This document shows, one piece after another, positions 1 through 64,000 of a stretch of DNA of 64,000 nucleotides. The position numbers and the translations under genes are program-made. Origin of the DNA: Tatumella ptyseos (GTDB lineage Bacteria > Pseudomonadota > Gammaproteobacteria > Enterobacterales > Enterobacteriaceae); NCBI RefSeq assembly GCF_030552895.1, contig NZ_CP130649.1, forward strand, positions 1,178,001-1,242,000, read 5' to 3'. Position 1 is the first letter of the stretch. Each line of letters begins with the position of its first letter. The notes beneath the pieces are model-generated. The model ran no database searches. It was not told the origin of the DNA and worked only from the letters and a program-made list of their open reading frames with translations.

Positions 1-266
1 AAACGTTGTTAAAAGAAGTCGGTATTCATACTGAGGAACAACTTCGGCAAACAGGTGTTGAACAGAGCTGGATATTGATGCATCAACTTAATAAGCATTT
101 AGGACTATCCACTCTCTACTATCTGCAGGGAGCTATAATGGGGTTACATCATGCTGTAATACCCCATCATATTCGCGAAGGACTTATGGCTTGGCATAAA
201 GAGTTCACTGCACACTCGACGCAAAGTAGTGTTAGCGGTATTAGAAGGTTAGGAGTGGCTCTTTAA
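1..266 (+). CDS. sxy: Sxy/TfoX competence regulator, C-terminal part (5' end outside window)
   Basis: The reading frame is open from the window edge (frame starting at base 3) to the TAA at 264-266, so only about 88 C-terminal residues are present. They resemble the C-terminal TfoX/Sxy domain, a small helical module (KEVGIHTEEQLRQTG... LYYLQGAIMG). Sxy works with CRP to activate competence and CRP-S promoters in gammaproteobacteria. The identification is supported by synteny: sxy lies beside convergent yccS in E. coli, as here. The last 26 bases overlap the 3' end of yccS on the other strand, so the two stop regions interleave. The true start lies upstream of the window; the TTG at position 6 is internal. 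Confidence 0.85.
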   Translation, partial: TLLKEVGIHTEEQLRQTGVEQSWILMHQLNKHLGLSTLYYLQGAIMGLHHAVIPHHIREGLMAWHKEFTAHSTQSSVSGIRRLGVAL

Positions 267-2376
267 CTTTATTTAACTCCCTTAAAGTATTAATGATAAG
301 TGAAACTTGTTGAATAATCAGGGCTTTTTGTGGCTCATCTTCAATCACTATTGAATTCGCTAATGTTGTTAGCGTATTCAGTGTTTGTTGGATTTCTTCA
401 TCACTAAACTTCTCATAATCTTCTGCACAAGCAGAAAGTGCAAAAAGAAGTTCCAACAGTTGAGGATTATAGGTGCGTTGCCGATGGGACCCCAATGCCG
501 CGATATAGCTCAGTAGGCTGTGATTAGTGCAGAGGATTGAAAAGGAGGCTTCTTTAGCATCTGATGATGGCCACATTCTGTTTTCTGTTGAAGTGATAAC
601 TGAAGCCAGTTCTGCATCAGCATTATGTGCGTCCCTGCGTGCAATACGATAGGAAACTCGATTATCTTTACCTTCTTTATACTGTTGTGTGACTGCCTTG
701 AGATAACGAGCGTTTGCCCTATAGGCTTTACTGATAACGGCAGAAAATTGCCGATAGTGCCAATCTGGAAAAATGAAGGTCACTGCAAGCCAAGCCAACC
801 CACATCCTATCAACGTATCGATAATTCGTGGTAGCGCGACATTGAAGCCTTCACCGAGTAGATTGAAACAGAACAACACCATTAGTGTGATAAAGAGTGT
901 TGCTTGGGCGTATTGGACTTGCCTAAACAAAAAGAATAAAACGCCAAATAGTACAATGGCTACTAGTTGTCCGGGCAGAGAGGGAATTAACCACAGAAGT
1001 GGTAGCCCGATCAATATTCCAGCCAAAGTACCGATGACTCTCAAAGCTAAGCGTCGCTTAGTAGCCGAATAGTTTGGTTGGCAAACAAAGAGTGAGGTTA
1101 ATAATATCCAATACCCGCGCTCTAATCCTATAGACTGTATAAATATATAGCCTGTGCAGAGCACGAGACTTACCCGAACCGCATGTCTAAAAAGAACAGA
1201 CTTTGGCGAAAGGTGGCTTTTAAAACGCGATTTAATATCCTGCCAGCCTCTCAGCCCCTCAAATGAGAGTTCGGTATCAATTTTTTGCCAATCGGTATTA
1301 GAGAGTTGTTCTGATTCGACAGAGGCTAATTGTTGATCGACTGCGCGTAAATTTTTAAGGAGCCATCGTAGACGCTCGCAGGTTTCCTTTTCTGCAAAGG
1401 GTAATATTCGTTCCAATGCAATATCTGCATTGGCTAATGCGCGCTCAAAATGGCGGTTATGTTGGTAATCTTGCTTAGCCTGAATACTTTCGGCAATTTC
1501 TCGGCACGCCATTGCTTGTTGCCTAAGTAGCCGTTCACAGCGAAACATTAGCTCGTTAAAGTGCCAATTATTTTGCAAACTAAAGTGGTCGATGTGGGAT
1601 GAGTTGGCTCGTTCGTGAATCTCTTGTGCGACAAAATAGTAAAGTAAAGCACGTCGACTGGAACTACTGGCCCTATCTCCGCGGAGCCTACTCTGTATTG
1701 CTGTCTTAACGCTATTTAATTGTTGGACCAATTGGCTGTTCGCTAGAGAGACTTTATAAAGAGGGCGTTCACTGTGTGTCGTGCCATCAGGATCAAACAA
1801 TGTCGCTTTGGTTTCTAAATAGCGTGCAAGGGAGCTATAAGTTTTGATCAATTGAGCTTCAACGGGACGAGCGGGGAAGAGAAGATGATGAACAAGAGTA
1901 AATATATAATACACGCCAGCGCCTGCTAAGAGGAATAGAGGCTGAATATACCATTTAGGAAACAGCCCTATGCCTAACATCGTATAGATTGCTATTAAGA
2001 TAGCACCAAAGGCTATGGTGGCGTAGCGCTGCCCAAGCGCCCCTAACATGATAAAGGTCCAACTGGACAGCCCTAGTCCGCAAAGGAAGAGTAATGGGTG
2101 AGGAAAGAGTAGTTCAACGCTAATGGTCGCAATCGAAAAACAGACCAGTGTTATCACAATATTTTTCAACCGCCCGGTTAAGCGATCATCAATATCGGTT
2201 AAGGCAGCCGCAACAATGCCTAATATCAATGGAATAGCCCATATCACCGCGTGATGGTACCAGGCAAAAAGCGCAACACAGCTCATTGCGACAAAGATCC
2301 TTACAGGTTCTTGCCATAAATGGTTGAGGATATAGTGTTGCCAATATTTATTTAGCACGTTGCGACCAGCCATCAT
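241..2376 (-). CDS. yccS: YccS-family inner membrane protein (FUSC-like)
   Basis: A 711-residue membrane protein, close to the usual length of the YccS/YhfK family (about 717). An N-terminal cluster of hydrophobic helices (about residues 15-150) is followed by a long soluble charged region (about 150-390). A second helix cluster (about 395-530) starts after the FRHAVRVSLVLCTGY motif typical of FUSC/aromatic-acid-exporter-like proteins, and a cytosolic tail closes the protein. The family is thought to be transport-related, but no substrate is established. The ATG start overlaps the last base of the yccF stop codon (TAATG), so the two genes are translationally coupled in one operon. The 3' end overlaps sxy. 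Confidence 0.9.
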   Translation of the reverse strand: MMAGRNVLNKYWQHYILNHLWQEPVRIFVAMSCVALFAWYHHAVIWAIPLILGIVAAALTDIDDRLTGRLKNIVITLVCFSIATISVELLFPHPLLFLCGLGLSSWTFIMLGALGQRYATIAFGAILIAIYTMLGIGLFPKWYIQPLFLLAGAGVYYIFTLVHHLLFPARPVEAQLIKTYSSLARYLETKATLFDPDGTTHSERPLYKVSLANSQLVQQLNSVKTAIQSRLRGDRASSSSRRALLYYFVAQEIHERANSSHIDHFSLQNNWHFNELMFRCERLLRQQAMACREIAESIQAKQDYQHNRHFERALANADIALERILPFAEKETCERLRWLLKNLRAVDQQLASVESEQLSNTDWQKIDTELSFEGLRGWQDIKSRFKSHLSPKSVLFRHAVRVSLVLCTGYIFIQSIGLERGYWILLTSLFVCQPNYSATKRRLALRVIGTLAGILIGLPLLWLIPSLPGQLVAIVLFGVLFFLFRQVQYAQATLFITLMVLFCFNLLGEGFNVALPRIIDTLIGCGLAWLAVTFIFPDWHYRQFSAVISKAYRANARYLKAVTQQYKEGKDNRVSYRIARRDAHNADAELASVITSTENRMWPSSDAKEASFSILCTNHSLLSYIAALGSHRQRTYNPQLLELLFALSACAEDYEKFSDEEIQQTLNTLTTLANSIVIEDEPQKALIIQQVSLIINTLRELNKVKEPLLTF

Positions 2377-2825
2377 TATTTACCAAATTGAAGACGCGCA
2401 GCATTTTCACGCGCAATTTTAGCTTCCTCAACGCTGACGACTCTGCGTCCAACTGGCCACAACGCAATGACCGCAATTTTCAAATGCGCGATGCCTGTCG
2501 GGATACCAATTAGGGTCAGGCATTGTGCTATACCGATCGTGATATGAGAAAGACATAGCCACCATCCAAACAATACTAGCCACACTATATTTAATAAGGT
2601 GCCGCCTGAATTTAAAAGCCTGCTTTTATTTTCAGGTCTTAACAAATCGACGTGTACTGCCTCGTTACCAAAGGGTACGAAAGAAAGCTTAGTAATCTCC
2701 CAACAAGAACGGGTCAGTGGCAGCGTAAATATAAAGACGATGGTCAGTAAAGTGACGACTAACCATGAAAGGCTTGTAAGGAACCCGCCAAGGAAAAAAT
2801 TCAAAATATTAAGCACACTACGCAT
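2376..2825 (-). CDS. yccF: YccF-family inner membrane protein
   Basis: A 149-residue protein with three or four hydrophobic segments and the family motifs LPLTRSCWEITKLS and LIGIPTGIAHLKIAVIALWP. Length and sequence match E. coli YccF (148 residues). It contains the duplicated YccF/DUF307 core and a short charged C-terminus (SVEEAKIARENAARLQ). The function is unknown. It is the first gene of the yccF-yccS pair and ends one base into the yccS start. helD is divergently transcribed about 110 bp away, so both promoters must lie in 2826-2934. Confidence 0.9.
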   Translation of the reverse strand: MRSVLNILNFFLGGFLTSLSWLVVTLLTIVFIFTLPLTRSCWEITKLSFVPFGNEAVHVDLLRPENKSRLLNSGGTLLNIVWLVLFGWWLCLSHITIGIAQCLTLIGIPTGIAHLKIAVIALWPVGRRVVSVEEAKIARENAARLQFGK

Positions 2826-2934
2826 GCAATGTTTATCCCTATTAAAGATTGTTTCAGAGTAGATTTATCTGGAGGCCAAACCTGATGGCAGTTAAAATCG
2901 TCAGCAGTGATAGTGTAAAACAATGGCCAGGTGC

Positions 2935-4989
2935 ATGGAACTAAAAGCAACGTCAATCGGTAAGAAGCTAGCACAGCATCCCTATCATCGGGTTCGAATG
3001 CTTGCTGCAGGTGTCGAAGTCTCTGGTGATCATCATGAATACATTATTCCTTTTAATCAATTAATTGGGATTCGTTGCAAGCGCGGCATGGTGTGGGGAG
3101 AATTAGAGTTCCAATTAGCTGATGATAAAGTTGTCCGTTTACACGGGACCGAATGGTCAGAGACGCAGCGATTTTGGCAATATCTGATGAAATCGTGGCA
3201 GTCCTGGACACAACAGATGGTTGACATCAGTGACCAAGTGCTCAGGGAACTCCAGCAGTTTATTCTCGATACCGTGCAGAAAGACCGCTGGTTAACCCAA
3301 GACGCTTTACAAGGATTACAAACGCATGTCCAAGAAGTGTTGGCTGCTTTACCCTTACCAAGTGAACGTCTTCAAGCCTTTCCAGACACCTACACTCATT
3401 GGCAATATTGCCATGCGTGGTTAACCGCGCCCGAAACTCAACGGCAATATCGTAACGACCAATGGATAACCCAACTTGAATCGACTTATGCAGAGTTCTT
3501 TGCGACGGTGGAAAGCTCTCCTTTGAATGCTTCTCAACGTAAAGCGGTGATGAATGATGAAAGGTCTGTACTCGTTTTAGCCGGAGCGGGGAGTGGTAAA
3601 ACCTCGGTATTAGTGGCGAAAACAGCTTGGTTACTGATGCGTAAACAGGCGCAAGCAGATCAAATTGTTATTTTAGCTTTTGGACGTAAAGCTGCTGACG
3701 AACTTAACCAGCGGATAACGTTACGTACGGGGGCATCAACTATCACCGCGAAAACATTCCATGGATTAGCATTGGCTATCATCCAGCAAGTCACGAATAA
3801 GACCCCTATCATTACTGAATTAGAAAGCAATATCACTGAACGACATAAGTTGCTGCTTGATCACTGGATAGGACAGTGCAGCCAGAAAAAAGCTGCAGCC
3901 AATCAATGGCGACAGTGCCTAGAAGAGGATTTAGGTTGGTCGTTAACTGAAACGGATTTTTGGCAGCAGCCTGATATTCAGAAAAAGATCCCCCTCATAC
4001 TAGATAAGTGGCTTGGACTTATCAGGATGCAGGGTGGCAGCCAAGCTCACATGATCGAACAGGCGAAGGAAGATGATCGCCCATTGTTCACAAAGCGTAT
4101 TAAATTGATGTCCCCGATTGTCAAAGCGTGGAAAGCAGCGTTGAAAGCGGAAGGGGCAGTAGACTTCTCGAGTTTGATCGAACAAGCCTGCGGTCTGATT
4201 GAGAAGGGACGATTTATTAGCCCTTGGAAATATCTGTTGGTCGATGAATTTCAAGATATTTCGCCGCAGCGAGCTAAACTCATCTCATTGTTACGTCAAC
4301 AGAACAAACATAGTCATCTTTATGTGGTCGGCGATGACTGGCAAGCCATTTACCGTTTCGCTGGCGCACAGTTGGATCTCACTACAAAATTCGCAGATTA
4401 TTTTGGTGAAGGCGCGGTTTGCCAATTAGAGACCACTTACCGCTTCGATCAGCGGTTAAGTGATATTGCGTCACAGTTTATTCAACAGAATCCATCACAA
4501 CTAAGTAAGACTATTACTAGCGTACGCCCAGGCAATAAAAAGTCGATCACGCTACTCTATGAAACGCAATTAGAGGGTCTGCTCGATAAGCTCAGTGGTT
4601 TCGCGACCCAGCAAGAGACCATTTTGCTGCTAGGACGTTACCACTACCTTAGACCGAAAGTACTTGATAAAGCGGGAACTCGCTGGCCGAATTTAACTAT
4701 CGATTATATGACTATCCATGCCAGTAAAGGGTGCGAGGCAGATTTTGTGATCCTTTGTGGAGTGAACGCCGGAAAAGAAGGTTTTCCGGCCGAGCCGCAA
4801 GAAACCATTATTGAGCGGGGGTTATTAGTCGAACAGGAAGCTTATCCCTTTGCAGAAGAACGTCGACTGGCCTACGTCGCGATGACTAGAGCAAGACAAC
4901 GATTATGGATAATGTTTGATCCTAAAAAACCTTCACCTTTCGTCGAGGAACTTAAACAAGCAGGCGTGCCTATCGCGAAGAAACCTTAA
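2935..4989 (+). CDS. helD: DNA helicase IV (UvrD/Rep superfamily I)
   Basis: A superfamily I DNA helicase (3'-5' helicase IV, a RecF-pathway accessory enzyme) closely similar to E. coli HelD. The start at 2935 gives MELKATSIGKK, matching the family N-terminus; an in-frame ATG at 2923 would add only MARC. The sequence shows an N-terminal non-helicase domain (1-190), the Q-motif/Walker A VLAGAGSGKTS around residue 215, motif II VDEFQDISPQ around 434, motif III VVGDDWQAIYRFAGAQ, motif V MTIHASKGCEADFV and motif VI EERRLAYVAMTRAR. The length (684 residues) is normal. In E. coli helD is followed by mgsA, yccT and yccU; here the next gene is hspQ, only 14 bp after the stop and convergent. Confidence 0.95.
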   Translation: MELKATSIGKKLAQHPYHRVRMLAAGVEVSGDHHEYIIPFNQLIGIRCKRGMVWGELEFQLADDKVVRLHGTEWSETQRFWQYLMKSWQSWTQQMVDISDQVLRELQQFILDTVQKDRWLTQDALQGLQTHVQEVLAALPLPSERLQAFPDTYTHWQYCHAWLTAPETQRQYRNDQWITQLESTYAEFFATVESSPLNASQRKAVMNDERSVLVLAGAGSGKTSVLVAKTAWLLMRKQAQADQIVILAFGRKAADELNQRITLRTGASTITAKTFHGLALAIIQQVTNKTPIITELESNITERHKLLLDHWIGQCSQKKAAANQWRQCLEEDLGWSLTETDFWQQPDIQKKIPLILDKWLGLIRMQGGSQAHMIEQAKEDDRPLFTKRIKLMSPIVKAWKAALKAEGAVDFSSLIEQACGLIEKGRFISPWKYLLVDEFQDISPQRAKLISLLRQQNKHSHLYVVGDDWQAIYRFAGAQLDLTTKFADYFGEGAVCQLETTYRFDQRLSDIASQFIQQNPSQLSKTITSVRPGNKKSITLLYETQLEGLLDKLSGFATQQETILLLGRYHYLRPKVLDKAGTRWPNLTIDYMTIHASKGCEADFVILCGVNAGKEGFPAEPQETIIERGLLVEQEAYPFAEERRLAYVAMTRARQRLWIMFDPKKPSPFVEELKQAGVPIAKKP

Positions 4990-5003
4990 GCCCCGAAAGG
5001 GGC
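4990..5003. terminator. Short GC hairpin between convergent helD and hspQ
   Basis: GCCCC-GAAA-GGGGC forms a perfect five-pair stem with a GNRA-type tetraloop, filling the 14 bp between the helD and hspQ stops. Neither strand has a strong U-tract, so termination efficiency is uncertain. It could serve both converging transcripts. Confidence 0.45.
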
Positions 5004-5321
5004 CTAATGGCGAAGCAGGGGAGAGCTAATTTTAGAACGAACCCGCTCGGCAATATCGTCCATCTCCGGATTATCAAGGTGCTCGTTGAGAATTTCACCT
5101 GTCAGTTGCGATTCTGCCACATAAGTCTGGACCGTCTCGCCACCCTCATCTTCCATAACGACATAGTACCAAGGAAGCACTAATAGCCCTTCGTGGATGA
5201 TTAAGCTGGACGGTGTCGGGGTTTGTAATGCATAGGCAGGGTCCATATCGACAATCACCCCCAAAGCGCCCGTCAATTGATGACGAACTTGTTGACCAAT
5301 TCCGAATTTACACTTGATCAT
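5004..5321 (-). CDS. hspQ: Heat shock protein HspQ (hemimethylated-DNA-binding/YccV family)
   Basis: A 105-residue protein matching E. coli HspQ in length and motifs (KFGIGQQVRH at the N-terminus; PWYYVVMEDEGG in the core; VRSKISSPLLRH at the end). In E. coli HspQ is a heat-shock protein that stimulates turnover of mutant DnaA and acts as a Lon specificity enhancer. An upstream in-frame start at 5354 would add MSLINTELETI, which the family lacks. The ATG at 5321 is preceded by GGAGA seven bases upstream, so I chose it. It sits 57 bp downstream of rlmI on the same strand. Confidence 0.93.
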   Translation of the reverse strand: MIKCKFGIGQQVRHQLTGALGVIVDMDPAYALQTPTPSSLIIHEGLLVLPWYYVVMEDEGGETVQTYVAESQLTGEILNEHLDNPEMDDIAERVRSKISSPLLRH

Positions 5322-5378
5322 AATAGTCTCCAACTCAGTATTAATCAGAGACATGGGGGCGATAAGTCGTTTTTCAAG

Positions 5379-6569
5379 TCAGTAAACTTGGCAAACAAAG
5401 CCTTTTAAATATAACCCTTCAGGGTAAGCACTGCTGACCGGATGATCGGCTGCTTGACGGAAGTGTTCAATGAATTGTGCTGTTTTCCCGGCATCGACGG
5501 CTGCATCAGCCACAATTTTTTGGAAGAGTTCAGTTGTCATGAGTCCGGAGCATGAGAAGGTTAATAAGAATCCGCCGGGGCGTAAAAGTTGCATCGCGAG
5601 CATATTAATATCTTTATATCCTCGACAAGCTCCCATTAATTGATTTTTATTTTCTACAAACTTCGGTGGGTCCATCACGATGACATCGAAGCATTGGCCT
5701 TCATCGCGATAACGGCGTAGTAATTTAAACACATCATCACGCAGGAACTCAGCCTTCGATAAATCGAGTTGATTCAGCTCAATATTCTGGCGGGCAATGT
5801 CGAGGGCTTCTTGTGAGGTATCTACGCTGGTCACTTTTTTACAACCACCGATTAAGGCGGAAACAGCGAATCCTCCAGTATAGGAGAAGCAATTTAATAC
5901 TTCGGCATCCTTGGCATAACGGCGTAATCCAAATCGACTGTCACGTTGGTCGAGGTAATAACCGGTTTTATGACCATGTTGAATATCCACTAATAATTTC
6001 ATGCCATGTTCAGTGATAGGTAAGAGCGCAGGGGGAGTGTCCCCTGAAATCACACCTTGCTCCTGTTCAAGACCTTCTTTTTTTCTCACGGCAACGTCGG
6101 AGCGTTCGTACAAATGGCAATCTGGGAAAAGTTGCTGTAAAGCTGTTGTTAGGGCGGGGCGTTGATATTCTGCGCCTGCAGACAGCAGTTGTAGAACTAA
6201 AAATTTACCGAATTTATCGATGGTAATGCCTGGCAAGCCGTCAGACTCTCCAGCGATCAACCGATAGCTGTCCAGGTCATCTTTTGCCGCGAGCCAGGTC
6301 CGTAATTTCAGCGCTTGTTCAAGTTTACGCGAAAAAAAATCGATATCGATAGATTCGTTAGGGTCAAAACTCCACACCCGCGCACGAATCTGTGAGGAAG
6401 GTGAGAACGCGGCTTTCGCTAACCAACGACCATGAGCATCACAGACATCGACGGTTTCGCCTGATGTTGCTTTGCCTTCCATCTTATTAATTGCCCCAGA
6501 GAAGATCCAAGGGTGCTTACGAAGCAGTGATTTTTCGCGTCCTTTTGCAAGGATAATTCGTGCAGTCAT
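5379..6569 (-). CDS. rlmI: 23S rRNA (cytosine-1962-C5)-methyltransferase RlmI
   Basis: A SAM-dependent RNA methyltransferase of 396 residues, the same length as E. coli RlmI. It has an N-terminal PUA domain (about 1-75, [20 protein letters not shown]), a central linker with DQRDSR, and a Rossmann methyltransferase domain with the SAM motif [13 protein letters not shown] (about 221). The m5C-type catalytic motif IVMDPPKF lies near 303 and the family motif FSCSG near 349. It methylates C1962 of 23S rRNA. In E. coli yccX (acylphosphatase) lies on the opposite strand between rlmI and tusE; here that 78-bp gap (6570-6647) holds no gene. Confidence 0.95.
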
Positions 6570-6647
6570 AGTAGTCTTAACGTTAAGGGTAATAGATTAG
6601 GTGTGCGTACGATAAGCACGTTTAGCGGTCATGCTTGAAATAGTTTC

Positions 6648-6977
6648 TCACAAACACTTAGCAGGCTTCGGGAGCCCTGCGATTTTTGTTGCTTGCTTAG
6701 CGGGGCCGTCCGGGAAAAGTCGGAACAGATAGCGGCTATTCCCTTTTTCTTCACCAAATTTTTTTGCCATCGCTTTTACTAGCATCCGAATTGCGGGTGA
6801 GGTATTGAACTCGGTGTAGAAATCTCTAACGAACAGAATAACTTGCCAATGTTCTGGCGTAAGGTCGATCTGTTCTTGCAGGGCAATCGCTTCGGCTAAG
6901 GCTTCATTCCAATCACTGCTGTTTTTTAAGTAACCTTCGTTATCTGTCTCTATCGTTCTATTATCGATAATCATCAT
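6648..6977 (-). CDS. tusE: Sulfurtransferase TusE (tRNA 2-thiouridine synthesis)
   Basis: A 109-residue DsrC/TusE-family protein, full length. TusE accepts persulfide sulfur from TusBCD and passes it to MnmA for mnm5s2U34 synthesis in tRNA. The conserved helical core [20 protein letters not shown], then [12 protein letters not shown], and the C-terminal PAKCL with the penultimate sulfur-carrying cysteine are all present. Two adjacent ATGs (MMII) are possible starts. The gene stands between yccA and rlmI as in E. coli. Confidence 0.95.
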
Positions 6978-7023
6978 TCATATCTCATGAAACCATTAGC
7001 AGAATGGTATCAAGAATTTTACC

Positions 7024-7053
7024 AAAAAAAATAGCCTTTATTTCTAAAGGCTA
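7024..7053 (-). terminator. Rho-independent terminator of yccA
   Basis: TAGCCTTT (7032-7039), a six-base loop and AAAGGCTA (7046-7053) form a perfect eight-pair stem. On the minus strand it is followed by eight U residues (the A run at 7024-7031). It lies 24 bp after the yccA stop. Confidence 0.9.
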
Positions 7054-7076
7054 CATGCTTATCTTCGACCCTAACG

Positions 7077-7736
7077 CTAGTCGTTACGAGAAGCAAACCC
7101 TAATAAGCTGAGTAGGCTTAAAAAGATATTATAAATCGAGACATATAAGCTAACTGTCGCACGAATATAATTTGTCTCTCCCCCCTGTATGATATTGCTG
7201 GTTTCCCACAAAATCGCGGCGGAAGAAAATAGAATAAACAGTACACTAATGGTCATTTGTAATGCTGGAAGTTGTAAAAATAGATTGGCGATGACCGCGA
7301 CAAGTAATACTACGAAGCCTGTTATCAACACTCCATTTAAAAAAGACATGTCGCGTCGAGTCGTCAATACATAGGCTGAACAGCAGAAAAAGACAAGCGC
7401 AGTACCGGCCAAAGCGAAGGCTATGGTCTCGCCCATACCCGTGCTTAAATAACGGCTAAGAATAGGTCCTAAGCAGTACCCCAAAAACCCCGTAAACGCG
7501 AACGCTGCCAATATACCGATTGGCCGATCGGCTAAGCGATGGGTTAAGAACATCAACCCATAAAAGCCGACTAAGGTTAAAATAAAACCAGGTGCTGGGA
7601 GATTAAACATCACACTAGCGGTCGCCGTCATTGCTGAGAAAGCGAGAGTTAACCCTAATAGGAAGTATGTATTACGTAGCACGTGCGGTGTCACTGAGGT
7701 ATGGCTGGTGCTGTGTGAAGTGATAATTTTTTCCAT
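7077..7736 (-). CDS. yccA: FtsH-associated inner membrane protein YccA (BAX inhibitor-1 family)
   Basis: A 219-residue protein with seven predicted membrane helices and the BI-1/TMBIM signatures ([20 protein letters not shown] near the N-terminus, [18 protein letters not shown] near the C-terminus). It is the same length as E. coli YccA. In E. coli YccA is a substrate and modulator of the FtsH/HflKC protease and protects jammed SecY from FtsH. The start is supported by AAGGATT upstream on the minus strand. It is monocistronic with its own terminator at 7024-7053. Confidence 0.95.
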
Positions 7737-7951
7737 GATGAATCCTTTTATTATTTTTTACTTGTACAAAGTAATCCTTACTCATCGAGGATTGAAGGGG
7801 GTTTACCCATCTTTACCTCGCAGGGGAGTGTTTAGTTAGGTTTTTTTGTCTGTTTAATCATCATAAAACCGCTTTTTGCTTCTTTTTCAAGCGAACAGAC
7901 CATTTCGCTATTTACAACGAATGGGGGAGTGTTTATAGTGCGCCTCATTGC

Positions 7952-8039
7952 GGAGGGGTGGCCGAGCGGCTGAAGGCAGCGGTCTTGAAAACCGCCGATG
8001 GGCAACCATCCGAGAGTTCGAATCTCTCCTCCTCCGCCA
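7952..8039 (+). tRNA. serT: tRNA-Ser(TGA), copy 1
   Basis: An 88-nt class II tRNA. The acceptor stem GGAGGGG pairs with CTCCTCC, with discriminator G and encoded CCA. The anticodon loop CTTGAAA reads TGA; the long variable arm and GTTCGAATC T-loop are intact. The location next to yccA matches E. coli serT. An identical copy follows 49 bp downstream. Confidence 0.97.
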
Positions 8040-8088
8040 CTTACTTAGGTAAGGGCATAATAGTATTGTGTCGTAGTAAAAAAATTGC

Positions 8089-8176
8089 GGAGGGGTGGCC
8101 GAGCGGCTGAAGGCAGCGGTCTTGAAAACCGCCGATGGGCAACCATCCGAGAGTTCGAATCTCTCCTCCTCCGCCA
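8089..8176 (+). tRNA. serT: tRNA-Ser(TGA), copy 2
   Basis: Identical over all 88 nt to the copy at 7952-8039, with the same TGA anticodon and encoded CCA. The duplicated segment includes at least the TTGC before each gene. A terminator follows at 8187, so both are probably made from one transcript. Confidence 0.97.
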
Positions 8177-8186
8177 CTATTTAAGA

Positions 8187-8209
8187 AACCAGCCTAAGGC
8201 TGGTTTTTT
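8187..8209 (+). terminator. Rho-independent terminator of the tRNA-Ser pair
   Basis: AACCAGCC-TAA-GGCTGGTT forms an eight-pair stem with a three-base loop followed by a U run, 10 bp after the second tRNA-Ser. Confidence 0.9.
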
Positions 8210-8358
8210 GCATTTCTGCAGCCATCAATGTTCTTCTCTATCTCGCCATACTCGTTAATGACCAATAGGAATATTGGCCAAGTCATTTAAGTGCTTAGCA
8301 AACGAGTAATCTACATAAATTTTAACGTTAGTTTTTTTATCAACTGAAAGGAGACTCT

Positions 8359-9246
8359 GTGAAATCGCCTGTTGCGTTGAAGGTATCCCGCCAAGAAGTT
8401 ACGTTGATCCTTATCACGATGTTATGGGGAGCGACATTTCTTATTGTTCATCATGCGATGCAAACCGCCAGCCCCTTCTTCTTCGTCGGAGTCCGTTTTG
8501 CCGTCGCGGCCTTACTTTTAGCCGCAGTATTCTGGCGAAGCTTGGCGGGGATAACGGTGAAGGATATACAAGCCGGAACATTAATCGGCTTTTGTATTGC
8601 TATAGGATATAGCTTTCAAACGTGGGGAATGCAGACTATCTCCAGTAGTCAATCGGCTTTTATGACGGCGATGTACGTTCCATTGGTGCCATTGCTGCAA
8701 TGGATTTTTCTTAAACGTCCACCGCGGCTCATGTCTTGGTGTGGCATTATTCTCGCTTTCGTTGGACTCTTGCTGTTATCGGGCAATGCAGGGGAAACGG
8801 CTCAGGGGTTGGGAATCGGTGAATATGTCACATTACTTAGCACGTTAGCGATCGCTGGAGAAATTATTCTGATCAGTGGCTTTGCTGGGCAGGTCGATAC
8901 TAAGCGTGTCACCATTATTCAACTGGCTGCAGCTTCACTGTTTTCGTTTCTATTCATGGTACCAGCCGGAGAGACAGTGGCTCACTTTTCGCCGACCGTC
9001 ATTATTAGCGCAGCAGGACTAGGATTAATGAGCGCTATTATTCAATTGACTATGAATTGGGCACAACAGAGTATCTCACCGACACGTGCGACAGTTATTT
9101 ATGCTGGTGAACCGGTTTGGGCCGGCATTGTGGGACGCATTGCTGGGGAAGTCTTACCAAGCCTTGCATTACTCGGCGGAGTACTTATTGTGGCTGGTGT
9201 CTTGGTCAGTGAATTGAAAATTAAACGGCGAGTTAAACAAGCCTAA
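8359..9246 (+). CDS. DMT-superfamily transporter (EamA-type, ten helices)
   Basis: A 295-residue hydrophobic protein with about ten membrane helices in two EamA halves. The first half starts near residue 14 (LILITMLWGATFLIVHHAM) and the second near 150. The C-terminal half carries the typical SPTRATVIYAGEPVWAGIVG segment of the pre-last helices. Such proteins are inner membrane exporters of amino acids or metabolites, or purine/drug exporters; the substrate cannot be told. The start is GTG at 8359, five bases after GGAG. It is a single gene, convergent with cycA, from which it is separated by a hairpin terminator. Confidence 0.85.
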   Translation: MKSPVALKVSRQEVTLILITMLWGATFLIVHHAMQTASPFFFVGVRFAVAALLLAAVFWRSLAGITVKDIQAGTLIGFCIAIGYSFQTWGMQTISSSQSAFMTAMYVPLVPLLQWIFLKRPPRLMSWCGIILAFVGLLLLSGNAGETAQGLGIGEYVTLLSTLAIAGEIILISGFAGQVDTKRVTIIQLAAASLFSFLFMVPAGETVAHFSPTVIISAAGLGLMSAIIQLTMNWAQQSISPTRATVIYAGEPVWAGIVGRIAGEVLPSLALLGGVLIVAGVLVSELKIKRRVKQA

Positions 9247-9275
9247 TAAAACCAGATGGGCGGTGTCGCCCATCT
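9246..9275 (-). terminator. Terminator between cycA and the DMT transporter gene
   Basis: AGATGGGCG (9254-9262), loop GTGT and CGCCCATCT (9267-9275) form a perfect nine-pair stem. On the minus strand a U-rich GGTTTTATT follows, fitting termination of cycA. The plus side lacks a U-tract. Confidence 0.7.
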
Positions 9276-9284
9276 CGCTGTTAA

Positions 9285-10679
9285 CTATGACTGAATCGAT
9301 TTACGCTTGAAAAACCAGCCGATGGCCAAAAGGATAAACCACAATGGCGTAACGGTTAGTGCTTGACGAGTATCCGGCTGTAGGGTTAACAATACGATGA
9401 TAAAGGCAAAGAAGGCCAACACCACCCAGCACATCACAACGCCGCCCGGCATTTTGAACACAGAACGTTGATGCTTTTCTGGAAACTTTTTACGATAAAC
9501 CAGATAAGAGCAGAGAATAATTGACCACACGAACATAAATAAAATTGCGGAAACGGTCGTGACTAAGGTGAAAACGGTCATGACATTCGGAATTAAATAG
9601 ATCAACGCGACGCCCAAGAACAGACAAAGGCACGAAAACAGTAATCCATTGACCGGAACGGAACGCTTAGATAATTTCCCGAACATCTTGGATGCCACGC
9701 CCTGCTCAGATAAGCCAAAGAGCATACGACTCGTAGAGAATATCCCGCTGTTAGCCGACGAAGCTGCTGAGGTGAGTACCACAAAGTTAACAATCCCTGC
9801 GGCAGCAGGCAGACCAATTAACACAAACATGGCGACAAAAGGACTGCGAGCAGGATCAATCTCATTCCAAGGCGTTACAGCCATGATCACACAGAGCGCT
9901 AACACATAGAACATAATGATGCGTAATGGGATAGAGTTAATCGCTTTAGGCAGTACTTTTGCAGGATTATGGGTTTCTGCTGCAGCTGTACCCACCAACT
10001 CGATGCCGACGAAGGCAAATACCGCAATTTGGAATCCGGCAAAAAAGCCAGATAGTCCCTTAGGAAACATGCCGCCATGAGACCAGATATTATTAAGCGA
10101 AGCATAAGTACCATTGGGTAGGGCGTAATGCGACGCGACAAGGACAATCCCCACGACGATTAAACTAATGATGGCAATAATTTTAATGATGGCGAACCAG
10201 AATTCCATTTCACCGAATAATTTTACGGTAGCAATGTTAAGTATTAGGAAAGTTGCGACACAGAGAATTGCACTTAACCATACCGAGAAGTCGGGAAACC
10301 AGAATTGGAAATAAGCGCTGATCGCCACGATATCTGCTACACCGGTGACTACCCAACAGAACCAGTAGGTCCATCCGGTAAAGTAGCCAGCCCAAGGGCC
10401 TAGTAGGTCAGCGGCGAAATCACTAAAGGACTTATACTCCAAGTTAGCCAGCAATAATTCTCCCATTGCCCGCATCACAAAAAAGAGCATAAAGCCGATT
10501 AGCATGTAGACAAATATAATGGAAGGGCCGGCAAGGCTAATGGTTTTACCTGAGCCCATAAACAATCCGGTACCAATAGCTCCACCAATAGCGATTAATT
10601 GTATATGTCTATTATGCAAACTGCGTTTAAGTGAACCCTCACCCTTATCTGGGTGTTGGGGATCGGTGAGATTCGTCAT
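9285..10679 (-). CDS. cycA: D-serine/D-alanine/glycine:H+ symporter CycA
   Basis: A 464-residue APC-family amino acid permease with twelve predicted helices. It keeps long stretches nearly identical to E. coli CycA, including IAIGGAIGTGLFMGSGKTIS (helix 1), GELLLANLEYKSFSDFAADL, GWTYWFCWVVTG and LVVLTSAASSANSGIFSTS-like motifs in the C-terminal half. CycA imports glycine, D-alanine, D-serine and D-cycloserine. The gene stands alone on the minus strand; 10680-10817 should hold its promoter. In E. coli cycA is at a different locus, so its position between serT and uvrC reflects rearrangement. Confidence 0.9.
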   Translation of the reverse strand: MTNLTDPQHPDKGEGSLKRSLHNRHIQLIAIGGAIGTGLFMGSGKTISLAGPSIIFVYMLIGFMLFFVMRAMGELLLANLEYKSFSDFAADLLGPWAGYFTGWTYWFCWVVTGVADIVAISAYFQFWFPDFSVWLSAILCVATFLILNIATVKLFGEMEFWFAIIKIIAIISLIVVGIVLVASHYALPNGTYASLNNIWSHGGMFPKGLSGFFAGFQIAVFAFVGIELVGTAAAETHNPAKVLPKAINSIPLRIIMFYVLALCVIMAVTPWNEIDPARSPFVAMFVLIGLPAAAGIVNFVVLTSAASSANSGIFSTSRMLFGLSEQGVASKMFGKLSKRSVPVNGLLFSCLCLFLGVALIYLIPNVMTVFTLVTTVSAILFMFVWSIILCSYLVYRKKFPEKHQRSVFKMPGGVVMCWVVLAFFAFIIVLLTLQPDTRQALTVTPLWFILLAIGWFFKRKSIQS

Positions 10680-10817
10680 GAAAAATTTCCTGTGATGATG
10701 ATCAATCGTTGTTGTTATTTTTAGAACGTCCTAAGGGTTTGTAACATAATCTACTTCGTTTTGAGAATAGGGGGGAGGTGATTCGAGGTCATATCAGGCT
10801 AAATAACTGAGCATAGG

Positions 10818-10843
10818 TGAAAATACCTCCTGAAACAGGAGGT
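10818..10843 (-). terminator. Rho-independent terminator of yecF
   Basis: ACCTCCTG-AAA-CAGGAGGT (stem 10825-10832/10836-10843) is a perfect eight-pair hairpin. Reading the minus strand, ATTTTC follows it; it lies 10 bp beyond the yecF stop. Confidence 0.8.
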
Positions 10844-10852
10844 CATTATAAG

Positions 10853-11074
10853 TTAGGCAAGATAAGCGGCTTTAATTTGTTGCAACAACGCGGTGAATTG
10901 CGTCTTATCCTCTCCTTCTTCTAACGAAGACAGTTGGCGCTCCATTCGCAGGATTGCCTTACCGGCATCCACTTGTCCCATGGACTTGAGCATGCAAGCT
11001 AATAACATCTTCATACAGGTAACTTCTTTAGACAAACTTTCAACATCTTGAGCAGTAGTTATTGCTGAGCTCAT
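10853..11074 (-). CDS. yecF: YecF / DUF2594 small protein
   Basis: A 73-residue helical protein resembling E. coli YecF (DUF2594, 74 residues): ESLSKEVTCMKMLLACMLKS, then MGQVDAGKAILRMERQLSSL. The function is unknown. An AGAAAACATAATG context supplies a moderate ribosome site (GGAGAA about ten bases upstream). In E. coli yecF is next to uvrY and uvrC. Here yecF is divergent from uvrC with only 162 bp between, and uvrY is missing from this place. Confidence 0.85.
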   Translation of the reverse strand: MSSAITTAQDVESLSKEVTCMKMLLACMLKSMGQVDAGKAILRMERQLSSLEEGEDKTQFTALLQQIKAAYLA

Positions 11075-11236
11075 TATGTTTTCTCCAATAGGTAAATAAA
11101 CTGGGGAGAGTGTAGCACAATAACGTTATTTCTAGATAGCAGCATGCCTAGCTGAGAATGGTTATCTGAGCCATACTGAGTAAGAGTGAGACAAGCTTGA
11201 GCCATTATAGATAATAAGTAGACTTAGGACGGCAGT

Positions 11237-13069
11237 GTGACTGAACGATTTGATGCAAAAGAATTTTTAAAACATGTAACGCACCAACCTGGCGTGTATC
11301 GTATGTACGATAACAAACAGCAGGTGATTTACGTGGGGAAAGCGAAAGACCTCAGGAAACGGCTGAGCAGCTACTTTCGCCAAAATGTGGGTAGCCGTAA
11401 AACAGAAGCCCTGGTAGCGAATATTTCACATATAGATGTCACCGTTACTCATACTGAAACCGAAGCCTTATTGCTTGAGCACAACTATATCAAGCTCTAT
11501 CAACCTCGTTACAATGTTTTATTAAGAGATGATAAATCCTATCCTTTTATCTTTCTAAGTGGCGATAAACATCCACGTTTGGCGATGCATCGCGGTGCTA
11601 AGCAAGCGAAAGGGGATTATTATGGTCCATTTCCCAACGGGTATGCAGTTAAAGAGACCTTAATTCTTTTGCAGAAAATTTTCCCTATACGGCAATGTGA
11701 AAACAGCGTGTATCGAAATCGAACTCGTCCCTGCCTCCAATATCAGATCGGACGTTGTTTAGGGCCTTGTGTTGAAGGTTTGGTGAGTGAAGAAGAGTAT
11801 AAACTCCAGACGGATTATGTGCGGTTGTTCCTTTCTGGCAAAGATGACCAAGTCCTACGACAGTTGGTAACGAGAATGGAGCAGGCGAGCCAAGCGCTTA
11901 AGTTTGAAGAAGCGGGGAGATTGCGGGATCAAATTCAAGCGGTCCGCCGTGTGACGGAGAAACAGTTTGTCTCTAATCAAGGCGATGACCTTGATGCAAT
12001 CAGTGTTGCCTACGATGCCGGACTTGCCTGTGTCCATGTACTCTTTATCCGTCAGGGTAAAGTATTGGGCAGTCGCAGCTACTTCCCTAAAGTCCCGGCT
12101 GGCACGGAATTAACCGAAGTGGTGCAAACTTTTGTGGGGCAATTCTATTTACAGGGAAGTGAGTCCCGTTCGCTGCCAACGCAAATTTTAGTCGATTTTC
12201 CATTACCAGAAAAAGAGGTGCTTAGTGAGTCGTTATCAGAATTAGCGGGCAGGAAAATTCAGTTACAGACCCAGCCTCGAGGTGATAGGGCGCGTTATCT
12301 AAAACTTGCTCGGACTAATGCGACCTCCGCATTGGTGGCAAAACGCTCGCAATACTCAACACTTTCTCAACGCTTTAAGGCATTGATGGAATACCTGCAG
12401 TTACCGACACTGCAACGTATGGAGTGTTTCGATATCAGCCACACGATGGGCGAGCAAACTATCGCTTCCTGCGTCGTCTTTGATCCGCAAGGACCCGTTC
12501 GTGCCGAATATAGACGATTTAATATTGAAGGAATAACGCCGGGCGATGACTACGCCGCAATGCGTCAAGTACTACGACGCCGTTACGGTAAACCTTTGGA
12601 ACCGGAAAAGATCCCCGACCTCATTATTATTGACGGCGGAAAAGGGCAGTTGGCGCAGGCAATCGAGGTCTTTGCAGAACTAGACGTGCCTTGGGATAAA
12701 ACCAAACCCTTATTACTTGGTGTAGCGAAAGGCAGTGACCGTAAAGCGGGCCTTGAAACGCTGTTCAAATTGCCTGTCGGAGAGGGAATGTCACTCCCAG
12801 CTGATGATCCGGCTCTACATCTTATCCAGCATATTCGTGATGAGTCCCATAATCATGCTATAGCGGGTCACAGAAAAAAACGGGCCAAAGTAAAATCGAC
12901 GAGCTCACTCGAGGAAATAGAAGGTATTGGACCCAAACGTCGCCAGCAACTGTTGAAATATATGGGCGGATTGCAGCCGCTTAAAAATGCTTCTATTGAT
13001 GAAATAGCCAGTGTGCCGGGTATTTCTCAAAGTTTGGCAGAAAAAATATTCTATTCACTCAAACACTAG
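11237..13069 (+). CDS. uvrC: Excinuclease ABC subunit UvrC
   Basis: 610 residues, the same as E. coli UvrC, the dual-incision nuclease of nucleotide excision repair. The GIY-YIG domain that makes the 3' cut spans residues 1-95 (PGVYRMYDN...[18 protein letters not shown]). The UvrB-binding UVR motif is near 205-240 ([16 protein letters not shown]), the RNase H-like 5' nuclease near 390-535 ([26 protein letters not shown]), and C-terminal helix-hairpin-helix motifs near 555-610 ([15 protein letters not shown]). The start is GTG at 11237. In most Enterobacterales uvrC is the second gene after uvrY; here there is no uvrY and uvrC must have its own promoter. Confidence 0.96.
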
Positions 13070-13135
13070 CATTGAAACGGTGTGCACAATGTAGGAACAT
13101 AAGGCTTCGCTCTCACTGCTAGGCCTTTGTTGCAT

Positions 13136-13684
13136 ATGCAATTTACAATACCGACGTATCTTACGTTCTTTCGCGTGATCTTGATCCCGTTCTTCGTCCT
13201 CGCTTTTTATTTGCCTTTCAGTTGGGGGCCTACGGCTACAGCGCTTCTTTTTGTCATTGCCGCTGTGACAGATTGGTTCGATGGCTTTCTCGCACGTCGC
13301 TTAAAACAAACAACCGCCTTTGGCGCTTTTCTCGATCCGGTTGCGGATAAAGTGTTGGTCGCCATAGCGCTCGTTCTGGTAACTGAACACTTTCATAGCT
13401 GGTGGATTACGCTACCCGCAGCGACCATGATTGCCCGTGAAATTATCATTTCAGCGTTACGTGAATGGATGGCTGAAATTGGCAAACGTAGCAGCGTAGC
13501 CGTATCGTGGATAGGGAAATTCAAAACTAGCGCCCAAATGTTTGCGTTATTAGCATTGCTCTGGCGTCCAAGCGAAGCGTTTACGGTAGTGGGAATTATC
13601 GCGTTGTATGTAGCGGCTATCCTAACCTTTTGGTCAATGTTCCAGTATCTCAAAGCATCAAGTAACGATTTAATGAATTCTTAA
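13136..13684 (+). CDS. pgsA: CDP-diacylglycerol-glycerol-3-phosphate 3-phosphatidyltransferase
   Basis: A 182-residue inner membrane enzyme making phosphatidylglycerol phosphate, the committed step to PG and cardiolipin. The CDP-alcohol phosphatidyltransferase signature D-x2-D-G-x2-A-R-x8-G-x3-D-x3-D is intact ([10 protein letters not shown] ... [10 protein letters not shown], about residues 43-68), as is the family motif [17 protein letters not shown]. The ATG at 13136 gives [16 protein letters not shown], equal in length to E. coli PgsA; upstream in-frame TTGs at 13127 and 13130 are less likely. It follows uvrC by 66 bp, the conserved uvrC-pgsA order. Confidence 0.96.
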
Positions 13685-13894
13685 GCGTTTTTTGTTTATC
13701 AATCCGGCATTATGATGTTTTTTCAGTCGGTCGTGAATGAATTACTAAAAAAAGTGTCTGTGGCTATTGCCAACCCTAAGAAGACAGTCCATAATAGCCA
13801 CCATTCCGAACAGGGATATGAATTAACACTTTGAAAAACAAGAAGTTAGTTCGACTTAATGTAGTAAGCTTGCTTGAGCAAGTGTAAGAATTAT

Positions 13895-13968
13895 GGCGCG
13901 TTGGCAGAGTGGCTATGCAGCGGATTGCAAATCCGTGTACCTCGGTTCGACTCCGGGACGCGCCTCCA
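13895..13968 (+). tRNA. cysT: tRNA-Cys(GCA)
   Basis: A 74-nt tRNA. GGCGCGT pairs with ACGCGCC, with discriminator T and encoded CCA; the anticodon loop ATTGCAAAT reads GCA and the T-loop is GTTCGACTC. In E. coli the locus is pgsA-glyW-cysT-leuZ. The 210 bp between pgsA and this gene hold no tRNA-Gly. Confidence 0.97.
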
Positions 13969-13974
13969 AATTCT

Positions 13975-14061
13975 GCCCAGGTGGTGAAATCGGTAGACAC
14001 AAGGGATTTAAAATCCCTCGGCTGTAAGGCTGTGCGGGTTCAAGTCCCGCCCTGGGCACCA
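13975..14061 (+). tRNA. leuZ: tRNA-Leu(TAA), copy 1
   Basis: An 87-nt class II tRNA beginning GCCCAGG and ending CCTGGGC-A-CCA. The anticodon stem-loop GGGATTTAAAATCCC gives TAA and the long variable arm is intact. It starts six bases after tRNA-Cys, so the two are cotranscribed. Confidence 0.97.
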
Positions 14062-14194
14062 AAAATAGTAATTATAAGCACTTTGTGCAATGTCGAATAA
14101 CCGCTTAAGCGGCTGTCAGTTTCAAGGTTAACCCTGCTTGGGTAACTGAGTAGTAAGATCACCGTAACAGTTATGTTGGTGATAAATAGAATTT

Positions 14195-14281
14195 GCCCAG
14201 GTGGTGAAATCGGTAGACACAAGGGATTTAAAATCCCTCGGCTGTAAGGCTGTGCGGGTTCAAGTCCCGCCCTGGGCACCA
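14195..14281 (+). tRNA. leuZ: tRNA-Leu(TAA), copy 2
   Basis: Identical over 87 nt to 13975-14061. Its 3' flank (GAGCACTCTGTGCAA, then a CCGCC/GGCGG hairpin) echoes the flank of copy 1 (AAGCACTTTGTGCAA, then ACCGCTTAAGCGG). This indicates that tRNA and downstream terminator were duplicated together. Confidence 0.97.
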
Positions 14282-14325
14282 CCGGTTCTAATGTATAAAA
14301 ATGAGCACTCTGTGCAAATTTGCTT

Positions 14326-14346
14326 AACCGCCGAAAGGCGGTTTTT
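14326..14346 (+). terminator. Rho-independent terminator of the tRNA-Cys/Leu operon
   Basis: AACCGCC-GAAA-GGCGGTT followed directly by TTTTTC. The equivalent place after tRNA-Leu copy 1 (about 14098-14113) keeps only a hairpin without a U-tract. Confidence 0.9.
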
Positions 14347-14494
14347 CTTTTTCTAAGAAAAATATTTCCGATTACCTCTCATTCTCCTCGTAAATAAAGT
14401 CTCTGCTGGGCTGGATATAACCCAGTCAGTGTTCGGTCATCAGCATCAAATAACCACTAACTTTCTCAATACCCCCCAGGTCTACTCGTATCAC

Positions 14495-14534
14495 AAAAAA
14501 AGGCCAACACACTTTAGTCAGCCGTGTTGACCTT
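14495..14534 (-). terminator. Terminator of the gluconate-dehydrogenase-type operon
   Basis: AAGG-c-CAACAC pairs with GTGTTG-a-CCTT around a 13-base loop. On the minus strand a run of U residues follows (A run at 14495-14501). It lies about 30 bp after the cytochrome subunit stop. Confidence 0.75.
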
Positions 14535-14563
14535 GATAAGTCACCTTATTGATAAGCAGCCTG

Positions 14564-15790
14564 CTATTCCTTTAATTTTTTCCGAACTTCTTTCACTTGG
14601 TTGGCAGTGACAGCAGGCGCGGCATTATTCCAACTGTTACGTACAAAGGTTAAAACATCCGCTACATTTTGGTCAGTAAGATTCCAACCTAATGCAGGCA
14701 TTGCTGGCCTAGTGGGGGCTGCGGTGGTTCCGCCTGCACGGCTTCCGGCAACAACAACATGAATTAACGAAGTGGGATCACCATTCACCAGTGGTGTATC
14801 CGCGAGTTGAGGAAAGAGATGTGCAACGCCTTCTCCTTGCGAAACGTGGCAGCCACTGCAGCGATCAGCATAGATGGCCTTACCATTTATCATTTGTCGA
14901 TCATCAGCTGGAAGAGGGGTTGGCTTTTCTGTTTTACTGCTCTCTGTTAACGATTTTAAATAAAGAGCCGCGGCATTCAGATCGGCATCTTTCCAATACT
15001 GGGTCGAGTTTTCGACGGCTTCAGCCATGGGACCGCTAGCAATATCGTAGCGATTGGCGCCCGTCTTCAAATAGTCCACTAAATCTTGCTGCGACCATTT
15101 TCCAACACCTGTATGGGCATTATTAGTGATATCTGGCGCATACCAACTTCCTAGTAAATTCCCTGATAAGGCGTAATTGGCTTTGTCACCCCCTAAAATA
15201 TTTTTAGGGGTATGACAGGTCCCACAGTGGCCAAGCCCTTGTACTAAGTAGGCTCCTCGGTTCCACTCTGCTGACTGTTTGGGATCGGGCTTATATACTC
15301 CTTCATTGAAATTAATACTGTTCCACAGGTGTAAACTTGTTCTCAGATTAAAAGGAAAAGGTAGCTGATTAGTCTCTACCACTCGATTGATAGGTTGAAC
15401 GGATTGTAAGTATGCCCACAAGGCCCGGTTATCCTCGGAAGTCACTTTGGTATAAGCGGTGAAGGGCATTGCACCATAGAGGAGATTTCCTTCGCGATCG
15501 TGGCCTTTATGCATGGCATTTTCAAAATCAGCAAAAGTCCATTTACCTATTCCTGTTTCGGGGTCTGGGGTAATATTGGCGCCGACCAACCTACCAAAAG
15601 GAGTGTCTATCGTCACGCCACCGGAAAAAAGCGGCTTGCCGGGTTGAGTATGGCAAGCCGTGCAATCACCCAGTTGTGCGATATAACGTCCCTTACTCAC
15701 TAAATCCCAAGAATCTCCACCACTTTCAGCTTGTACGCCGGCGGCGACCAGAAACAATAGGGTGGATGCTGACAATAATAATTTTTTCAT
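14564..15790 (-). CDS. Cytochrome c subunit of membrane-bound gluconate/2-ketogluconate-type dehydrogenase
   Basis: A 408-residue periplasmic triheme cytochrome c. A Sec signal peptide (MKKLLLSASTLLFLVAAGVQA, cut in writing after QA) is followed by three CxxCH heme sites: CTACH near residue 43, CGTCH near 190 and CSGCH near 315. Proteins of this type receive electrons from a GMC flavoprotein and pass them to ubiquinone in oxidation of gluconate, 2-ketogluconate, sorbitol or alcohols in the periplasm. It is the last gene of a three-gene operon. Its ATG overlaps the stop of the flavoprotein gene by four bases (ATGA). The substrate cannot be decided from this subunit. Confidence 0.88.
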   Translation of the reverse strand: MKKLLLSASTLLFLVAAGVQAESGGDSWDLVSKGRYIAQLGDCTACHTQPGKPLFSGGVTIDTPFGRLVGANITPDPETGIGKWTFADFENAMHKGHDREGNLLYGAMPFTAYTKVTSEDNRALWAYLQSVQPINRVVETNQLPFPFNLRTSLHLWNSINFNEGVYKPDPKQSAEWNRGAYLVQGLGHCGTCHTPKNILGGDKANYALSGNLLGSWYAPDITNNAHTGVGKWSQQDLVDYLKTGANRYDIASGPMAEAVENSTQYWKDADLNAAALYLKSLTESSKTEKPTPLPADDRQMINGKAIYADRCSGCHVSQGEGVAHLFPQLADTPLVNGDPTSLIHVVVAGSRAGGTTAAPTRPAMPALGWNLTDQNVADVLTFVRNSWNNAAPAVTANQVKEVRKKLKE

Positions 15791-17547
15791 GACATCATCT
15801 CCCCAGGCTGTTTAAGGTATTGGGTGCGAATATAATGTGCCGTACGAAAGGCGAGTGCACCGACAGTTCCGGTAGGGTTATAACCTGGGTTATTCGGTAC
15901 TGCAGAGGCGCCGACGACGAATAAATTTGGGATCCCCCATACCTGACAAAATTTATTTACTGAACTTGTAGAAGGGTCACTTCCCATGACGAAGCCACCG
16001 ACGACGTGAGACGATTGATAATCACCGTTTGCCCAAGGACCTTTTCGGGGTTGTTTCTGAATTTGCTGGGGATTCATCACTTTTGCAATCTCAGCGACTT
16101 TATCCGTCACGTACTGCGCCATCCGCTGGTCGTTTTCTGGGAAATCAAAGGTGATACGCAATAAGGGGCGACCGTGGGGATCGTTATAGTTGGGATCAAG
16201 AGAGAGATAATTCGTTTTCTGTGGATAGCTACTTGCTTCACAGCCAATACTCATCGTCGTGAGATAATGCTCAACGGTCGCTTTCTTCCAAGCCGATCCC
16301 CAACGCGGTGTGCCGGGAGGAACTGGGCGAGAAGCGATGGGCGCTGAACCGATTGGAGTGACGCGTGTTGATCCCCCTCCAACGAAGCCAAGTCCTGAAT
16401 GGTCGAAATTATCATTGTTGAATTCATCGATTCCCATACCAATCGCACCCGCACCAATGAACGGATTCAATATTTGATCTGTAAAGAATAAGCGAACATT
16501 GTTTGCCGTTTGGTAGCAATAATTACGGCCAGTGGTGCCTTTTCCTGTCATGGGGTCATAAGGAATACCGACGTTGGATAATAACATCAAGCGAACATTT
16601 TCGAAGGTAAACGCCGCGACAATCACAATGTTAGCGGGCTGTTCATAACGGTCGCCATTACTATCAATATAGACGACGCCGGTCGCTTTTTTACCTGTAC
16701 TATCTTTCAAGACCTCTAATACTTCGCTATTAGTGCGGGCTTCAAAATTTGGCATATCAACCACTGCAGGAAGCACGTTAACAATCGCACTGGCTTTTGA
16801 GTAGTTGGCACAGCCATAGTTTGTACAGAAGCCACAATAGGTACAGGGACCCATAGTGACACCATACTGATTGGTATAATGTTGAGAAGCTAGAGCGGAA
16901 GGAACATTAAAAGGTTTATACCCCATTTCGGTGGCAGCTTTGGCGAATAAGGTCGGCGCAATGGTCTGCGTATTCGGTGGGTTAGGATAGTCACGATGAC
17001 GGGGGCCTTCAAACGGATTACCGCCCTCAATAATTTGTCCGTTAATGTTCCCAGCTTTCCCAGAAACCCCTGCAACGCGCTCGAAGGCATCGTAGAAGGG
17101 TTCGATTTCCTCCCACTCCATTCCCCAATCTTGGAGCGTTAATCCTGGGTCGACTTCTTTACCATATCGCTCACGCAGATGACTGGCCAACCGGAAGTCT
17201 GCAGGTTGATAACGAAACGTTAATCCAGCCCAGTGATTACCCGCCCCCCCGGTTCCATTTCCTGGGTGAAAAGAACCCCAAAAGCGCATAGGTAAGGCTG
17301 TCTCCAGTGGCGAGTTTCTCATCGTACAAGTATTTTGCGCGGGCCTAAGCATTAGCTCTTCACGTGCGTTGTAGCGTAATTCATCTGCTGCCGTAGCAAT
17401 GTTAAAATCTTTCGCGGTATCTCGCCAAGGCCCACGTTCTAGGCCAACGACGTTAAGCCCTTGATCGCATAACTCTTTGGCTAAGATGGAGCCAGCCCAG
17501 CCCAAACCGACGATGACAACATCAGTAGAAGGTAATTTTTTTATCAT
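15787..17547 (-). CDS. GMC-family FAD dehydrogenase subunit (gluconate/2-ketogluconate dehydrogenase type)
   Basis: A large flavoprotein of about 586 residues. The N-terminal FAD motif is VVIVGLGWAGSILAKEL. A GMC substrate/FAD region follows (GTGGAGNHWAGLTFRY), then a cysteine cluster (CTYCGFCTNYGC). Related bacterial FAD-glucose and 2-ketogluconate dehydrogenases carry a 3Fe-4S cluster at such a site. The C-terminal active-site region includes SSHVVGGFVMG and NPGYNPTGTVGALAFR. The ATG at 17547 lies five bases after the stop of the small subunit with AAAGGG upstream; a GTG at 17577 would overlap that gene and is less likely. It is probably exported by the Tat-signal small subunit, which would explain why it has no signal of its own. 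Confidence 0.88.
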   Translation of the reverse strand: MIKKLPSTDVVIVGLGWAGSILAKELCDQGLNVVGLERGPWRDTAKDFNIATAADELRYNAREELMLRPAQNTCTMRNSPLETALPMRFWGSFHPGNGTGGAGNHWAGLTFRYQPADFRLASHLRERYGKEVDPGLTLQDWGMEWEEIEPFYDAFERVAGVSGKAGNINGQIIEGGNPFEGPRHRDYPNPPNTQTIAPTLFAKAATEMGYKPFNVPSALASQHYTNQYGVTMGPCTYCGFCTNYGCANYSKASAIVNVLPAVVDMPNFEARTNSEVLEVLKDSTGKKATGVVYIDSNGDRYEQPANIVIVAAFTFENVRLMLLSNVGIPYDPMTGKGTTGRNYCYQTANNVRLFFTDQILNPFIGAGAIGMGIDEFNNDNFDHSGLGFVGGGSTRVTPIGSAPIASRPVPPGTPRWGSAWKKATVEHYLTTMSIGCEASSYPQKTNYLSLDPNYNDPHGRPLLRITFDFPENDQRMAQYVTDKVAEIAKVMNPQQIQKQPRKGPWANGDYQSSHVVGGFVMGSDPSTSSVNKFCQVWGIPNLFVVGASAVPNNPGYNPTGTVGALAFRTAHYIRTQYLKQPGEMMS

Positions 17548-17551
17548 CTTT

Positions 17552-18301
17552 TTAACCCTTTGCTGTCCAGGCTTCACTGCCCCTAATTGAGATAGGAACG
17601 AGATCCAATTTTTGGTCAGTTTTTGTTAGAAAATCGCGATAATCGTATCGTGCCCCTGGAAAGCCAATCATTTTCCAGCTCACCATATCTTTATTTCCAC
17701 CATAAATAGGATCGGCAAAAAAACCTTCCATGGTATTTGTTAGCACTTGGTCAAAGAACATTTTGCTATCAATATTGGCTAACTGGATGGCATTGTTCTC
17801 CAATGCTGTCAGTACTTCATTGCGTATTTCGTTGTTCAGGCCGCTGAACTTTTTTTGGTATTTAGCCAAGCAATATTGATTTAGGGAGGCAATGCCTAAG
17901 CGATAGCGTTCACGTGGGACGAGGGGAGACTGGTCGCCTTGCGCGGCGGTACCTGCCTGAAAAGGTGCTTGCCGATAATTACGGCTGGCATCGCCATAAG
18001 ATCCTGCGAGTTGACGATCAATAAATATCGTACAGCCAGCTTCTTTACCATTGCAGGAATATTCATCAGAGGGGATTAATTGGCTGACAATCGCATCAAT
18101 TTCAACGGCTTCATCAGGGGTGAAAAATTGCAGGCCAGGCGTTTCGTCAATAATGGGATTATTATGGTCGAAGAGCATCCAGCGCGGGATGCCGGTAATG
18201 GTAGTACTCTGCGCAGGAGATACCGCAGCAAGAGTTAGGCCAGCAGCAGAGCCTGAGATTAGCCGTCTACGACTAATCCCTTTGGTTGAAGGATCAGACA
18301 T
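17552..18301 (-). CDS. Gluconate 2-dehydrogenase subunit 3 family (Tat-exported small subunit)
   Basis: A 249-residue small (gamma) subunit. The N-terminus has a twin-arginine signal (ISRRRLISGSAAGLTLAAV), and the body fits the gluconate_2-dh3 family (LQFFTPDEAVEIDAIVSQLIP, then GCTIFIDRQLAGSYG, and a late MIGFPGARYDYRDF). The small subunit is thought to carry the folded flavoprotein across the membrane through Tat as a hitch-hiker. It is the first gene of the operon, so the operon promoter lies in 18302-18857. The order small subunit, flavoprotein, cytochrome is the standard one. Confidence 0.87.
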   Translation of the reverse strand: MSDPSTKGISRRRLISGSAAGLTLAAVSPAQSTTITGIPRWMLFDHNNPIIDETPGLQFFTPDEAVEIDAIVSQLIPSDEYSCNGKEAGCTIFIDRQLAGSYGDASRNYRQAPFQAGTAAQGDQSPLVPRERYRLGIASLNQYCLAKYQKKFSGLNNEIRNEVLTALENNAIQLANIDSKMFFDQVLTNTMEGFFADPIYGGNKDMVSWKMIGFPGARYDYRDFLTKTDQKLDLVPISIRGSEAWTAKG

Positions 18302-18857
18302 TTATGTCTCCTTATCGACATTACTTAAGCAGATAACTTACCGATATAGTTCGCGGGGTCTGTAAAACCCTCTAAGAATTGATGTTAATTTAAAGTTAAC
18401 ACTTTGTGTACTTTATTTTAGTGTTAATTTGGTTAGATGTTAGTTGAAGCAAATAGGACTAAAAGAGGAGTGATGTAAAAATCATTGCATTTATAGCGTT
18501 AAACGTGAAGTTGATAAAATGAAGTCACTATTAATTCCTACTAACCCAACTTGGATAGGGTTAGATGCGTAACGATAAGAGAATAATAAATGATAGCAGT
18601 GTGCAAATTGCACCATCGAACGCGCTTCAACTCCTGACGTAAGATTGGTAGCAGGAAGATAAAAATAGGCTGATGGGAAAGTAGTGTAATAAATTTTTAA
18701 CCAATTGATGGACAATCACAGGAATAAATTTGATTAAAATCAGAGGTATTAAGATTTATATCGTTTTAAACAATATAAATACTGTAATGGTATTTAACGC
18801 TATGGAATGCGAATTGCAATTTTCAAAGACAATTTTTTATTGAAAAGGGCAAGAGAA
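18302..18857. promoter_or_regulatory. Divergent control region between dehydrogenase operon and PhyH gene, with inverted repeat
   Basis: This 556-bp AT-rich, gene-free stretch must contain both outward promoters. The clearest structure is an inverted repeat TTAACACT (18396-18403) ... AGTGTTAA (18420-18427), with half-site centres 24 bp apart, about 95 bp upstream of the dehydrogenase operon. This is a candidate operator. I see no convincing gene in the rest; short open frames here have no family resemblance. Confidence 0.45.
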
Positions 18858-19673
18858 ATGTTCTATTCGCCAGAAGTATTGATTGATGACCACTCTGTAG
18901 AAACTTTTCAAAAGGATGGTGTAGTCCTATTCAAAGGGCTTTTCAAGGGGTGGATTAATCCGCTTTCCGAAGGAATTGATGAGCTTATGGCTAATCCTAG
19001 CGAATACGGTATTGCCAGAACAGTTATCCCGACAGACGGCTCGGCTCCTTTTTTTCAAGATTATTGTAATTGGTCGCGGATAAGATCCTTCAAAGATTTT
19101 GTCTATAACTCACCAGCAGCCGAAATTGCAGCTAAATTGATGAGACCGAGAACGGCTAAATTTTTCCACGAACATACTCTTGTGAAACAACCCGGAGGAA
19201 CTACGATTACCCCATGGCATCATGACCAACCTTATTACTGTGTTAACGGAAAACAAAATGTCAGTTTCTGGATCCCCCTTGATCCGGTTGAACAATCAAT
19301 CTCCCTGCGCTGTATTCGTGGTTCCCATTTATGGTCAGATGAGTTTAGCCCTATCCGTTTTAATGGTACTAAACTTTATGACCATGAAAATTTTAAAGAA
19401 ATACCTGATATCGATGCGCATCCAGAAGACTACGATATCGTGAGTTGGGCATTAGAACCTGGCGATGCAGTGGCCTTCCATTACCGCACCGTACATGGTG
19501 CATCCGGGAATCATTCTCCGCGAGCTCGTCGAGTATTTTCCGCCCGTTGGGTCGGTGATGATGCGACATTTGTAGAGCGAGGAGGAATAACTTCACCTCC
19601 TTTTCCTGAGTTAACCCTTAAACATGGACAGCCGCTTATATCGCCATTATTTCCACAAATCTGGCCTTTATAA
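18858..19673 (+). CDS. PhyH-family (phytanoyl-CoA-like) Fe(II)/2-oxoglutarate dioxygenase
   Basis: A 271-residue non-heme iron dioxygenase. The HxD...H iron triad is visible as WHHD (His121, Asp123) and TVHG (His213). A downstream arginine-rich segment (PRARRVFSARW) is placed to bind 2-oxoglutarate, and GDAVAFHY precedes the distal His as in PhyH enzymes. Family members hydroxylate small carboxylic acids, amino acids or secondary metabolites; no substrate can be named. The ATG at 18858 has AAAAGGG eight bases upstream; an in-frame ATG at 18807 would add 17 basic residues and lacks a clear ribosome site. It is a lone gene, followed by gene debris, so this is a patchwork region. Confidence 0.8.
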   Translation: MFYSPEVLIDDHSVETFQKDGVVLFKGLFKGWINPLSEGIDELMANPSEYGIARTVIPTDGSAPFFQDYCNWSRIRSFKDFVYNSPAAEIAAKLMRPRTAKFFHEHTLVKQPGGTTITPWHHDQPYYCVNGKQNVSFWIPLDPVEQSISLRCIRGSHLWSDEFSPIRFNGTKLYDHENFKEIPDIDAHPEDYDIVSWALEPGDAVAFHYRTVHGASGNHSPRARRVFSARWVGDDATFVERGGITSPPFPELTLKHGQPLISPLFPQIWPL

Positions 19674-19896
19674 TTGAGTATACGAGTACGGGTATTCCAC
19701 AAAGTCCAGTGAAAATGCTGTGCACCTCAAAAGTATTAAGTCTGAATATTCGCTCGATCAAACGATTTATCTGCTTTTAAGGAAAACTTTATGCACAGTA
19801 CCGATGTCGATATTTTTCATAATTCACTATTAAGTGCTATGGGGGGAAGTTAATTCTCCTTCAAAGCAACGTTAAAACGAATTTATTAAGGCAGTA

Positions 19897-20240
19897 GTGA
19901 TCACTGTGGGATTAAACATGGCCTTTTCACCCGTTGAGTATATGGCCAACGGAAAAAAAGCTGGTTTTTATGTTGAAATACTCGAAGTCATTGTCAAAGC
20001 TGTCAATATGGAAGCCCTTAATATTGACCCTTTTCCTAATTTGATTTTCAGGATTACAAGGCAAATATTTTGGTATTATCAATATCCTGTTGGTTGATCA
20101 CATTAGATAGATTGGTAGTGATCGACATGGTCTTTGATCTCAAAAGGATGAGAAATTCGAGTTTGAGCCGATAGTCTATCTGTTTTTATTCCCTACGCCT
20201 TACCTGCAGGTTTTCACACTCAATTTTTAAAGAATTGAGT
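19897..20240 (+). pseudogene. Decayed amino-acid ABC transporter binding protein (SBP_bac_3-like) fragment
   Basis: From 19897 the frame reads ITVGLNMAFSPVEYMANGKK and continues AGFYVEILEVIVKAVN, the classic start of the mature part of a family-3 solute-binding protein. Near 20045 the homology shifts by +1 into FSGLQGKYFGIINI, matching the usual LIxGLQxGKYDII motif, and this frame stops at 20108. A further weak match (KDEKFEF, where an ERxxKFxFT-type motif is expected) appears downstream after stops. No signal peptide or C-terminal lobe remains. The gene is therefore a frameshifted, truncated relic. The surrounding 19674-20532 stretch holds no intact gene; a weak hairpin (ACTCAATT/AATTGAGT, 20218-20240) follows the relic. 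Confidence 0.75.
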
Positions 20241-20365
20241 AGCAACGTCATCTCCTACAATTTTTGACAGATCATTATTGAGCATCAATTTAGTGCAGTG
20301 CTCCTTAATTTTGCATTATTTTTTTGTGCACCTTAACCCCTTTTTCCTCTTCGTCTTGACTTGAG

Positions 20366-20441
20366 TTTTTTAGCATTTTGGAAAAGTTTTTTTAACCGCA
20401 CAAAATTTTTTTTAACGTCACTAAATCGCATAAAATTTTTT
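20366..20441. promoter_or_regulatory. Phased T-tracts upstream of the catabolic operon (probable bent DNA)
   Basis: Runs of six to eight T residues begin at about 20366, 20387, 20406 and 20436, spaced 21, 19 and 30 bp, i.e. close to whole helical turns. The last two sit in a direct repeat (CGCANAAAATTTTTT). Such phasing gives intrinsic curvature and is common next to Lrp-, IHF- or H-NS-controlled promoters. This is an inference from spacing only. Confidence 0.45.
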
Positions 20442-20450
20442 CCACCGATA

Positions 20451-20467
20451 TTGGCATACATCATGCT
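20451..20467 (+). promoter_or_regulatory. Sigma-54-like -24/-12 element
   Basis: TTGGCATACATCATGCT has GG and GC dinucleotides exactly ten bases apart, as in the TGGCAC-N5-TTGCW consensus, though the inner positions match poorly. It ends 65 bp before the aldehyde dehydrogenase ATG. No sigma-54 activator gene is in the window, so this is tentative. Confidence 0.3.
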
Positions 20468-20532
20468 AGATGACTCTAAAGAAAGCATTTTTTTCTGAAA
20501 AGTTCTCTTACACCCGCCAATAAGGTGAACGT

Positions 20533-22005
20533 ATGCTAAGTTTTGATCCGGATAATCTTTCGTTTTGTACTGGGAACTATATTGATGGTCAGCATATCCC
20601 ATCAAACAATGATCAGATTCAAGTCCATCGCCCCTCAGATGGTAAACCCTATGCGCTAATCCCTGAAAGCGGTATTGAGGGGGTTACCCAGGCGGTAGAG
20701 ATTGCTGAAGAGAAACGAATGAGTAGTGGCTGGTCAAGCAGTTCACCCCGGCAGCGTGGAGCCATTTTGCGTCGATGGGCAGAGTTAATTGAAGAGGATG
20801 CCACTTATCTTGGACAACTCGAAGCTTTAGGGTCTACACGTCCCATTACTGATGTCATCAACCACGAGATTCCGTTTACTGCAGAGGCAATCCGTTTTTA
20901 CGCGGAATGTGCTGATAAGTATAGCGGTGATTTATTACCGACCCGAAAAGAGAGTCTAGGGATGTTGATCCCAGAGCCTTATGGTGTCGTCGGAGCAATT
21001 ACCCCCTGGAACTTTCCTCTATCAATGGCTTCATGGAAGTGTGGTCCAGCCTTGGCAGCGGGTAATGCGGTAGTGTTAAAACCTTCGGAACTCACTCCAT
21101 TTTCGACACTTCGTTTAGCGGAATTGGCGGTTAAAGCGGGCTTACCTGCGGGCGTACTCAACATCGTTCAGGGTAGTGGTCTTCACACTGGAAGCGAGTT
21201 AGTTAAACATCCGCTTATTCGTAAAGTTTCATTCACTGGATCGACGGTGACAGGGGCGCAAATTATGAGTGATGCGGGGTTCAATGGTATGAAACCCGTC
21301 ACTCTCGAGCTTGGTGGTAAAAGTCCGCAATTAGTTTTTAACGATGCCGGTAATCCCGTTGATATAGCACAACGTATTGCTCGCGGTTTCACCGCTAATG
21401 GCGGCCAAGCCTGTGTGGCAGGTACGCGGCTTATTGTTCAGCGCGCTATTGCCCCAGCGTTACTTGAGCAACTTATCCTTTTATGTCAGCAGTACCGACC
21501 AGGTTATACCTGGTTAGAAAATTCTCGTTATTCTCCCCTCATTGATAGTCGTCAGGGTAATAAGGTGCAACGCCTTATCCAGCAGTCATGCATTGAAGGT
21601 GGTGAAGTATTGGTAGGGGGTAAGCGATTCGAGCACACCGAAGGGGGCTGGTTTTGGCAGCCGACACTGCTTATCAATGTTGCAGAAGATAATTGTGCCG
21701 TACAGGAAGAAATTTTTGGCCCAGTACTCACTGTACAGTATTTCGATGACGAAGAAGAGGGGATTGCTCTCGCGCAACACGATATCTATGGCTTATGTGC
21801 TGGTGTTCATACGCAAAATTTAACGACCGCAATGCGCTCAATTCAATCTTTGAATACTGGAACAGTTTGGGTCAATCGCTATGGACGAAGCGGTGATTTC
21901 ATTATTCCAACAGGTGGTTTCATGGGTTCTGGGATTGGTAAAGATCTGGGACGTCAGGCTTTCCAGGCCTGCCAGCGTCAGAAAAGTGTACTCATCGATT
22001 TTTAA
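20533..22005 (+). CDS. NAD(P)+-dependent aldehyde dehydrogenase (PuuC-like)
   Basis: A 490-residue aldehyde dehydrogenase of normal length. It has the substrate-entry motif PWNFPLSMASWKCGPALAAG (about 158), cofactor-binding KPSELTPFST and FTGSTVTG, the general base in TLELGGKSP (about residue 258) and the catalytic cysteine in NGGQACVAGTR (about 292). PuuC-type enzymes oxidise aminoaldehydes made by flavin amine oxidases, which fits the neighbouring oxidase genes. It is the first gene of a tight co-directional run to 33380, starting 11 bases after a weak AAGGTGA ribosome site. Betaine aldehyde or other aliphatic aldehyde substrates are equally possible. Confidence 0.88.
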   Translation: MLSFDPDNLSFCTGNYIDGQHIPSNNDQIQVHRPSDGKPYALIPESGIEGVTQAVEIAEEKRMSSGWSSSSPRQRGAILRRWAELIEEDATYLGQLEALGSTRPITDVINHEIPFTAEAIRFYAECADKYSGDLLPTRKESLGMLIPEPYGVVGAITPWNFPLSMASWKCGPALAAGNAVVLKPSELTPFSTLRLAELAVKAGLPAGVLNIVQGSGLHTGSELVKHPLIRKVSFTGSTVTGAQIMSDAGFNGMKPVTLELGGKSPQLVFNDAGNPVDIAQRIARGFTANGGQACVAGTRLIVQRAIAPALLEQLILLCQQYRPGYTWLENSRYSPLIDSRQGNKVQRLIQQSCIEGGEVLVGGKRFEHTEGGWFWQPTLLINVAEDNCAVQEEIFGPVLTVQYFDDEEEGIALAQHDIYGLCAGVHTQNLTTAMRSIQSLNTGTVWVNRYGRSGDFIIPTGGFMGSGIGKDLGRQAFQACQRQKSVLIDF

Positions 22006-22033
22006 TTCCTTTCTTCTAAATGGAGACAACGCT

Positions 22034-22702
22034 ATGGCTGTGTTTACCCCCAAATTTATTACTTTTGACTGTTATGGGACGTTAATTAACTTTGATATGG
22101 CAGGCGCGGCACGCCGCTGTTATGCCGACCGTGTGGGTGCCGAGATAATGCCATTATTTATAACTGACTTTGCACGCTACCGACTCGATGAAGTTCTAGG
22201 ACCTTGGAAGCCCTACTACAACATTGTCGATGGAGCACTTCAACGAACCTGTCGTAAGTGGAAAGTTGAGTGGCAACCAGAGGACAGTGACTTTATTTAC
22301 GAGGATTGTAAAACGTGGACGGCACATCCAGATGTTCCTTCTGGTTTGAGCAGAATTGCGCCACATATTCCGTTGGTCCTACTTACCAATTCAATGGATG
22401 ACTTAATTACCCATCATGTACCCCGTTTAGGAGCGCCGATTCATATGACGATTACGGCAGAGGAAACTGGGGCGTACAAACCCGCGATGCGTGGTTTTGA
22501 AGTGATGCTTAATAAATTGGGTTGTGGCCCAGAAGATATTCTTCATGTTTCTTCAAGCTTACGATATGACTTGATGACAGCGCATGACCTCGGTATCACT
22601 CACAAGGTATTTGTTAATCGGGGGCATGAACCAGGGTGTCCTGAATATGGTTACACTGAAATCCATGATATCAGTGAGCTACCAAGTGTCGTGGGACTCT
22701 GA
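22034..22702 (+). CDS. HAD-superfamily hydrolase (haloacid-dehalogenase type II-like)
   Basis: A 222-residue HAD hydrolase. Motif I is FDCYGTLINFD with the nucleophile Asp and following Thr; motif II is LLTNSMDD; the lysine motif is GAYKPAMRGFE; motif III is SSSLRYDLMTAHDLG. In true L-2-haloacid dehalogenases the last motif reads SSNxxDxxGA. Here Asn is replaced and spacing differs by one, so phosphatase or other HAD chemistry is as likely as dehalogenation. The ATG at 22034 is preceded by TGGAGACAACGCT and gives the expected N-terminus; longer in-frame extensions overlap the aldehyde dehydrogenase gene. It sits 28 bp after that gene and 13 bp before the next. Confidence 0.8.
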   Translation: MAVFTPKFITFDCYGTLINFDMAGAARRCYADRVGAEIMPLFITDFARYRLDEVLGPWKPYYNIVDGALQRTCRKWKVEWQPEDSDFIYEDCKTWTAHPDVPSGLSRIAPHIPLVLLTNSMDDLITHHVPRLGAPIHMTITAEETGAYKPAMRGFEVMLNKLGCGPEDILHVSSSLRYDLMTAHDLGITHKVFVNRGHEPGCPEYGYTEIHDISELPSVVGL

Positions 22703-22715
22703 GGGGGAAGACGGC

Positions 22716-23993
22716 ATGAAAATGGAATCCTTTTGGCAGAGTACGGCTCCCATTTTTACCGGAGAGTGCCAACAGCCGCTTCCAGCTACGGCTGACGTCG
22801 TGATTATAGGTGGAGGCTTTAGTGGGATTTCGGCCGCTAGAAACTTAGCACGGCAAGGGCTGCAGGTTGTTGTGCTTGAAAGTGAAAAGATCATGAGCCA
22901 AGCCTCTGCACGTAATGGTGGGCATTGTAATACCGGTGTTGCACAAAACTTTGCCAGCCTTGTTGCGAGCAAAGGACTTGAGAAGGCAACGGAATTTTAC
23001 CGCGCTTATGACGATGCGGTCAGCTATGTTGCTTCAGTGATCGATGAGGAGAGAATCGATTGCGATTTTCGCTTATGTGGCAAGCTAAAACTAGCCAGTA
23101 AACCTGCACACCTCGCATCATTGCAAACTGCAGCGAAGCTAATGAGTGAAACCGTCGACCCAGAAGTGATGTTACTTTCTGCCACTGAGACACGAGATGA
23201 GGTCAGTAGCGATGCCTTTTACGGGGGGCTATTGCAAAAGCGTGGTGGCCAAATGCATATGGGAAAATTCGGTATCGGGTTGGCCCAATCAGCCGTCCGC
23301 GCCGGTGCAAAAATTTATCAACATCATGCTGTCACCGCGTTAACGCGATTATCTGGTTATCAGCATCGCATTGAGACAGCAAAAGGTTCCATCGTTGCTG
23401 AAAAAGTCTTATTAGCGACGGGCTGTTCGGATAAAGGGCCATTTCCTTGGTTTCAGCGTCGGATTGTGCCCGTTGGAAGTTTCATCATCACTACCGTGCC
23501 GTTACCTGCAACGCAACTAGCACAGCTCCTACCTCATGATCGAACCTATGTTACTTCAATGAATATAGGCAATTATTTCCGCACAACAGCAGATAACCGC
23601 TTAGTGTTCGGTGGCAGAGCACGTTTTTCAATGAGTAATCCGACACAAGATGCTCGAAGTGGCGAGGTGTTACGCGCCTCGTTGAAAACTCTCTTTCCAC
23701 AACTGGCTTCAATACCCATCGATTATTGCTGGGGAGGGTTAGTGGATATGAGCGCGGATCGATTACCGCATGCTGGCGAACAAAATGGCGTGTTCTTTAC
23801 GATGGGGTATAGCGGCCATGGTACTCAAATGTCGGTGTGGATGGGAAAAGTCATGGCAGACCTCATTGGGGAAAAGAAAGACAGTAATCCATGGGGAACG
23901 GAAAGCTGGCCAGCAGTACCCGGGTATTTTGGTAAGCCTTGGTTCTTACCTCTTACAGGGCTCTATTACAAAACCAAAGATCGTCTGTTCTGA
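22716..23993 (+). CDS. PuuB/OrdL-like FAD-dependent amine oxidoreductase
   Basis: A 425-residue DAO-family flavoenzyme. The FAD Rossmann motif is DVVIIGGGFSGISAARNLA (about 26-44) and the flavin loop ASARNGG. PuuB-type features are seen along the chain (ERIDCDF, RGGQMHMGKF, TADNRLVFGG, PIDYCWGGLVDMSADRLP, FTMGYSGHGTQ). PuuB oxidises gamma-glutamylputrescine to the aldehyde, and a related amine is the likely substrate here, feeding the upstream aldehyde dehydrogenase. The ATG at 22716 follows GAGGGGGAAG, a strong ribosome site, 13 bp after the HAD gene; ATG 22722 is an alternative. The protein has no signal peptide and should be cytoplasmic. Confidence 0.85.
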   Translation: MKMESFWQSTAPIFTGECQQPLPATADVVIIGGGFSGISAARNLARQGLQVVVLESEKIMSQASARNGGHCNTGVAQNFASLVASKGLEKATEFYRAYDDAVSYVASVIDEERIDCDFRLCGKLKLASKPAHLASLQTAAKLMSETVDPEVMLLSATETRDEVSSDAFYGGLLQKRGGQMHMGKFGIGLAQSAVRAGAKIYQHHAVTALTRLSGYQHRIETAKGSIVAEKVLLATGCSDKGPFPWFQRRIVPVGSFIITTVPLPATQLAQLLPHDRTYVTSMNIGNYFRTTADNRLVFGGRARFSMSNPTQDARSGEVLRASLKTLFPQLASIPIDYCWGGLVDMSADRLPHAGEQNGVFFTMGYSGHGTQMSVWMGKVMADLIGEKKDSNPWGTESWPAVPGYFGKPWFLPLTGLYYKTKDRLF

Positions 23994-24020
23994 TTAACAA
24001 ATCTATTTGGAGAGAATTGG

Positions 24021-25625
24021 ATGAAAAACGATGATGCGAAAAATCTTCCTAATGGTCAGCTAAGTACGTTATTGAAAAATGGAACTTTAACACGCCGCGA
24101 TATGTTGAAAATTTTATCGGCAGGTGCCGTAATGTCTTCGGGAATATTGAGCTTCCCTGATTTAGCAATAGCGGAAGGCGCTCCGGTAAAAGGAGGAAAG
24201 TTGAGGGCGGCGATGTCCAATTCCTCCGCAACGGATACACTCGATCCAGCTAAAGCGAATAACAGTGCAGATTATGCTCGTCAGTTTATGTTTTATAACG
24301 CACTGGTAGAAATCAATGATTCGTTAGAACCTACACCTGCTCTTGCTTCGTCTATTCACTCCGACGATGGTATTACTTGGCAGATAAAATTACGCCCTAA
24401 TGTCACTTTTCATAATGGTAAGAGCTTAACGGCGGAGGATGTCGTGTGGTCTCTTATGCGTCACAAAGATCCTAGTGTAGCCTCTAACGTATTCTCACTC
24501 GCCCAGCAGTTTTCAACCATGAAGGTGACAACGCCTCAGGAGCTATCTATCGTATTGACGGGGGCAAATTTCGACTTACCCCTCATGCTGGCGCTTCCCT
24601 CATTCCTCATTGTCCCGGCTAAAACTACCGATTTTAATAAAGGTATTGGTACTGGGCCATTCAGTTGCCAAACTTTTGTACCAAGTATGCACACGGTTGG
24701 CGTACGTAATTCGAATTATTGGAAACCAGGATTACCGCATTTGGATGAAATTGAATTATTAGGGGTAACCGACCAAGCCGCTAGAGTAAATGGGTTGATG
24801 TCAGGTGATTTACATATCTGTTCTGCAATCAGTCCCGGCTATGCCAAACAGATCACAAGTTCCGGCGGACAATTTAAGATCTTAGAAAGTAAGTCAGGAA
24901 TGTATACCAATTTAATTATACGTACAGACATCACGCCGGGTAAAAATCCTGATTTTGTTATGGCAATGAAATATTTACAGCCTCGTGAAATGATGGTGAA
25001 AACGGCTCTTCAAGGTTATGGAACGGTGGCTAATGACACCCCGGTTCCTCCATGGCATCCGTTATACAATGCAGACTTAAAACCTCGTCCCGTAGATATA
25101 GATAAAGCCCGTTTTCATTTGAAAAAGGCTGGCATGGCTGGGGCAAAAGTTGAAGTCATTACAACTACGACTATCGATGCGGCTATTGAAGGTGGACTCA
25201 TGATGCAAGGTCTCGCTCAGCAGGCTGGTCTGAACCTCAATATCCGGCGTGTCCCTTATGAAGGATATTGGTCGGCACACTGGATGAAAGATCCGATAGG
25301 GTATGGATCGATTAACCCCCGCCCAACTATCGATTTAACATTCTCACAATTTTATCTTTCGAGTTCTGCAAATAACGAATCAAAGTGGCACAACCCACAA
25401 TTCGACCAATTAGTTGTGGCTGCACGTGGAGAACAAGATTCTGCTAAGCGTAAACAGATGTATGGCGATATGCAAAAAATGATCTACGACGATTGTGGCA
25501 CGCTCATTCCAATGTTTGTCAGTTCTTTGGACGGTTACAGTAATAAAGTAAAAGGACTCAAATCGTGGCCAGCGGGCATGATGATGGGCTATCGCTTCAG
25601 TGAGAATATTTGGTTATCCGCTTAA
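24021..25625 (+). CDS. ABC transporter substrate-binding protein, SBP_bac_5 (peptide/opine type), Tat signal
   Basis: A 534-residue family-5 solute-binding protein (dipeptide, oligopeptide, nickel, opine). An N-terminal TRRDMLKILSAGAVMSSG stretch is a twin-arginine signal, so the protein may be exported folded. The mature body shows family motifs (DTLDPAKANN, LRPNVTFHNGKSLTAEDVVW, IGTGPF, and late KRKQMYGDMQKMIYDD). It captures the substrate in the periplasm for the permease/ATPase genes that follow with gaps of 21 bp, an overlap and 18 bp. The context of two amine oxidases and an amidohydrolase suggests a nitrogenous, perhaps acylated or condensed, substrate. Confidence 0.87.
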   Translation: MKNDDAKNLPNGQLSTLLKNGTLTRRDMLKILSAGAVMSSGILSFPDLAIAEGAPVKGGKLRAAMSNSSATDTLDPAKANNSADYARQFMFYNALVEINDSLEPTPALASSIHSDDGITWQIKLRPNVTFHNGKSLTAEDVVWSLMRHKDPSVASNVFSLAQQFSTMKVTTPQELSIVLTGANFDLPLMLALPSFLIVPAKTTDFNKGIGTGPFSCQTFVPSMHTVGVRNSNYWKPGLPHLDEIELLGVTDQAARVNGLMSGDLHICSAISPGYAKQITSSGGQFKILESKSGMYTNLIIRTDITPGKNPDFVMAMKYLQPREMMVKTALQGYGTVANDTPVPPWHPLYNADLKPRPVDIDKARFHLKKAGMAGAKVEVITTTTIDAAIEGGLMMQGLAQQAGLNLNIRRVPYEGYWSAHWMKDPIGYGSINPRPTIDLTFSQFYLSSSANNESKWHNPQFDQLVVAARGEQDSAKRKQMYGDMQKMIYDDCGTLIPMFVSSLDGYSNKVKGLKSWPAGMMMGYRFSENIWLSA

Positions 25626-25646
25626 TTTAACAGTGAGGAGTGCGCG

Positions 25647-26600
25647 ATGAATCACTTTATGTTGTTGCTGATTGTCCGACGTATCGGGGCGGGAATATTG
25701 ACACTGGTTATTGTTTCAATGGTGGTGTTTTTTATCACGAGTTTACTACCTGGCGATGCCGCTCAGATGATCCTCGGGCAGAACGCTACAGCGGAAACGG
25801 TTAATGCATTGCGCCACGAATTGGGCCTGGACCAACCGCTGCTGGTCCGGTACTACCATTGGTTTATTAACCTCATTACCGGTCATTTTGGTACCTCTTT
25901 CACGAGCCACATTCCCGTTGCTCAGTTAATCGCCTCACGCATTCCTGCAACCTTCGAATTAGCAGGTGTTACCACATTAGTTTCGGTCCCGCTTGCTTTA
26001 TTTATTGGCATTACGGCGGCAATGAAACGAGATACATGGTTAGATAAACTGTTGGTAACTTGCACCATGGCAACCGTTGCAGTACCAGAGTTTCTCATTG
26101 CAACGGTAGCGGTAGTGATTTTTGCTGTGCGTTTACACTGGGCTTCTGCGATGTTTTTCGGAAGTCCAAGTACCGATATTCTCAGTTTCATCAAGGCTTA
26201 TTCTCTACCGGTGCTAACGCTATGTTGCGTGCTAACGGCGCAGATGGCTCGAATGACACGCTCTGCCATTATTAGCCAACTCGATAGCGCATACGTGGAA
26301 ATGGCTATTTTAAAAGGTGTGTCACCAGTTCGAATCGTGGTGCGGCATGTATTACCCAATGCTGCGGGTGCAATCGCTAATGCCATTTCGCTAAGTCTAT
26401 CCTACCTATTCGGTGGGGTTATTATCATCGAAACTATCTTCAACTACCCAGGTCTTGCTAGTCAGCTGGTCGACGCAGTCAGCAATCGCGATCTTCCCGT
26501 TGTACAGCTTTGCGTAATGCTCTTCGCTGGATGCTATCTACTGCTCTTATTGTTGGCAGATATTATAACTATTGCGTTTAACCCGAAATGGAGAGGCTAA
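25647..26600 (+). CDS. ABC transporter permease (DppB/GsiC type)
   Basis: A 317-residue inner membrane permease with six predicted helices. It has an N-terminal DppB-like opening (RRIGAGILTLVIVSMVVFFI then SLLPGDAAQMILG) and the EAA loop that docks the ATPase (LKGVSPVRIVVRHVLPNA, about 222-240). GAGGAGTGCGCG precedes the ATG. It pairs with the downstream DppC-type permease, whose ATG overlaps this stop codon. Confidence 0.9.
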   Translation: MNHFMLLLIVRRIGAGILTLVIVSMVVFFITSLLPGDAAQMILGQNATAETVNALRHELGLDQPLLVRYYHWFINLITGHFGTSFTSHIPVAQLIASRIPATFELAGVTTLVSVPLALFIGITAAMKRDTWLDKLLVTCTMATVAVPEFLIATVAVVIFAVRLHWASAMFFGSPSTDILSFIKAYSLPVLTLCCVLTAQMARMTRSAIISQLDSAYVEMAILKGVSPVRIVVRHVLPNAAGAIANAISLSLSYLFGGVIIIETIFNYPGLASQLVDAVSNRDLPVVQLCVMLFAGCYLLLLLLADIITIAFNPKWRG

Positions 26601-27451
26601 TGAACTATTTACGTACTCCTTTGTGGTTCTTTTTTGCATTAACACCAGCTGGGCGGTTGGGGCTGGTTCTGACCTTATTTTGGATTTTTATCGCGCTTTT
26701 CGGTCAGTATCTCGCGCCTTATTCGATTAATGACATTGGTGGGGGGCCGCTATTTGGCGGGTTTTCTAAAGATTTTTGGTTAGGAACGGATTATCTGGGC
26801 AGAGATATGCTCACGCGTATTATGGCGGGTAGTCGCTATTCAATTGGCTTAGCGTTTACTGCAGCGATACTTGCCAGTGTTGTTGGAACCTTACTGGCGT
26901 TACTCGCGGCAGTGGCTGGACGTTGGATCGAAGAAGGTCTTGGCCGTCTCAACGATGCACTACTGGTACTACCAGGTAAAGTATTATCGCTAATGATTGT
27001 TGCAGTATTTGGTTCTTCGCTCACCATGTTAGTTATCACGGCGGTATTCACCTACTGGCCAGGGGCATATCGTATCGCGTTCGCTTTGGCAAGCCAGTTG
27101 CGTAACCAGGATTATATCAGGGCAGCCAAATTACGAGGTGAAAATCGCTTTTACCTCGCTATTCGAGAAATTTTACCGAACATGATTCATCCGATGTTAA
27201 CTGATTTTGGTTTGCGATTTGTTTATATCGTTCTGCTACTCAGTGGCCTAAGTTTTCTGGGGTTGGGTGTACAACCACCTCAAGCGGATTGGGGAAGTTT
27301 AGTTCGTGAGAATTTACAGGGCTTATTTGATGGATCACCCGCTATTTTGATGCCAGCCATCGCTATTGCAAGCCTAACCATCGGGGTCAATTTGTTCATT
27401 GATAGTCTCCAAAATATGAGCCCAGTCTCATTAATCCGGAGGGAAGCATGA
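26600..27451 (+). CDS. ABC transporter permease (DppC/GsiD type)
   Basis: A 283-residue permease with about six helices. It carries the DppC features FWLGTDYLGRDMLTRIMAGSR near the N-terminus and the EAA loop AAKLRGENRFYLAIREILPN. The ATG at 26600 overlaps the previous stop (TAATG) and has GGAGAGG just upstream; an in-frame ATG at 26588 would add four residues. The last four bases overlap the ATPase start. Confidence 0.9.
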   Translation: MNYLRTPLWFFFALTPAGRLGLVLTLFWIFIALFGQYLAPYSINDIGGGPLFGGFSKDFWLGTDYLGRDMLTRIMAGSRYSIGLAFTAAILASVVGTLLALLAAVAGRWIEEGLGRLNDALLVLPGKVLSLMIVAVFGSSLTMLVITAVFTYWPGAYRIAFALASQLRNQDYIRAAKLRGENRFYLAIREILPNMIHPMLTDFGLRFVYIVLLLSGLSFLGLGVQPPQADWGSLVRENLQGLFDGSPAILMPAIAIASLTIGVNLFIDSLQNMSPVSLIRREA

Positions 27452-29115
27452 GTACTCATTTCTCGGTAAAGCCATTAGTCGTGGTCGATAACCTGCAGGT
27501 TAAAGCTATCAACAGAGGTGTTGAAACTGTTTTAGTTAGTGATATCAGCTTTTCGGTTAAGAAAGGAGAAGTTCTTGCTCTGATTGGTGAATCTGGCTCA
27601 GGAAAAACAACGATAGCGATGGCATTAATGGGTTATGCACGCCATGGCTGCCATATCACAAAGGGAAATATTTCTGTCTCCGAACAGTCTGTACGAGAGA
27701 TGACGCCAGCACAGTTACGCCAGTATCGAGGTAACGATATTGCCTATATTGCACAGAGTGCGGCCTCATCCTTCAATCCGGGTATGAGAATCATGGATCA
27801 AGTCATAGAACCGGTAGTGATCCATAATGTACTGTCGCGGTCTGCAGCCCGAGAGAAAGCGATAACCTTATTTCGAGAGTTAGCATTACCTTCCCCCGAA
27901 ACGATTGGGGAGCGCTACCCGCATCAAGTTTCTGGTGGTCAATTGCAACGACTGATGACCGCAATGGCACTCATGGGCGACCCACAAGTGATCATTCTTG
28001 ACGAACCGACTACAGCTTTAGATGTAACAACCCAAGTTGAAGTATTGAAAGCATTCCGTCGTGTAATCTTCCAGCGTGGCATGACAGCTATTTATGTGAG
28101 TCATGACCTCGCGGTGGTTGCGCAAGTATCTGACCACATCATGGTTTTGCAGCAGGGGAAAGTCGTCGAGTACGGACAAACCTCTAAGCTTTTAACCAAT
28201 GCCCAAGAGACGTATACCCACCAATTAATGAATGCAGCGCAGCATAAACCGCGTATGACTAGCTGGATACGAAATAACGACGATAGACAACCTTTACTAG
28301 AGATTCGTGATTTAGCTGTTGGTTATGGTATACGCGACCGTAACCGGGTACCCAAAATCCGTGTTCTCGAGGAGATTCATCTACAGTTATGGCGTGGGCA
28401 GGCGATAGGGATTATAGGAGAGTCAGGATCAGGTAAGACGACACTTGCCCATGCGATTGCTGGCTTGAACCCAGCCTGGGCAGGGCATATTCTTTTTAAT
28501 CATCATTATATTTCCAGCCATCTCAATGAACGTCTTCCGGAAGAACTTCAACAGATCCAGTATGTTTTCCAAATGGCTGATACCGCACTGAATCCTGCTC
28601 ATACGGTGGGCGATATACTCAGTCGTCCTTTAAAACGTTTTCGCCAGTTAAAGGGCAAGGCGCTATCAAAAGAAATCGATGAATTATTAGCGCTCGTTAA
28701 GTTACCCCCTTCGCTGCAATACCGTAAGCCAGCCTCTTTATCCGGTGGGCAAAAACAAAGAGTTAACTTAGCGCGAGCTCTCGCCGCTCGTCCGGAAATC
28801 ATCATCTGCGATGAAGTCACCTCTGCACTAGATAGTGTTGTCGCGGCAGCTATCCTCGATTTAGTTTCAGAGCTACGCCGTAAATTGAATTTATCGGTCC
28901 TTTTTATAAGCCATGATATGCAAGCTATTCGTGCGGTCTGTGACGATATCGTAGTGATGAAGCAAGGGCGCATTATCACTCAGCTTGCCTGTGAAGATTA
29001 CGACAAGCCCTCCAGTAACCTTTACTTTGAACGCCTGAAGCGAGCTGTACCAGAATTACGTCTGGGCTGGCTTGATGAGCAACAGGAATTGTGTAAAGCA
29101 GAATCATATTATTAA
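27448..29115 (+). CDS. Fused double ABC ATPase (DppD-DppF-type)
   Basis: A 555-residue protein with two complete nucleotide-binding domains. The first has Walker A GESGSGKTT (about 48), the ABC signature VSGGQLQR and Walker B VIILDEPTTALD. The second has Walker A GESGSGKTT (about 328), signature LSGGQKQR and IIICDEVTSALD. Peptide transporters usually use two separate proteins (DppD and DppF); fused forms occur in GsiA and opine-type systems. The start overlaps the permease stop by four bases (ATGA). The second Walker B has Cys before the Asp-Glu pair but keeps the catalytic Glu. Confidence 0.92.
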   Translation: MSTHFSVKPLVVVDNLQVKAINRGVETVLVSDISFSVKKGEVLALIGESGSGKTTIAMALMGYARHGCHITKGNISVSEQSVREMTPAQLRQYRGNDIAYIAQSAASSFNPGMRIMDQVIEPVVIHNVLSRSAAREKAITLFRELALPSPETIGERYPHQVSGGQLQRLMTAMALMGDPQVIILDEPTTALDVTTQVEVLKAFRRVIFQRGMTAIYVSHDLAVVAQVSDHIMVLQQGKVVEYGQTSKLLTNAQETYTHQLMNAAQHKPRMTSWIRNNDDRQPLLEIRDLAVGYGIRDRNRVPKIRVLEEIHLQLWRGQAIGIIGESGSGKTTLAHAIAGLNPAWAGHILFNHHYISSHLNERLPEELQQIQYVFQMADTALNPAHTVGDILSRPLKRFRQLKGKALSKEIDELLALVKLPPSLQYRKPASLSGGQKQRVNLARALAARPEIIICDEVTSALDSVVAAAILDLVSELRRKLNLSVLFISHDMQAIRAVCDDIVVMKQGRIITQLACEDYDKPSSNLYFERLKRAVPELRLGWLDEQQELCKAESYY

Positions 29116-29133
29116 CAGAGGATCGGGATAGCT

Positions 29134-30465
29134 ATGCCCACACTTATTCAATATGTTCAGGATAGTTTATACCTGCCAGACTCGGCTGATGTAGTCATTC
29201 TCGGTGGGGGGATCGCGGGTGCTGCAGCGTGTTGGGAACTTGCACGCCAAGGGGTCAAGGTTGTTTTACTCGAAAAAGGGCTAGTTGGTGCTGAACAATC
29301 AAGTCGTAATTGGGGGTGGTGTCGTCAACAAAACCGTGATCAACGAGAGCTACCGTTAATTATCCACGCCTTACGACGTTGGCAGGAACTCAATGAAGAA
29401 ACGGGCGAGGAATTAGGTTTTCGCAAAACGGGCCTAGTCTATGCCACCTGTAATGAACAAGATATTGCTGCTTGGGATAGATGGAACAACATGGCAAAAA
29501 GCTATGATATTCGCAGTAATATATTGAATGCCGAGCAAGCGAAGTTCATGACCCCAGGCAGTACGACGCAGTGGAAAGGTGGGGTGCATTCTCCCGATGA
29601 TGGACATGCTGAGCCATCAATGGCAGCACCAGGATTAGTGCGTGCGGCGGTACGTAAGGGTGCACAAGTCTTTCAACAATGTGCGGTAAGGGGACTGGAT
29701 ATCAGTGCCGGAAAAGTTAGTGGTGTTATTACCGAACGAGGAATTATTAAAACTTCTAGGGTTATCTGTGCTGCGGGGGCATGGACCTCACTATTTTGCC
29801 GTCGACACGGTATCGATCTGCCTTTAGGAAATGTAATAGGTACAGCATTTCGGACTCGACCAATCAAACAAGCTATTGCCTTACCTTTTTATACGGAACG
29901 CTTTGCTGTCAGACCACAGATCGATGGTGGATATACCGTATCCGTTTCCGGCAGAGGTCGTCTAGAAGCGGGCTTCCAAGGTCTTAAATATAGTGGTCAG
30001 TTTTATTCAACTTTCAAAGCGCGCCGTAAAAATCTCACTATTGTGCCATCGCTGACCCCTTTTATTCGAGGACCTGAGACTTTGGCTTACTGGTCTTTCG
30101 ATAGTGTTTCTCCCTTTGAAAAAATGCGTATTCTTGACCCGGCTGCTGACCAAGAAATAGTACAAGAAGGTCTCGCCGCAATGGTTAATGAGTTTCCTGA
30201 ACTAAAGGGGGTTCAAGTGGCCCAGTCTTGGGGAGGCATGATCGATAGTACGCCGGACGCGATTCCAGTCATCAGTGAGGTAAACAAGTTACCTGGGCTA
30301 ATTCTATCGGCAGGTTATAGCGGTCACGGATTTGGTATCGGCCCAGGAGCGGGTCGCCTTGCAGCTGACTTAGCCATGAATTCAACACCTATTGTGGATC
30401 CAACACCCTATCGATATTCACGTTTTATCGACGGAAGTGACCTTGACGCACCTGGGATGATGTAA
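29134..30465 (+). CDS. FAD-dependent oxidoreductase (DadA/opine-oxidase-like)
   Basis: A 443-residue DAO-family flavoenzyme, different from the PuuB-like one at 22716. The FAD motif is VVILGGGIAGAAACWELA (about 21-38), followed by the SSRNWGWCRQQNRD segment characteristic of a subgroup found beside peptide/opine ABC transporters (annotated AgaE-like in agrobacterial opine clusters). The C-terminal flavin site is SAGYSGHGFGIGPGAGRL. It probably oxidises a secondary or N-substituted amine, releasing an imine that hydrolyses. It lies 18 bp after the ATPase gene. The exact substrate is not known. Confidence 0.83.
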   Translation: MPTLIQYVQDSLYLPDSADVVILGGGIAGAAACWELARQGVKVVLLEKGLVGAEQSSRNWGWCRQQNRDQRELPLIIHALRRWQELNEETGEELGFRKTGLVYATCNEQDIAAWDRWNNMAKSYDIRSNILNAEQAKFMTPGSTTQWKGGVHSPDDGHAEPSMAAPGLVRAAVRKGAQVFQQCAVRGLDISAGKVSGVITERGIIKTSRVICAAGAWTSLFCRRHGIDLPLGNVIGTAFRTRPIKQAIALPFYTERFAVRPQIDGGYTVSVSGRGRLEAGFQGLKYSGQFYSTFKARRKNLTIVPSLTPFIRGPETLAYWSFDSVSPFEKMRILDPAADQEIVQEGLAAMVNEFPELKGVQVAQSWGGMIDSTPDAIPVISEVNKLPGLILSAGYSGHGFGIGPGAGRLAADLAMNSTPIVDPTPYRYSRFIDGSDLDAPGMM

Positions 30466-30475
30466 GGAAAATTTA

Positions 30476-31321
30476 ATGAAGATTCAATTACGTGCTATGC
30501 ATCATAATGACCTGTCACAGGGTTTTCGATTAAGTCAGCAAGTCAACTGGCCTCATCGTTTAGACGATTGGGAACAAGCGCTATCATTGGGTGAAGGCAT
30601 TGTTGCGCAGACAGAAAGCGCTATCGTCGGTTGTGCAGTATTGTGGCCTTGGGGAGAACAGCGTAGTACCTTAGGATTAGTGATTGTCGACGCTGCTTAT
30701 CAAGGTCGAGGTATCGGCAAGTGTTTGATGGAAGGGTTGCTCGAAAAAGTCCCTGAAGGGAATATTCGATTGCATGCAACGGAGATGGGTAAAGGCTTAT
30801 ATGAAAAATACGGTTTTAAAAGACAATGCACTATTTCCCAGCATCAAACCGCACAACTTCCCGCCATTTCCGCACCAGAATTAGCCGCAAATGAATTAGT
30901 AAGACCCCTGCAAAAACATGAGTTAACTTCCTTAATTGAACATGATTTTCAGTCTCATGGGTTGTATCGCCCAATGTTATGGCAAAACCTAATTAACAGT
31001 GCTGATATCAGGGTATTAGAGAAAAGCGGAATAATTCGAGGTTATATGGCCATACGACAGTTTGGCCGTGGTTATGTTATTGGCCCCTTGTTAGCGGATG
31101 ATGAGTGTAGCGCTCAAAAACTCTTCTGTTATGGTGCTAGATCGCTTGCAGGTAAATTTGTACGGGTTGACACGTACAGTAATACCGACTTCGCTGACTG
31201 GTTAGTGCAGCAGGGACTGCCTTGCGTTGATGCCCCAATCATGATGATACGAGGAGAGCCTTGGATTCGGCCTGAAGGTGCGATGTCAGATTACAGTTTT
31301 ATGTCACAGGCGATGGGATAA
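30476..31321 (+). CDS. GNAT-family N-acetyltransferase with C-terminal second acetyltransferase-like domain
   Basis: A 281-residue protein. The N-terminal GNAT domain (1-135) has the acetyl-CoA motif YQGRGIGKCLMEGLL (about 79-93) and an EKYGFKRQC motif. The second half (about 145-275) resembles the C-terminal domain of YitH/HsdA-type two-domain GNATs (RGYMAIRQFGRGYVIGPLLADD). It presumably acetylates, or otherwise acylates, a small amine. In this operon it could protect a primary amine before oxidation, with the M20 gene two positions downstream removing the group. It starts 10 bp after the oxidase and its stop overlaps the next start (TAATG). Confidence 0.8.
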   Translation: MKIQLRAMHHNDLSQGFRLSQQVNWPHRLDDWEQALSLGEGIVAQTESAIVGCAVLWPWGEQRSTLGLVIVDAAYQGRGIGKCLMEGLLEKVPEGNIRLHATEMGKGLYEKYGFKRQCTISQHQTAQLPAISAPELAANELVRPLQKHELTSLIEHDFQSHGLYRPMLWQNLINSADIRVLEKSGIIRGYMAIRQFGRGYVIGPLLADDECSAQKLFCYGARSLAGKFVRVDTYSNTDFADWLVQQGLPCVDAPIMMIRGEPWIRPEGAMSDYSFMSQAMG

Positions 31322-32247
31322 TGAGTATCGTTTATCATTCCAGCGCAGAGCGTGGAAAGTTCTGGCAGAGGTGGCTGGCAGAAAATGCTCCAGACCTCGA
31401 CATGTATCTATGGCCTGAAACGGGAGACCCAACGAAAGTTCGCTATTATGTGGCCTGGGAAATCCCAGACGATCTTCTATCAAGATTTCCTCATCTAGAA
31501 GTAATATTTTCCGTCGGGGCAGGTGCTGATCAATTTAGTGCCGATCACGTCCCAGAAGGGGTCAGCGTGGTACGGATGATCGAGCCGGGATTGACCAATG
31601 ATATGGCAGCGTATGTGACCTTCTCAGTGATTAGTCTCCATCGGAAGATGCCTCGTTATCTCCAACAACAACAACGGAAGCTATGGTTAAAACATGATGC
31701 GGTTCCTGCCTCGCAATGTAAAGTAGGTATTCTTGGACTCGGTAACTTGGGGAGTGCTGCAGCTCGAGTTCTTACCCATTTAGGCTATCAATGTTCGGGA
31801 TGGAGTCGTAATCGAAAACATATTGATGGTGTCGCCAGTTATTTTGGTGATGATCAATTAGCCGCTTTTCTGGCACAGAGCGATATTCTGGTGTGCTTAT
31901 TACCCTTGACTCATCTTACACGTGGATTATTAAACCGCGATCTCTTCGCTCAATTACCCCGTGGGGCCGGACTTGTCCATGCTGGTCGGGGACAGCAATT
32001 AAATCATGAAGATTTAATTGAGGCATTGGAGAGCGGTCAGATTAGTCATGCGGTTATCGATGTGACTGATCCAGAACCGCTACCTGAAGAGCATCCTTTT
32101 TGGACTCACCCGTCATTGTGGTTGACCCCCCATATTGCTAGTGAGACCCATGCTGAGAGTTCGGTAAAAGTATTATTCGACAATATCCGTCGTCATGAAC
32201 AAGGTCGGTCAATGATTGGATTGATCGATATGAACAGGGGGTATTGA
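31321..32247 (+). CDS. D-2-hydroxyacid dehydrogenase (GhrA-like glyoxylate/hydroxypyruvate reductase family)
   Basis: A 308-residue NAD(P)H-dependent dehydrogenase close to GhrA in design. The catalytic-domain start has AVFSVGAG-like EVIFSVGAGADQF, the cofactor motif is VGILGLGNLGSAAARVL (about 137), the conserved Arg is in HAGRGQQLNHEDLIEAL and the catalytic His in LTPHIASETHAES. The C-terminus (IDMNRGY) resembles that of GhrA. It reduces 2-oxoacids such as glyoxylate or hydroxypyruvate, possibly a fragment released by the oxidases. Start and stop overlap both neighbours by one base, so it is translationally coupled. Confidence 0.85.
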   Translation: MSIVYHSSAERGKFWQRWLAENAPDLDMYLWPETGDPTKVRYYVAWEIPDDLLSRFPHLEVIFSVGAGADQFSADHVPEGVSVVRMIEPGLTNDMAAYVTFSVISLHRKMPRYLQQQQRKLWLKHDAVPASQCKVGILGLGNLGSAAARVLTHLGYQCSGWSRNRKHIDGVASYFGDDQLAAFLAQSDILVCLLPLTHLTRGLLNRDLFAQLPRGAGLVHAGRGQQLNHEDLIEALESGQISHAVIDVTDPEPLPEEHPFWTHPSLWLTPHIASETHAESSVKVLFDNIRRHEQGRSMIGLIDMNRGY

Positions 32248-33380
32248 TGAATATCCAAAAGTGGGTAGATATAAGGCATCATTTACACCAATACCCGGAA
32301 ACTGGTTTTAACGAACAACATACGGCCGCACTTATTGCTAAGTTGCTGACAGAGTTGGGATTAGAGGTGGAAACAGGTGTCGGCAATACCGGAGTGGTAG
32401 GGGTACTTCGGGGAAGATATCAAGGTAGCCGCATGATTGGTTTACGTGCCGATATCGATGCCTTGCCGATGAACGATGAAGGGAAAAGCCAATGGCGAAG
32501 TAGCCATATGGGAATTGCACATGCCTGTGGTCATGACGGGCATACCACGATGCTCTTAGCTGCCGCAGAATATCTTGCACAACACCCTAATTTCGAAGGT
32601 AGTGTCTGCTTTATTTTTCAACCAGCAGAAGAGGGCCTGGCCGGCGCAAAAGCGATGATCGATGACGGGTTATTTAGGCGTTATCCTTGCGACGCCGTGT
32701 ATGCCATTCATAACTGGCCTGAGCTGGAATTGGGTGAACTCCGTACCCGTATCGGCCCCATCATGGCAGCCGCAGATCGTTTTGATATAACGCTTGGTGG
32801 TGGAGGGGGGCATGCCGCTCAGCCTCACCTCTCAGCGGATACCTTATTGGCGACTAGCGAGCTGGTAGTGTCGTTGAATAGTCTGGTATCAAGAAAGCTC
32901 AACCCACATGAATCGGCATTATTAACCGTCACGCAAATACATGGTGGTTTGTCGCACAACATGATTCCAAGTGAAGCATCGATTACCGGTACAATTAGAA
33001 CCTTTACCTCCGAGGCGAGGGATATCCTAGAGCAACAAGTACGTTTAAAAACTGAGCATATTTGTGCAGCATATGGATTACAAGCCAAGATTCGTTACAA
33101 CCGTTACTACCCCGCTACCTGTAATTCAGAACGTGAAGTAACTCTTGCACTCAAGGCTGCACAGCAAGCAGGATTATCGGCGAAAGAGGCTGAGCATCCC
33201 GCACTGACCTCAGAAGACTTCTCTTTTATGTTACAAGAAAAGCCTGGCGCTTATGTCTGGTTGGGCTCAGGGCCAAGCTATCCCCTACATCATCCAAGTT
33301 ATGATTTTAATGATGAGGTCATCCCTTATGGCCTTCACTGGTTCTATGAAATTGTTCAATTGGAGCTTGGCAAAATTTAA
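32247..33380 (+). CDS. M20-family amidohydrolase (N-acyl-amino-acid/hippurate hydrolase type)
   Basis: A 377-residue M20D metallohydrolase. It has the metal motif ACGHDGHTTMLL (about 91), QPAEEGLAGAKAMI (about 125) and the lid/dimerisation domain after GGGGGHAAQPH; the late SEDFSFMLQ motif supplies the last ligand. The family removes acyl groups from N-acyl amino acids, IAA conjugates or hippurate. In this operon it could deprotect an acetylated intermediate. The ATG at 32247 overlaps the previous stop (TGATG). This is the last gene of the run; the aminotransferase follows after 120 bp. Confidence 0.88.
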   Translation: MNIQKWVDIRHHLHQYPETGFNEQHTAALIAKLLTELGLEVETGVGNTGVVGVLRGRYQGSRMIGLRADIDALPMNDEGKSQWRSSHMGIAHACGHDGHTTMLLAAAEYLAQHPNFEGSVCFIFQPAEEGLAGAKAMIDDGLFRRYPCDAVYAIHNWPELELGELRTRIGPIMAAADRFDITLGGGGGHAAQPHLSADTLLATSELVVSLNSLVSRKLNPHESALLTVTQIHGGLSHNMIPSEASITGTIRTFTSEARDILEQQVRLKTEHICAAYGLQAKIRYNRYYPATCNSEREVTLALKAAQQAGLSAKEAEHPALTSEDFSFMLQEKPGAYVWLGSGPSYPLHHPSYDFNDEVIPYGLHWFYEIVQLELGKI

Positions 33381-33500
33381 TGGTTTATCGCTATTAAATT
33401 AAGTGCTTTATGCCGAAATAACCCTGATTTATACGTTCGATAACAATGCTATCAAAGGTATAAATAATGACTTACTCTCTATGCCTAACAGGAGTTAATG

Positions 33501-34802
33501 ATGAGCGATATGGTAACGGCTACGAATAATGAGATTTGGCTTGACCGTCGAGAAAAAGGCGTTCCCCGTGGTGTCGTGACTGCCCATCCATTAGTAGTTG
33601 ATCATGCTAGTGGAAGTGAAGTATGGGATACCGATGGTAAACGCTATCTTGATTTTGTAGGAGGTATTGGGGTGTTAAATGTAGGGCATAATCACCCTAT
33701 GGTAACAGCGGCAGTGAAACGTCAGCTGTCTCAAGTCATGCATGTCTGTTTTCAGGTAGCAGCTTATCCGGTTTATATCAGTTTGGCTGAACGGCTCAAT
33801 CAATTAATGGATAAAAATACCGCTTTTCAGAGCGTGTTTTTTACTAGTGGAGCCGAAGCAGTTGAAAATGCAGTAAAAATTGCTCGTGGTTATACGAATC
33901 GCCCAGGTATTATTGCATTTGATGGCGCTTTTCACGGAAGAACATTACTTGGTACGACTTTAACGGGTATGAGCCAGCCTTATAAACAGAATTTCGGCCC
34001 TTTCGCAGGGGGGATTTATCGTCTACCTTTTCCGAACGAGTATCGTCAAATTACTGAGCAGTATTGCCTTCAGGCTCTTGACACCCTCTTCGCTGCAGAA
34101 GTATCTCCTGAACAAGTCGCTGCGATAATTATCGAGCCAGTCCAAGGCGATGGGGGGTTTTTACCAGCGCCAACGAGTTTTATGCAAGCATTACGGGAAA
34201 TTACTCATAAGCACGGTATTTTGTTAATTTGCGACGAAGTACAGACTGGATTTGGTCGGACTGGAAAAATGTTTGCTTTTGAACACTCAGATATCACCCC
34301 TGATTTAGTCACTGTTGCTAAGAGTCTTGGTGGTGGGTTACCCATTTCAGGTGTAGTAGGTAAAAAAGACATTATGAACGCTCCACTTCCCGGGGGGCTA
34401 GGTGGAACCTATGGTGGAAATGCACTAGCTTGCGCCGCAGCGTTAGCGGTATTGGATGTGATGGAACAAGAAGACTTGTTGTTGCGCAGCATCAAGTCCG
34501 GTAAAAAGCTGAATAAGCGGCTGCAACAATTAGCAGAAAAATACCCTTGTATTGGAATGGTGCGCGGTTTGGGCTTTATGCAAGCAGTTGAAATCATCGA
34601 TCCTGATACGGGTAAAGAAGATGCTGAGCTGACGGCAGCAATTTTAAAGGCTGCTTTTGAAAAAGGACTTCTTTTAATTAAATGTGGTCTTCATCGTAAT
34701 GTAATTCGTTTCCTTGCTCCGCTTGTTACCACTGATTCTCAGTTAGAAGAAGCGCTACACATCTTTGATATTGCCCTCGCCAAAGCTACAGGGCGTATAT
34801 AA
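33501..34802 (+). CDS. Class III aminotransferase (GabT/PuuE-like, 4-aminobutyrate transaminase)
   Basis: A 433-residue PLP enzyme. GabT-like features are the N-terminal RGVVTAHPLVVDHASGSEVW, PLP phosphate-binding TSGAEAVENAVKIARG, stacking aromatic in AFHGRT, the Asp in LICDEVQTGFGRTG, the Schiff-base lysine in TVAKSLGGGLPISG and the GGLGGTYGGN loop. It probably moves the amino group of an omega-amino acid such as GABA to 2-oxoglutarate, the logical last step after oxidase, aldehyde dehydrogenase and deacylase. The ATG at 33501 is six bases after AGGAG. It may have its own promoter in the 120-bp gap. Confidence 0.88.
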   Translation: MSDMVTATNNEIWLDRREKGVPRGVVTAHPLVVDHASGSEVWDTDGKRYLDFVGGIGVLNVGHNHPMVTAAVKRQLSQVMHVCFQVAAYPVYISLAERLNQLMDKNTAFQSVFFTSGAEAVENAVKIARGYTNRPGIIAFDGAFHGRTLLGTTLTGMSQPYKQNFGPFAGGIYRLPFPNEYRQITEQYCLQALDTLFAAEVSPEQVAAIIIEPVQGDGGFLPAPTSFMQALREITHKHGILLICDEVQTGFGRTGKMFAFEHSDITPDLVTVAKSLGGGLPISGVVGKKDIMNAPLPGGLGGTYGGNALACAAALAVLDVMEQEDLLLRSIKSGKKLNKRLQQLAEKYPCIGMVRGLGFMQAVEIIDPDTGKEDAELTAAILKAAFEKGLLLIKCGLHRNVIRFLAPLVTTDSQLEEALHIFDIALAKATGRI

Positions 34803-34819
34803 TCTTGATGGCTTTTCAA

Positions 34820-34871
34820 TGATATACCCTCTACTAACAGTATATTTTTACTATTAAGGCATGGTATATCA
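34820..34871. promoter_or_regulatory. Inverted repeat upstream of the Lrp-type regulator (candidate operator)
   Basis: TGATATACC (34820-34828) and GGTATATCA (34863-34871) are perfect nine-base inverted arms, 43 bp apart centre to centre. They end 39 bp before the regulator ATG. The placement suits autoregulation by an Lrp octamer-forming protein. This is an inference. Confidence 0.4.
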
Positions 34872-34910
34872 ATATAAATTGAAGACACCAAGGTTCCATC
34901 ACGAGGTATT

Positions 34911-35435
34911 ATGAACGGTTTACTTAAACTCGATCGACTGGATATCAGTATCCTTTCTCATCTGCAAAAAGATGGACGAATCAGTAATGTTAACCTGGCC
35001 GATGCGGTAGGTCTATCCCCAAGCCCTTGTTTACAAAGAGTCAAGCGTTTGGAGGCGGCGGGATTGATTATAGGGTACGAAGCTCATATCAATCTTGTAA
35101 AGTTGACTGATTATGTGAATGTTTTCACTGAAGTAACGTTGACTGGTCATCGCCGTGAAGATTTCCAACGATTCGAGCAAGGAATAAAAAAAGTCGATGA
35201 GTTAATGGAATGTCACTTAATTACTGGAGGTTACGATTATTTACTTCGCTTTATGACTCGAACTATTGAACACTATCAAGAAGTGATTGAAGGGCTGCTC
35301 GACGCAAGCTTGGGAATTGATAAGTATTTTAGTTATATTGTCATTAAATCTCCTGTGATAAAAAATAGCGTGCCATTGAAAAGCTTATTAGATTGGGGGC
35401 ATCGTGATCGAGATGTAGTTCTTTCGAATTATTAG
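34911..35435 (+). CDS. Lrp/AsnC-family transcriptional regulator
   Basis: 174 residues: an N-terminal winged helix-turn-helix (LDRLDISILSHLQKDGRIS, then LADAVGLSPSPCLQRVKRLE) and a C-terminal RAM/AsnC ligand-binding domain (MECHLITGGYDYLLRFMTR, about 100-118). Lrp/AsnC proteins sense amino acids and often control adjacent amino-acid or amine catabolic genes. It is the only regulator in the 20.5-35.4 kb island and is therefore the likely controller. A 30-residue tail extends beyond the usual end. Confidence 0.88.
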   Translation: MNGLLKLDRLDISILSHLQKDGRISNVNLADAVGLSPSPCLQRVKRLEAAGLIIGYEAHINLVKLTDYVNVFTEVTLTGHRREDFQRFEQGIKKVDELMECHLITGGYDYLLRFMTRTIEHYQEVIEGLLDASLGIDKYFSYIVIKSPVIKNSVPLKSLLDWGHRDRDVVLSNY

Positions 35436-35529
35436 TTTTCAACTTTACGACTCAAACGCGTCGATGGCCTCAGCGTTAAGACAATATTGTAAGGGATAGC
35501 TAAAGCCAGCTCCCCCTACAATTTATTAA

Positions 35530-35835
35530 TCAATGACTGCTCATTCCCACCATAAATTGAGAACAATTAGAATGACTTGAAGCGGCTTGGATCTGCTGTT
35601 CGTCTAATTGAAAAGCATCCCCGGCCGCGCTATTCAATAAATATTTTTGTGATGCTTGCCCAAGAGCACGGACTTGATCCTGCGGGATTAACTTATTTTC
35701 TACCGCCGCATTAATCACACTACAAGTTCCATTGATCACATTATATTTTCCGACCGTTGCTGAATTTACCAGCCAACCGATCATCCCACCGACTAAAAGA
35801 CATAAGCATAGTGAGGCAAATTTTTTCAAAGACAT
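35530..35835 (-). CDS. Small exported or membrane-anchored protein of unknown function
   Basis: 101 residues beginning with a signal-like segment (MSLKKFASLCLCLLVGGMIG). The remaining part has three cysteines (NGTCSVIN and SNCSQF among them) and is mostly helical. I do not recognise a family. The ATG at 35835 has AAGGGA upstream on the minus strand. It follows the porin-like gene on the same strand by 85 bp but is probably separate. Confidence 0.55.
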   Translation of the reverse strand: MSLKKFASLCLCLLVGGMIGWLVNSATVGKYNVINGTCSVINAAVENKLIPQDQVRALGQASQKYLLNSAAGDAFQLDEQQIQAASSHSNCSQFMVGMSSH

Positions 35836-35920
35836 CAATATTCCCTTATGTGCGCTTTTGAACGTCTGCTAAGGATAATAGCGATTAATGATAAAAGTTA
35901 CCAATATGATTAATTCGTCG

Positions 35921-36796
35921 TTAAAAGAAGGTTGCGAGGCGTAACGTGACATTTTTATCTTGTTTAAAGCCAGACTCCGTATGTTGGTCTTTACCGATCA
36001 CGATTAAGCCTTGTAAATGAGGCGTAAAGAGATAAGCCATGGATGCACTTAAATAGAAGGTTCTTTGGGTATCCTGTTGATTGATACCGTCAACAGAGGA
36101 TTCGCCGCCTGATATATAGCCCCCACCCACGCCAAAATGGGAAAGCGGTGAAAAACTATAACGAAGATAGGCTTGGTACTCATAGAGGGGCTTTTCGCGC
36201 AAGGTGGCTTTTGACGCGCCATAATCATTATTATGGCTAAACCAACTCACATCTGCTGCGGTATCAACGGCCCAGCGATCCGTAAAATGATGGATATACC
36301 CCGCTTGCCAGAGCATTCGCCAACGATTCTCCCCCACATTCAACGCTTTATTATGGTCATAACTACCAGTTGGTAGGTAAAAATAGGGTCCAAAAGAAAA
36401 GATATCCCGATGACTGGCGACGGTGGTAAGGAGCGGGGCGGCAAGGATAAAATCTCCGATGCCATGATTGCTGCCCAGTGCTCGCGCGCTACTGCCTGCG
36501 GTTAAATCGCCATAGGGCAAAATAAATTGAGGCTGGAGCACCGTACCATCAGAAATGCCAACGGAATGTATAAATCTTAATAGCTCGACTTGTGTCCGTA
36601 GCGTAGATGAACTCGACAATTTTTTATCTTGAAGATAGCGTTCGTGACTACTGGAATACTTTGCATAGAGTCCTAGGACGTTACCCCCAGCTGGGATAGG
36701 CTCATAATCGCCTGGCGCAATTTCTAAAGCAAAAGCTTTGGTTGCAGTAATACTGACGAGTAAAGCAAGTCCACTATTCTTTAAATTGATGTGCAT
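35921..36796 (-). CDS. Outer membrane channel-like protein (phenol/MetA-degradation transporter family)
   Basis: A 291-residue protein with a signal peptide (MHINLKNSGLALLVSITAT, then KAFA). The beta-rich body has alternating hydrophobic strands and an aromatic C-terminus (LRLATFF), typical of outer membrane barrels. PGDYEPIPAGGNVLGLY at the mature start is characteristic of the Phenol_MetA_deg family of outer membrane proteins tied to aromatic and hydrophobic compound use. The ATG at 36796 precedes the signal peptide; a longer frame running into the nitrilase gene is not credible. It is cotranscribed with the nitrilase upstream (55-bp gap), suggesting nitrile or product passage across the outer membrane. 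Confidence 0.75.
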   Translation of the reverse strand: MHINLKNSGLALLVSITATKAFALEIAPGDYEPIPAGGNVLGLYAKYSSSHERYLQDKKLSSSSTLRTQVELLRFIHSVGISDGTVLQPQFILPYGDLTAGSSARALGSNHGIGDFILAAPLLTTVASHRDIFSFGPYFYLPTGSYDHNKALNVGENRWRMLWQAGYIHHFTDRWAVDTAADVSWFSHNNDYGASKATLREKPLYEYQAYLRYSFSPLSHFGVGGGYISGGESSVDGINQQDTQRTFYLSASMAYLFTPHLQGLIVIGKDQHTESGFKQDKNVTLRLATFF

Positions 36797-36851
36797 TATC
36801 GTTACCTCAAGCAAGATAAAAGGTAGGCCAGCACTAAGCCAGCCTAGCGAT

Positions 36852-37871
36852 TTAGCAATGATCGTTGGGTAAGGAGGGGGATTCTTCCAAGGGATCAAGC
36901 GTTGTAGTGCTGACGGGACTTTCACTAAACGGCATGACACAAGGACTGGGTTTATTGTTAAACAATAAACGCATCACGTCAGGGCGAGAATAATGGCCGA
37001 CGGGATCTGCCGCTGATTTTGCAAAAATGAGAGCGGTAGGGTCGAGTGTTGCATAGAGGATACCCTCCTCATGCTCCCCTAAGGGGGTGGCGAGCTCTGC
37101 ACCATCCGGCCCGAAGATTCGTGCGTGGCCGCCCCCGGCTTCAAGCATACTGAGTTTGAGATCATCGTCGCATAACATTTCCAGCATCTCTGGCGAAACG
37201 ATGGCACAAGGAGAAATAACAAAACATTGGCCTTCCGCCGCATAAAGTCGGGAAGCAGCAATATTGACCTCTGGTCCTAATGCTGCAGTGCCTTCGCGAT
37301 ACAGACTGAAGCTGGGCCATGCACCAATATGGATCTCCTCGTGTTGGGAGTACATGGCGTAGCGCGTCAGGGGCTGTAAATGCTCCCAGCAGCACAATGC
37401 GCCGAGGGTACCTAATGGCGTATCGAAAGTCCGAATCGAGGAGCCATCACTTTCGCCGAAGAGAATACGTTCAACATGTGTCGCTTTGAGTTTACGTCGA
37501 CGACCAACCGTTTCACCTTGGTCGCTAATAATCCACTGCCCAATATAGAGAGAACCGTGATCCTTTTCACTGTATCCCAAGACCACATGGATATTATTCT
37601 TTTTGGCCGCTTCGCGAATCTTCGTTGCCTGTTCACTCTCTAACTGTAACGAATTGTCATGATACTGCTTCACCCAATGCATATAAGCGGCTGGAGCACT
37701 GAGCCACAGAAACCAAGGATATCCAGGTATCCAAGTTTCAGGAAAAGCGATTAGACTGGCCCCATTTTGAGCGGCCTCTTCGATCAAACGGATGGTTTTG
37801 TCCACTGTTGCATTAAGATCTAGGAAAACGGGTGCTGCTTGAACGCAGGCGACTTTAACTGGCGCTTTCAT
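36852..37871 (-). CDS. Nitrilase (carbon-nitrogen hydrolase, aliphatic/aryl nitrilase type)
   Basis: A 339-residue nitrilase-superfamily enzyme. The catalytic triad is visible: Glu in FPETWIPGYPW (about residue 48), Lys in RKLKATHVER (about 130) and Cys in GALCCWEHLQPL (about 164). The CWEH motif marks true nitrilases (nitrile to acid plus ammonia) rather than amidases. The ATG at 37871 follows GGAGAG by five bases; further upstream starts lack the family N-terminus. It is divergent from an AraC-type regulator and followed by an outer membrane channel gene. Plant-derived nitriles such as indole-3-acetonitrile are possible substrates, but nothing in the sequence fixes this. Confidence 0.9.
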   Translation of the reverse strand: MKAPVKVACVQAAPVFLDLNATVDKTIRLIEEAAQNGASLIAFPETWIPGYPWFLWLSAPAAYMHWVKQYHDNSLQLESEQATKIREAAKKNNIHVVLGYSEKDHGSLYIGQWIISDQGETVGRRRKLKATHVERILFGESDGSSIRTFDTPLGTLGALCCWEHLQPLTRYAMYSQHEEIHIGAWPSFSLYREGTAALGPEVNIAASRLYAAEGQCFVISPCAIVSPEMLEMLCDDDLKLSMLEAGGGHARIFGPDGAELATPLGEHEEGILYATLDPTALIFAKSAADPVGHYSRPDVMRLLFNNKPSPCVMPFSESPVSTTTLDPLEESPSLPNDHC

Positions 37872-38027
37872 AATAACTCTCCTATCAGGTGTTTTTACCA
37901 GCATAGGCTTGACGGCTGAACACTAAGTAGGACGAGAAGGAATAGATTATTGACTCACAACGCGGCAGGCGGGAGACAGGTATAAAACTTGCATAAGAAT
38001 AATCAATGATGTGGTCAGATGAGGTGA

Positions 38028-38990
38028 ATGATGATAACCCAGTTTACTACTGCACAATTACCCCCCAAAGAAAGGCATGATTACTGGCAAGAAGTGGTTT
38101 GCAATACGTTTGTCCCTTTAGCCTGTACACTCAATGATATGAACGATTTTAGTGCAAGCCTAGAAATTCGTGAGCTGGCGGAAGTGAAGGTGGTATCGAT
38201 AGAGGCTTCGCCTCAGCTCGTGGAGCGGGGTAAAGAACATCGGTTTTCTTGTTCCGATGAATATATCTTACTGAGTCTAGCCCAAAGAGGTCGGGCAGGT
38301 ATTCGCCAAGATAACCGTGAGGTCACTCTGTCAGCAGGTGAATTTAGCCTCTATGATACGCGCAAACCTTATCAATTATCTTTCACTGATCCATTCAAGC
38401 AAATAGTGGTGCGCATCCCCTATAAAGCGGTCATCGATCGTACGGGGCCCATCGATCATCTCACCGCGAGGCCTTTCTCTAATCAACAACCTTTCGGACG
38501 TTTAGCATATGATTTTTTTATGGGCGTTGCGGCCTTACCCGCAGGGCAGTCAGCGAAAACGCTAGGGAAAATCGCCGAACAAAGTATCGATTTATTGGCC
38601 ATGGCGGTCTCGCCTCTCCTTCATCAAGAGAAAGCGACCACCCTTAGCCGTAATACGCTGCTTTATCGTATTAAACAGCATATTGCGACGCATCTCGATA
38701 GTCCCGAATTAACGCTTACTCAAGTAAGCCAGTTTTTTGGTATTTCTAGCCGATATGTAAACCAATTATTCAATGACGAACAGACCTCATTTGGACGCTA
38801 TGTACTGGCGACACGCTTAGAAAGCTGCGCCGCGAGGCTTAGTCAAACACACTATGATCATCTAACCGTAAGTAGTATTGCGTATCGCTTTGGTTTTTAT
38901 GATATGGCCTACTTTAGCCGGGCGTTTAAAGCGCGTTTTGGTATAACGGCTAAGGCCTACCGTAGAGAGAGCCGATACCCTGATACGTAA
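38028..38990 (+). CDS. AraC-family transcriptional regulator (NitR-like)
   Basis: A 320-residue regulator. An N-terminal AraC_binding_2-type sensor domain (about 1-170, LPPKERHDYWQEVVCNTFVP) is followed by a C-terminal double helix-turn-helix (about 215-315) with LTQVSQFFGISSRYVNQLF and SIAYRFGFYDMAYFSRAFK. It is divergent from the nitrilase gene with a 156-bp shared region. The arrangement resembles known nitrilase loci controlled by AraC-type NitR. Two ATGs (38028, 38031) are possible. Confidence 0.87.
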   Translation: MMITQFTTAQLPPKERHDYWQEVVCNTFVPLACTLNDMNDFSASLEIRELAEVKVVSIEASPQLVERGKEHRFSCSDEYILLSLAQRGRAGIRQDNREVTLSAGEFSLYDTRKPYQLSFTDPFKQIVVRIPYKAVIDRTGPIDHLTARPFSNQQPFGRLAYDFFMGVAALPAGQSAKTLGKIAEQSIDLLAMAVSPLLHQEKATTLSRNTLLYRIKQHIATHLDSPELTLTQVSQFFGISSRYVNQLFNDEQTSFGRYVLATRLESCAARLSQTHYDHLTVSSIAYRFGFYDMAYFSRAFKARFGITAKAYRRESRYPDT

Positions 38991-39005
38991 ATCAACAATA
39001 GCAAT

Positions 39006-39944
39006 CTACGGATGATGGGCGAGAAACTGTTCTGGTCCCTCTTGTTGTAACCACTGCTCTGTTTGGTGGCGAAGAATTTCAATAAAGTGCTGGGTTAAAC
39101 TGCTATTACGACCCAGTGTCGCCGAAATAATACTGACTTGAGTGAGGGGGAGGGTTTCATTAATCGCTATTTTGCGAAGTCGTGGATTCTGAGTTAAAAG
39201 GGGCAAGCCAGCCGTCGACCAGATACTGAGCATGGTTGAATTTTCTAGCAAATATTGCGTCACTTCAGGGGACGAACAGTGAATAACATTCTGCGGTAAG
39301 GGCAAATTATACCTTGCGCAAAGCTGAGAGAGTAATGAAGGTTGTTGGGGTTCGTCCCAATCAATCCACGGGAAAGTTAATAATTTTTTGAGTGAGGTGG
39401 GGTGTTTGATGGGATGGTTATTCCCCGCGATGATAAAATTTCCTAGAGAATAGAGTAATTCGCTTTCCAGCCCCTCTTCAACAACATTATCACTACGACT
39501 CACCACGGCTACGTCCAGCTCTTTTTGTGTAATCTTACGCTGTAAAATAGGCGGCCGATTCTGCTGCGTAATAATCTTCACATTGGGGTACTGTTGTTGA
39601 AAAGCCAATACACTTTTTGCCAGCGGGCCATAACTGGTTGCCGACGTAAAACCAATACGAAGTTGACGCATGGCGTTGCCGAGTAAATGGTCAATTTCTT
39701 CTCTGGCATGATGGAGAGATTGGTCGATAGCTTTAGCGTGGCGAATGAGTACCTGGCCATATTCATTTAATTCAATCCCTCGTGCATGCCGCAGTAATAT
39801 GGGTAGACCTATCTCGTCTTCAATATCGGCTATAGTTTTACTGATGGCGGGCTGGGTTAATCCTAATGACTTTGCTGCTTTACCAAAACTTCCCTGCGCG
39901 GCAACTTCTAATAAAATATTCAATTGATGTAATTTAATACGCAT
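39006..39944 (-). CDS. LysR-family transcriptional regulator
   Basis: A 312-residue LysR protein. The N-terminal winged helix-turn-helix is HQLNILLEVAAQGSFGKAAK plus SLGLTQPAISKTIADIE; the C-terminal substrate-binding domain starts near residue 90 (RQLRIGFTSATSYGPLAKSV). The ATG at 39944 gives the family N-terminus MRIKLHQL with GGGATG upstream. A start at 39977 would run through a 14-bp palindrome and is unlikely. It is divergent from the MHS transporter and M20 hydrolase genes, which it probably regulates. Its effector is unknown. Confidence 0.87.
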   Translation of the reverse strand: MRIKLHQLNILLEVAAQGSFGKAAKSLGLTQPAISKTIADIEDEIGLPILLRHARGIELNEYGQVLIRHAKAIDQSLHHAREEIDHLLGNAMRQLRIGFTSATSYGPLAKSVLAFQQQYPNVKIITQQNRPPILQRKITQKELDVAVVSRSDNVVEEGLESELLYSLGNFIIAGNNHPIKHPTSLKKLLTFPWIDWDEPQQPSLLSQLCARYNLPLPQNVIHCSSPEVTQYLLENSTMLSIWSTAGLPLLTQNPRLRKIAINETLPLTQVSIISATLGRNSSLTQHFIEILRHQTEQWLQQEGPEQFLAHHP

Positions 39945-39963
39945 TCTACATCCCACTTTTATA

Positions 39964-39977
39964 GTGCATCGATGCAC
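39964..39977. promoter_or_regulatory. Perfect 14-bp palindrome, candidate LysR-regulator operator
   Basis: GTGCATCGATGCAC lies 20 bp upstream of the lysR-type ATG and 107 bp upstream of the divergent transporter gene. Dyad symmetry in this position is typical of LysR recognition sites that control both directions. Confidence 0.5.
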
Positions 39978-40084
39978 AAATTTAGCACCTAATTGATAAC
40001 CAAAGTCATCACTATTTTTTATGATTGCAGTGAATTATGTTTATGGCAAAGTGAAGATCCCATTCAATCACGGAATCGTTCTCT

Positions 40085-41365
40085 ATGACTGATTTATCGC
40101 GCCGTAAATCATTATTTGCCGTCACGCTCGGCAATGGCTTAGAAATTTATGATTTTGCTGTCTACAGTTTTTTCTCAGTGATTATTGGCCATCTTTTCTT
40201 TCCTGCAGAGAATGCGACACTCTCCCTGTTATTATCTGTTGCCACCTTTGGCATCGGATTTTTGGTGCGACCATTGGGCAGTATTATCTTAGGGCAATAT
40301 GCTGACCGCCATGGAAGAAAAGCCGCGTTACAGCGTATCATGTTACTGATGGGGCTAGGGGCAATGCTGGTGGCAGTAGCCCCAACTTGGCAGCAAGCGG
40401 GTATTTGGGGACCCATTATTCTCGTGACGGGACGCCTGATTCAAGGTTTCTCCGCCGGTGGAGAAATTGGTGCAGCAACCAGTTGGTTGCTGGAAGCGGG
40501 TGAGGGACAGTCTCGGGCGCAACGGGTTAGCTGGCAGATGGTAAGTCAAGGAGCGGCTGCACTCAGTGGGGCGATAACCGGGTTTATCCTCAGTCACTCC
40601 TTATCGATTGATGCGCTTTATAGCTGGGGATGGCGAGTTCCTTTTATAGTAGGGCTTCTTATTATTCCCCTTGGGTTTTATATGCGCTCAGCGCTACCGG
40701 AAACACACTTCACTGAGCCAGCAACCGTTAAGGCGAGTTCTTCCCTCGGATTACTCATTAAACAACACAGCCGTAAACTCATTCTCGGTATTTTGCTGGT
40801 GATGAAGAGTACGACTAGCTTCTACATCATTGTCTACTATCTTCCTGCTTACATGGTCAATACGCTTGCGTATCCAGCGAGTCAGTCTTACTGGTTAAGT
40901 ATGGGGGCAGCCTTAATTACCCTTGTCGCGCCGTTTTTTTTAGGTAAGTTCATTGATCGTGTTGCCAATCTGCGGGGCATTATGTTGTTCAGCATAGTGA
41001 TTTCAACCGTACTGACGCTACCCATTTTCTTAGCCATTATTCATCATCTATCACTACCCCTGACGTTGACACTCATCGGTGTAGATCAAGTTATGGCTAA
41101 CCTTTATGCCGTAGCGTTTTTTGTATTGATATTAGAGGCCTTCCCTGCGCCGTTGCGCGCATCAGCACTCTCGGTGATTTATGCTTTTGGCGTCACATTG
41201 TTCGGGGGATTTGCCCAGTTTAACGTTACTTTCCTACTCGATTTAACGCACAACGCCTTAGCCCCTTGTGCTTATTTGGTTCTCTGTGGCGTCATTTCAT
41301 TGGGTGCCATCTACTTTTGGAAAACAAAGGCCTCATCAAAAATGGAGCAGCTATATGTTAATTAA
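40085..41365 (+). CDS. MFS transporter, metabolite:H+ symporter (MHS) family
   Basis: A 426-residue permease with twelve predicted helices. The MHS pattern is clear: TLGNGLEIYDFAVYSFF in helix 1, GFLVRPLGSIILGQYADRHG with the following RK pair between helices 2 and 3, and LIQGFSAGGEIGAATSWL in helix 4. MHS members import carboxylates and zwitterions (citrate, ketoglutarate, shikimate, proline-betaine). The next gene is an M20 hydrolase overlapping its 3' end by 11 bp, so an N-acyl or aryl-acyl amino acid is a sensible guess for substrate. Confidence 0.85.
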   Translation: MTDLSRRKSLFAVTLGNGLEIYDFAVYSFFSVIIGHLFFPAENATLSLLLSVATFGIGFLVRPLGSIILGQYADRHGRKAALQRIMLLMGLGAMLVAVAPTWQQAGIWGPIILVTGRLIQGFSAGGEIGAATSWLLEAGEGQSRAQRVSWQMVSQGAAALSGAITGFILSHSLSIDALYSWGWRVPFIVGLLIIPLGFYMRSALPETHFTEPATVKASSSLGLLIKQHSRKLILGILLVMKSTTSFYIIVYYLPAYMVNTLAYPASQSYWLSMGAALITLVAPFFLGKFIDRVANLRGIMLFSIVISTVLTLPIFLAIIHHLSLPLTLTLIGVDQVMANLYAVAFFVLILEAFPAPLRASALSVIYAFGVTLFGGFAQFNVTFLLDLTHNALAPCAYLVLCGVISLGAIYFWKTKASSKMEQLYVN

Positions 41366-42524
41366 AGAGATACTTGAACATGAAGCGCAAATGATTGCAC
41401 TACGTCATGATTTCCATGCGCACCCTGAACTCGGTTTCGAAGAATACCGAACGAGCGACGTTATTGCTGAGTTACTCGTAAAATGGGGCTATACGATTGA
41501 ACGGGGAATAGGAAAAACGGGAATTGTTGGAACCTTGACTGTGGGCAATGGTGGGAAGCGCCTAGGTATTCGTGCAGACATGGATGCGCTTCCTATGCAA
41601 GAGTTAGCCGAGGTCGAGTACGCCAGCCAATATCCCGGCAAAATGCATGCCTGTGGCCATGATGGGCATTGTGCCATTCTGCTTTCTGCGGCAAAGTACC
41701 TGGCCGAAACCCGCCGTTTTTCCGGGACATTACGCGTTATCTTTCAACCTTCTGAAGAGTCCATCGGCGGGGCTAGAGTGATGATTGAAGAAGGTTTATT
41801 CCAACGTTTTCCTTGTGATGCCATATTTGGTTTACACAATTATCCGCTGTTACCCGCTGGGCACTTTTTCACCAAGTCAGGACCACTGATGGCGTCGTCT
41901 GACAGTTTCACGGTAACACTTTCAGGTAAAGGCGGGCACGGCTCGGCGCCAGAACATTGCCTTGATCCGCTGCCCTGTGCGGCGAATATTGTGCTGGCGT
42001 TACAGACCATTGTCAGTCGCCATATCGATCCTCAAATCCCGGCCGTGGTGACGGTAGGTAGCGTGCAAGCGGGATCTACCCACAATATTATTCCTGACAG
42101 TGTGGTCATCAAAATTAATACTCGCTCCTTTTGTCCAGCGACTCGGGCAGAGATTGAAAAACAGATTCGTCATATCGTAACGAGCCAAGCGACCAGCTAT
42201 CACTTGACCGCGAGTATTGATAAAGTGTTTGGCTATCCTGCCACCATTAATGACCCTGAACAGACCGCCTTTGCACTAGCGATTGCCCGTCAAACGGTGG
42301 GAGAAGAGTGTGTAGGCGATCCTGAAGAGTTTGAGCCTCTGATGGGGAGTGAGGATTTTTCATTTATGCTGCAGGAGATACCGGGCTGCTACCTTATGCT
42401 TGGTACGGGTAAGGCAGAAGGCGACAATTATTCTGTCCATCATCCGCGCTATGAATTTAATGATGAATGTATCGCTATTGGGGCAAGCTATTGGGCGCGT
42501 CTCACTGAATCCTTCTTAAACTAA
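41355..42524 (+). CDS. M20-family amidohydrolase (second copy type)
   Basis: A 389-residue M20D metallohydrolase with HACGHDGHCAILLSAAKYL, QPSEESIGGARVMIEEGLF, the lid-domain GKGGHGSAPEH and late SEDFSFMLQ. It is clearly paralogous to the enzyme at 32247 (shared motif order and ends), but not a recent copy. The ATG at 41355 follows GGAG; it overlaps the MHS transporter stop and is thus in one operon. It likely hydrolyses the compound imported by that transporter, releasing an amino acid plus acid. Confidence 0.88.
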   Translation: MLIKEILEHEAQMIALRHDFHAHPELGFEEYRTSDVIAELLVKWGYTIERGIGKTGIVGTLTVGNGGKRLGIRADMDALPMQELAEVEYASQYPGKMHACGHDGHCAILLSAAKYLAETRRFSGTLRVIFQPSEESIGGARVMIEEGLFQRFPCDAIFGLHNYPLLPAGHFFTKSGPLMASSDSFTVTLSGKGGHGSAPEHCLDPLPCAANIVLALQTIVSRHIDPQIPAVVTVGSVQAGSTHNIIPDSVVIKINTRSFCPATRAEIEKQIRHIVTSQATSYHLTASIDKVFGYPATINDPEQTAFALAIARQTVGEECVGDPEEFEPLMGSEDFSFMLQEIPGCYLMLGTGKAEGDNYSVHHPRYEFNDECIAIGASYWARLTESFLN

Positions 42525-42560
42525 AAAGTGTATCGCTACCTATTATTTAGGTAGCGATAC
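42523..42560 (-). terminator. Terminator between the M20 hydrolase and the mechanosensitive channel genes
   Basis: GTATCGCTACCT (42530-42541) and AGGTAGCGATAC (42549-42560) form a perfect twelve-pair stem with a seven-base loop. On the minus strand UUUUU follows, fitting the channel gene. It may also stop the plus-strand operon. Confidence 0.85.
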
Positions 42561-42569
42561 GCCGTTAGG

Positions 42570-43799
42570 TTATTCATCACCCATCACACGCGACATTTCC
42601 ATCGGCAAAGCGCTCGTAATATCACGCCCAGAAGGGCGCTGGAAAATCCCTAACTGGAAAAATCCTGCGGTCGCATACATGAACTCGAATATTTGGGATT
42701 GTGTCTCCTCGTACTCGTTCCAGAAGACGTTGGACGTAAAACAATAGATTTCAATAGGGAGCCCTTCAGCAGTGGGGCTGAGTTGGCGCACCACCACATA
42801 CATATCGTTACAGATATCTTCTCTCTGCCGTAAATAACTCAAAATATAGCCACGATAAAGGCCTAAATTGGTTATGCCTTGATTAGAGGAAAGGGCGAGA
42901 TTTTGGCGGATGTAGTCTGCGATTTTGTCACCGATCACTGAACCTTGTTCGTCAAGGGTTTCGGCTAAGGCAAGCGTAGCAAACGCGATACTCGATTGAT
43001 CGATAAAAAAGCTCCGTTTGATGCGTCTTCCCCCTGAAGCAAACATCGGCTGCCAGTTGGTGTAAGTCTCGGTAATGAAGTTTTTAGTTGGCACTTGGGA
43101 TAGCGTGTTATCCCAATTGCGAATGGTGATGGTATGTAAGGCAATATCGGTTACCTCACCACTGATATTGGCGACGGGCATTTCAATCCAATCTCCCAGT
43201 TGGATAACATGGGAGGAGGAGACTTGTATATTGGCGACAAGTGAGATGAGCGTATGTTGGAAAACCAGCATCAATACTGCGGCAATGGCTCCCAAACTAG
43301 AAATGATAATACCGGGTGATTTATTGGATAATGTTGCGATAACCAATATTGTCGCGATAGATGACACAACAATTTTACCGATCTGTACGTATCCCTTGAT
43401 TGATCCGGCTTTGGAGCCATGTTTACGGGCATAGACGTCTTTGGTGGTATCCAATAACTCATTAATTAACATCGTAATATTTACGATAAACAGCACACCA
43501 CAAATCGTTCTTATCGCCTCAACGAGCCCTTCCGACAGTCCAGGTATCAGTTGTGAGAGGAAATAAACGGTGACGACCGGAATAATATTGGCCAATCTTC
43601 GGGTAATTCGTAGGTCTTTTTTCTGTGTATCACGTTGACTATTAGTATGCAGAATAAATTTTCTTACGATGCTAAGTAAGAAGAATTTACAGATAACAGA
43701 GGAAACAAACCCCGCGAGTAGCATCAACGTCACGGCGAGTAGGGAGTAGGTCACAGGGTTGTTAAGTATCCAGTGCCACAGGATCAAAAGGTCTTGCAT
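42570..43799 (-). CDS. MscS-family mechanosensitive channel (YbdG-like)
   Basis: A 409-residue inner membrane protein. Four or five helices span the first 180 residues. The pore-helix/beta-domain boundary is SLGAIAAVLMLVFQHTLISL and the MscS beta domain has QLGDWIEMPVANISGEVTDI and TITIRNWDNTLSQVPTK. The C-terminal extension (GGRRIKRSFFID, LPIEIYCFTSNVFWNEYE) is that of E. coli YbdG, a small-conductance osmotic channel. The family name is firm; identity as the YbdG ortholog is likely but not proven. Confidence 0.85.
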   Translation of the reverse strand: MQDLLILWHWILNNPVTYSLLAVTLMLLAGFVSSVICKFFLLSIVRKFILHTNSQRDTQKKDLRITRRLANIIPVVTVYFLSQLIPGLSEGLVEAIRTICGVLFIVNITMLINELLDTTKDVYARKHGSKAGSIKGYVQIGKIVVSSIATILVIATLSNKSPGIIISSLGAIAAVLMLVFQHTLISLVANIQVSSSHVIQLGDWIEMPVANISGEVTDIALHTITIRNWDNTLSQVPTKNFITETYTNWQPMFASGGRRIKRSFFIDQSSIAFATLALAETLDEQGSVIGDKIADYIRQNLALSSNQGITNLGLYRGYILSYLRQREDICNDMYVVVRQLSPTAEGLPIEIYCFTSNVFWNEYEETQSQIFEFMYATAGFFQLGIFQRPSGRDITSALPMEMSRVMGDE

Positions 43800-44086
43800 G
43801 AGAACACTCAGTAGTTGTCGACGTTAAGGGGGGCGATCATTAAATTTTTTTTAGTTTTTTTCTAGCCTAAAAATGGTTTATCTCCTGTAGCACCCCAATT
43901 TCCAGCATAAATTCTCTTCGTACTTTGGCATTTCCAATAAGGAAAATGCATAAAAATCACGTTAAGAACGTTAGTTATGCAACAAGGGATTAATAAAATA
44001 AATCCAGGGAGAGGCTAAACCACTCGTCAATGACGAAACAATTCGTTATTAATTATGGGGTGTTTTAAAGTGTAATGGCGCTTAGT

Positions 44087-44100
44087 TTGATTAAGATCAA
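44087..44100. promoter_or_regulatory. FNR-type box 1
   Basis: TTGATTAAGATCAA matches TTGAT-N4-ATCAA at all ten defined positions. It lies 624 bp upstream of the TolC-like gene. Confidence 0.6.
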
Positions 44101-44142
44101 TATTAGGAAAAGGGAAGGGAGTTTTTTAAGATCTCTCTTTTA

Positions 44143-44156
44143 TTGATTTTAATCAA
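44143..44156. promoter_or_regulatory. FNR-type box 2
   Basis: TTGATTTTAATCAA matches the FNR consensus at all ten defined positions. It lies 56 bp centre to centre from box 1, on nearly the same helix face (about 5.3 turns, so slightly offset). Confidence 0.6.
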
Positions 44157-44353
44157 ATTAATTAGCGAGATGATCAGGGTGGTAATTTTTCTTTGATTAT
44201 TTGTGCGCATAGATTTATGGGTAATCTTTTATTTTTTGTAAAAAATCACTGACAAACCCCCATTGAAAACGCCTTATATTTATTAATAAATAGTTTTTTA
44301 GATATCAGGGGTTATTAAAAAACCTTAAAAATCAGTGGTGAATGTTATATGTA

Positions 44354-44367
44354 TTGATGTACATCAA
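44354..44367. promoter_or_regulatory. FNR-type box 3
   Basis: TTGATGTACATCAA is a perfect FNR consensus inside a 16-bp palindrome. If this is a class II site (centre at -41.5), transcription would start near 44402, after an AT-rich -10 region around 44385-44395. That would give a leader of about 320 nt. Confidence 0.65.
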
Positions 44368-44723
44368 TTTATCTTATTAATATATTTAATATTTACATAA
44401 TTGATTGTGTTAATTATCGCCTATGGCTGATTATTTCCTTTTTTGATAAGATTATTTCTAAATAAGCATCCTCATTCTGAGGTTTAAAAGCATTATTTCG
44501 ATTAGAAAATGAATAATTAGTCGTGGTGGTTTTTACGCTAAAAACTATGACATCTTTCGACTCACTCTATCGAATTAATAAGCACTAAATAAGCGGTGTC
44601 TCTTTTCGTTCAGGCGATAACTCGTTCATCTGTCCGCCCCCGTTAATACAGGGGGGAAAGAATTATTATGCCAATCATTGGCCTATTGAAATTAACCAGA
44701 CCGCTTCACTCTGAGATTAAATA

Positions 44724-46049
44724 ATGAAAAAAAGTAGAATAGGTTTAATGACGCTAATAATCTTGTCTGTTAGCCAATCACTGAGTTTTGCCGCCCAGGC
44801 TCCTCTTGGATGGGCGGCACCCTTAACTAGCACCACACTGAAAGATGCCATCCTGTTCGCTTTTCAACGCGATCCTTCGGTAGGTCAACAGGCTGCTCAG
44901 GTCGGAATTGGTCAAGCGCAAATTGACCAAGCACGTAGTGCATGGATGCCGCAATTATCATTAAGCGGCAGCGCAGGCCATAGCCAGACAACAGATTCCA
45001 GCGGTTCCTTAAGTAACTCCACGACTTGGGGAATGAGTTTAACGCAACTGGTTTATGACTTTGGTAAAACCAATAATGCGATTGACCAAAGCGAAGCACA
45101 ACGCAATAGCTATCGCTATCAGCTGATGGCAACACTCTCTTCCGTGGCAGAAAAAACGGCCCTAGATTACGTCGAAGTGCAGCGCTATAGCGCGTTAGTG
45201 CAAGCAGCTCAGCAAAATATCGTGGCGCTGCAAAGTGTTTCTCGCATGGCACAGCTACGCGCACAGGCCGGGTTAAGTTCAACCTCTGACGAACTTCAAA
45301 CGCGCACTCGGGTAGCCAGTATGCAAGCGACCCTCCAACAGTATCAAGCAACCTTAATGAGTGAACGCGCGAAACTCGCCGTGCTGACAGGGATGAATGC
45401 CGCCGAGTATGCGCCTATGCCAGCCGCATTAGCGATAAAAGATACCAGTCTCAATGATATCGATTATTCATTAATCCCTTCCGTATTGGCGGCTAAGGAG
45501 ATGGAATCTTCAGCTCAATATGGCATTCAAAAAGTCCGCGCACAATATTGGCCAACGATCAGTGTTCGAGGTGGACGCACTCGTTACCAGTCGAGTAACC
45601 GATCTTATTGGGATAATCAAATACAGCTCAATGTTGATGCCCCGATTTATCAGGGAGGGGCCGTTGCGGCGCAGGTAAAACAAGCCCAAGGTGCGAAAGA
45701 GGTCGCGGCAACGCAAGTGGATCAAGCTCGTTTCGATGTCCTACAAAAGGCCTCAGTAGCCCTAGCGGATTGGCTCGGCGCACAATCCCGAAATGAGGTG
45801 AATAAACAACAGGTCCTTAATGCCGATCAAACCCGTGAAGTTTATAAAAACGAATACACCCTGAATAAAAGGAGTATTAACGATCTGTTAAGTGTGGAGC
45901 AAGATGTTTGGCAAGCTATCTCTTCACAAATTAACTCCCAATATGATGCATGGGCTGCAGCCATTAATTATGCAACATCGCTCGATACATTATTACCGTT
46001 ACTCGGGATTGAAAAAAACACTCGCGCGGGATTACCAGACTTAAAGTGA
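44724..46049 (+). CDS. TolC-family outer membrane protein of a type I secretion system
   Basis: A 441-residue protein with a signal peptide (MKKSRIGLMTLIILSVSQSL, then SFAAQA) and two outer-membrane-efflux repeats (about 40-235 and 245-430). Typical strand and helix motifs are visible: RSAWMPQLSLSGSAGHS and LTQLVYDFGKTNNAIDQSEA in the first, RAQYWPTISVRGGRTRY and QLNVDAPIYQGGAVAAQVKQ in the second. LapE/BapB-type TolC proteins form the outer channel for giant adhesins. It is the first gene of the adhesin operon, 108 bp before the adhesin gene. Confidence 0.9.
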   Translation: MKKSRIGLMTLIILSVSQSLSFAAQAPLGWAAPLTSTTLKDAILFAFQRDPSVGQQAAQVGIGQAQIDQARSAWMPQLSLSGSAGHSQTTDSSGSLSNSTTWGMSLTQLVYDFGKTNNAIDQSEAQRNSYRYQLMATLSSVAEKTALDYVEVQRYSALVQAAQQNIVALQSVSRMAQLRAQAGLSSTSDELQTRTRVASMQATLQQYQATLMSERAKLAVLTGMNAAEYAPMPAALAIKDTSLNDIDYSLIPSVLAAKEMESSAQYGIQKVRAQYWPTISVRGGRTRYQSSNRSYWDNQIQLNVDAPIYQGGAVAAQVKQAQGAKEVAATQVDQARFDVLQKASVALADWLGAQSRNEVNKQQVLNADQTREVYKNEYTLNKRSINDLLSVEQDVWQAISSQINSQYDAWAAAINYATSLDTLLPLLGIEKNTRAGLPDLK

Positions 46050-46097
46050 ATAAGTTAAACAAAAACAGTTAGTTAAATATATTTAAGTGACTTTCAA

Positions 46098-46119
46098 GAG
46101 TAATAAGAAATTATTACTC
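46098..46119 (+). other. Perfect GAAA-tetraloop hairpin between TolC-like gene and adhesin gene
   Basis: GAGTAATAA-GAAA-TTATTACTC makes nine pairs capped by a GNRA tetraloop, with no U-tract after it. It is more likely an mRNA-stability or processing element than a terminator. The adhesin GTG lies 39 bp downstream. Confidence 0.6.
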
Positions 46120-46157
46120 AGGGACGCTTCATCGTTTTTTAATACCAGGAGAATAAT

Positions 46158-49100
46158 GTGAAAACATTTGATATTGATGTTATCGCGAGGAAAACGGCTG
46201 AAAAATCCGTTTTACACGCACAAGGTAATATGGCCTTAACCCTGACGGCGCCAAGCGTTGTAGAAATTCACGGGCAAGCACAGGATGTAGTGAAATATAG
46301 TCGTCAGGGTAAAGATCTCCTGATTTATATGAAAGACGGCAGCGTCATCCGCTGCAACGGCTATTTTATGGAAGATGCGCAATCTCATGCGCACTCGGAA
46401 TTAGTCTTTAACGATAATAATCAACTTACGCATATCACTTTTGACGACGTGGCAGAAGGGACAGAGTTAAGTACTACGCCATTGGTTGCACACAGTACAC
46501 CGATTGACAGTATTGAACCTTTTATGGCGCAAGAAGGGGTATTAAGCGACCTGCCATGGGGATGGATTGCCGGTGCAGCGGTTGGAGGAGGAGCTATAGG
46601 CGCGCTGCTATCTAGCGGCGGTGGACACTCTAAGACGAAAGTCATTGATAATACCCAACCGGTGGAAAAGGCGACCCCGACCTTTAACGTCACCGACAAT
46701 CAAGGTGACAAACAAGGGTTAGTGACGACCAATACCACCATTGACGATAATACCCCGACCTTCAGTGGGTCAGGAGAGCCTGGTGCTACCATCCAAATCA
46801 AAGATGGAGCAGGTAATACTATTGCCAGCACCATGGTCGACAGTAAAGGGACTTGGACAGTCAATCTTCCGACGCAAACTGATGGTGCCCACAGTTGGTC
46901 GGTCATACAAATTGACGGGACAAGCACCACTTCTGCAGGAACCATAGAGGTTACTATTGCGACGGCTAAAGCCCAACTCGTTATAAATACTATCGCAGGG
47001 GATAACCAACTTAATGCCGAAGAGCACCACGCTGATGTGACAATCTCCGGATTAAGCCAACAGTTAGCGGAAGGGACACAAGTTACCGTTTCTATTAATG
47101 GTAAAAACTACACGGCAAGTGTTGATGCATCAGGCCAGTGGAGTGTAGTGATGCCGGCCGAAGATGCTCAAGCCCTAGCCGATGGCAGTTGGACCGTTAC
47201 CGTCACCGCGACGGACGCTACCGGTAACCATATTACCCAAACACAACAAATCACCGTCGATACACAAGCACCGAGCTTAACACTGGATACTGTCGCCGGC
47301 GATCAAGTCGTGAACGCCGCCGAGCACCAAGCCGCATTGATCCTGTCGGGGACCTCAAACGCTGCCCACGGCTCAAGCGTCACCGTCACTTTTGGTACTC
47401 AAACCTATCAAGCGACAATCGATGATCAAGGTAAATGGCAAGTCTCTGTGCCCGCCGAGACGGTGAGTAGTTTGACGGATGGCGATTATAGTTACACCGC
47501 ATCAATCACAGACTCAGCGGGTAATACCGCCACAGCAAGCAGTCATTTTGTCGTTGATACCGCAGCCCCCGTCATTGTTATCGACACTTTTGCTGGCGAC
47601 GATGTTGTCAATAGTGATGAACAACTGGTCGCACAGCTGCTTACCGGTAAAGTCACTGGCGCTGCAGCTGGCGATATCGTTAAGGTCAGTATTGGTGATA
47701 CCGAACTTAACGGCGTGGTCGCTGCGGATGGAACCTGGAGTGTCGGCGTTCCAGCAGCCATTTTTGCCTCCCTTGCGCAGGGACAGCAATCCGTTACCGT
47801 ATCCATAACTGATGTGGCAGGGAATACCGGAACTGCCACACATGATTTCATGCTGAGCGGTGCCGCACCCACTTTTTCGATTGATGCGATTAGCCAAGAT
47901 AATGTCATTAATGCCAGTGAAGCACTTCAGCCCTTAGCGTTGAGTGGTAAAAGCAATTTAGCGGATGGCACCGTTGTCACCGTGACCCTCAATCGTGTCG
48001 ACTATCAGGCCACTGTGGCGCAAGGTGTATGGAAAATTACCGTACCGGCGACAGAGGTGATGCAGCTCGATAATACTCTGTACACCGTCACCGTGACAGG
48101 GACAGATAGCGCGGGTAATTCAGGAAGCGCGCAAGCCTCAGTATTGGTTGATACCCATCTGCCACAAGTCACCATTAATCCTTTTGCGACCGATAACCTT
48201 GTTAATCATGACGAAATAGCGATCGACCAAACGCTCAGCGGTAGGGTCGTCGGTGCGGCGGCAGGGGATCAGATCACGGTTAGCCTTGGCGGAAAAACCT
48301 TCACCACGACAGTAGAAAAAGACTTAACCTGGCATACCACTATTCCTGCGGCGGATATGGCAGCACTCGGTGATGGTAACATTGCTATCGATGTGTCGGT
48401 GACCAATGCTCACGGTAATACTGGCGATAACTCGTTAGGGATTGATATTAATGCTCAACTGCCAGGGCTACGTATCGACACAGTCTCCGGCGACGATGTG
48501 ATTAACTCCCTTGAACAGCAGCAAGATCTGACGATTACTGGCAACAGTGAGCACCTGGATGCTGGCACCATCATCAGCGTGACAGTGAATCAAATCGTTT
48601 ACAGTGCAGTCGTGGATGACCAAGGCCATTGGCAAATAGGGATCCCGGCGGCAGACATGACGCATTGGCCAGCGGGTGCACTGTCAATTACGGCAACGGC
48701 AAGCGACGCGTACGGGAACAGTGCGGCAATTACTCATCCTATTACGGTGAATACCGATCAGGTTGCGCTGACTATTGATACGGTGTCGACTGACGACATG
48801 ATCAATGCAGCCGAACAGCAACAACCGCTAGTCCTCTCGGGCAACACGCAACAGGTTGAAGCCGGACAAAGTGTCATTGTTAAGTTTGCGGGGCAGCTAT
48901 TCACTGCTGAAGTAGAACAAGATGGCTCTTGGCATGTCACGGTGCCCGCCTCAGCAATGAGTGAATTAACCGATGGCCACACTGAAATTTCCGCGACAGT
49001 CACTAATGTCAGTGGTAATAGTTCAGAGAGTTCTCGTGTGGTTACGGTGGATACTCAACCTCCTTCTATCACTATCGATGCGATTACGGCAGATAACCAA

Positions 49101-52100
49101 CTTAATGCAAGTGAAGCACAACAGCCGCTAATAGTTACCGGCTCGTCAACGGCTGAAGCGGGTCAGAACGTAACGATCTCGCTAGGTGGCAAAGCGTACA
49201 GCGCGACAGTTGATAAGCAAGGACATTGGCAGGTTAGCGTCCCAGCTGACGATCTTGCTGCGCTTCCCCAAGGTCAGAATGCCGTTACGGCCACCGTCGC
49301 AGATATCTCTGGCAACCCTTCTAGTGCTTCCCATGATTTTGCTGTGGATACGGTTGTGCCAGTGGTCACGATCAATACTTTGGCAGGCGATGATGTCATC
49401 AATGCGGCTGAACACCACCAAGCACAAATTCTTAGCGGGTCGGCGACCGGCGCGGCAGCTGGCGATACGGTTACTATCACCTTAAATGGCCAAACCTATA
49501 CCGCAATCCTTGATGCGCAAGGACAATGGAGTACGGGTATTCCAAGTTCAGCGATCGCAGCGCTGCAAGAAGGCAAAACTGAAATCAGTGTGACCGTCAC
49601 CGATAAGGCGGGTAACACCGGTACCGCGACCCACGATATTACAGTTGATACCCAAGACCCTACACTGGTCTTTGCGACGATTGCCACTGACGATGTAGTG
49701 AATGCCGATGAACACCAATCGCCGTTAACCCTTTCTGGTCAGAGCAGTGATCTGGCGGAAGGGACCACGGTGACTGTCACCTTGGCAGGGAAGTCCTATA
49801 CAACAACCACTGATGATCAGGGTAATTGGTCACTGACCTTGACCGCCCAAGAGACCAACGCCTTACCCGAAGGGCAACTTTCAGTCTCTGCGAGCGCAAC
49901 CAATGGTGTCGGCAACACTGTCACAACCTCGACCACCCTGAATGTCGATACACACTTACCGACAGTCAGCATTAATACCACTGCGGGCGATGATGTTATC
50001 AACGCCAGTGAGCTAGCCGCCGGACAAACACTGAGTGGCCAAGTAAGCGGTGCAGTCGCGGGCGACACCGTTACCGTACTGCTCGGTGGAAATCGTTACA
50101 CCGCAACCGTGGCAAAAGATCTTACCTGGAGCATTAAGGTGTCCAGTGACGATCTCACGGCGATGGGTAACGGTCCATTGACCGTCGACGCTTCAGTCAC
50201 CAATCAACATGGCAATACCGGTCATGCGCAACACGCAATAAGTATTGATGCCAATCTACCGGGGCTGCGCGTCAACACTGTCGCCGGTGACGATATTATT
50301 AACACGATTGAGCACGGCCAAAATCTTCTGGTCACGGGGTCAAGCCAAGGCCTTACCGAGAACAGTACGTTAACCGTCACGATTAATGGTAAGACCTATA
50401 GTGCTAACGTGATGGCGGATGGCAGTTGGAGTGCAGCGGTCCCAAGCAGCGATGTCAGCACCTGGCCGGCCGGCAGTCTACAAATTGCAGTGAGCGGTGA
50501 GAGCAGCGCGGGTAACCCTGTCAATATTCTCCATCCTGTCACCGTTGATCTTGCAGAGGTGGCAATCAGTATCAATACCCTGAGTGGTGATGACGTACTA
50601 AATGCTGCCGAAAAGGGGCAAGATTTAGCCCTGAGTGGGAGTACACATGATGTTGCAGCGGGTAGTGAGGTCACTATTAATTTTGCTGGGCATCAGTACC
50701 AGACAACGGTGGGTAATGACGGTAATTGGTCACTGACTATACCAGCCGCTGATATGGTCGATCTGTTAGATGGCGTTCAACATGTCGAGGTCAGTGTTAC
50801 GACGTCAACCGGTAATAGTGCTCAGGCGGGCCGTGAAATCCTGGTGGACACTCAACCACCGAGCTTAACGATTGATACCTTAACGCAAGATAATGTCTTG
50901 AATGCCCAAGAGTTGGGTAGTGATCAACTGATCAGCGGGAGTAGCACGGCGCAGGCCGGCCAAAATGTTACAGTCAGCCTAAATGGTAAAGACTACACAA
51001 CCACCGTGGACGCGCAAGGTCATTGGCAGGTCAAGGTTCCCGCAACTGATCTGCAAGCACTCAGCGAAGGTGACGTTTCACTCAGCGCGACTGTCGCAGA
51101 TAAAGCGGGTAACAGCACCCAAGTTGACCATAGTTTCCAAGTCGATGCCCAAGCGCCTGTGATCACTATTGATAAGGTTGCCGGCGACGACGTCATCAAC
51201 ATCGATGAACATAGCCAGGCACAAATCATTAGTGGTAGTGCCACGGGCGGCGCGGCAGGCAATACTGTCGCGGTGACGATCAACGGCGAAACTTACACCA
51301 CAGTCTTAAATGATGCTGGCAAGTGGAGCATTGGTGTTCCTGCCGCCGTCGTGTCGGGTCTTCAAGACGGTAATGTGACTATCTCCGTTACAGTCACCGA
51401 TAGCGTGGGCAATGTGGGGAAAGCGAGCCACGACATTACGGTCGACACAGGATTACCCTCTATTACCATTAATTCTGTGACCAGTGATAACGTCATTAAT
51501 GCCGCAGAAAAAGGGCAAGATCTTACGCTCTCCGGCAGTACCAGCCATATCGAACCAGGTAACACTGTAGTGATCGCTTTTGCAGGGAAAAGCTATTCGG
51601 TGGTGGTCGATGCCAAAGGCAATTGGACGCTTTATGTCCCTTCTTCAGCGCTGGCTGATCTTAAAGAAGGCAGTGCGCAAGTTCAGGTTTCCGTCCATAA
51701 CGACAGTGGTAACAGTGCGCAGGCAAGCCATGACTATATCGTCGATAGTGCAACGCCAATGTTACAGCTTGATCCGATTAGCACCAATAACGTCCTAAAC
51801 GCTCAAGAGGCACAACAGCCGCTGACGTTAACGGGAACGACTTCGGCGCAAGCGGGGCAGACGGTCACTGTCACCTTTAATAATAAACAGTACAGCGCCA
51901 CCGTTGAGACGGACGGATCCTGGTCTGTCACCGTTCCACAAGAAGATGTTGCCGCCCTACAAGACGGGCAGTACAAGGTATCTGCGAGCGTAGAAAATAT
52001 TGCTGGAAATAGTTCAACCTCTGCCAGCGATCTGCTTGTCGATATCACTGCTCCGGCGACCACCATTGCGACTGTCGCAGGCGACGATATCATCAATGCT

Positions 52101-55100
52101 ACCGAACATAGCCAAGCCTTAATGATTCAAGGTGTGGCAACGGGTACACAAGCCGGTGATGCGGTCGCGGTAACGCTGAATGGTAAAACGTACAACGTGG
52201 TGGTTGATGCACAAGGCCAATGGAGCCTCGGCATTCCTGCGACCGATGTTTCCGCCATGAACGGCGGCGATTACCAGGTTATCGCGACGGTCACCGATAG
52301 AGCGGGTAATAGTCAGAGTACTACGCACGAGTTTCATGTTGATCTGACCACGCCAGTACTGAGTATCAACACCATCGCTGGCGATGACATCATCAACAGC
52401 ACCGAGAAAGGTCAAGACATCACCATCACCGGTCAAGCGACAGGAGTGAACGCCGGCGCAACAGTGACGGTTATGCTTAATGGTCAGTCTTACACCGCGA
52501 CGGTTGATGATAAAGGCAACTGGAGCACCGTCGTTCCAGCAGCTGAGGTAGCCAACTTAGGGGAAGCCAATTACGCGGTTACCGCCTCAGCGACTAATGA
52601 AGCCGGCAATAGTGCGACGACTTCTCATAATATCGCAGTCGGAACCCAGACCCCATTGGTGATCATTAATACCGTTGCAGGTGATGATGTGATCAACGCC
52701 AGTGAACTGGCGGCAGGGCAAACCCTCAGCGGGAAAGTGAGTGGTGCGGCCGCCGGCGACACCGTGACGGTTCAGCTTGGTGGCAACACCTATACCGCTA
52801 CCGTGGCTAACGATCTGACCTGGAGTCTTAAGGTTTCTAGTGACGATCTGACCGCGATGGGCAACGGCGCCCTGACAGTTGAGGCTTCGGTCACCAATAA
52901 AACCGGTAATACCGGCCATGCCGAGCATGCAATCAGCATTGATGCGAACTTACCAGGCGTGCGGGTCGATACCGTGGCGGGTGATGATATCCTCAACACC
53001 ATTGAACATAACCAAAACCTGATCATTACCGGCTCAAGCCAAGGGATCGCCGCCAACAGCGTGTTAACCGTTACCATTAACGGTAAGACCTACAGCGCGA
53101 CCGTACTGGCCGACGGCAGTTGGCAGGCCGCCGTACCGAGCAGCGATGTCAGTGCGTGGGCAGCAGGTACCGTACAGATTGCAGTGAGCGGGGAAAGCAG
53201 TGCCGGTAATCCGGTGAGCATCCTGCATCCGGTTACCGTCGATCTGGCAGAGGTCGCTATCAGCATCAATACCGTTAGCGGTGATGATGTGCTGAATGCG
53301 GCAGAAAAAGGCCAAGATCTGGCGTTAAGTGGCAGCACGCACGAGGCAGCAGAAGGCAGCACCGTGACGGTGAAGTTTGCCGGACACCAATACAGCACCA
53401 CCGTGGACAGTGAGGGGAACTGGTCGGTGACGGTTCCTGCCGCCGATATGTCTGGGCTATACGATGGCTTGCGCAACGTTGAGGTCAGCGTCACCACGCC
53501 AACCGGTAACAGCGCGCAAGCGGGCCGTGAAATCCTGGTCGATACCGTGGCACCAAGCCTGACGATCGATAACCTAACGCAAGACAACGTACTGAATGCC
53601 AAAGAGGCAGGCAGTGACCAGCTGATCAGCGGCAGCAGTACTGCACAAGCGGGTCAAACAGTGACAGTCAGCCTCAATGGTAAGGACTATCAGACGACCG
53701 TTGATGCCCAAGGTCATTGGCAGCTCAGCGTTCCGGCAGCCGACCTACAAGCATTAAACGATGGGCAAACCACCATCACAGCAAGCGTTGCCGATAAAGC
53801 GGGTAATAGCACTGAGGCGACGCATAACGTACAAGTCGATCTGCAAGCACCCGTGATCACAGTAGATAAGGTGGCGGAAGACGATGTGATTAACGTCACC
53901 GAGCACAGCCAAGCTCAAATCATCAGTGGCAGTGCCACTGGGGGTGAAGCTGGAAATACTGTAGTGGTTACCCTAGCGGGGAAAACCTATACCACGGTGC
54001 TGGATGCCTCTGGCCACTGGACGGTTGGGGTACCGGCCTCGGTGATTGCCGGTCTGCAAGACGGTAGCGTTAGCATTACGGTCAGCGTGACGGACAGTGC
54101 GGGGAATGTTGGCAGCACCAGCCATGATATCAAGGTAGATACCGGGTTACCGACCTTGTCCATCAACACCATTGCTGGGGATGACATCATCAACAGCACC
54201 GAGAAAGGTCAAGACGTCACCATCACCGGTCAAGCGACGGGGCTGGCTTCGGGCGCAACCGTCACGGTTAGCCTTAACGGCCATCAGTACAGTGCAACCG
54301 TCGATGATAAAGGTAACTGGAGCACGACAGTCCCGGCGGCGGATGTCGCGAACTTGGGTGAGGCAATCTACTCCGTAAGCGCGTCGGCCAGCAATGATGT
54401 CGGGAATATCGCCAATACTGTTCATGCGGTTACAGTCGGAACCCAGACCCCATTGGTGATCATTAATACTGTCGCAGGCGATGATGTGATCAACGCCAGT
54501 GAGCTAGCAGCAGGACAGACCCTCAGCGGTAAAGTGAATGGTGCGGCCGCCGGCGACACCGTGACGGTTCAGCTTGGTGGCAACACCTATACGGCTACCG
54601 TGGCTAACGATCTGACCTGGAGTGTTAAGGTTTCCAGTGACGATCTGACCGCCATGGGTAACGGCGCCCTGACAGTTGAGGCTTCGGTCACCAATAAAAC
54701 CGGTAATACCGGCCATGCCGAGCATGCGATCAGCATTGATGCGAACTTACCGGGCGTGCGGGTCGATACCGTGGCAGGGGATGATATCCTCAACACGATT
54801 GAACATAACCAAAACCTGATCATTACCGGCTCAAGCCAAGGGATCGCCGCGAACAGCGTGTTAACCGTCACCATTAACGGTAAGACGTACAGCGCCACTG
54901 TACTGGCCGATGGCAGTTGGCAGGCCGCCGTGCCGAGCAGCGATGTTAGCGCGTGGGCAGCAGGCACCGTACAGATTGCGGTGAGTGGGGAAAGCAGTGC
55001 CGGTAATCCGGTCAGTATCCTGCATCCAGTCACCGTCGATCTGGCGGAGGTCGCCATCAGCATCAATACCGTTAGCGGTGATGATGTGCTGAATGCGGCA

Positions 55101-58100
55101 GAAAAAGGCCAAGATCTGGCGTTAAGTGGCAGCACGCACGAGGCAGCCGAAGGCAGCACCGTGACCGTGAAGTTCGCCGGACACCAATACAGCACCACTG
55201 TCGGCAGCGACGGTAACTGGTCGGTGACAGTTCCTGCCGCCGATATGTCCGGGCTATACGATGGCTTGGGCAACGTTGAGGTAAGCGTCATAACGCCAAC
55301 CGGTAACAGCGCGCAAGCGGGCCGTGAAATCCTGGTCGATACTCTGGCCCCGAGCCTGACCATTGATAACCTCACGCAAGACAACGTACTGAATGCGAAA
55401 GAGGCGGGCAGCGACCAGCTGATCAGCGGCAGCAGTACGGCGCAAGCGGGGCAAACGGTGACAGTCAGCCTTAACGGTAAAGATTATCAAACGACCGTTG
55501 ATGCCCAAGGTCATTGGCAGCTCAGTGTTCCGGCAGCCGACCTACAAGCATTAAACGATGGGCAGACCACCATCACAGCAAGCGTTGCCGATAAAGCGGG
55601 TAATAGCATCGAGGCGACGCACAACGTACAAGTCGATCTGCAAGCACCCGTGATCACAGTAGATAAGGTGGCGGAAGACGATGTGATTAACGTCGCCGAG
55701 CACAGCCAAGCCCAAATCATCAGTGGCAGTGTCACTGGGGGTGAAGCCGGAAATACTGTAGTGGTTACCCTAGCGGGGAAAACCTATACCACGGTGCTGG
55801 ATGCCTCCGGCAACTGGACGGTTGGGGTACCTGCTTCGGTTATCGCTGGTCTGCAGGACGGTAGCGTTAGCATTGCGGTCAGCGTGACGGACAGTGCGGG
55901 CAATGTTGGCAGCACCAGCCATGATATCAAGGTAGACACCGGGTTACCGACCTTGTCCATCAACACCATTGCTGGGGATGACATCATCAACAGCACCGAG
56001 AAAGGTCAAGACGTCACCATCACCGGTCAAGCGACGGGGCTGGCTTCGGGCGCAACCGTCACGGTTAGCCTTAACGGCCATCAGTACAGTGCAACCGTCG
56101 ATGATAAAGGTAACTGGAGCACGACAGTCCCGGCGGCGGATGTCGCGAACTTGGGTGAGGCAATCTACTCGGTGAGTGCTTCCGCAACCAATTCGGTGGG
56201 GAACAGTGCGAGCACCTCCCATACCATTAGTGTCGGCGGGGAAGCACCGACTATCACCATTAACACCGTCGCAGGCGATGATGTGATCAACGCCAGTGAG
56301 GTAGCGGCAGGGCAAACCTTAAGCGGTAAAGTGAGTGGTGCGGCCGCGGGCGATACCGTGACGGTTCAGCTTGGTGGTAACACCTACACCGCGACGGTGG
56401 CTAACGATCTGACCTGGAGCGTTAAGGTATCCAGTGACGACCTGACCGCCATGGGTAACGGTGCATTAGCGATCGATGCCTCGGTCACCAATAAAACCGG
56501 TAATACCGGCCATGCAGAACATGCAATCAGCATTGATGCGAACTTACCGGGCGTGCGGGTCGATACCGTGGCGGGCGATGATATCCTCAACACGATTGAG
56601 CATAACCAAAATCTGATCGTCACCGGCTCAAGCCAAGGGATCGCCGCGAACAGCGCGTTAACTGTCACCATTAACGGTAAGACGTACAGCGCCACTGTAC
56701 TGGCCGATGGCAGTTGGCAGGCCGCCGTGCCGAGCAGCGATGTTAGCGCGTGGGCAGCAGGCACCGTACAGATTGCGGTGAGCGGGGAAAGCAGTGCCGG
56801 TAACCCGGTGGCTATCCTGCATCCGGTCACCGTCGATCTGGCAGAGGTCGCTATCAGCATCGATACCGTTAGTGGTGATGATGTGCTGAATGCGGTAGAA
56901 AAAGGCCAAGATCTGGCGTTAAGTGGCAGCACGCACGAGGCAGCAGAAGGTAGTACCGTGACCCTGACGTTTGCCGGACACCAATACAGCACCACTGTCG
57001 GCAGCGACGGTAACTGGTCGGTGACAGTTCCTGCCGCCGATATGTCTGGGCTATACGATGGTACAAGCCAAGTTGAGGTGAGCGTCACAACGCCAACCGG
57101 CAACAGCGCGCAAGCGGGCCGCGAGATCCTGGTCGATACTGTGGCCCCGAGCCTAACCATTGATAACCTCACGCAAGACAACGTACTGAATGCAAAAGAG
57201 GCGGGCAGCGACCAGCTGATCAGCGGCAGCAGTACTGCACAAGCGGGTCAAACGGTGACAGTCAGCCTCAACGGTAAGGACTATCAGACGACCGTTGATG
57301 CCCAAGGTCATTGGCAGCTCAGTGTTCCGGCAGCCGATCTGCAAGCGCTAAGTGATGGGCAAACCACCATCACAGCAAGCGTTGCCGATAAAGCGGGTAA
57401 TAGCACTGAGGCGACGCACAACGTACAAATCGATCTGCAAGCACCCCTGATCACCTTTGATCCGGTAGCGGGCGATAACATCATTAGTTTTGCAGAACAC
57501 TCGCAAGCTCAAATCATTAGTGGCAGTGCCACCGGTGGTGAAGCCGGAAATACTGTAGTGGTTACCCTAGCGGGGAAAACCTATACCACAGTGCTGGATG
57601 CCTCCGGCCACTGGACGGTTGGGGTACCTGCTTCGGTTATTGCCGGTCTGCAAGACGGGACAGTAAGCATCACCGCAACGGTGACGGATAGTGCAGGTAA
57701 CGTGGGACAGCAAAGCCATGACGTGGTAGTCAATTCAGCCGAAGTGGGCTTAACCATCGAGACAGTGGCGCAAGATGATGTGATTAACGCTGCAGAAGCG
57801 GGAGAAGCTCTGACGGTACAAGGGGGGAGTACAGAGTTTGCCAGTGGTACAACGGTAACCGTGACGCTTAACCAGAAACAATATACGGCGACTATTGATG
57901 CTAAGGGTCACTGGCAGCTAGAGGTTCCAGCCGCTGACGTTATGGCGCTGAAAGATGCGAGTAATTATGTGGTGAGCGTTGTCGCCTCAGACAGTGCAGG
58001 AAATAGTGCGCAAGCCTCTCACTCCATCACAATCGATACTACGGCTCCGGTTATTAGTATCAATACGGTTGCGGGTGATGATGTACTAAATGCTGCAGAG

Positions 58101-61100
58101 CAACAGCAACCTCTTGTATTGAGTGGTAGCACCACGGCGCAAGCGGGCCAAACTGTTACAGTAAGCTTAGGCGACCACAGTTATACCACTACGGTGAAGG
58201 CTGATGGTTCGTGGCAGCTCTCCGTGGCGAGTGATGACCTACAAGCGCTTGCTCAAGGAACTCACAGTGTCAGCGTATCCGTAACGGATCTTGCCGGGAA
58301 TGAGGGAAGTACCTCTCATGACTTAACGGTAGACACGCAAGCACCGACGATCACTATCGACACCGTTGCCGGTGATGACATCATCAATAGCGATGAACAG
58401 CAAGCAGGTCAAACCTTCAGCGGAAGCTCCACGGCTGAAGCGGGCCAGTCAGTCACTGTGACCTTTAATGGCCACAGTTACACGACAACTGTTGATCAAG
58501 ATGGCAAGTGGTCAGTGAAGGTTTCGGCTCAAGACCTGGTGGGTTTACATGATGGTGATTACACCATCACTGCAGTCGTGAGTGATAAAGCGGGAAATCC
58601 TGGGCAAACCACGCATGCGGTAACGCTCAATGGTGACGTCCCAACGATTACCATCAATACCTTCGCGGCAGATGATGTGGTGAATGCTGCAGAACACAGT
58701 CAACCGTTAATCGTTAGTGGGACCACGACGGCTCCAGCAGGACAAAGCGTCACTATTACGTTAAATGGTAAGACTTATACCGCGGTCGTCGATGATAAAG
58801 GGAATTGGCAAGCCACGATCAGCAGTAAGGACATTACTGCGCTTGCGGATGCTGAAACCTATAGCCTCCACGCAGAAGTCACTAATAGCATTGGTAATAG
58901 TGGTTCAGCAGACCACAGTATCAATGTTGATATCACTGCGCCGAGTATGGGGATCTCTATCGATGCGTTACAAGATGATACGGGGTTAAGTGCAACAGAT
59001 TTCATTACTAACGATGCGAAAGTGGTACTGAACGGTAAATTATCGGCCGCCTTAGCGGATGATGAACACGCCGAAATCAGTCTTGATGGTGGAAATACTT
59101 GGCAAACCCTCACCCTAACAGGCAACAGCTGGTCGTTCAGTGATGGACGCAGCTTAGCTGACGGTTCTTGGAACTATCAAGTTCGGGTGATTGATGATGC
59201 GGGTAACGTGGGGGCGACGGCTGAACAAAACGTCATTATTGACACCACGGCGCCTGATGCCGCGTCGATCACTATCGATGCGATCAATCAGGACACCGGG
59301 CTGTCGGATCACGATTTTATTACCAGTGATACCCAGTTGTCAGTAACGGGTACCCTTAGCGCAGAGTTAGGTCAATATGATCACGCACAAGTCAGTATTG
59401 ATGGGGGGAAAACCTGGGTAGATGTCAGCGTCAGCGGCAAAACATGGACTTATGTCGATAGCCGTACGCTCACCGATGGCAAATACAACTATCAAGTGAG
59501 AGTCATTGACGAAGCTGGCAATATTAGCGGTACCGCAAGCCAAGTAGTCACCATTGATACGCAGGTGCCTGATGTCAGTAAGACAATCTCGATAGATAGT
59601 ATTGATCAAGACACGGGACTGCATAATAACGACTTTATCACTAGCGATACCTCCTTAACGGTAAACGGGTCATTAGGCGCCTCACTCTCTGCAAACGAAT
59701 ATGCGCAGATCAGTGTAGATGGTGGCAAGACCTGGCAAAACGTGAGTGTTATTGGCACGAAATGGAACTATACCGATAGCCGAACCTTAGCAGATGGTAA
59801 CTATACCTATTGGGTACGAGTGGTCGATGCAGCAGGGAACGTCGGCGCGTTCAGTCAACAACAAGTCACGATCGATACAGTTGCGCCGGATGTGGCAGAG
59901 AAGATTACGGTTGATGATATTTCCGTCGACAGTGGCTTTGATGCTCACGACTATTTAACTAACCAAACATCCTATGTGTTAGAAGGCTCATTAGGTAAAG
60001 CATTACAAGCTAATGAGTACGTGCAGGTCAGTGTCGATGGTGGCAAGACCTGGGTAACTGCCAAGGTTGACGGGACCTCTTGGAGTTATGCAGAAAGTCG
60101 GACCCTGACGGATGGCGTCTACAGTTACCAAATTCGGGTTATCGACGAAGCGGGGAATGTTGGTTCAACGGCAACACAAAAAGTGACGGTAGATACGACT
60201 GCTCCAGATTATGGTATTTCGATCGATGGGATCAGCGATGATACTGGGCAGTCCGCGACAGACTTTATTACTCAAGATCAAACCTTAACGCTAAAAGGTT
60301 CGATTGGGAGTGTATTGGCCAGTGATGAGCGGGTGCAGATCAGTCTGGATGGCGGACAAACCTGGGTAGACGTCACGGTGAATCATCAACAGTGGACCTA
60401 CAGTGATAGCCGTACCCTCGCGGATGGCGATTATCAATATCAGGTTCGTATCATTGACCAAGCCGGCAACGTTGGCTCGGTGACTCAGCAGACTGTCACG
60501 GTAGATACCACACCTCCAGCCAGTCAAGGGACTATCGTCAGCTACACCGATGATCAAGGTGAACGTCAGGGAGACTTTGGCACTCAGGTCGCGACTGATG
60601 ATACCGCACCAGTGATTAATGGCACCTTGACACAAGCGGTAGGTAAAGGCGACATCGTACAACTGTTCCGCGATGGCGTTTTACTGGGCTTAGTGACCAT
60701 GACTGACTCAACGCATTGGACCTATCAAGAGAGTAATTTGTCCGATGGCAAACACAGTTATTTTGTCCGTGTAATGGATTTAGCGGGCAACTATACCGAC
60801 TCTACTGGATTTGATCTGAAAGTTGATACGTCAATACCGACGACGGTCGCGACGGTAAATTCGATCACTACGTCTGATACCACGCCTATTGTGAATGGGA
60901 CGGTCTCGGCAAGCTTGGAAAATGGTGAGTATATTCAAGTGACTGTCGGAGGCCAAACCTATACCTCGGAAAACGGTGGGGCGGTAGTCGTAGATTACGC
61001 CAACAACACTTGGTATTTACAGGTGCCAAATAGCGCTGCGCTAGCGGTCGATAGTTACGATGTTACCGCACAGATTAAGAGCAGTGCGGGTAACGGTAAT

Positions 61101-63263
61101 ACGACTGGCTTAGCGCATGGCAGTCTGGTGGTGAATACCGACAGCGTTAACACGGATTGGGCAACCGTTGCCGGTGCAAGTAATAACTCAAACATGCTTA
61201 TTGGTACTGATAGCCAAGGATTGTGGACGATTGGAACAAATGGCCAGATCTACAATGGCACTGACGTTTCCAGCTACGATAGTAATAAATTGACTAACAC
61301 CCGTGGGGCAGCTCTTGTCAACATGACAGGTGCTGATGTGAATCGTAGCGGCGTACAAACGATTTATGGGACGGAAACCACCTACGATAACAGCACGCAA
61401 ATCACCTGGACCTTTGATGGCAGTAATTATAACGGCTCACAATTGGCGATGGGGACCACTATCTGGTATGGCGGCGTAATGGCCTACGACCGGACGGGGG
61501 ATGGTTACCTTGATTTGGCTTACGGTGATGCGGGGATGGACTCCCTCACTTACCTTAACAATAACAAAGGTGTATTGACCCCAGATGGAACAGGTGGCGA
61601 AAGTAGCTTCTATGGGCAATTCGATTCGGGTCGTGAAATTTCCGGGGTTGACCTCAATAACGACGGAACCGTAGATATTGTTCAGCATACTAACCGCGGA
61701 GGAGCCTATACCTTAACAGTTATCACTAACAAGGGAGATGGTACTTTAGCAATTGGTCAAGATGTCACTAATGTATTTGTTGGTAACGGTGCTAACAGTA
61801 CTAATGCTGCGTCCATGACCTGGGCGGACTTTAATGGCGATGGCTACATGGATCTGTATATCGCGAGCGGCTCCAAAGGGAACCCTGGACTCATTTATTA
61901 CAATGATGGTACGGGGAAACTGGCGAGCACCGGGACGGCGGTAGAAACTAATGCGGCGGCGACCCAAGGTTATCTCTCCGCAGCAGTGGATTGGAATGGT
62001 GATGGCCAGACCGATATCATCAAGTTGAGTACCTATGGCGGTTCACAAACTGCCACGCTGTTTACCAATAACAATCATGGTGCCAGCTTCTCGGCCAGCA
62101 ACCTCGCCAGTAAGTTGGTGAATGTGACCGGTATGGCAACCCTGGATTACGACTGGAATGGTACCCAAGACCTGCTGGTTTCTCAGCAAAACGGTCAGGT
62201 GGTATTGATCCAGAACAATAATCAGATTGCTAAGGGTACGGCGATGCATTTACGTATCGTAGACAGTGAAGGGATCAATGTTTTTTATGGAAATACCGTT
62301 AATCTGTACAACTCCGCTGGTAAGTTAGTGGCCTCACAAATAATCAATGCCCAGTCAGGCATTGGTGTGAACGACACTTCAGCTTTAGTAAGTTTCTATG
62401 GCTTAAATCCTGATGATACTTATTCGGCTCAATTAGTAAAAATTACTAATGGAAAGTCGGACAATGTGACCTGGGATAACCTCGAAGCGGGTGATGGAAA
62501 AGAGAGTTATGCACTGACGGCTGATGCGGCGACAGGCGGACACAGTGGCACCCTAACCGGGACAGGCTATAACGATACTTTTGTTGCAGAAGAAGGATCC
62601 TATACCTATAACGGCGGCGGTGGCTGGACGACCAGTTCTGACCATGACAGTTGGAGCACAACGGGTGGAGTCGATGTGGTGGATTATCGCAATGCGACGG
62701 CGGGCGTCAATGTCGACCTTAGCATCTCCTCGGCTCAGGATACCGGCTTCAATACCTCGCGTTTAGTCAATATTGAAGGGATCAACGGCTCGGATTTCAA
62801 TGACGTTATCACGGGAAGTAAAGGGGATAACCAATTTGAAGGTCGTGGCGGGAACGACACCTTTAATATCGGCAATGGCGGTCACGATACGATGTTGTAT
62901 AAGTTGATCAATAGCGCTGACGCAACAGGCGGAAATGGTAGCGACGTTGTCAATGGCTTTACTGTCGGCAGTTGGGAATCCACCGCGGATACCGATCGTA
63001 TCGACTTAAGGGAGCTATTGAGCGGCTCGGGCTATAAAGGCGATGGTTCAGCCAGTTATGTTGACGGCGTGGCAACGATTGATGCCAGTGCCGGTAACAT
63101 CACCGACTACCTCCATGTTGTGCAAAATGGCAGTAATACCGAAATCCAAATTGATAGAGATGGAACGGGCGGCCAGTTTGATGCGACAACCGTTGTCACG
63201 CTAAATGGTGTGCAAACCGACTTAGCGACCTTACTGGCTAATCATCAGCTGTTAGTGGTGTAG
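46158..63263 (+). CDS. Giant BapA/LapA-like repetitive adhesin secreted by type I system
   Basis: 5701 residues, start GTG six bases after AGGAG. Residues 1-130 form a BapA-type prefix domain; a Gly/Ala-rich hydrophobic stretch WGWIAGAAVGGGAIGALLSS (about 134) may hold the protein in the secretion channel. One Ig-like domain (170-268) is followed by about 40 tandem Ig-like repeats of 100 residues (274-4257) with the header INTVAGDDVINAAE, each ending DxAGN...VDTxAP. Five domains of another type (DTGLSxxDFITxD ... DGGKTW ... QVRVIDxAGNVG, 4260-4790), two more Ig-like domains, an FG-GAP/VCBS calcium-loop module (5000-5360) and a C-terminal type I secretion region (5450-5701, GSDFNDVITGSKGDN, GRGGNDTFNIG) complete it. 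Such proteins mediate surface adhesion and biofilm. No TAAG/PAAG-type LapG site is obvious. Confidence 0.93.
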   Translation: MKTFDIDVIARKTAEKSVLHAQGNMALTLTAPSVVEIHGQAQDVVKYSRQGKDLLIYMKDGSVIRCNGYFMEDAQSHAHSELVFNDNNQLTHITFDDVAEGTELSTTPLVAHSTPIDSIEPFMAQEGVLSDLPWGWIAGAAVGGGAIGALLSSGGGHSKTKVIDNTQPVEKATPTFNVTDNQGDKQGLVTTNTTIDDNTPTFSGSGEPGATIQIKDGAGNTIASTMVDSKGTWTVNLPTQTDGAHSWSVIQIDGTSTTSAGTIEVTIATAKAQLVINTIAGDNQLNAEEHHADVTISGLSQQLAEGTQVTVSINGKNYTASVDASGQWSVVMPAEDAQALADGSWTVTVTATDATGNHITQTQQITVDTQAPSLTLDTVAGDQVVNAAEHQAALILSGTSNAAHGSSVTVTFGTQTYQATIDDQGKWQVSVPAETVSSLTDGDYSYTASITDSAGNTATASSHFVVDTAAPVIVIDTFAGDDVVNSDEQLVAQLLTGKVTGAAAGDIVKVSIGDTELNGVVAADGTWSVGVPAAIFASLAQGQQSVTVSITDVAGNTGTATHDFMLSGAAPTFSIDAISQDNVINASEALQPLALSGKSNLADGTVVTVTLNRVDYQATVAQGVWKITVPATEVMQLDNTLYTVTVTGTDSAGNSGSAQASVLVDTHLPQVTINPFATDNLVNHDEIAIDQTLSGRVVGAAAGDQITVSLGGKTFTTTVEKDLTWHTTIPAADMAALGDGNIAIDVSVTNAHGNTGDNSLGIDINAQLPGLRIDTVSGDDVINSLEQQQDLTITGNSEHLDAGTIISVTVNQIVYSAVVDDQGHWQIGIPAADMTHWPAGALSITATASDAYGNSAAITHPITVNTDQVALTIDTVSTDDMINAAEQQQPLVLSGNTQQVEAGQSVIVKFAGQLFTAEVEQDGSWHVTVPASAMSELTDGHTEISATVTNVSGNSSESSRVVTVDTQPPSITIDAITADNQLNASEAQQPLIVTGSSTAEAGQNVTISLGGKAYSATVDKQGHWQVSVPADDLAALPQGQNAVTATVADISGNPSSASHDFAVDTVVPVVTINTLAGDDVINAAEHHQAQILSGSATGAAAGDTVTITLNGQTYTAILDAQGQWSTGIPSSAIAALQEGKTEISVTVTDKAGNTGTATHDITVDTQDPTLVFATIATDDVVNADEHQSPLTLSGQSSDLAEGTTVTVTLAGKSYTTTTDDQGNWSLTLTAQETNALPEGQLSVSASATNGVGNTVTTSTTLNVDTHLPTVSINTTAGDDVINASELAAGQTLSGQVSGAVAGDTVTVLLGGNRYTATVAKDLTWSIKVSSDDLTAMGNGPLTVDASVTNQHGNTGHAQHAISIDANLPGLRVNTVAGDDIINTIEHGQNLLVTGSSQGLTENSTLTVTINGKTYSANVMADGSWSAAVPSSDVSTWPAGSLQIAVSGESSAGNPVNILHPVTVDLAEVAISINTLSGDDVLNAAEKGQDLALSGSTHDVAAGSEVTINFAGHQYQTTVGNDGNWSLTIPAADMVDLLDGVQHVEVSVTTSTGNSAQAGREILVDTQPPSLTIDTLTQDNVLNAQELGSDQLISGSSTAQAGQNVTVSLNGKDYTTTVDAQGHWQVKVPATDLQALSEGDVSLSATVADKAGNSTQVDHSFQVDAQAPVITIDKVAGDDVINIDEHSQAQIISGSATGGAAGNTVAVTINGETYTTVLNDAGKWSIGVPAAVVSGLQDGNVTISVTVTDSVGNVGKASHDITVDTGLPSITINSVTSDNVINAAEKGQDLTLSGSTSHIEPGNTVVIAFAGKSYSVVVDAKGNWTLYVPSSALADLKEGSAQVQVSVHNDSGNSAQASHDYIVDSATPMLQLDPISTNNVLNAQEAQQPLTLTGTTSAQAGQTVTVTFNNKQYSATVETDGSWSVTVPQEDVAALQDGQYKVSASVENIAGNSSTSASDLLVDITAPATTIATVAGDDIINATEHSQALMIQGVATGTQAGDAVAVTLNGKTYNVVVDAQGQWSLGIPATDVSAMNGGDYQVIATVTDRAGNSQSTTHEFHVDLTTPVLSINTIAGDDIINSTEKGQDITITGQATGVNAGATVTVMLNGQSYTATVDDKGNWSTVVPAAEVANLGEANYAVTASATNEAGNSATTSHNIAVGTQTPLVIINTVAGDDVINASELAAGQTLSGKVSGAAAGDTVTVQLGGNTYTATVANDLTWSLKVSSDDLTAMGNGALTVEASVTNKTGNTGHAEHAISIDANLPGVRVDTVAGDDILNTIEHNQNLIITGSSQGIAANSVLTVTINGKTYSATVLADGSWQAAVPSSDVSAWAAGTVQIAVSGESSAGNPVSILHPVTVDLAEVAISINTVSGDDVLNAAEKGQDLALSGSTHEAAEGSTVTVKFAGHQYSTTVDSEGNWSVTVPAADMSGLYDGLRNVEVSVTTPTGNSAQAGREILVDTVAPSLTIDNLTQDNVLNAKEAGSDQLISGSSTAQAGQTVTVSLNGKDYQTTVDAQGHWQLSVPAADLQALNDGQTTITASVADKAGNSTEATHNVQVDLQAPVITVDKVAEDDVINVTEHSQAQIISGSATGGEAGNTVVVTLAGKTYTTVLDASGHWTVGVPASVIAGLQDGSVSITVSVTDSAGNVGSTSHDIKVDTGLPTLSINTIAGDDIINSTEKGQDVTITGQATGLASGATVTVSLNGHQYSATVDDKGNWSTTVPAADVANLGEAIYSVSASASNDVGNIANTVHAVTVGTQTPLVIINTVAGDDVINASELAAGQTLSGKVNGAAAGDTVTVQLGGNTYTATVANDLTWSVKVSSDDLTAMGNGALTVEASVTNKTGNTGHAEHAISIDANLPGVRVDTVAGDDILNTIEHNQNLIITGSSQGIAANSVLTVTINGKTYSATVLADGSWQAAVPSSDVSAWAAGTVQIAVSGESSAGNPVSILHPVTVDLAEVAISINTVSGDDVLNAAEKGQDLALSGSTHEAAEGSTVTVKFAGHQYSTTVGSDGNWSVTVPAADMSGLYDGLGNVEVSVITPTGNSAQAGREILVDTLAPSLTIDNLTQDNVLNAKEAGSDQLISGSSTAQAGQTVTVSLNGKDYQTTVDAQGHWQLSVPAADLQALNDGQTTITASVADKAGNSIEATHNVQVDLQAPVITVDKVAEDDVINVAEHSQAQIISGSVTGGEAGNTVVVTLAGKTYTTVLDASGNWTVGVPASVIAGLQDGSVSIAVSVTDSAGNVGSTSHDIKVDTGLPTLSINTIAGDDIINSTEKGQDVTITGQATGLASGATVTVSLNGHQYSATVDDKGNWSTTVPAADVANLGEAIYSVSASATNSVGNSASTSHTISVGGEAPTITINTVAGDDVINASEVAAGQTLSGKVSGAAAGDTVTVQLGGNTYTATVANDLTWSVKVSSDDLTAMGNGALAIDASVTNKTGNTGHAEHAISIDANLPGVRVDTVAGDDILNTIEHNQNLIVTGSSQGIAANSALTVTINGKTYSATVLADGSWQAAVPSSDVSAWAAGTVQIAVSGESSAGNPVAILHPVTVDLAEVAISIDTVSGDDVLNAVEKGQDLALSGSTHEAAEGSTVTLTFAGHQYSTTVGSDGNWSVTVPAADMSGLYDGTSQVEVSVTTPTGNSAQAGREILVDTVAPSLTIDNLTQDNVLNAKEAGSDQLISGSSTAQAGQTVTVSLNGKDYQTTVDAQGHWQLSVPAADLQALSDGQTTITASVADKAGNSTEATHNVQIDLQAPLITFDPVAGDNIISFAEHSQAQIISGSATGGEAGNTVVVTLAGKTYTTVLDASGHWTVGVPASVIAGLQDGTVSITATVTDSAGNVGQQSHDVVVNSAEVGLTIETVAQDDVINAAEAGEALTVQGGSTEFASGTTVTVTLNQKQYTATIDAKGHWQLEVPAADVMALKDASNYVVSVVASDSAGNSAQASHSITIDTTAPVISINTVAGDDVLNAAEQQQPLVLSGSTTAQAGQTVTVSLGDHSYTTTVKADGSWQLSVASDDLQALAQGTHSVSVSVTDLAGNEGSTSHDLTVDTQAPTITIDTVAGDDIINSDEQQAGQTFSGSSTAEAGQSVTVTFNGHSYTTTVDQDGKWSVKVSAQDLVGLHDGDYTITAVVSDKAGNPGQTTHAVTLNGDVPTITINTFAADDVVNAAEHSQPLIVSGTTTAPAGQSVTITLNGKTYTAVVDDKGNWQATISSKDITALADAETYSLHAEVTNSIGNSGSADHSINVDITAPSMGISIDALQDDTGLSATDFITNDAKVVLNGKLSAALADDEHAEISLDGGNTWQTLTLTGNSWSFSDGRSLADGSWNYQVRVIDDAGNVGATAEQNVIIDTTAPDAASITIDAINQDTGLSDHDFITSDTQLSVTGTLSAELGQYDHAQVSIDGGKTWVDVSVSGKTWTYVDSRTLTDGKYNYQVRVIDEAGNISGTASQVVTIDTQVPDVSKTISIDSIDQDTGLHNNDFITSDTSLTVNGSLGASLSANEYAQISVDGGKTWQNVSVIGTKWNYTDSRTLADGNYTYWVRVVDAAGNVGAFSQQQVTIDTVAPDVAEKITVDDISVDSGFDAHDYLTNQTSYVLEGSLGKALQANEYVQVSVDGGKTWVTAKVDGTSWSYAESRTLTDGVYSYQIRVIDEAGNVGSTATQKVTVDTTAPDYGISIDGISDDTGQSATDFITQDQTLTLKGSIGSVLASDERVQISLDGGQTWVDVTVNHQQWTYSDSRTLADGDYQYQVRIIDQAGNVGSVTQQTVTVDTTPPASQGTIVSYTDDQGERQGDFGTQVATDDTAPVINGTLTQAVGKGDIVQLFRDGVLLGLVTMTDSTHWTYQESNLSDGKHSYFVRVMDLAGNYTDSTGFDLKVDTSIPTTVATVNSITTSDTTPIVNGTVSASLENGEYIQVTVGGQTYTSENGGAVVVDYANNTWYLQVPNSAALAVDSYDVTAQIKSSAGNGNTTGLAHGSLVVNTDSVNTDWATVAGASNNSNMLIGTDSQGLWTIGTNGQIYNGTDVSSYDSNKLTNTRGAALVNMTGADVNRSGVQTIYGTETTYDNSTQITWTFDGSNYNGSQLAMGTTIWYGGVMAYDRTGDGYLDLAYGDAGMDSLTYLNNNKGVLTPDGTGGESSFYGQFDSGREISGVDLNNDGTVDIVQHTNRGGAYTLTVITNKGDGTLAIGQDVTNVFVGNGANSTNAASMTWADFNGDGYMDLYIASGSKGNPGLIYYNDGTGKLASTGTAVETNAAATQGYLSAAVDWNGDGQTDIIKLSTYGGSQTATLFTNNNHGASFSASNLASKLVNVTGMATLDYDWNGTQDLLVSQQNGQVVLIQNNNQIAKGTAMHLRIVDSEGINVFYGNTVNLYNSAGKLVASQIINAQSGIGVNDTSALVSFYGLNPDDTYSAQLVKITNGKSDNVTWDNLEAGDGKESYALTADAATGGHSGTLTGTGYNDTFVAEEGSYTYNGGGGWTTSSDHDSWSTTGGVDVVDYRNATAGVNVDLSISSAQDTGFNTSRLVNIEGINGSDFNDVITGSKGDNQFEGRGGNDTFNIGNGGHDTMLYKLINSADATGGNGSDVVNGFTVGSWESTADTDRIDLRELLSGSGYKGDGSASYVDGVATIDASAGNITDYLHVVQNGSNTEIQIDRDGTGGQFDATTVVTLNGVQTDLATLLANHQLLVV
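46970..58930 (+). repeat. About 40 tandem Ig-like (GDD-header) repeats of about 300 bp
   Basis: Header motifs recur about every 300 bp, for example at 46979, 47281, 47580, 47880, 48173, 48475 and so on to 58650. Repeats fall into classes with distinct headers (INSTEKGQD, INASELAAGQ, LNTIEHNQN, LNAAEKGQD, LNAKEAGSD, INVTEHSQA), which recur in a fixed order, showing that blocks rather than single repeats were amplified. Confidence 0.9.
52362..57752 (+). repeat. Three near-identical 1797-bp (599-residue, six-domain) super-repeats
   Basis: Equivalent DNA words recur at exactly 1797-bp spacing (for example TGGCAGGCCGCCG at 53121, 54918 and 56715; the class-A header at about 52365, 54161 and 55958). 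Copies share long stretches of DNA identity; over 200 bp around 54154-54390 and 55951-56187 look identical. The sixth domain of the last copy has diverged (header GDNIISFAEHSQ). Confidence 0.92.
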
Positions 63264-63270
63264 TGGCCTC

Positions 63271-63300
63271 TCCCCATGGGGAAACTCATGGGGACTCTTT
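63271..63300 (+). terminator. Possible leaky terminator after the adhesin gene
   Basis: TCCCCATG pairs with CATGGGGA around an eight-base loop, followed by CTCTTTT. It is 8 bp after the adhesin stop. The downstream exporter gene probably needs read-through, so this may set the adhesin-to-transporter ratio. Confidence 0.4.
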
Positions 63301-63313
63301 TCCTTCCATACCG

Positions 63314-63363
63314 TCCAGGTCGGCGGGATGCTCCTTAATTTAGGATCATCCCGCCGACCTGGA
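63314..63363 (+). other. Long 17-bp-stem hairpin between adhesin and ABC exporter genes
   Basis: Bases 63314-63330 (TCCAGGTCGGCGGGATG) are perfectly complementary to 63347-63363. After one mismatch, four further pairs (TCCT/AGGA) close a TAATTT loop. There is no U-tract. This is a candidate mRNA-processing/stability structure or REP-like element, ending 32 bp before the exporter start. Confidence 0.7.
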
Positions 63364-63395
63364 TAATTCTTGAGTTGTTTGAGTAGGTATTTGTT

Positions 63396-64000
63396 ATGAA
63401 AACCCATCCGCACTATGAGCCTTGGTTGCAGGCGATGTTGAGTGTTGCAAAATTTTATCGTCTGGATTTCTCTCAAGAACATGTCCGGATGACCATCAAT
63501 CACGAAAGCCAGTCTCCTGAACAATGGGTCTTGGAAGACATGGCGAAACAATTGGGTCTTAGCCTGCGTACCGTGGCGGCGGATCCGCGTCTTCTCGACC
63601 CCTATCGTCTGCCCTTGGTGGTGGAACTGACTGAACAACAAATTGCTGTCATTACCAAAATGGATGATAACGGTTCGCTAAGCGTTCAATTTAGCGGCGA
63701 ACAAGGCTTGGAGACCACGCTAACGCGGGAAGAACTCGTAGCACGCCTGCAACGCATCATGGTATTACGTCCGGCAGAATCGGTGCGTGATGCGCGCGTC
63801 GATGACTATATTAAACCTTATGAAAAAAATTGGTTCTGGCAGCTCGCCCTGAAAGATTGGCGTCGCTACAGCGATATTATGATCGTTGCGTTGGTCGCCA
63901 ATGTCTTAGCGCTATCAGGCATGATTTTTTCAATGCAAATCTATGACCGCGTCGTCCCCGCACAATCTGTGCCAACACTTTGGGTACTCTTTAGTGGGGT
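63396..64000 (+). CDS. Type I secretion ABC exporter (LapB/permease-ATPase), N-terminal part; 3' end beyond window
   Basis: The frame opens at ATG 63396 and is still open at the window edge (about 201 residues). Residues 1-125 resemble the degenerate C39-peptidase-like domain of adhesin exporters: LSVAKFYRLDFSQEHVRMTI then LEDMAKQLGLSLRTV, without the catalytic Cys expected near the N-terminus. They are followed by the first membrane helices (IMIVALVANVLALSGMIFSM, then QIYDRVVPAQSVPTLWVLF), typical of LapB-type transporters. The ATPase domain lies outside the window. It is the third gene of the operon and should energise adhesin export with the TolC-like protein and a missing membrane-fusion protein. 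Confidence 0.9.
   Translation, partial: MKTHPHYEPWLQAMLSVAKFYRLDFSQEHVRMTINHESQSPEQWVLEDMAKQLGLSLRTVAADPRLLDPYRLPLVVELTEQQIAVITKMDDNGSLSVQFSGEQGLETTLTREELVARLQRIMVLRPAESVRDARVDDYIKPYEKNWFWQLALKDWRRYSDIMIVALVANVLALSGMIFSMQIYDRVVPAQSVPTLWVLFSG

What the first reader, a model, noticed from the sequence alone, without database searches (positions are those of the whole stretch)
20533..34802. Possible undescribed acyl-protected amine catabolic pathway (acylating analogue of the Puu pathway)
One tight operon plus an adjacent aminotransferase encodes a PuuB-like flavin amine oxidase, PuuC-like aldehyde dehydrogenase and GabT/PuuE-like aminotransferase. The glutamyl ligase PuuA and hydrolase PuuD are absent; a two-domain GNAT acetyltransferase and an M20 deacylase are in their place. 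A consistent scheme is: import by the peptide/opine ABC system, N-acylation, flavin oxidation to aldehyde, oxidation to acid, deacylation, transamination. The HAD hydrolase, second flavin oxidase and GhrA-like reductase suggest a larger substrate that yields a 2-oxoacid fragment as well.
Basis: inference. Interest (0 to 1): 0.8.

Follow-up and report, generated by a model that had tools for sequence, protein, structure and literature searches.

The report
Predicted plant metal-chelator breakdown operon
This operon of a plant-type bacterium most likely imports and digests small plant metal chelators that contain a rare four-membered ring (nicotianamine or mugineic acids), which would give candidate genes for how soil bacteria destroy the compounds that crops use to take up iron.

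Summary
The operon is real: 11 tightly spaced genes plus gabT and lrp at 20533-35435. PuuA and PuuD have no match in the window. The acyl-protected Puu reading is only partly supported. The cluster recurs widely in proteobacteria; its core is ALDH, HAD, oxidase DAO1, a family-5 ABC importer and the GNAT, while the M20 deacylase is accessory (13 of 20 Enterobacterales loci). The HAD's best solved match is L-azetidine-2-carboxylate (AZC) hydrolase. Some alphaproteobacterial versions carry a second HAD, 35-38% identical to that enzyme in the two measured. Of 9 loci with a closer AZC-hydrolase orthologue, 8 hold one or more of the same aminotransferase, Lrp, SSADH and tartrate dehydrogenase genes. 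Many relatives carry an opine-oxidase-like pair instead of DAO2; siderophore receptors flank the cluster in some. I read it as catabolism of an AZC-containing, opine-like metallophore, most likely nicotianamine/mugineic acids (0.6); the AZC module itself is likelier (0.8). Nothing was tested biochemically. Against: the window HAD is only 27% identical to AZC hydrolase, and this genome lacks SSADH and tartrate dehydrogenase over cut-off. The structure job never returned.

The parts
20533..22005 (+). Aldehyde dehydrogenase (ALDH), first gene of the operon
   Evidence: PF00171; 39% to E. coli PuuC; below the PuuC cut-off (377.6 vs 850)
22034..22702 (+). HAD type II hydrolase, azetidine-2-carboxylate-hydrolase-like
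   Evidence: TIGR01428 151.2 vs 125.4 bits; best PDB match 3smv/8ywo/9v14, E 1.4e-20; alignment; 27.5% identity
22716..23993 (+). DAO1, flavin amine oxidase (PuuB/AmaA-like)
   Evidence: PF01266; AmaA model 171.3 of 600 bits; 31.6% to PuuB
24021..25625 (+). Family-5 solute-binding protein; AgaA, YliB (GsiB) and NikA are among its solved relatives
   Evidence: PF00496; PDB matches; no NCBIfam cut-off reached
25647..26600 (+). ABC permease B
   Evidence: PF00528 and PF19300
26588..27451 (+). ABC permease C
   Evidence: PF00528
27448..29115 (+). Fused double ABC ATPase (NikD/NikE, CntD/CntF type)
   Evidence: two PF00005 stretches; TIGR02770 352.9 and TIGR02769 350.6 bits over cut-off, CntD/CntF just under, (whole-protein scores of two domains, so inflated)
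29134..30465 (+). DAO2, second flavin oxidase (L-amino acid deaminase / sarcosine oxidase type); accessory, an opine-oxidase-like pair stands in its place in many relatives
   Evidence: PF01266; PDB 5fjm L-amino acid deaminase E 7.7e-61; swap
30476..31321 (+). Two-domain GNAT acetyltransferase (PF13508-type + PF18014)
   Evidence: conserved columns
31321..32247 (+). GhrA-like D-2-hydroxyacid dehydrogenase
   Evidence: PF02826; GhrA model 195.4 of 403 bits
32244..33380 (+). M20 amidohydrolase (DoeB2/YxeP-like), accessory
   Evidence: TIGR01891 345.2 vs 153.75 and DoeB2 333.9 of 550 bits; PDB 1ysj (YxeP)
33498..34802 (+). GabT-type class III aminotransferase
   Evidence: TIGR00700 over cut-off
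34911..35435 (+). Lrp/AsnC regulator; its relatives stand beside AZC hydrolase in other bacteria
   Evidence: PF13404/PF01037; 64% to the Lrp of the Leisingera AZC module; Lrp at 60% or more in 6 of 9 AZC-hydrolase loci

Best explanation
The operon is a catabolic unit for an opine-like metal chelator built on L-azetidine-2-carboxylate (AZC), most likely nicotianamine and/or mugineic acids. Proposed working: the family-5 ABC system imports the chelator; the HAD hydrolyses the strained ring at C2 (on free AZC, or on the ring still N-substituted), giving a 2-hydroxy-4-amino(butyrate) unit; the flavin oxidases DAO1 and DAO2 (or an opine-oxidase-like pair elsewhere) oxidise the secondary or alpha amines and split the C4 units apart; GhrA reduces a 2-oxo-acid fragment; the GabT-type enzyme transaminates 2-hydroxy-4-aminobutyrate to malate semialdehyde; ALDH/SSADH oxidises it to malate, and in part of the relatives a tartrate/D-malate dehydrogenase makes pyruvate. 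The GNAT acetylates a free amine (protection of the 2,4-diaminobutyrate end, or detoxification of AZC); M20 or ArgE removes acetyl where present; Lrp senses an intermediate. Shown by sequence: the families, the conservation, the genes shared with AZC modules, the flanking siderophore receptors in some lineages. Inferred: substrate, order of steps, stereochemistry, role of GNAT, GhrA and each oxidase.
For: (1) Best solved match of the HAD is AZC hydrolase, well above haloacid dehalogenase IVA (76.6 vs 45 bits). (2) Sinorhizobium, Rhizobium, Paracoccus denitrificans and Azospirillum versions hold a second HAD next to the binding-protein gene; the two measured are 37.9 and 35.4% identical to AZC hydrolase. 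(3) Closer AZC-hydrolase orthologues on plasmids lie beside the same genes: Leisingera has aminotransferase - AZC hydrolase - Lrp - SSADH - tartrate dehydrogenase, at 59, 64, 60 and 53% to the cluster genes. Nine loci with an orthologue at 52-61% were fetched (8 of the 15 best-listed records, one from the spread list): AT in 5, Lrp in 6, SSADH in 4, TTC in 2, at least one of these in 8; one (L201, Thioclava) also has the cluster's importer at 42-50%. (4) DAO2 and an OoxA-like enzyme are nearly exclusive: 21 and 37 of 80 loci, both in 1; the OoxA-like protein of L089 has Pyr_redox_2 and BFD [2Fe-2S] domains and a DAO partner. (5) TonB receptors lie near the cluster in 9 of 80 loci and in Chimaeribacter, where a ferrichrome-type binding protein and a receptor follow lrp; 3 of 3 receptors tested pass TIGR01783. 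HupE/UreJ homologues are in 6 of 80. (6) Many of the named holders are plant- or soil-associated (hosts, genera; ecology of genera recalled). [quoted passage not shown] P. fluorescens SBW25 lowered mugineic acids around roots, genes unproven (PMC7786132, passages). (8) Nicotianamine is three aminocarboxypropyl units, the last cyclised to AZC (PMC11794875, passage).
Against: The window HAD is only 27.5% identical to AZC hydrolase and nearly as close to 8hp5, named a haloacid dehalogenase (75.2 bits). Where two HADs coexist, the one of the window's type may have another substrate; the second HAD is in 0 of 20 Enterobacterales loci and not in the Paracoccus seriniphilus cluster. A 50% identical paralogue (L189, L121) stands with an APH kinase and a phospholyase-like enzyme, which fits a vicinal amino alcohol better than 2-hydroxy-4-aminobutyrate. 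This genome has no SSADH (best 434.6 of 646.35) or TTC (best 262.4 of 470.4) over cut-off; TTC is in 0 of 20 Enterobacterales loci and DAO2 in only 13 of 20 with no OoxA-like substitute seen. 14 of 80 SBP-anchored loci show no HAD. One of the nine AZC-hydrolase loci (L203) and a tenth with a 41% match (L199) hold none of AT, Lrp, SSADH, TTC. Most Enterobacterales loci show no receptor within their flanks, none was found in the window, and sphingomonads carry many TonB receptors (recalled). Binding protein and permeases reach no NCBIfam cut-off. Some holders are marine or clinical isolates. No ligand, binding or growth datum exists here.
Confidence: 0.6

Rival explanations
1. Acyl-protected amine (Puu-like) pathway: GNAT acylates a diamine, DAO1 and ALDH oxidise it, M20 deacylates, GabT transaminates the freed omega-amino acid.
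For: DAO1/ALDH/GabT are 31.6/39/49% identical to PuuB/PuuC/PuuE; GNAT is core; M20 resembles DoeB2 and others have ArgE, both deacetylases of N-acetyl-diamino acids.
Against: The deacylase is missing in 7 of 20 Enterobacterales loci that keep HAD, DAO1, importer and GNAT; the scheme gives no role to the conserved HAD, the second oxidase or GhrA, and does not explain TTC or the siderophore receptors.
Confidence: 0.12
2. Catabolism of another opine-type or amino-carboxylate conjugate without an azetidine ring, the HAD acting as a true 2-haloacid dehalogenase or another hydrolase.
For: HAD passes the general haloacid dehalogenase type II model; binding protein resembles AgaA, YliB, NikA; OoxA/OoxB-like pair; paralogous HAD with kinase and phospholyase.
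Against: Recurrent AT/Lrp/SSADH/TTC beside AZC hydrolase orthologues and a second, closer AZC-hydrolase-like HAD in some alphaproteobacterial clusters.
Confidence: 0.2
3. Use or detoxification of free AZC only, with the oxidases and importer serving other nutrients.
For: AZC-module genes are present; an acetyltransferase (NgnA/Mpr1) helps to detoxify AZC in fungi (PMC8016842, passages).
Against: In the nine AZC-hydrolase loci looked at, DAO1 and the GNAT matched in none, the importer in 1, GhrA only at 30% in 1 and DAO2 only at 25% in 1 (flanks of about 9-10 kb), whereas 23 of 25 HAD-anchored loci of the window's type keep DAO1, importer and GNAT.
Confidence: 0.08

Closest known systems
L-azetidine-2-carboxylate catabolism of Pseudomonas sp. 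A2C and AzhA/NgnA of Aspergillus nidulans (PMC8016842, passages; Gross et al. 2008 seen only as a citation)
   Same: HAD-type hydrolase, GABA-type handling of a 2-hydroxy-4-aminobutyrate product, an acetyltransferase as helper
   Different: The known systems handle free AZC; this cluster adds a peptide/opine-type importer, two flavin amine oxidases, ALDH, GhrA and a deacylase; the window HAD is a distant paralogue; the GNAT was not compared with Mpr1/NgnA
Puu pathway of E. coli (puuABCDE)
   Same: PuuB-, PuuC- and PuuE-like enzymes
   Different: No PuuA or PuuD match; HAD, second oxidase, GhrA and ABC importer instead
Opine catabolism (opine oxidase plus binding-protein importers; recalled)
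   Same: Flavin oxidation of an amine bond, AgaA-like binding protein, OoxA/OoxB-like pair in many relatives
   Different: AZC-type HAD and GABA-type end
Ectoine degradation (Doe)
   Same: DoeB2-like M20, class III aminotransferase, ALDH
   Different: M20 misses the DoeB2 cut-off; no ectoine hydrolase among the genes seen

Membership tests
AZC catabolic module | AZC hydrolase orthologue | tested here: inconclusive
   Window HAD's best PDB match is AZC hydrolase but at 27.5% identity; the 15 best plasmid records are at 54-61%
AZC catabolic module | Lrp/AsnC gene of the module | tested here: met
   64% identity to the Lrp of the Leisingera module; Lrp in 6 of 9 such loci
AZC catabolic module | Omega-aminotransferase | tested here: met
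   GabT-type in the window; the module-type AT2, 59% to Leisingera AT, is in 24 of 80 relatives, none of them Enterobacterales
AZC catabolic module | SSADH and tartrate/D-malate dehydrogenase | tested here: not met
   Neither in the window's cluster, none over cut-off in the genome; SSADH in 38 and TTC in 16 of 80 relatives
Nicotianamine/mugineic acid catabolism (proposed) | Activity on, binding of, or growth on the chelator | not testable with these tools
   no biochemical data; no genes for it seen in six paper searches (only 15 of 223 and 15 of 51 papers listed)
Metallophore uptake | Siderophore receptor beside the cluster | tested here: inconclusive
   no receptor homologue found in the window; present in 9 of 80 relatives and in Chimaeribacter
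Puu pathway | PuuA glutamate-putrescine ligase | tested here: not met
   no match in the window; single Gln-synt_C match in the genome
Puu pathway | PuuD hydrolase | tested here: not met
   no match in the window; six partial, weak PF07722 matches in the genome
Ectoine degradation | DoeB2 deacetylase | tested here: not met
   333.9 bits against a cut-off of 550
Opine oxidase systems | OoxA/OoxB-type heteromeric oxidase | tested here: not met
   no second flavoprotein of that type among the window's operon genes; OoxA-like in 37 of 80 relatives; the name rests on domains of L089 and on recall

The most novel reading that the evidence does not exclude
This is a widespread, partly plasmid-borne bacterial pathway that eats the plant iron, zinc and nickel chelators nicotianamine and mugineic acid as nutrients, opening the azetidine ring with a dedicated HAD hydrolase; in some lineages it is coupled to siderophore receptors, so that the metal and the chelator are both used.
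Probability: 0.55. Interest if true: 0.86.

Novelty: new variant of a known kind. Interest (0 to 1): 0.72.

Why it matters
Soil microbes are reported to destroy mugineic acids, which limits phytosiderophore fertilisers and grass iron nutrition, but the bacterial genes proposed in the one study read here (PMC7786132, passages) were inferred from expression only. This cluster gives a concrete, testable gene set, a marker for 'chelator-eating' bacteria in rhizosphere metagenomes, and a possible reason why the proline analogue of deoxymugineic acid lasts longer in soil.

Tried and rejected
Hydroxycinnamoyl-putrescine as substrate (my first idea): dropped, it leaves the HAD, GhrA and TTC unexplained; two paper searches found nothing. 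Ectoine-type pathway: M20 below the DoeB2 cut-off. Nickel import proper: only the fused ATPase passes NikD/NikE cut-offs, and its two domains inflate the score; binding protein and permeases fail. GNAT as a marker on its own: the genome has a second GNAT at C1:524522 without cluster genes around it. Structure comparison of the HAD: the job was accepted but had not finished when last asked; no structural claim is made and no fold search was run.

Counting caveats: identity thresholds were chosen by me (printed); loci are cut at 10 kb flanks and 16 of 80 are shorter than 21.4 kb, so absences may be overcounted. An ORF-based count and a tblastn count differ for SSADH (41 vs 38), Lrp (44 vs 43), class III AT (47 vs 44) and OoxA (33 vs 37). 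The 80 loci are the best of 584 confirmed candidates, itself a capped list, so they favour close relatives. HAD-anchored and SBP-anchored sets overlap (for example G606:C53 and the contig of L058 have equal length). A weak receptor match in L120 (22.9% over 240 residues) was left out of the nine. The AZC-hydrolase loci were picked by me from two listings, 10 in all; the tenth (L199, 41%) is reported apart.
Full report
Observation. The window holds the operon as described. ORFs, Pfam and NCBIfam results give, in order on the + strand: ALDH, HAD type II, DAO1, family-5 binding protein, two permeases, a fused double ATPase, DAO2, a two-domain GNAT, a GhrA-like dehydrogenase, an M20 amidohydrolase, then gabT and an Lrp gene. 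Gaps from ALDH to M20 are -13 to +28 bp. The starts of the HAD and DAO1 genes should be moved to 22034 and 22716. Against E. coli K-12, ALDH, DAO1 and GabT are 39, 31.6 and 49% identical to PuuC, PuuB and PuuE; PuuA and PuuD give no match in the window. The genome has one Gln-synt_C match.

Organism. The genome is 3.2 Mb. The closest named relatives in the scan are Tatumella saanichensis and Tatumella sp. JGM91 (cluster proteins 66-90% identical); no tool names the genus of the window.

Conservation. Klebsiella pneumoniae pHNLC3 and Serratia marcescens pQE31 carry the same gene order plus an SSADH gene upstream. A scan with an alignment of nine binding proteins gave 80 loci from Tatumella, Pantoea, Erwinia, Klebsiella, Chimaeribacter, Hafnia, the Pseudomonas syringae group, Burkholderia and relatives, Herbaspirillum, Sphingobium, Azospirillum, Nitrospirillum, Methylobacterium and others. 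By tblastn the HAD is in 66 of 80, DAO1 in 73, the ATPase in 74, a GNAT of this type in 68, GhrA in 47, Lrp in 43, a class III aminotransferase in 44, SSADH in 38, TTC in 16, a deacylase in 28. In the 20 Enterobacterales loci: HAD, DAO1, ABC genes, ALDH and GNAT 20 of 20; GhrA, GabT and Lrp 19 each; SSADH 15; DAO2 13; M20 13; TTC 0; second HAD 0.

Independent anchor. A HAD profile found 24 of 392 genomes of the family sample and 2 of 369 of a class sample (own genome included in both) at E <= 1e-40. All 25 HAD places in other genomes were looked at; 23 have ALDH, DAO1, the ABC importer and GNAT (identity >= 40%). The exceptions are L189 (HAD with an APH kinase, a phospholyase-like class III enzyme and Lrp; same module in L121) and L190 (GNAT at 32%, ALDH, DAO2, HAD, GhrA, Lrp, no importer matched).

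What the HAD is. Its best solved relative is L-azetidine-2-carboxylate hydrolase (3smv, 8ywo, 9v14; E 1.4e-20, 76.6 bits), followed by 8hp5 (75.2 bits, named haloacid dehalogenase) and, far lower, DehIVa (45 bits). In the alignment the nucleophile Asp, the Thr, the Lys and the final Asp line up; two positions that I recall as Tyr and Asn in classical L-2-haloacid dehalogenases are Phe and Leu/Phe in the cluster HADs, as in AZC hydrolase and 8hp5 (recall, not a tool result). At 27.5% identity this is a lead, not an assignment.

The AZC module. A search with AZC hydrolase over plasmids found 447 records. Rhizobial hits at 35-38% include the second HAD of this cluster: in Rhizobium tumorigenes it is at 74020-74634, next to the binding protein at 74852; likewise in Sinorhizobium meliloti ABS7 and Alloyangia pacifica T6124. 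Direct comparison gives 37.9% (Sinorhizobium) and 35.4% (Paracoccus denitrificans); the Paracoccus seriniphilus cluster lacks this second HAD. Closer orthologues often sit in small operons. Leisingera M527: class III aminotransferase, AZC hydrolase, Lrp, SSADH, tartrate dehydrogenase; against cluster proteins these are 59% (Sinorhizobium-cluster AT2; next best in that set 29%), 64% (window Lrp), 60% (Klebsiella-cluster SSADH) and 53% (Sinorhizobium-cluster TTC). Burkholderia ambifaria has gabP a few kb upstream. Over 9 loci with orthologues at 52-61%: AT in 5, Lrp in 6, SSADH in 4, TTC in 2, at least one of these in 8; the Thioclava locus also has the cluster's importer at 42-50%. L203 has none, nor has a tenth locus with a 41% match (L199). 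The published AZC route goes through 2-hydroxy-4-aminobutyrate and transamination (PMC8016842, passages), which fits AT, SSADH and a D-malate-type dehydrogenase. That tartrate dehydrogenases act on D-malate is recalled.

The other half. The importer, two flavin oxidases and GhrA should not be needed for free AZC. DAO1 resembles AmaA/PuuB; DAO2's best solved match is L-amino acid deaminase. In 37 of 80 loci an OoxA-like flavoprotein, with a BFD [2Fe-2S] domain in the one tested, and a DAO partner are found; both it and DAO2 occur together in 1. Opine oxidases have this make-up (recalled). So the substrate should have an alpha- or secondary-amine bond to oxidise as well as an azetidine ring. In 7 of 20 Enterobacterales loci neither DAO2 nor the substitute is seen, so one oxidase may do, or the other lies elsewhere. 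Nicotianamine is made of three aminocarboxypropyl units, the last cyclised to AZC (PMC11794875, passage).

Metal link. TonB receptors lie near the cluster in 9 of 80 loci (five named Sphingobium, one related unnamed MAG, Nitrospirillum, Azospirillum and a Pseudomonadota MAG), HupE/UreJ homologues in 6 of 80. In Chimaeribacter a ferrichrome-type binding protein and a TonB receptor follow lrp directly (L170), and on a C. arupi plasmid they follow the GNAT. Three receptors tested pass TIGR01783. Sphingomonads have many receptors (recalled), so those six are weak; the recurrence in separate groups is the stronger point. No receptor was found in the window.

GNAT is core; the M20 deacylase is not (13 of 20; 16 of 25). 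ArgE is in 9 of 80; the three ArgE-type proteins tested (L036, L037, L112) pass the acetylornithine deacetylase cut-off TIGR01892. An N-acetyl-diamino-acid intermediate is therefore plausible as a side branch, for instance at the 2,4-diaminobutyrate end of nicotianamine, but acylation-deacylation is not the backbone.

Gaps in this genome. No SSADH or TTC reaches cut-off; the operon's own ALDH or another of the 12 ALDH-type matches would have to oxidise the semialdehyde. This is the weakest point for the window itself.

Literature. Ten searches of the held library were made. Six asked about nicotianamine or phytosiderophores; in the listings seen (15 of 223 papers, 15 of 51, the rest complete) no title or abstract described genes for their bacterial catabolism. 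Subscription journals are mostly not held, so this is not proof of novelty. Passages read: PMC8016842 (outline), PMC7786132, PMC7946895, PMC11794875, PMC12184663, PMC8079746. No paper was read whole.

Verdict. Observation confirmed; interpretation partly supported; the best reading is an AZC-containing metallophore pathway, confidence 0.6, all functional steps untested.

Noticed in passing
L189:12232-15874 and L121:2074-5718: A paralogous HAD (50-55% to the window HAD) stands with an APH-family kinase, a phospholyase-like class III PLP enzyme (5g4i type) and an Lrp gene: a separate module that hints at a phosphorylated hydroxy-amine intermediate.
   Followed up: partly
L025:10520-11362 (G000:C1 about 524520): A second two-domain GNAT (39% to the operon's) stands alone between a SecC-motif protein and rpoD/dnaG (names by eye); GNATs at 38-39% to the operon's occur in four same-genus genomes, without cluster genes near them.
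   Followed up: partly
L026 (G002:C33:11442-14185): A same-genus genome has only GNAT, a shortened GhrA match and part of DAO2 at a contig edge, and no HAD at E<=1e-40: the cluster looks lost or reduced there.
   Followed up: partly
L020, and 16 Klebsiella plasmid records listed: Sixteen Klebsiella plasmid records from vegetables, sewage and patients hold the GNAT at 45%; the whole cluster was checked in pHNLC3 only, which is typed conjugative.
   Followed up: no
window 14564-18301: Cytochrome c / GMC oxidoreductase / small subunit set of gluconate-dehydrogenase type (by eye) upstream of the operon; a similar GMC pair lies about 6 kb from a GNAT in L028.
   Followed up: no
window 48001-60000: G+C rises to 0.52-0.56 with AT skew up to 0.164, against 0.43-0.47 in the first 48 kb.
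   Followed up: no
L193:11983-19969: An Agrobacterium plasmid pairs an AZC-hydrolase-like HAD with a flavin oxidase, another ABC importer, a GMC oxidoreductase and an ALDH: possibly a related pathway with another importer.
   Followed up: no
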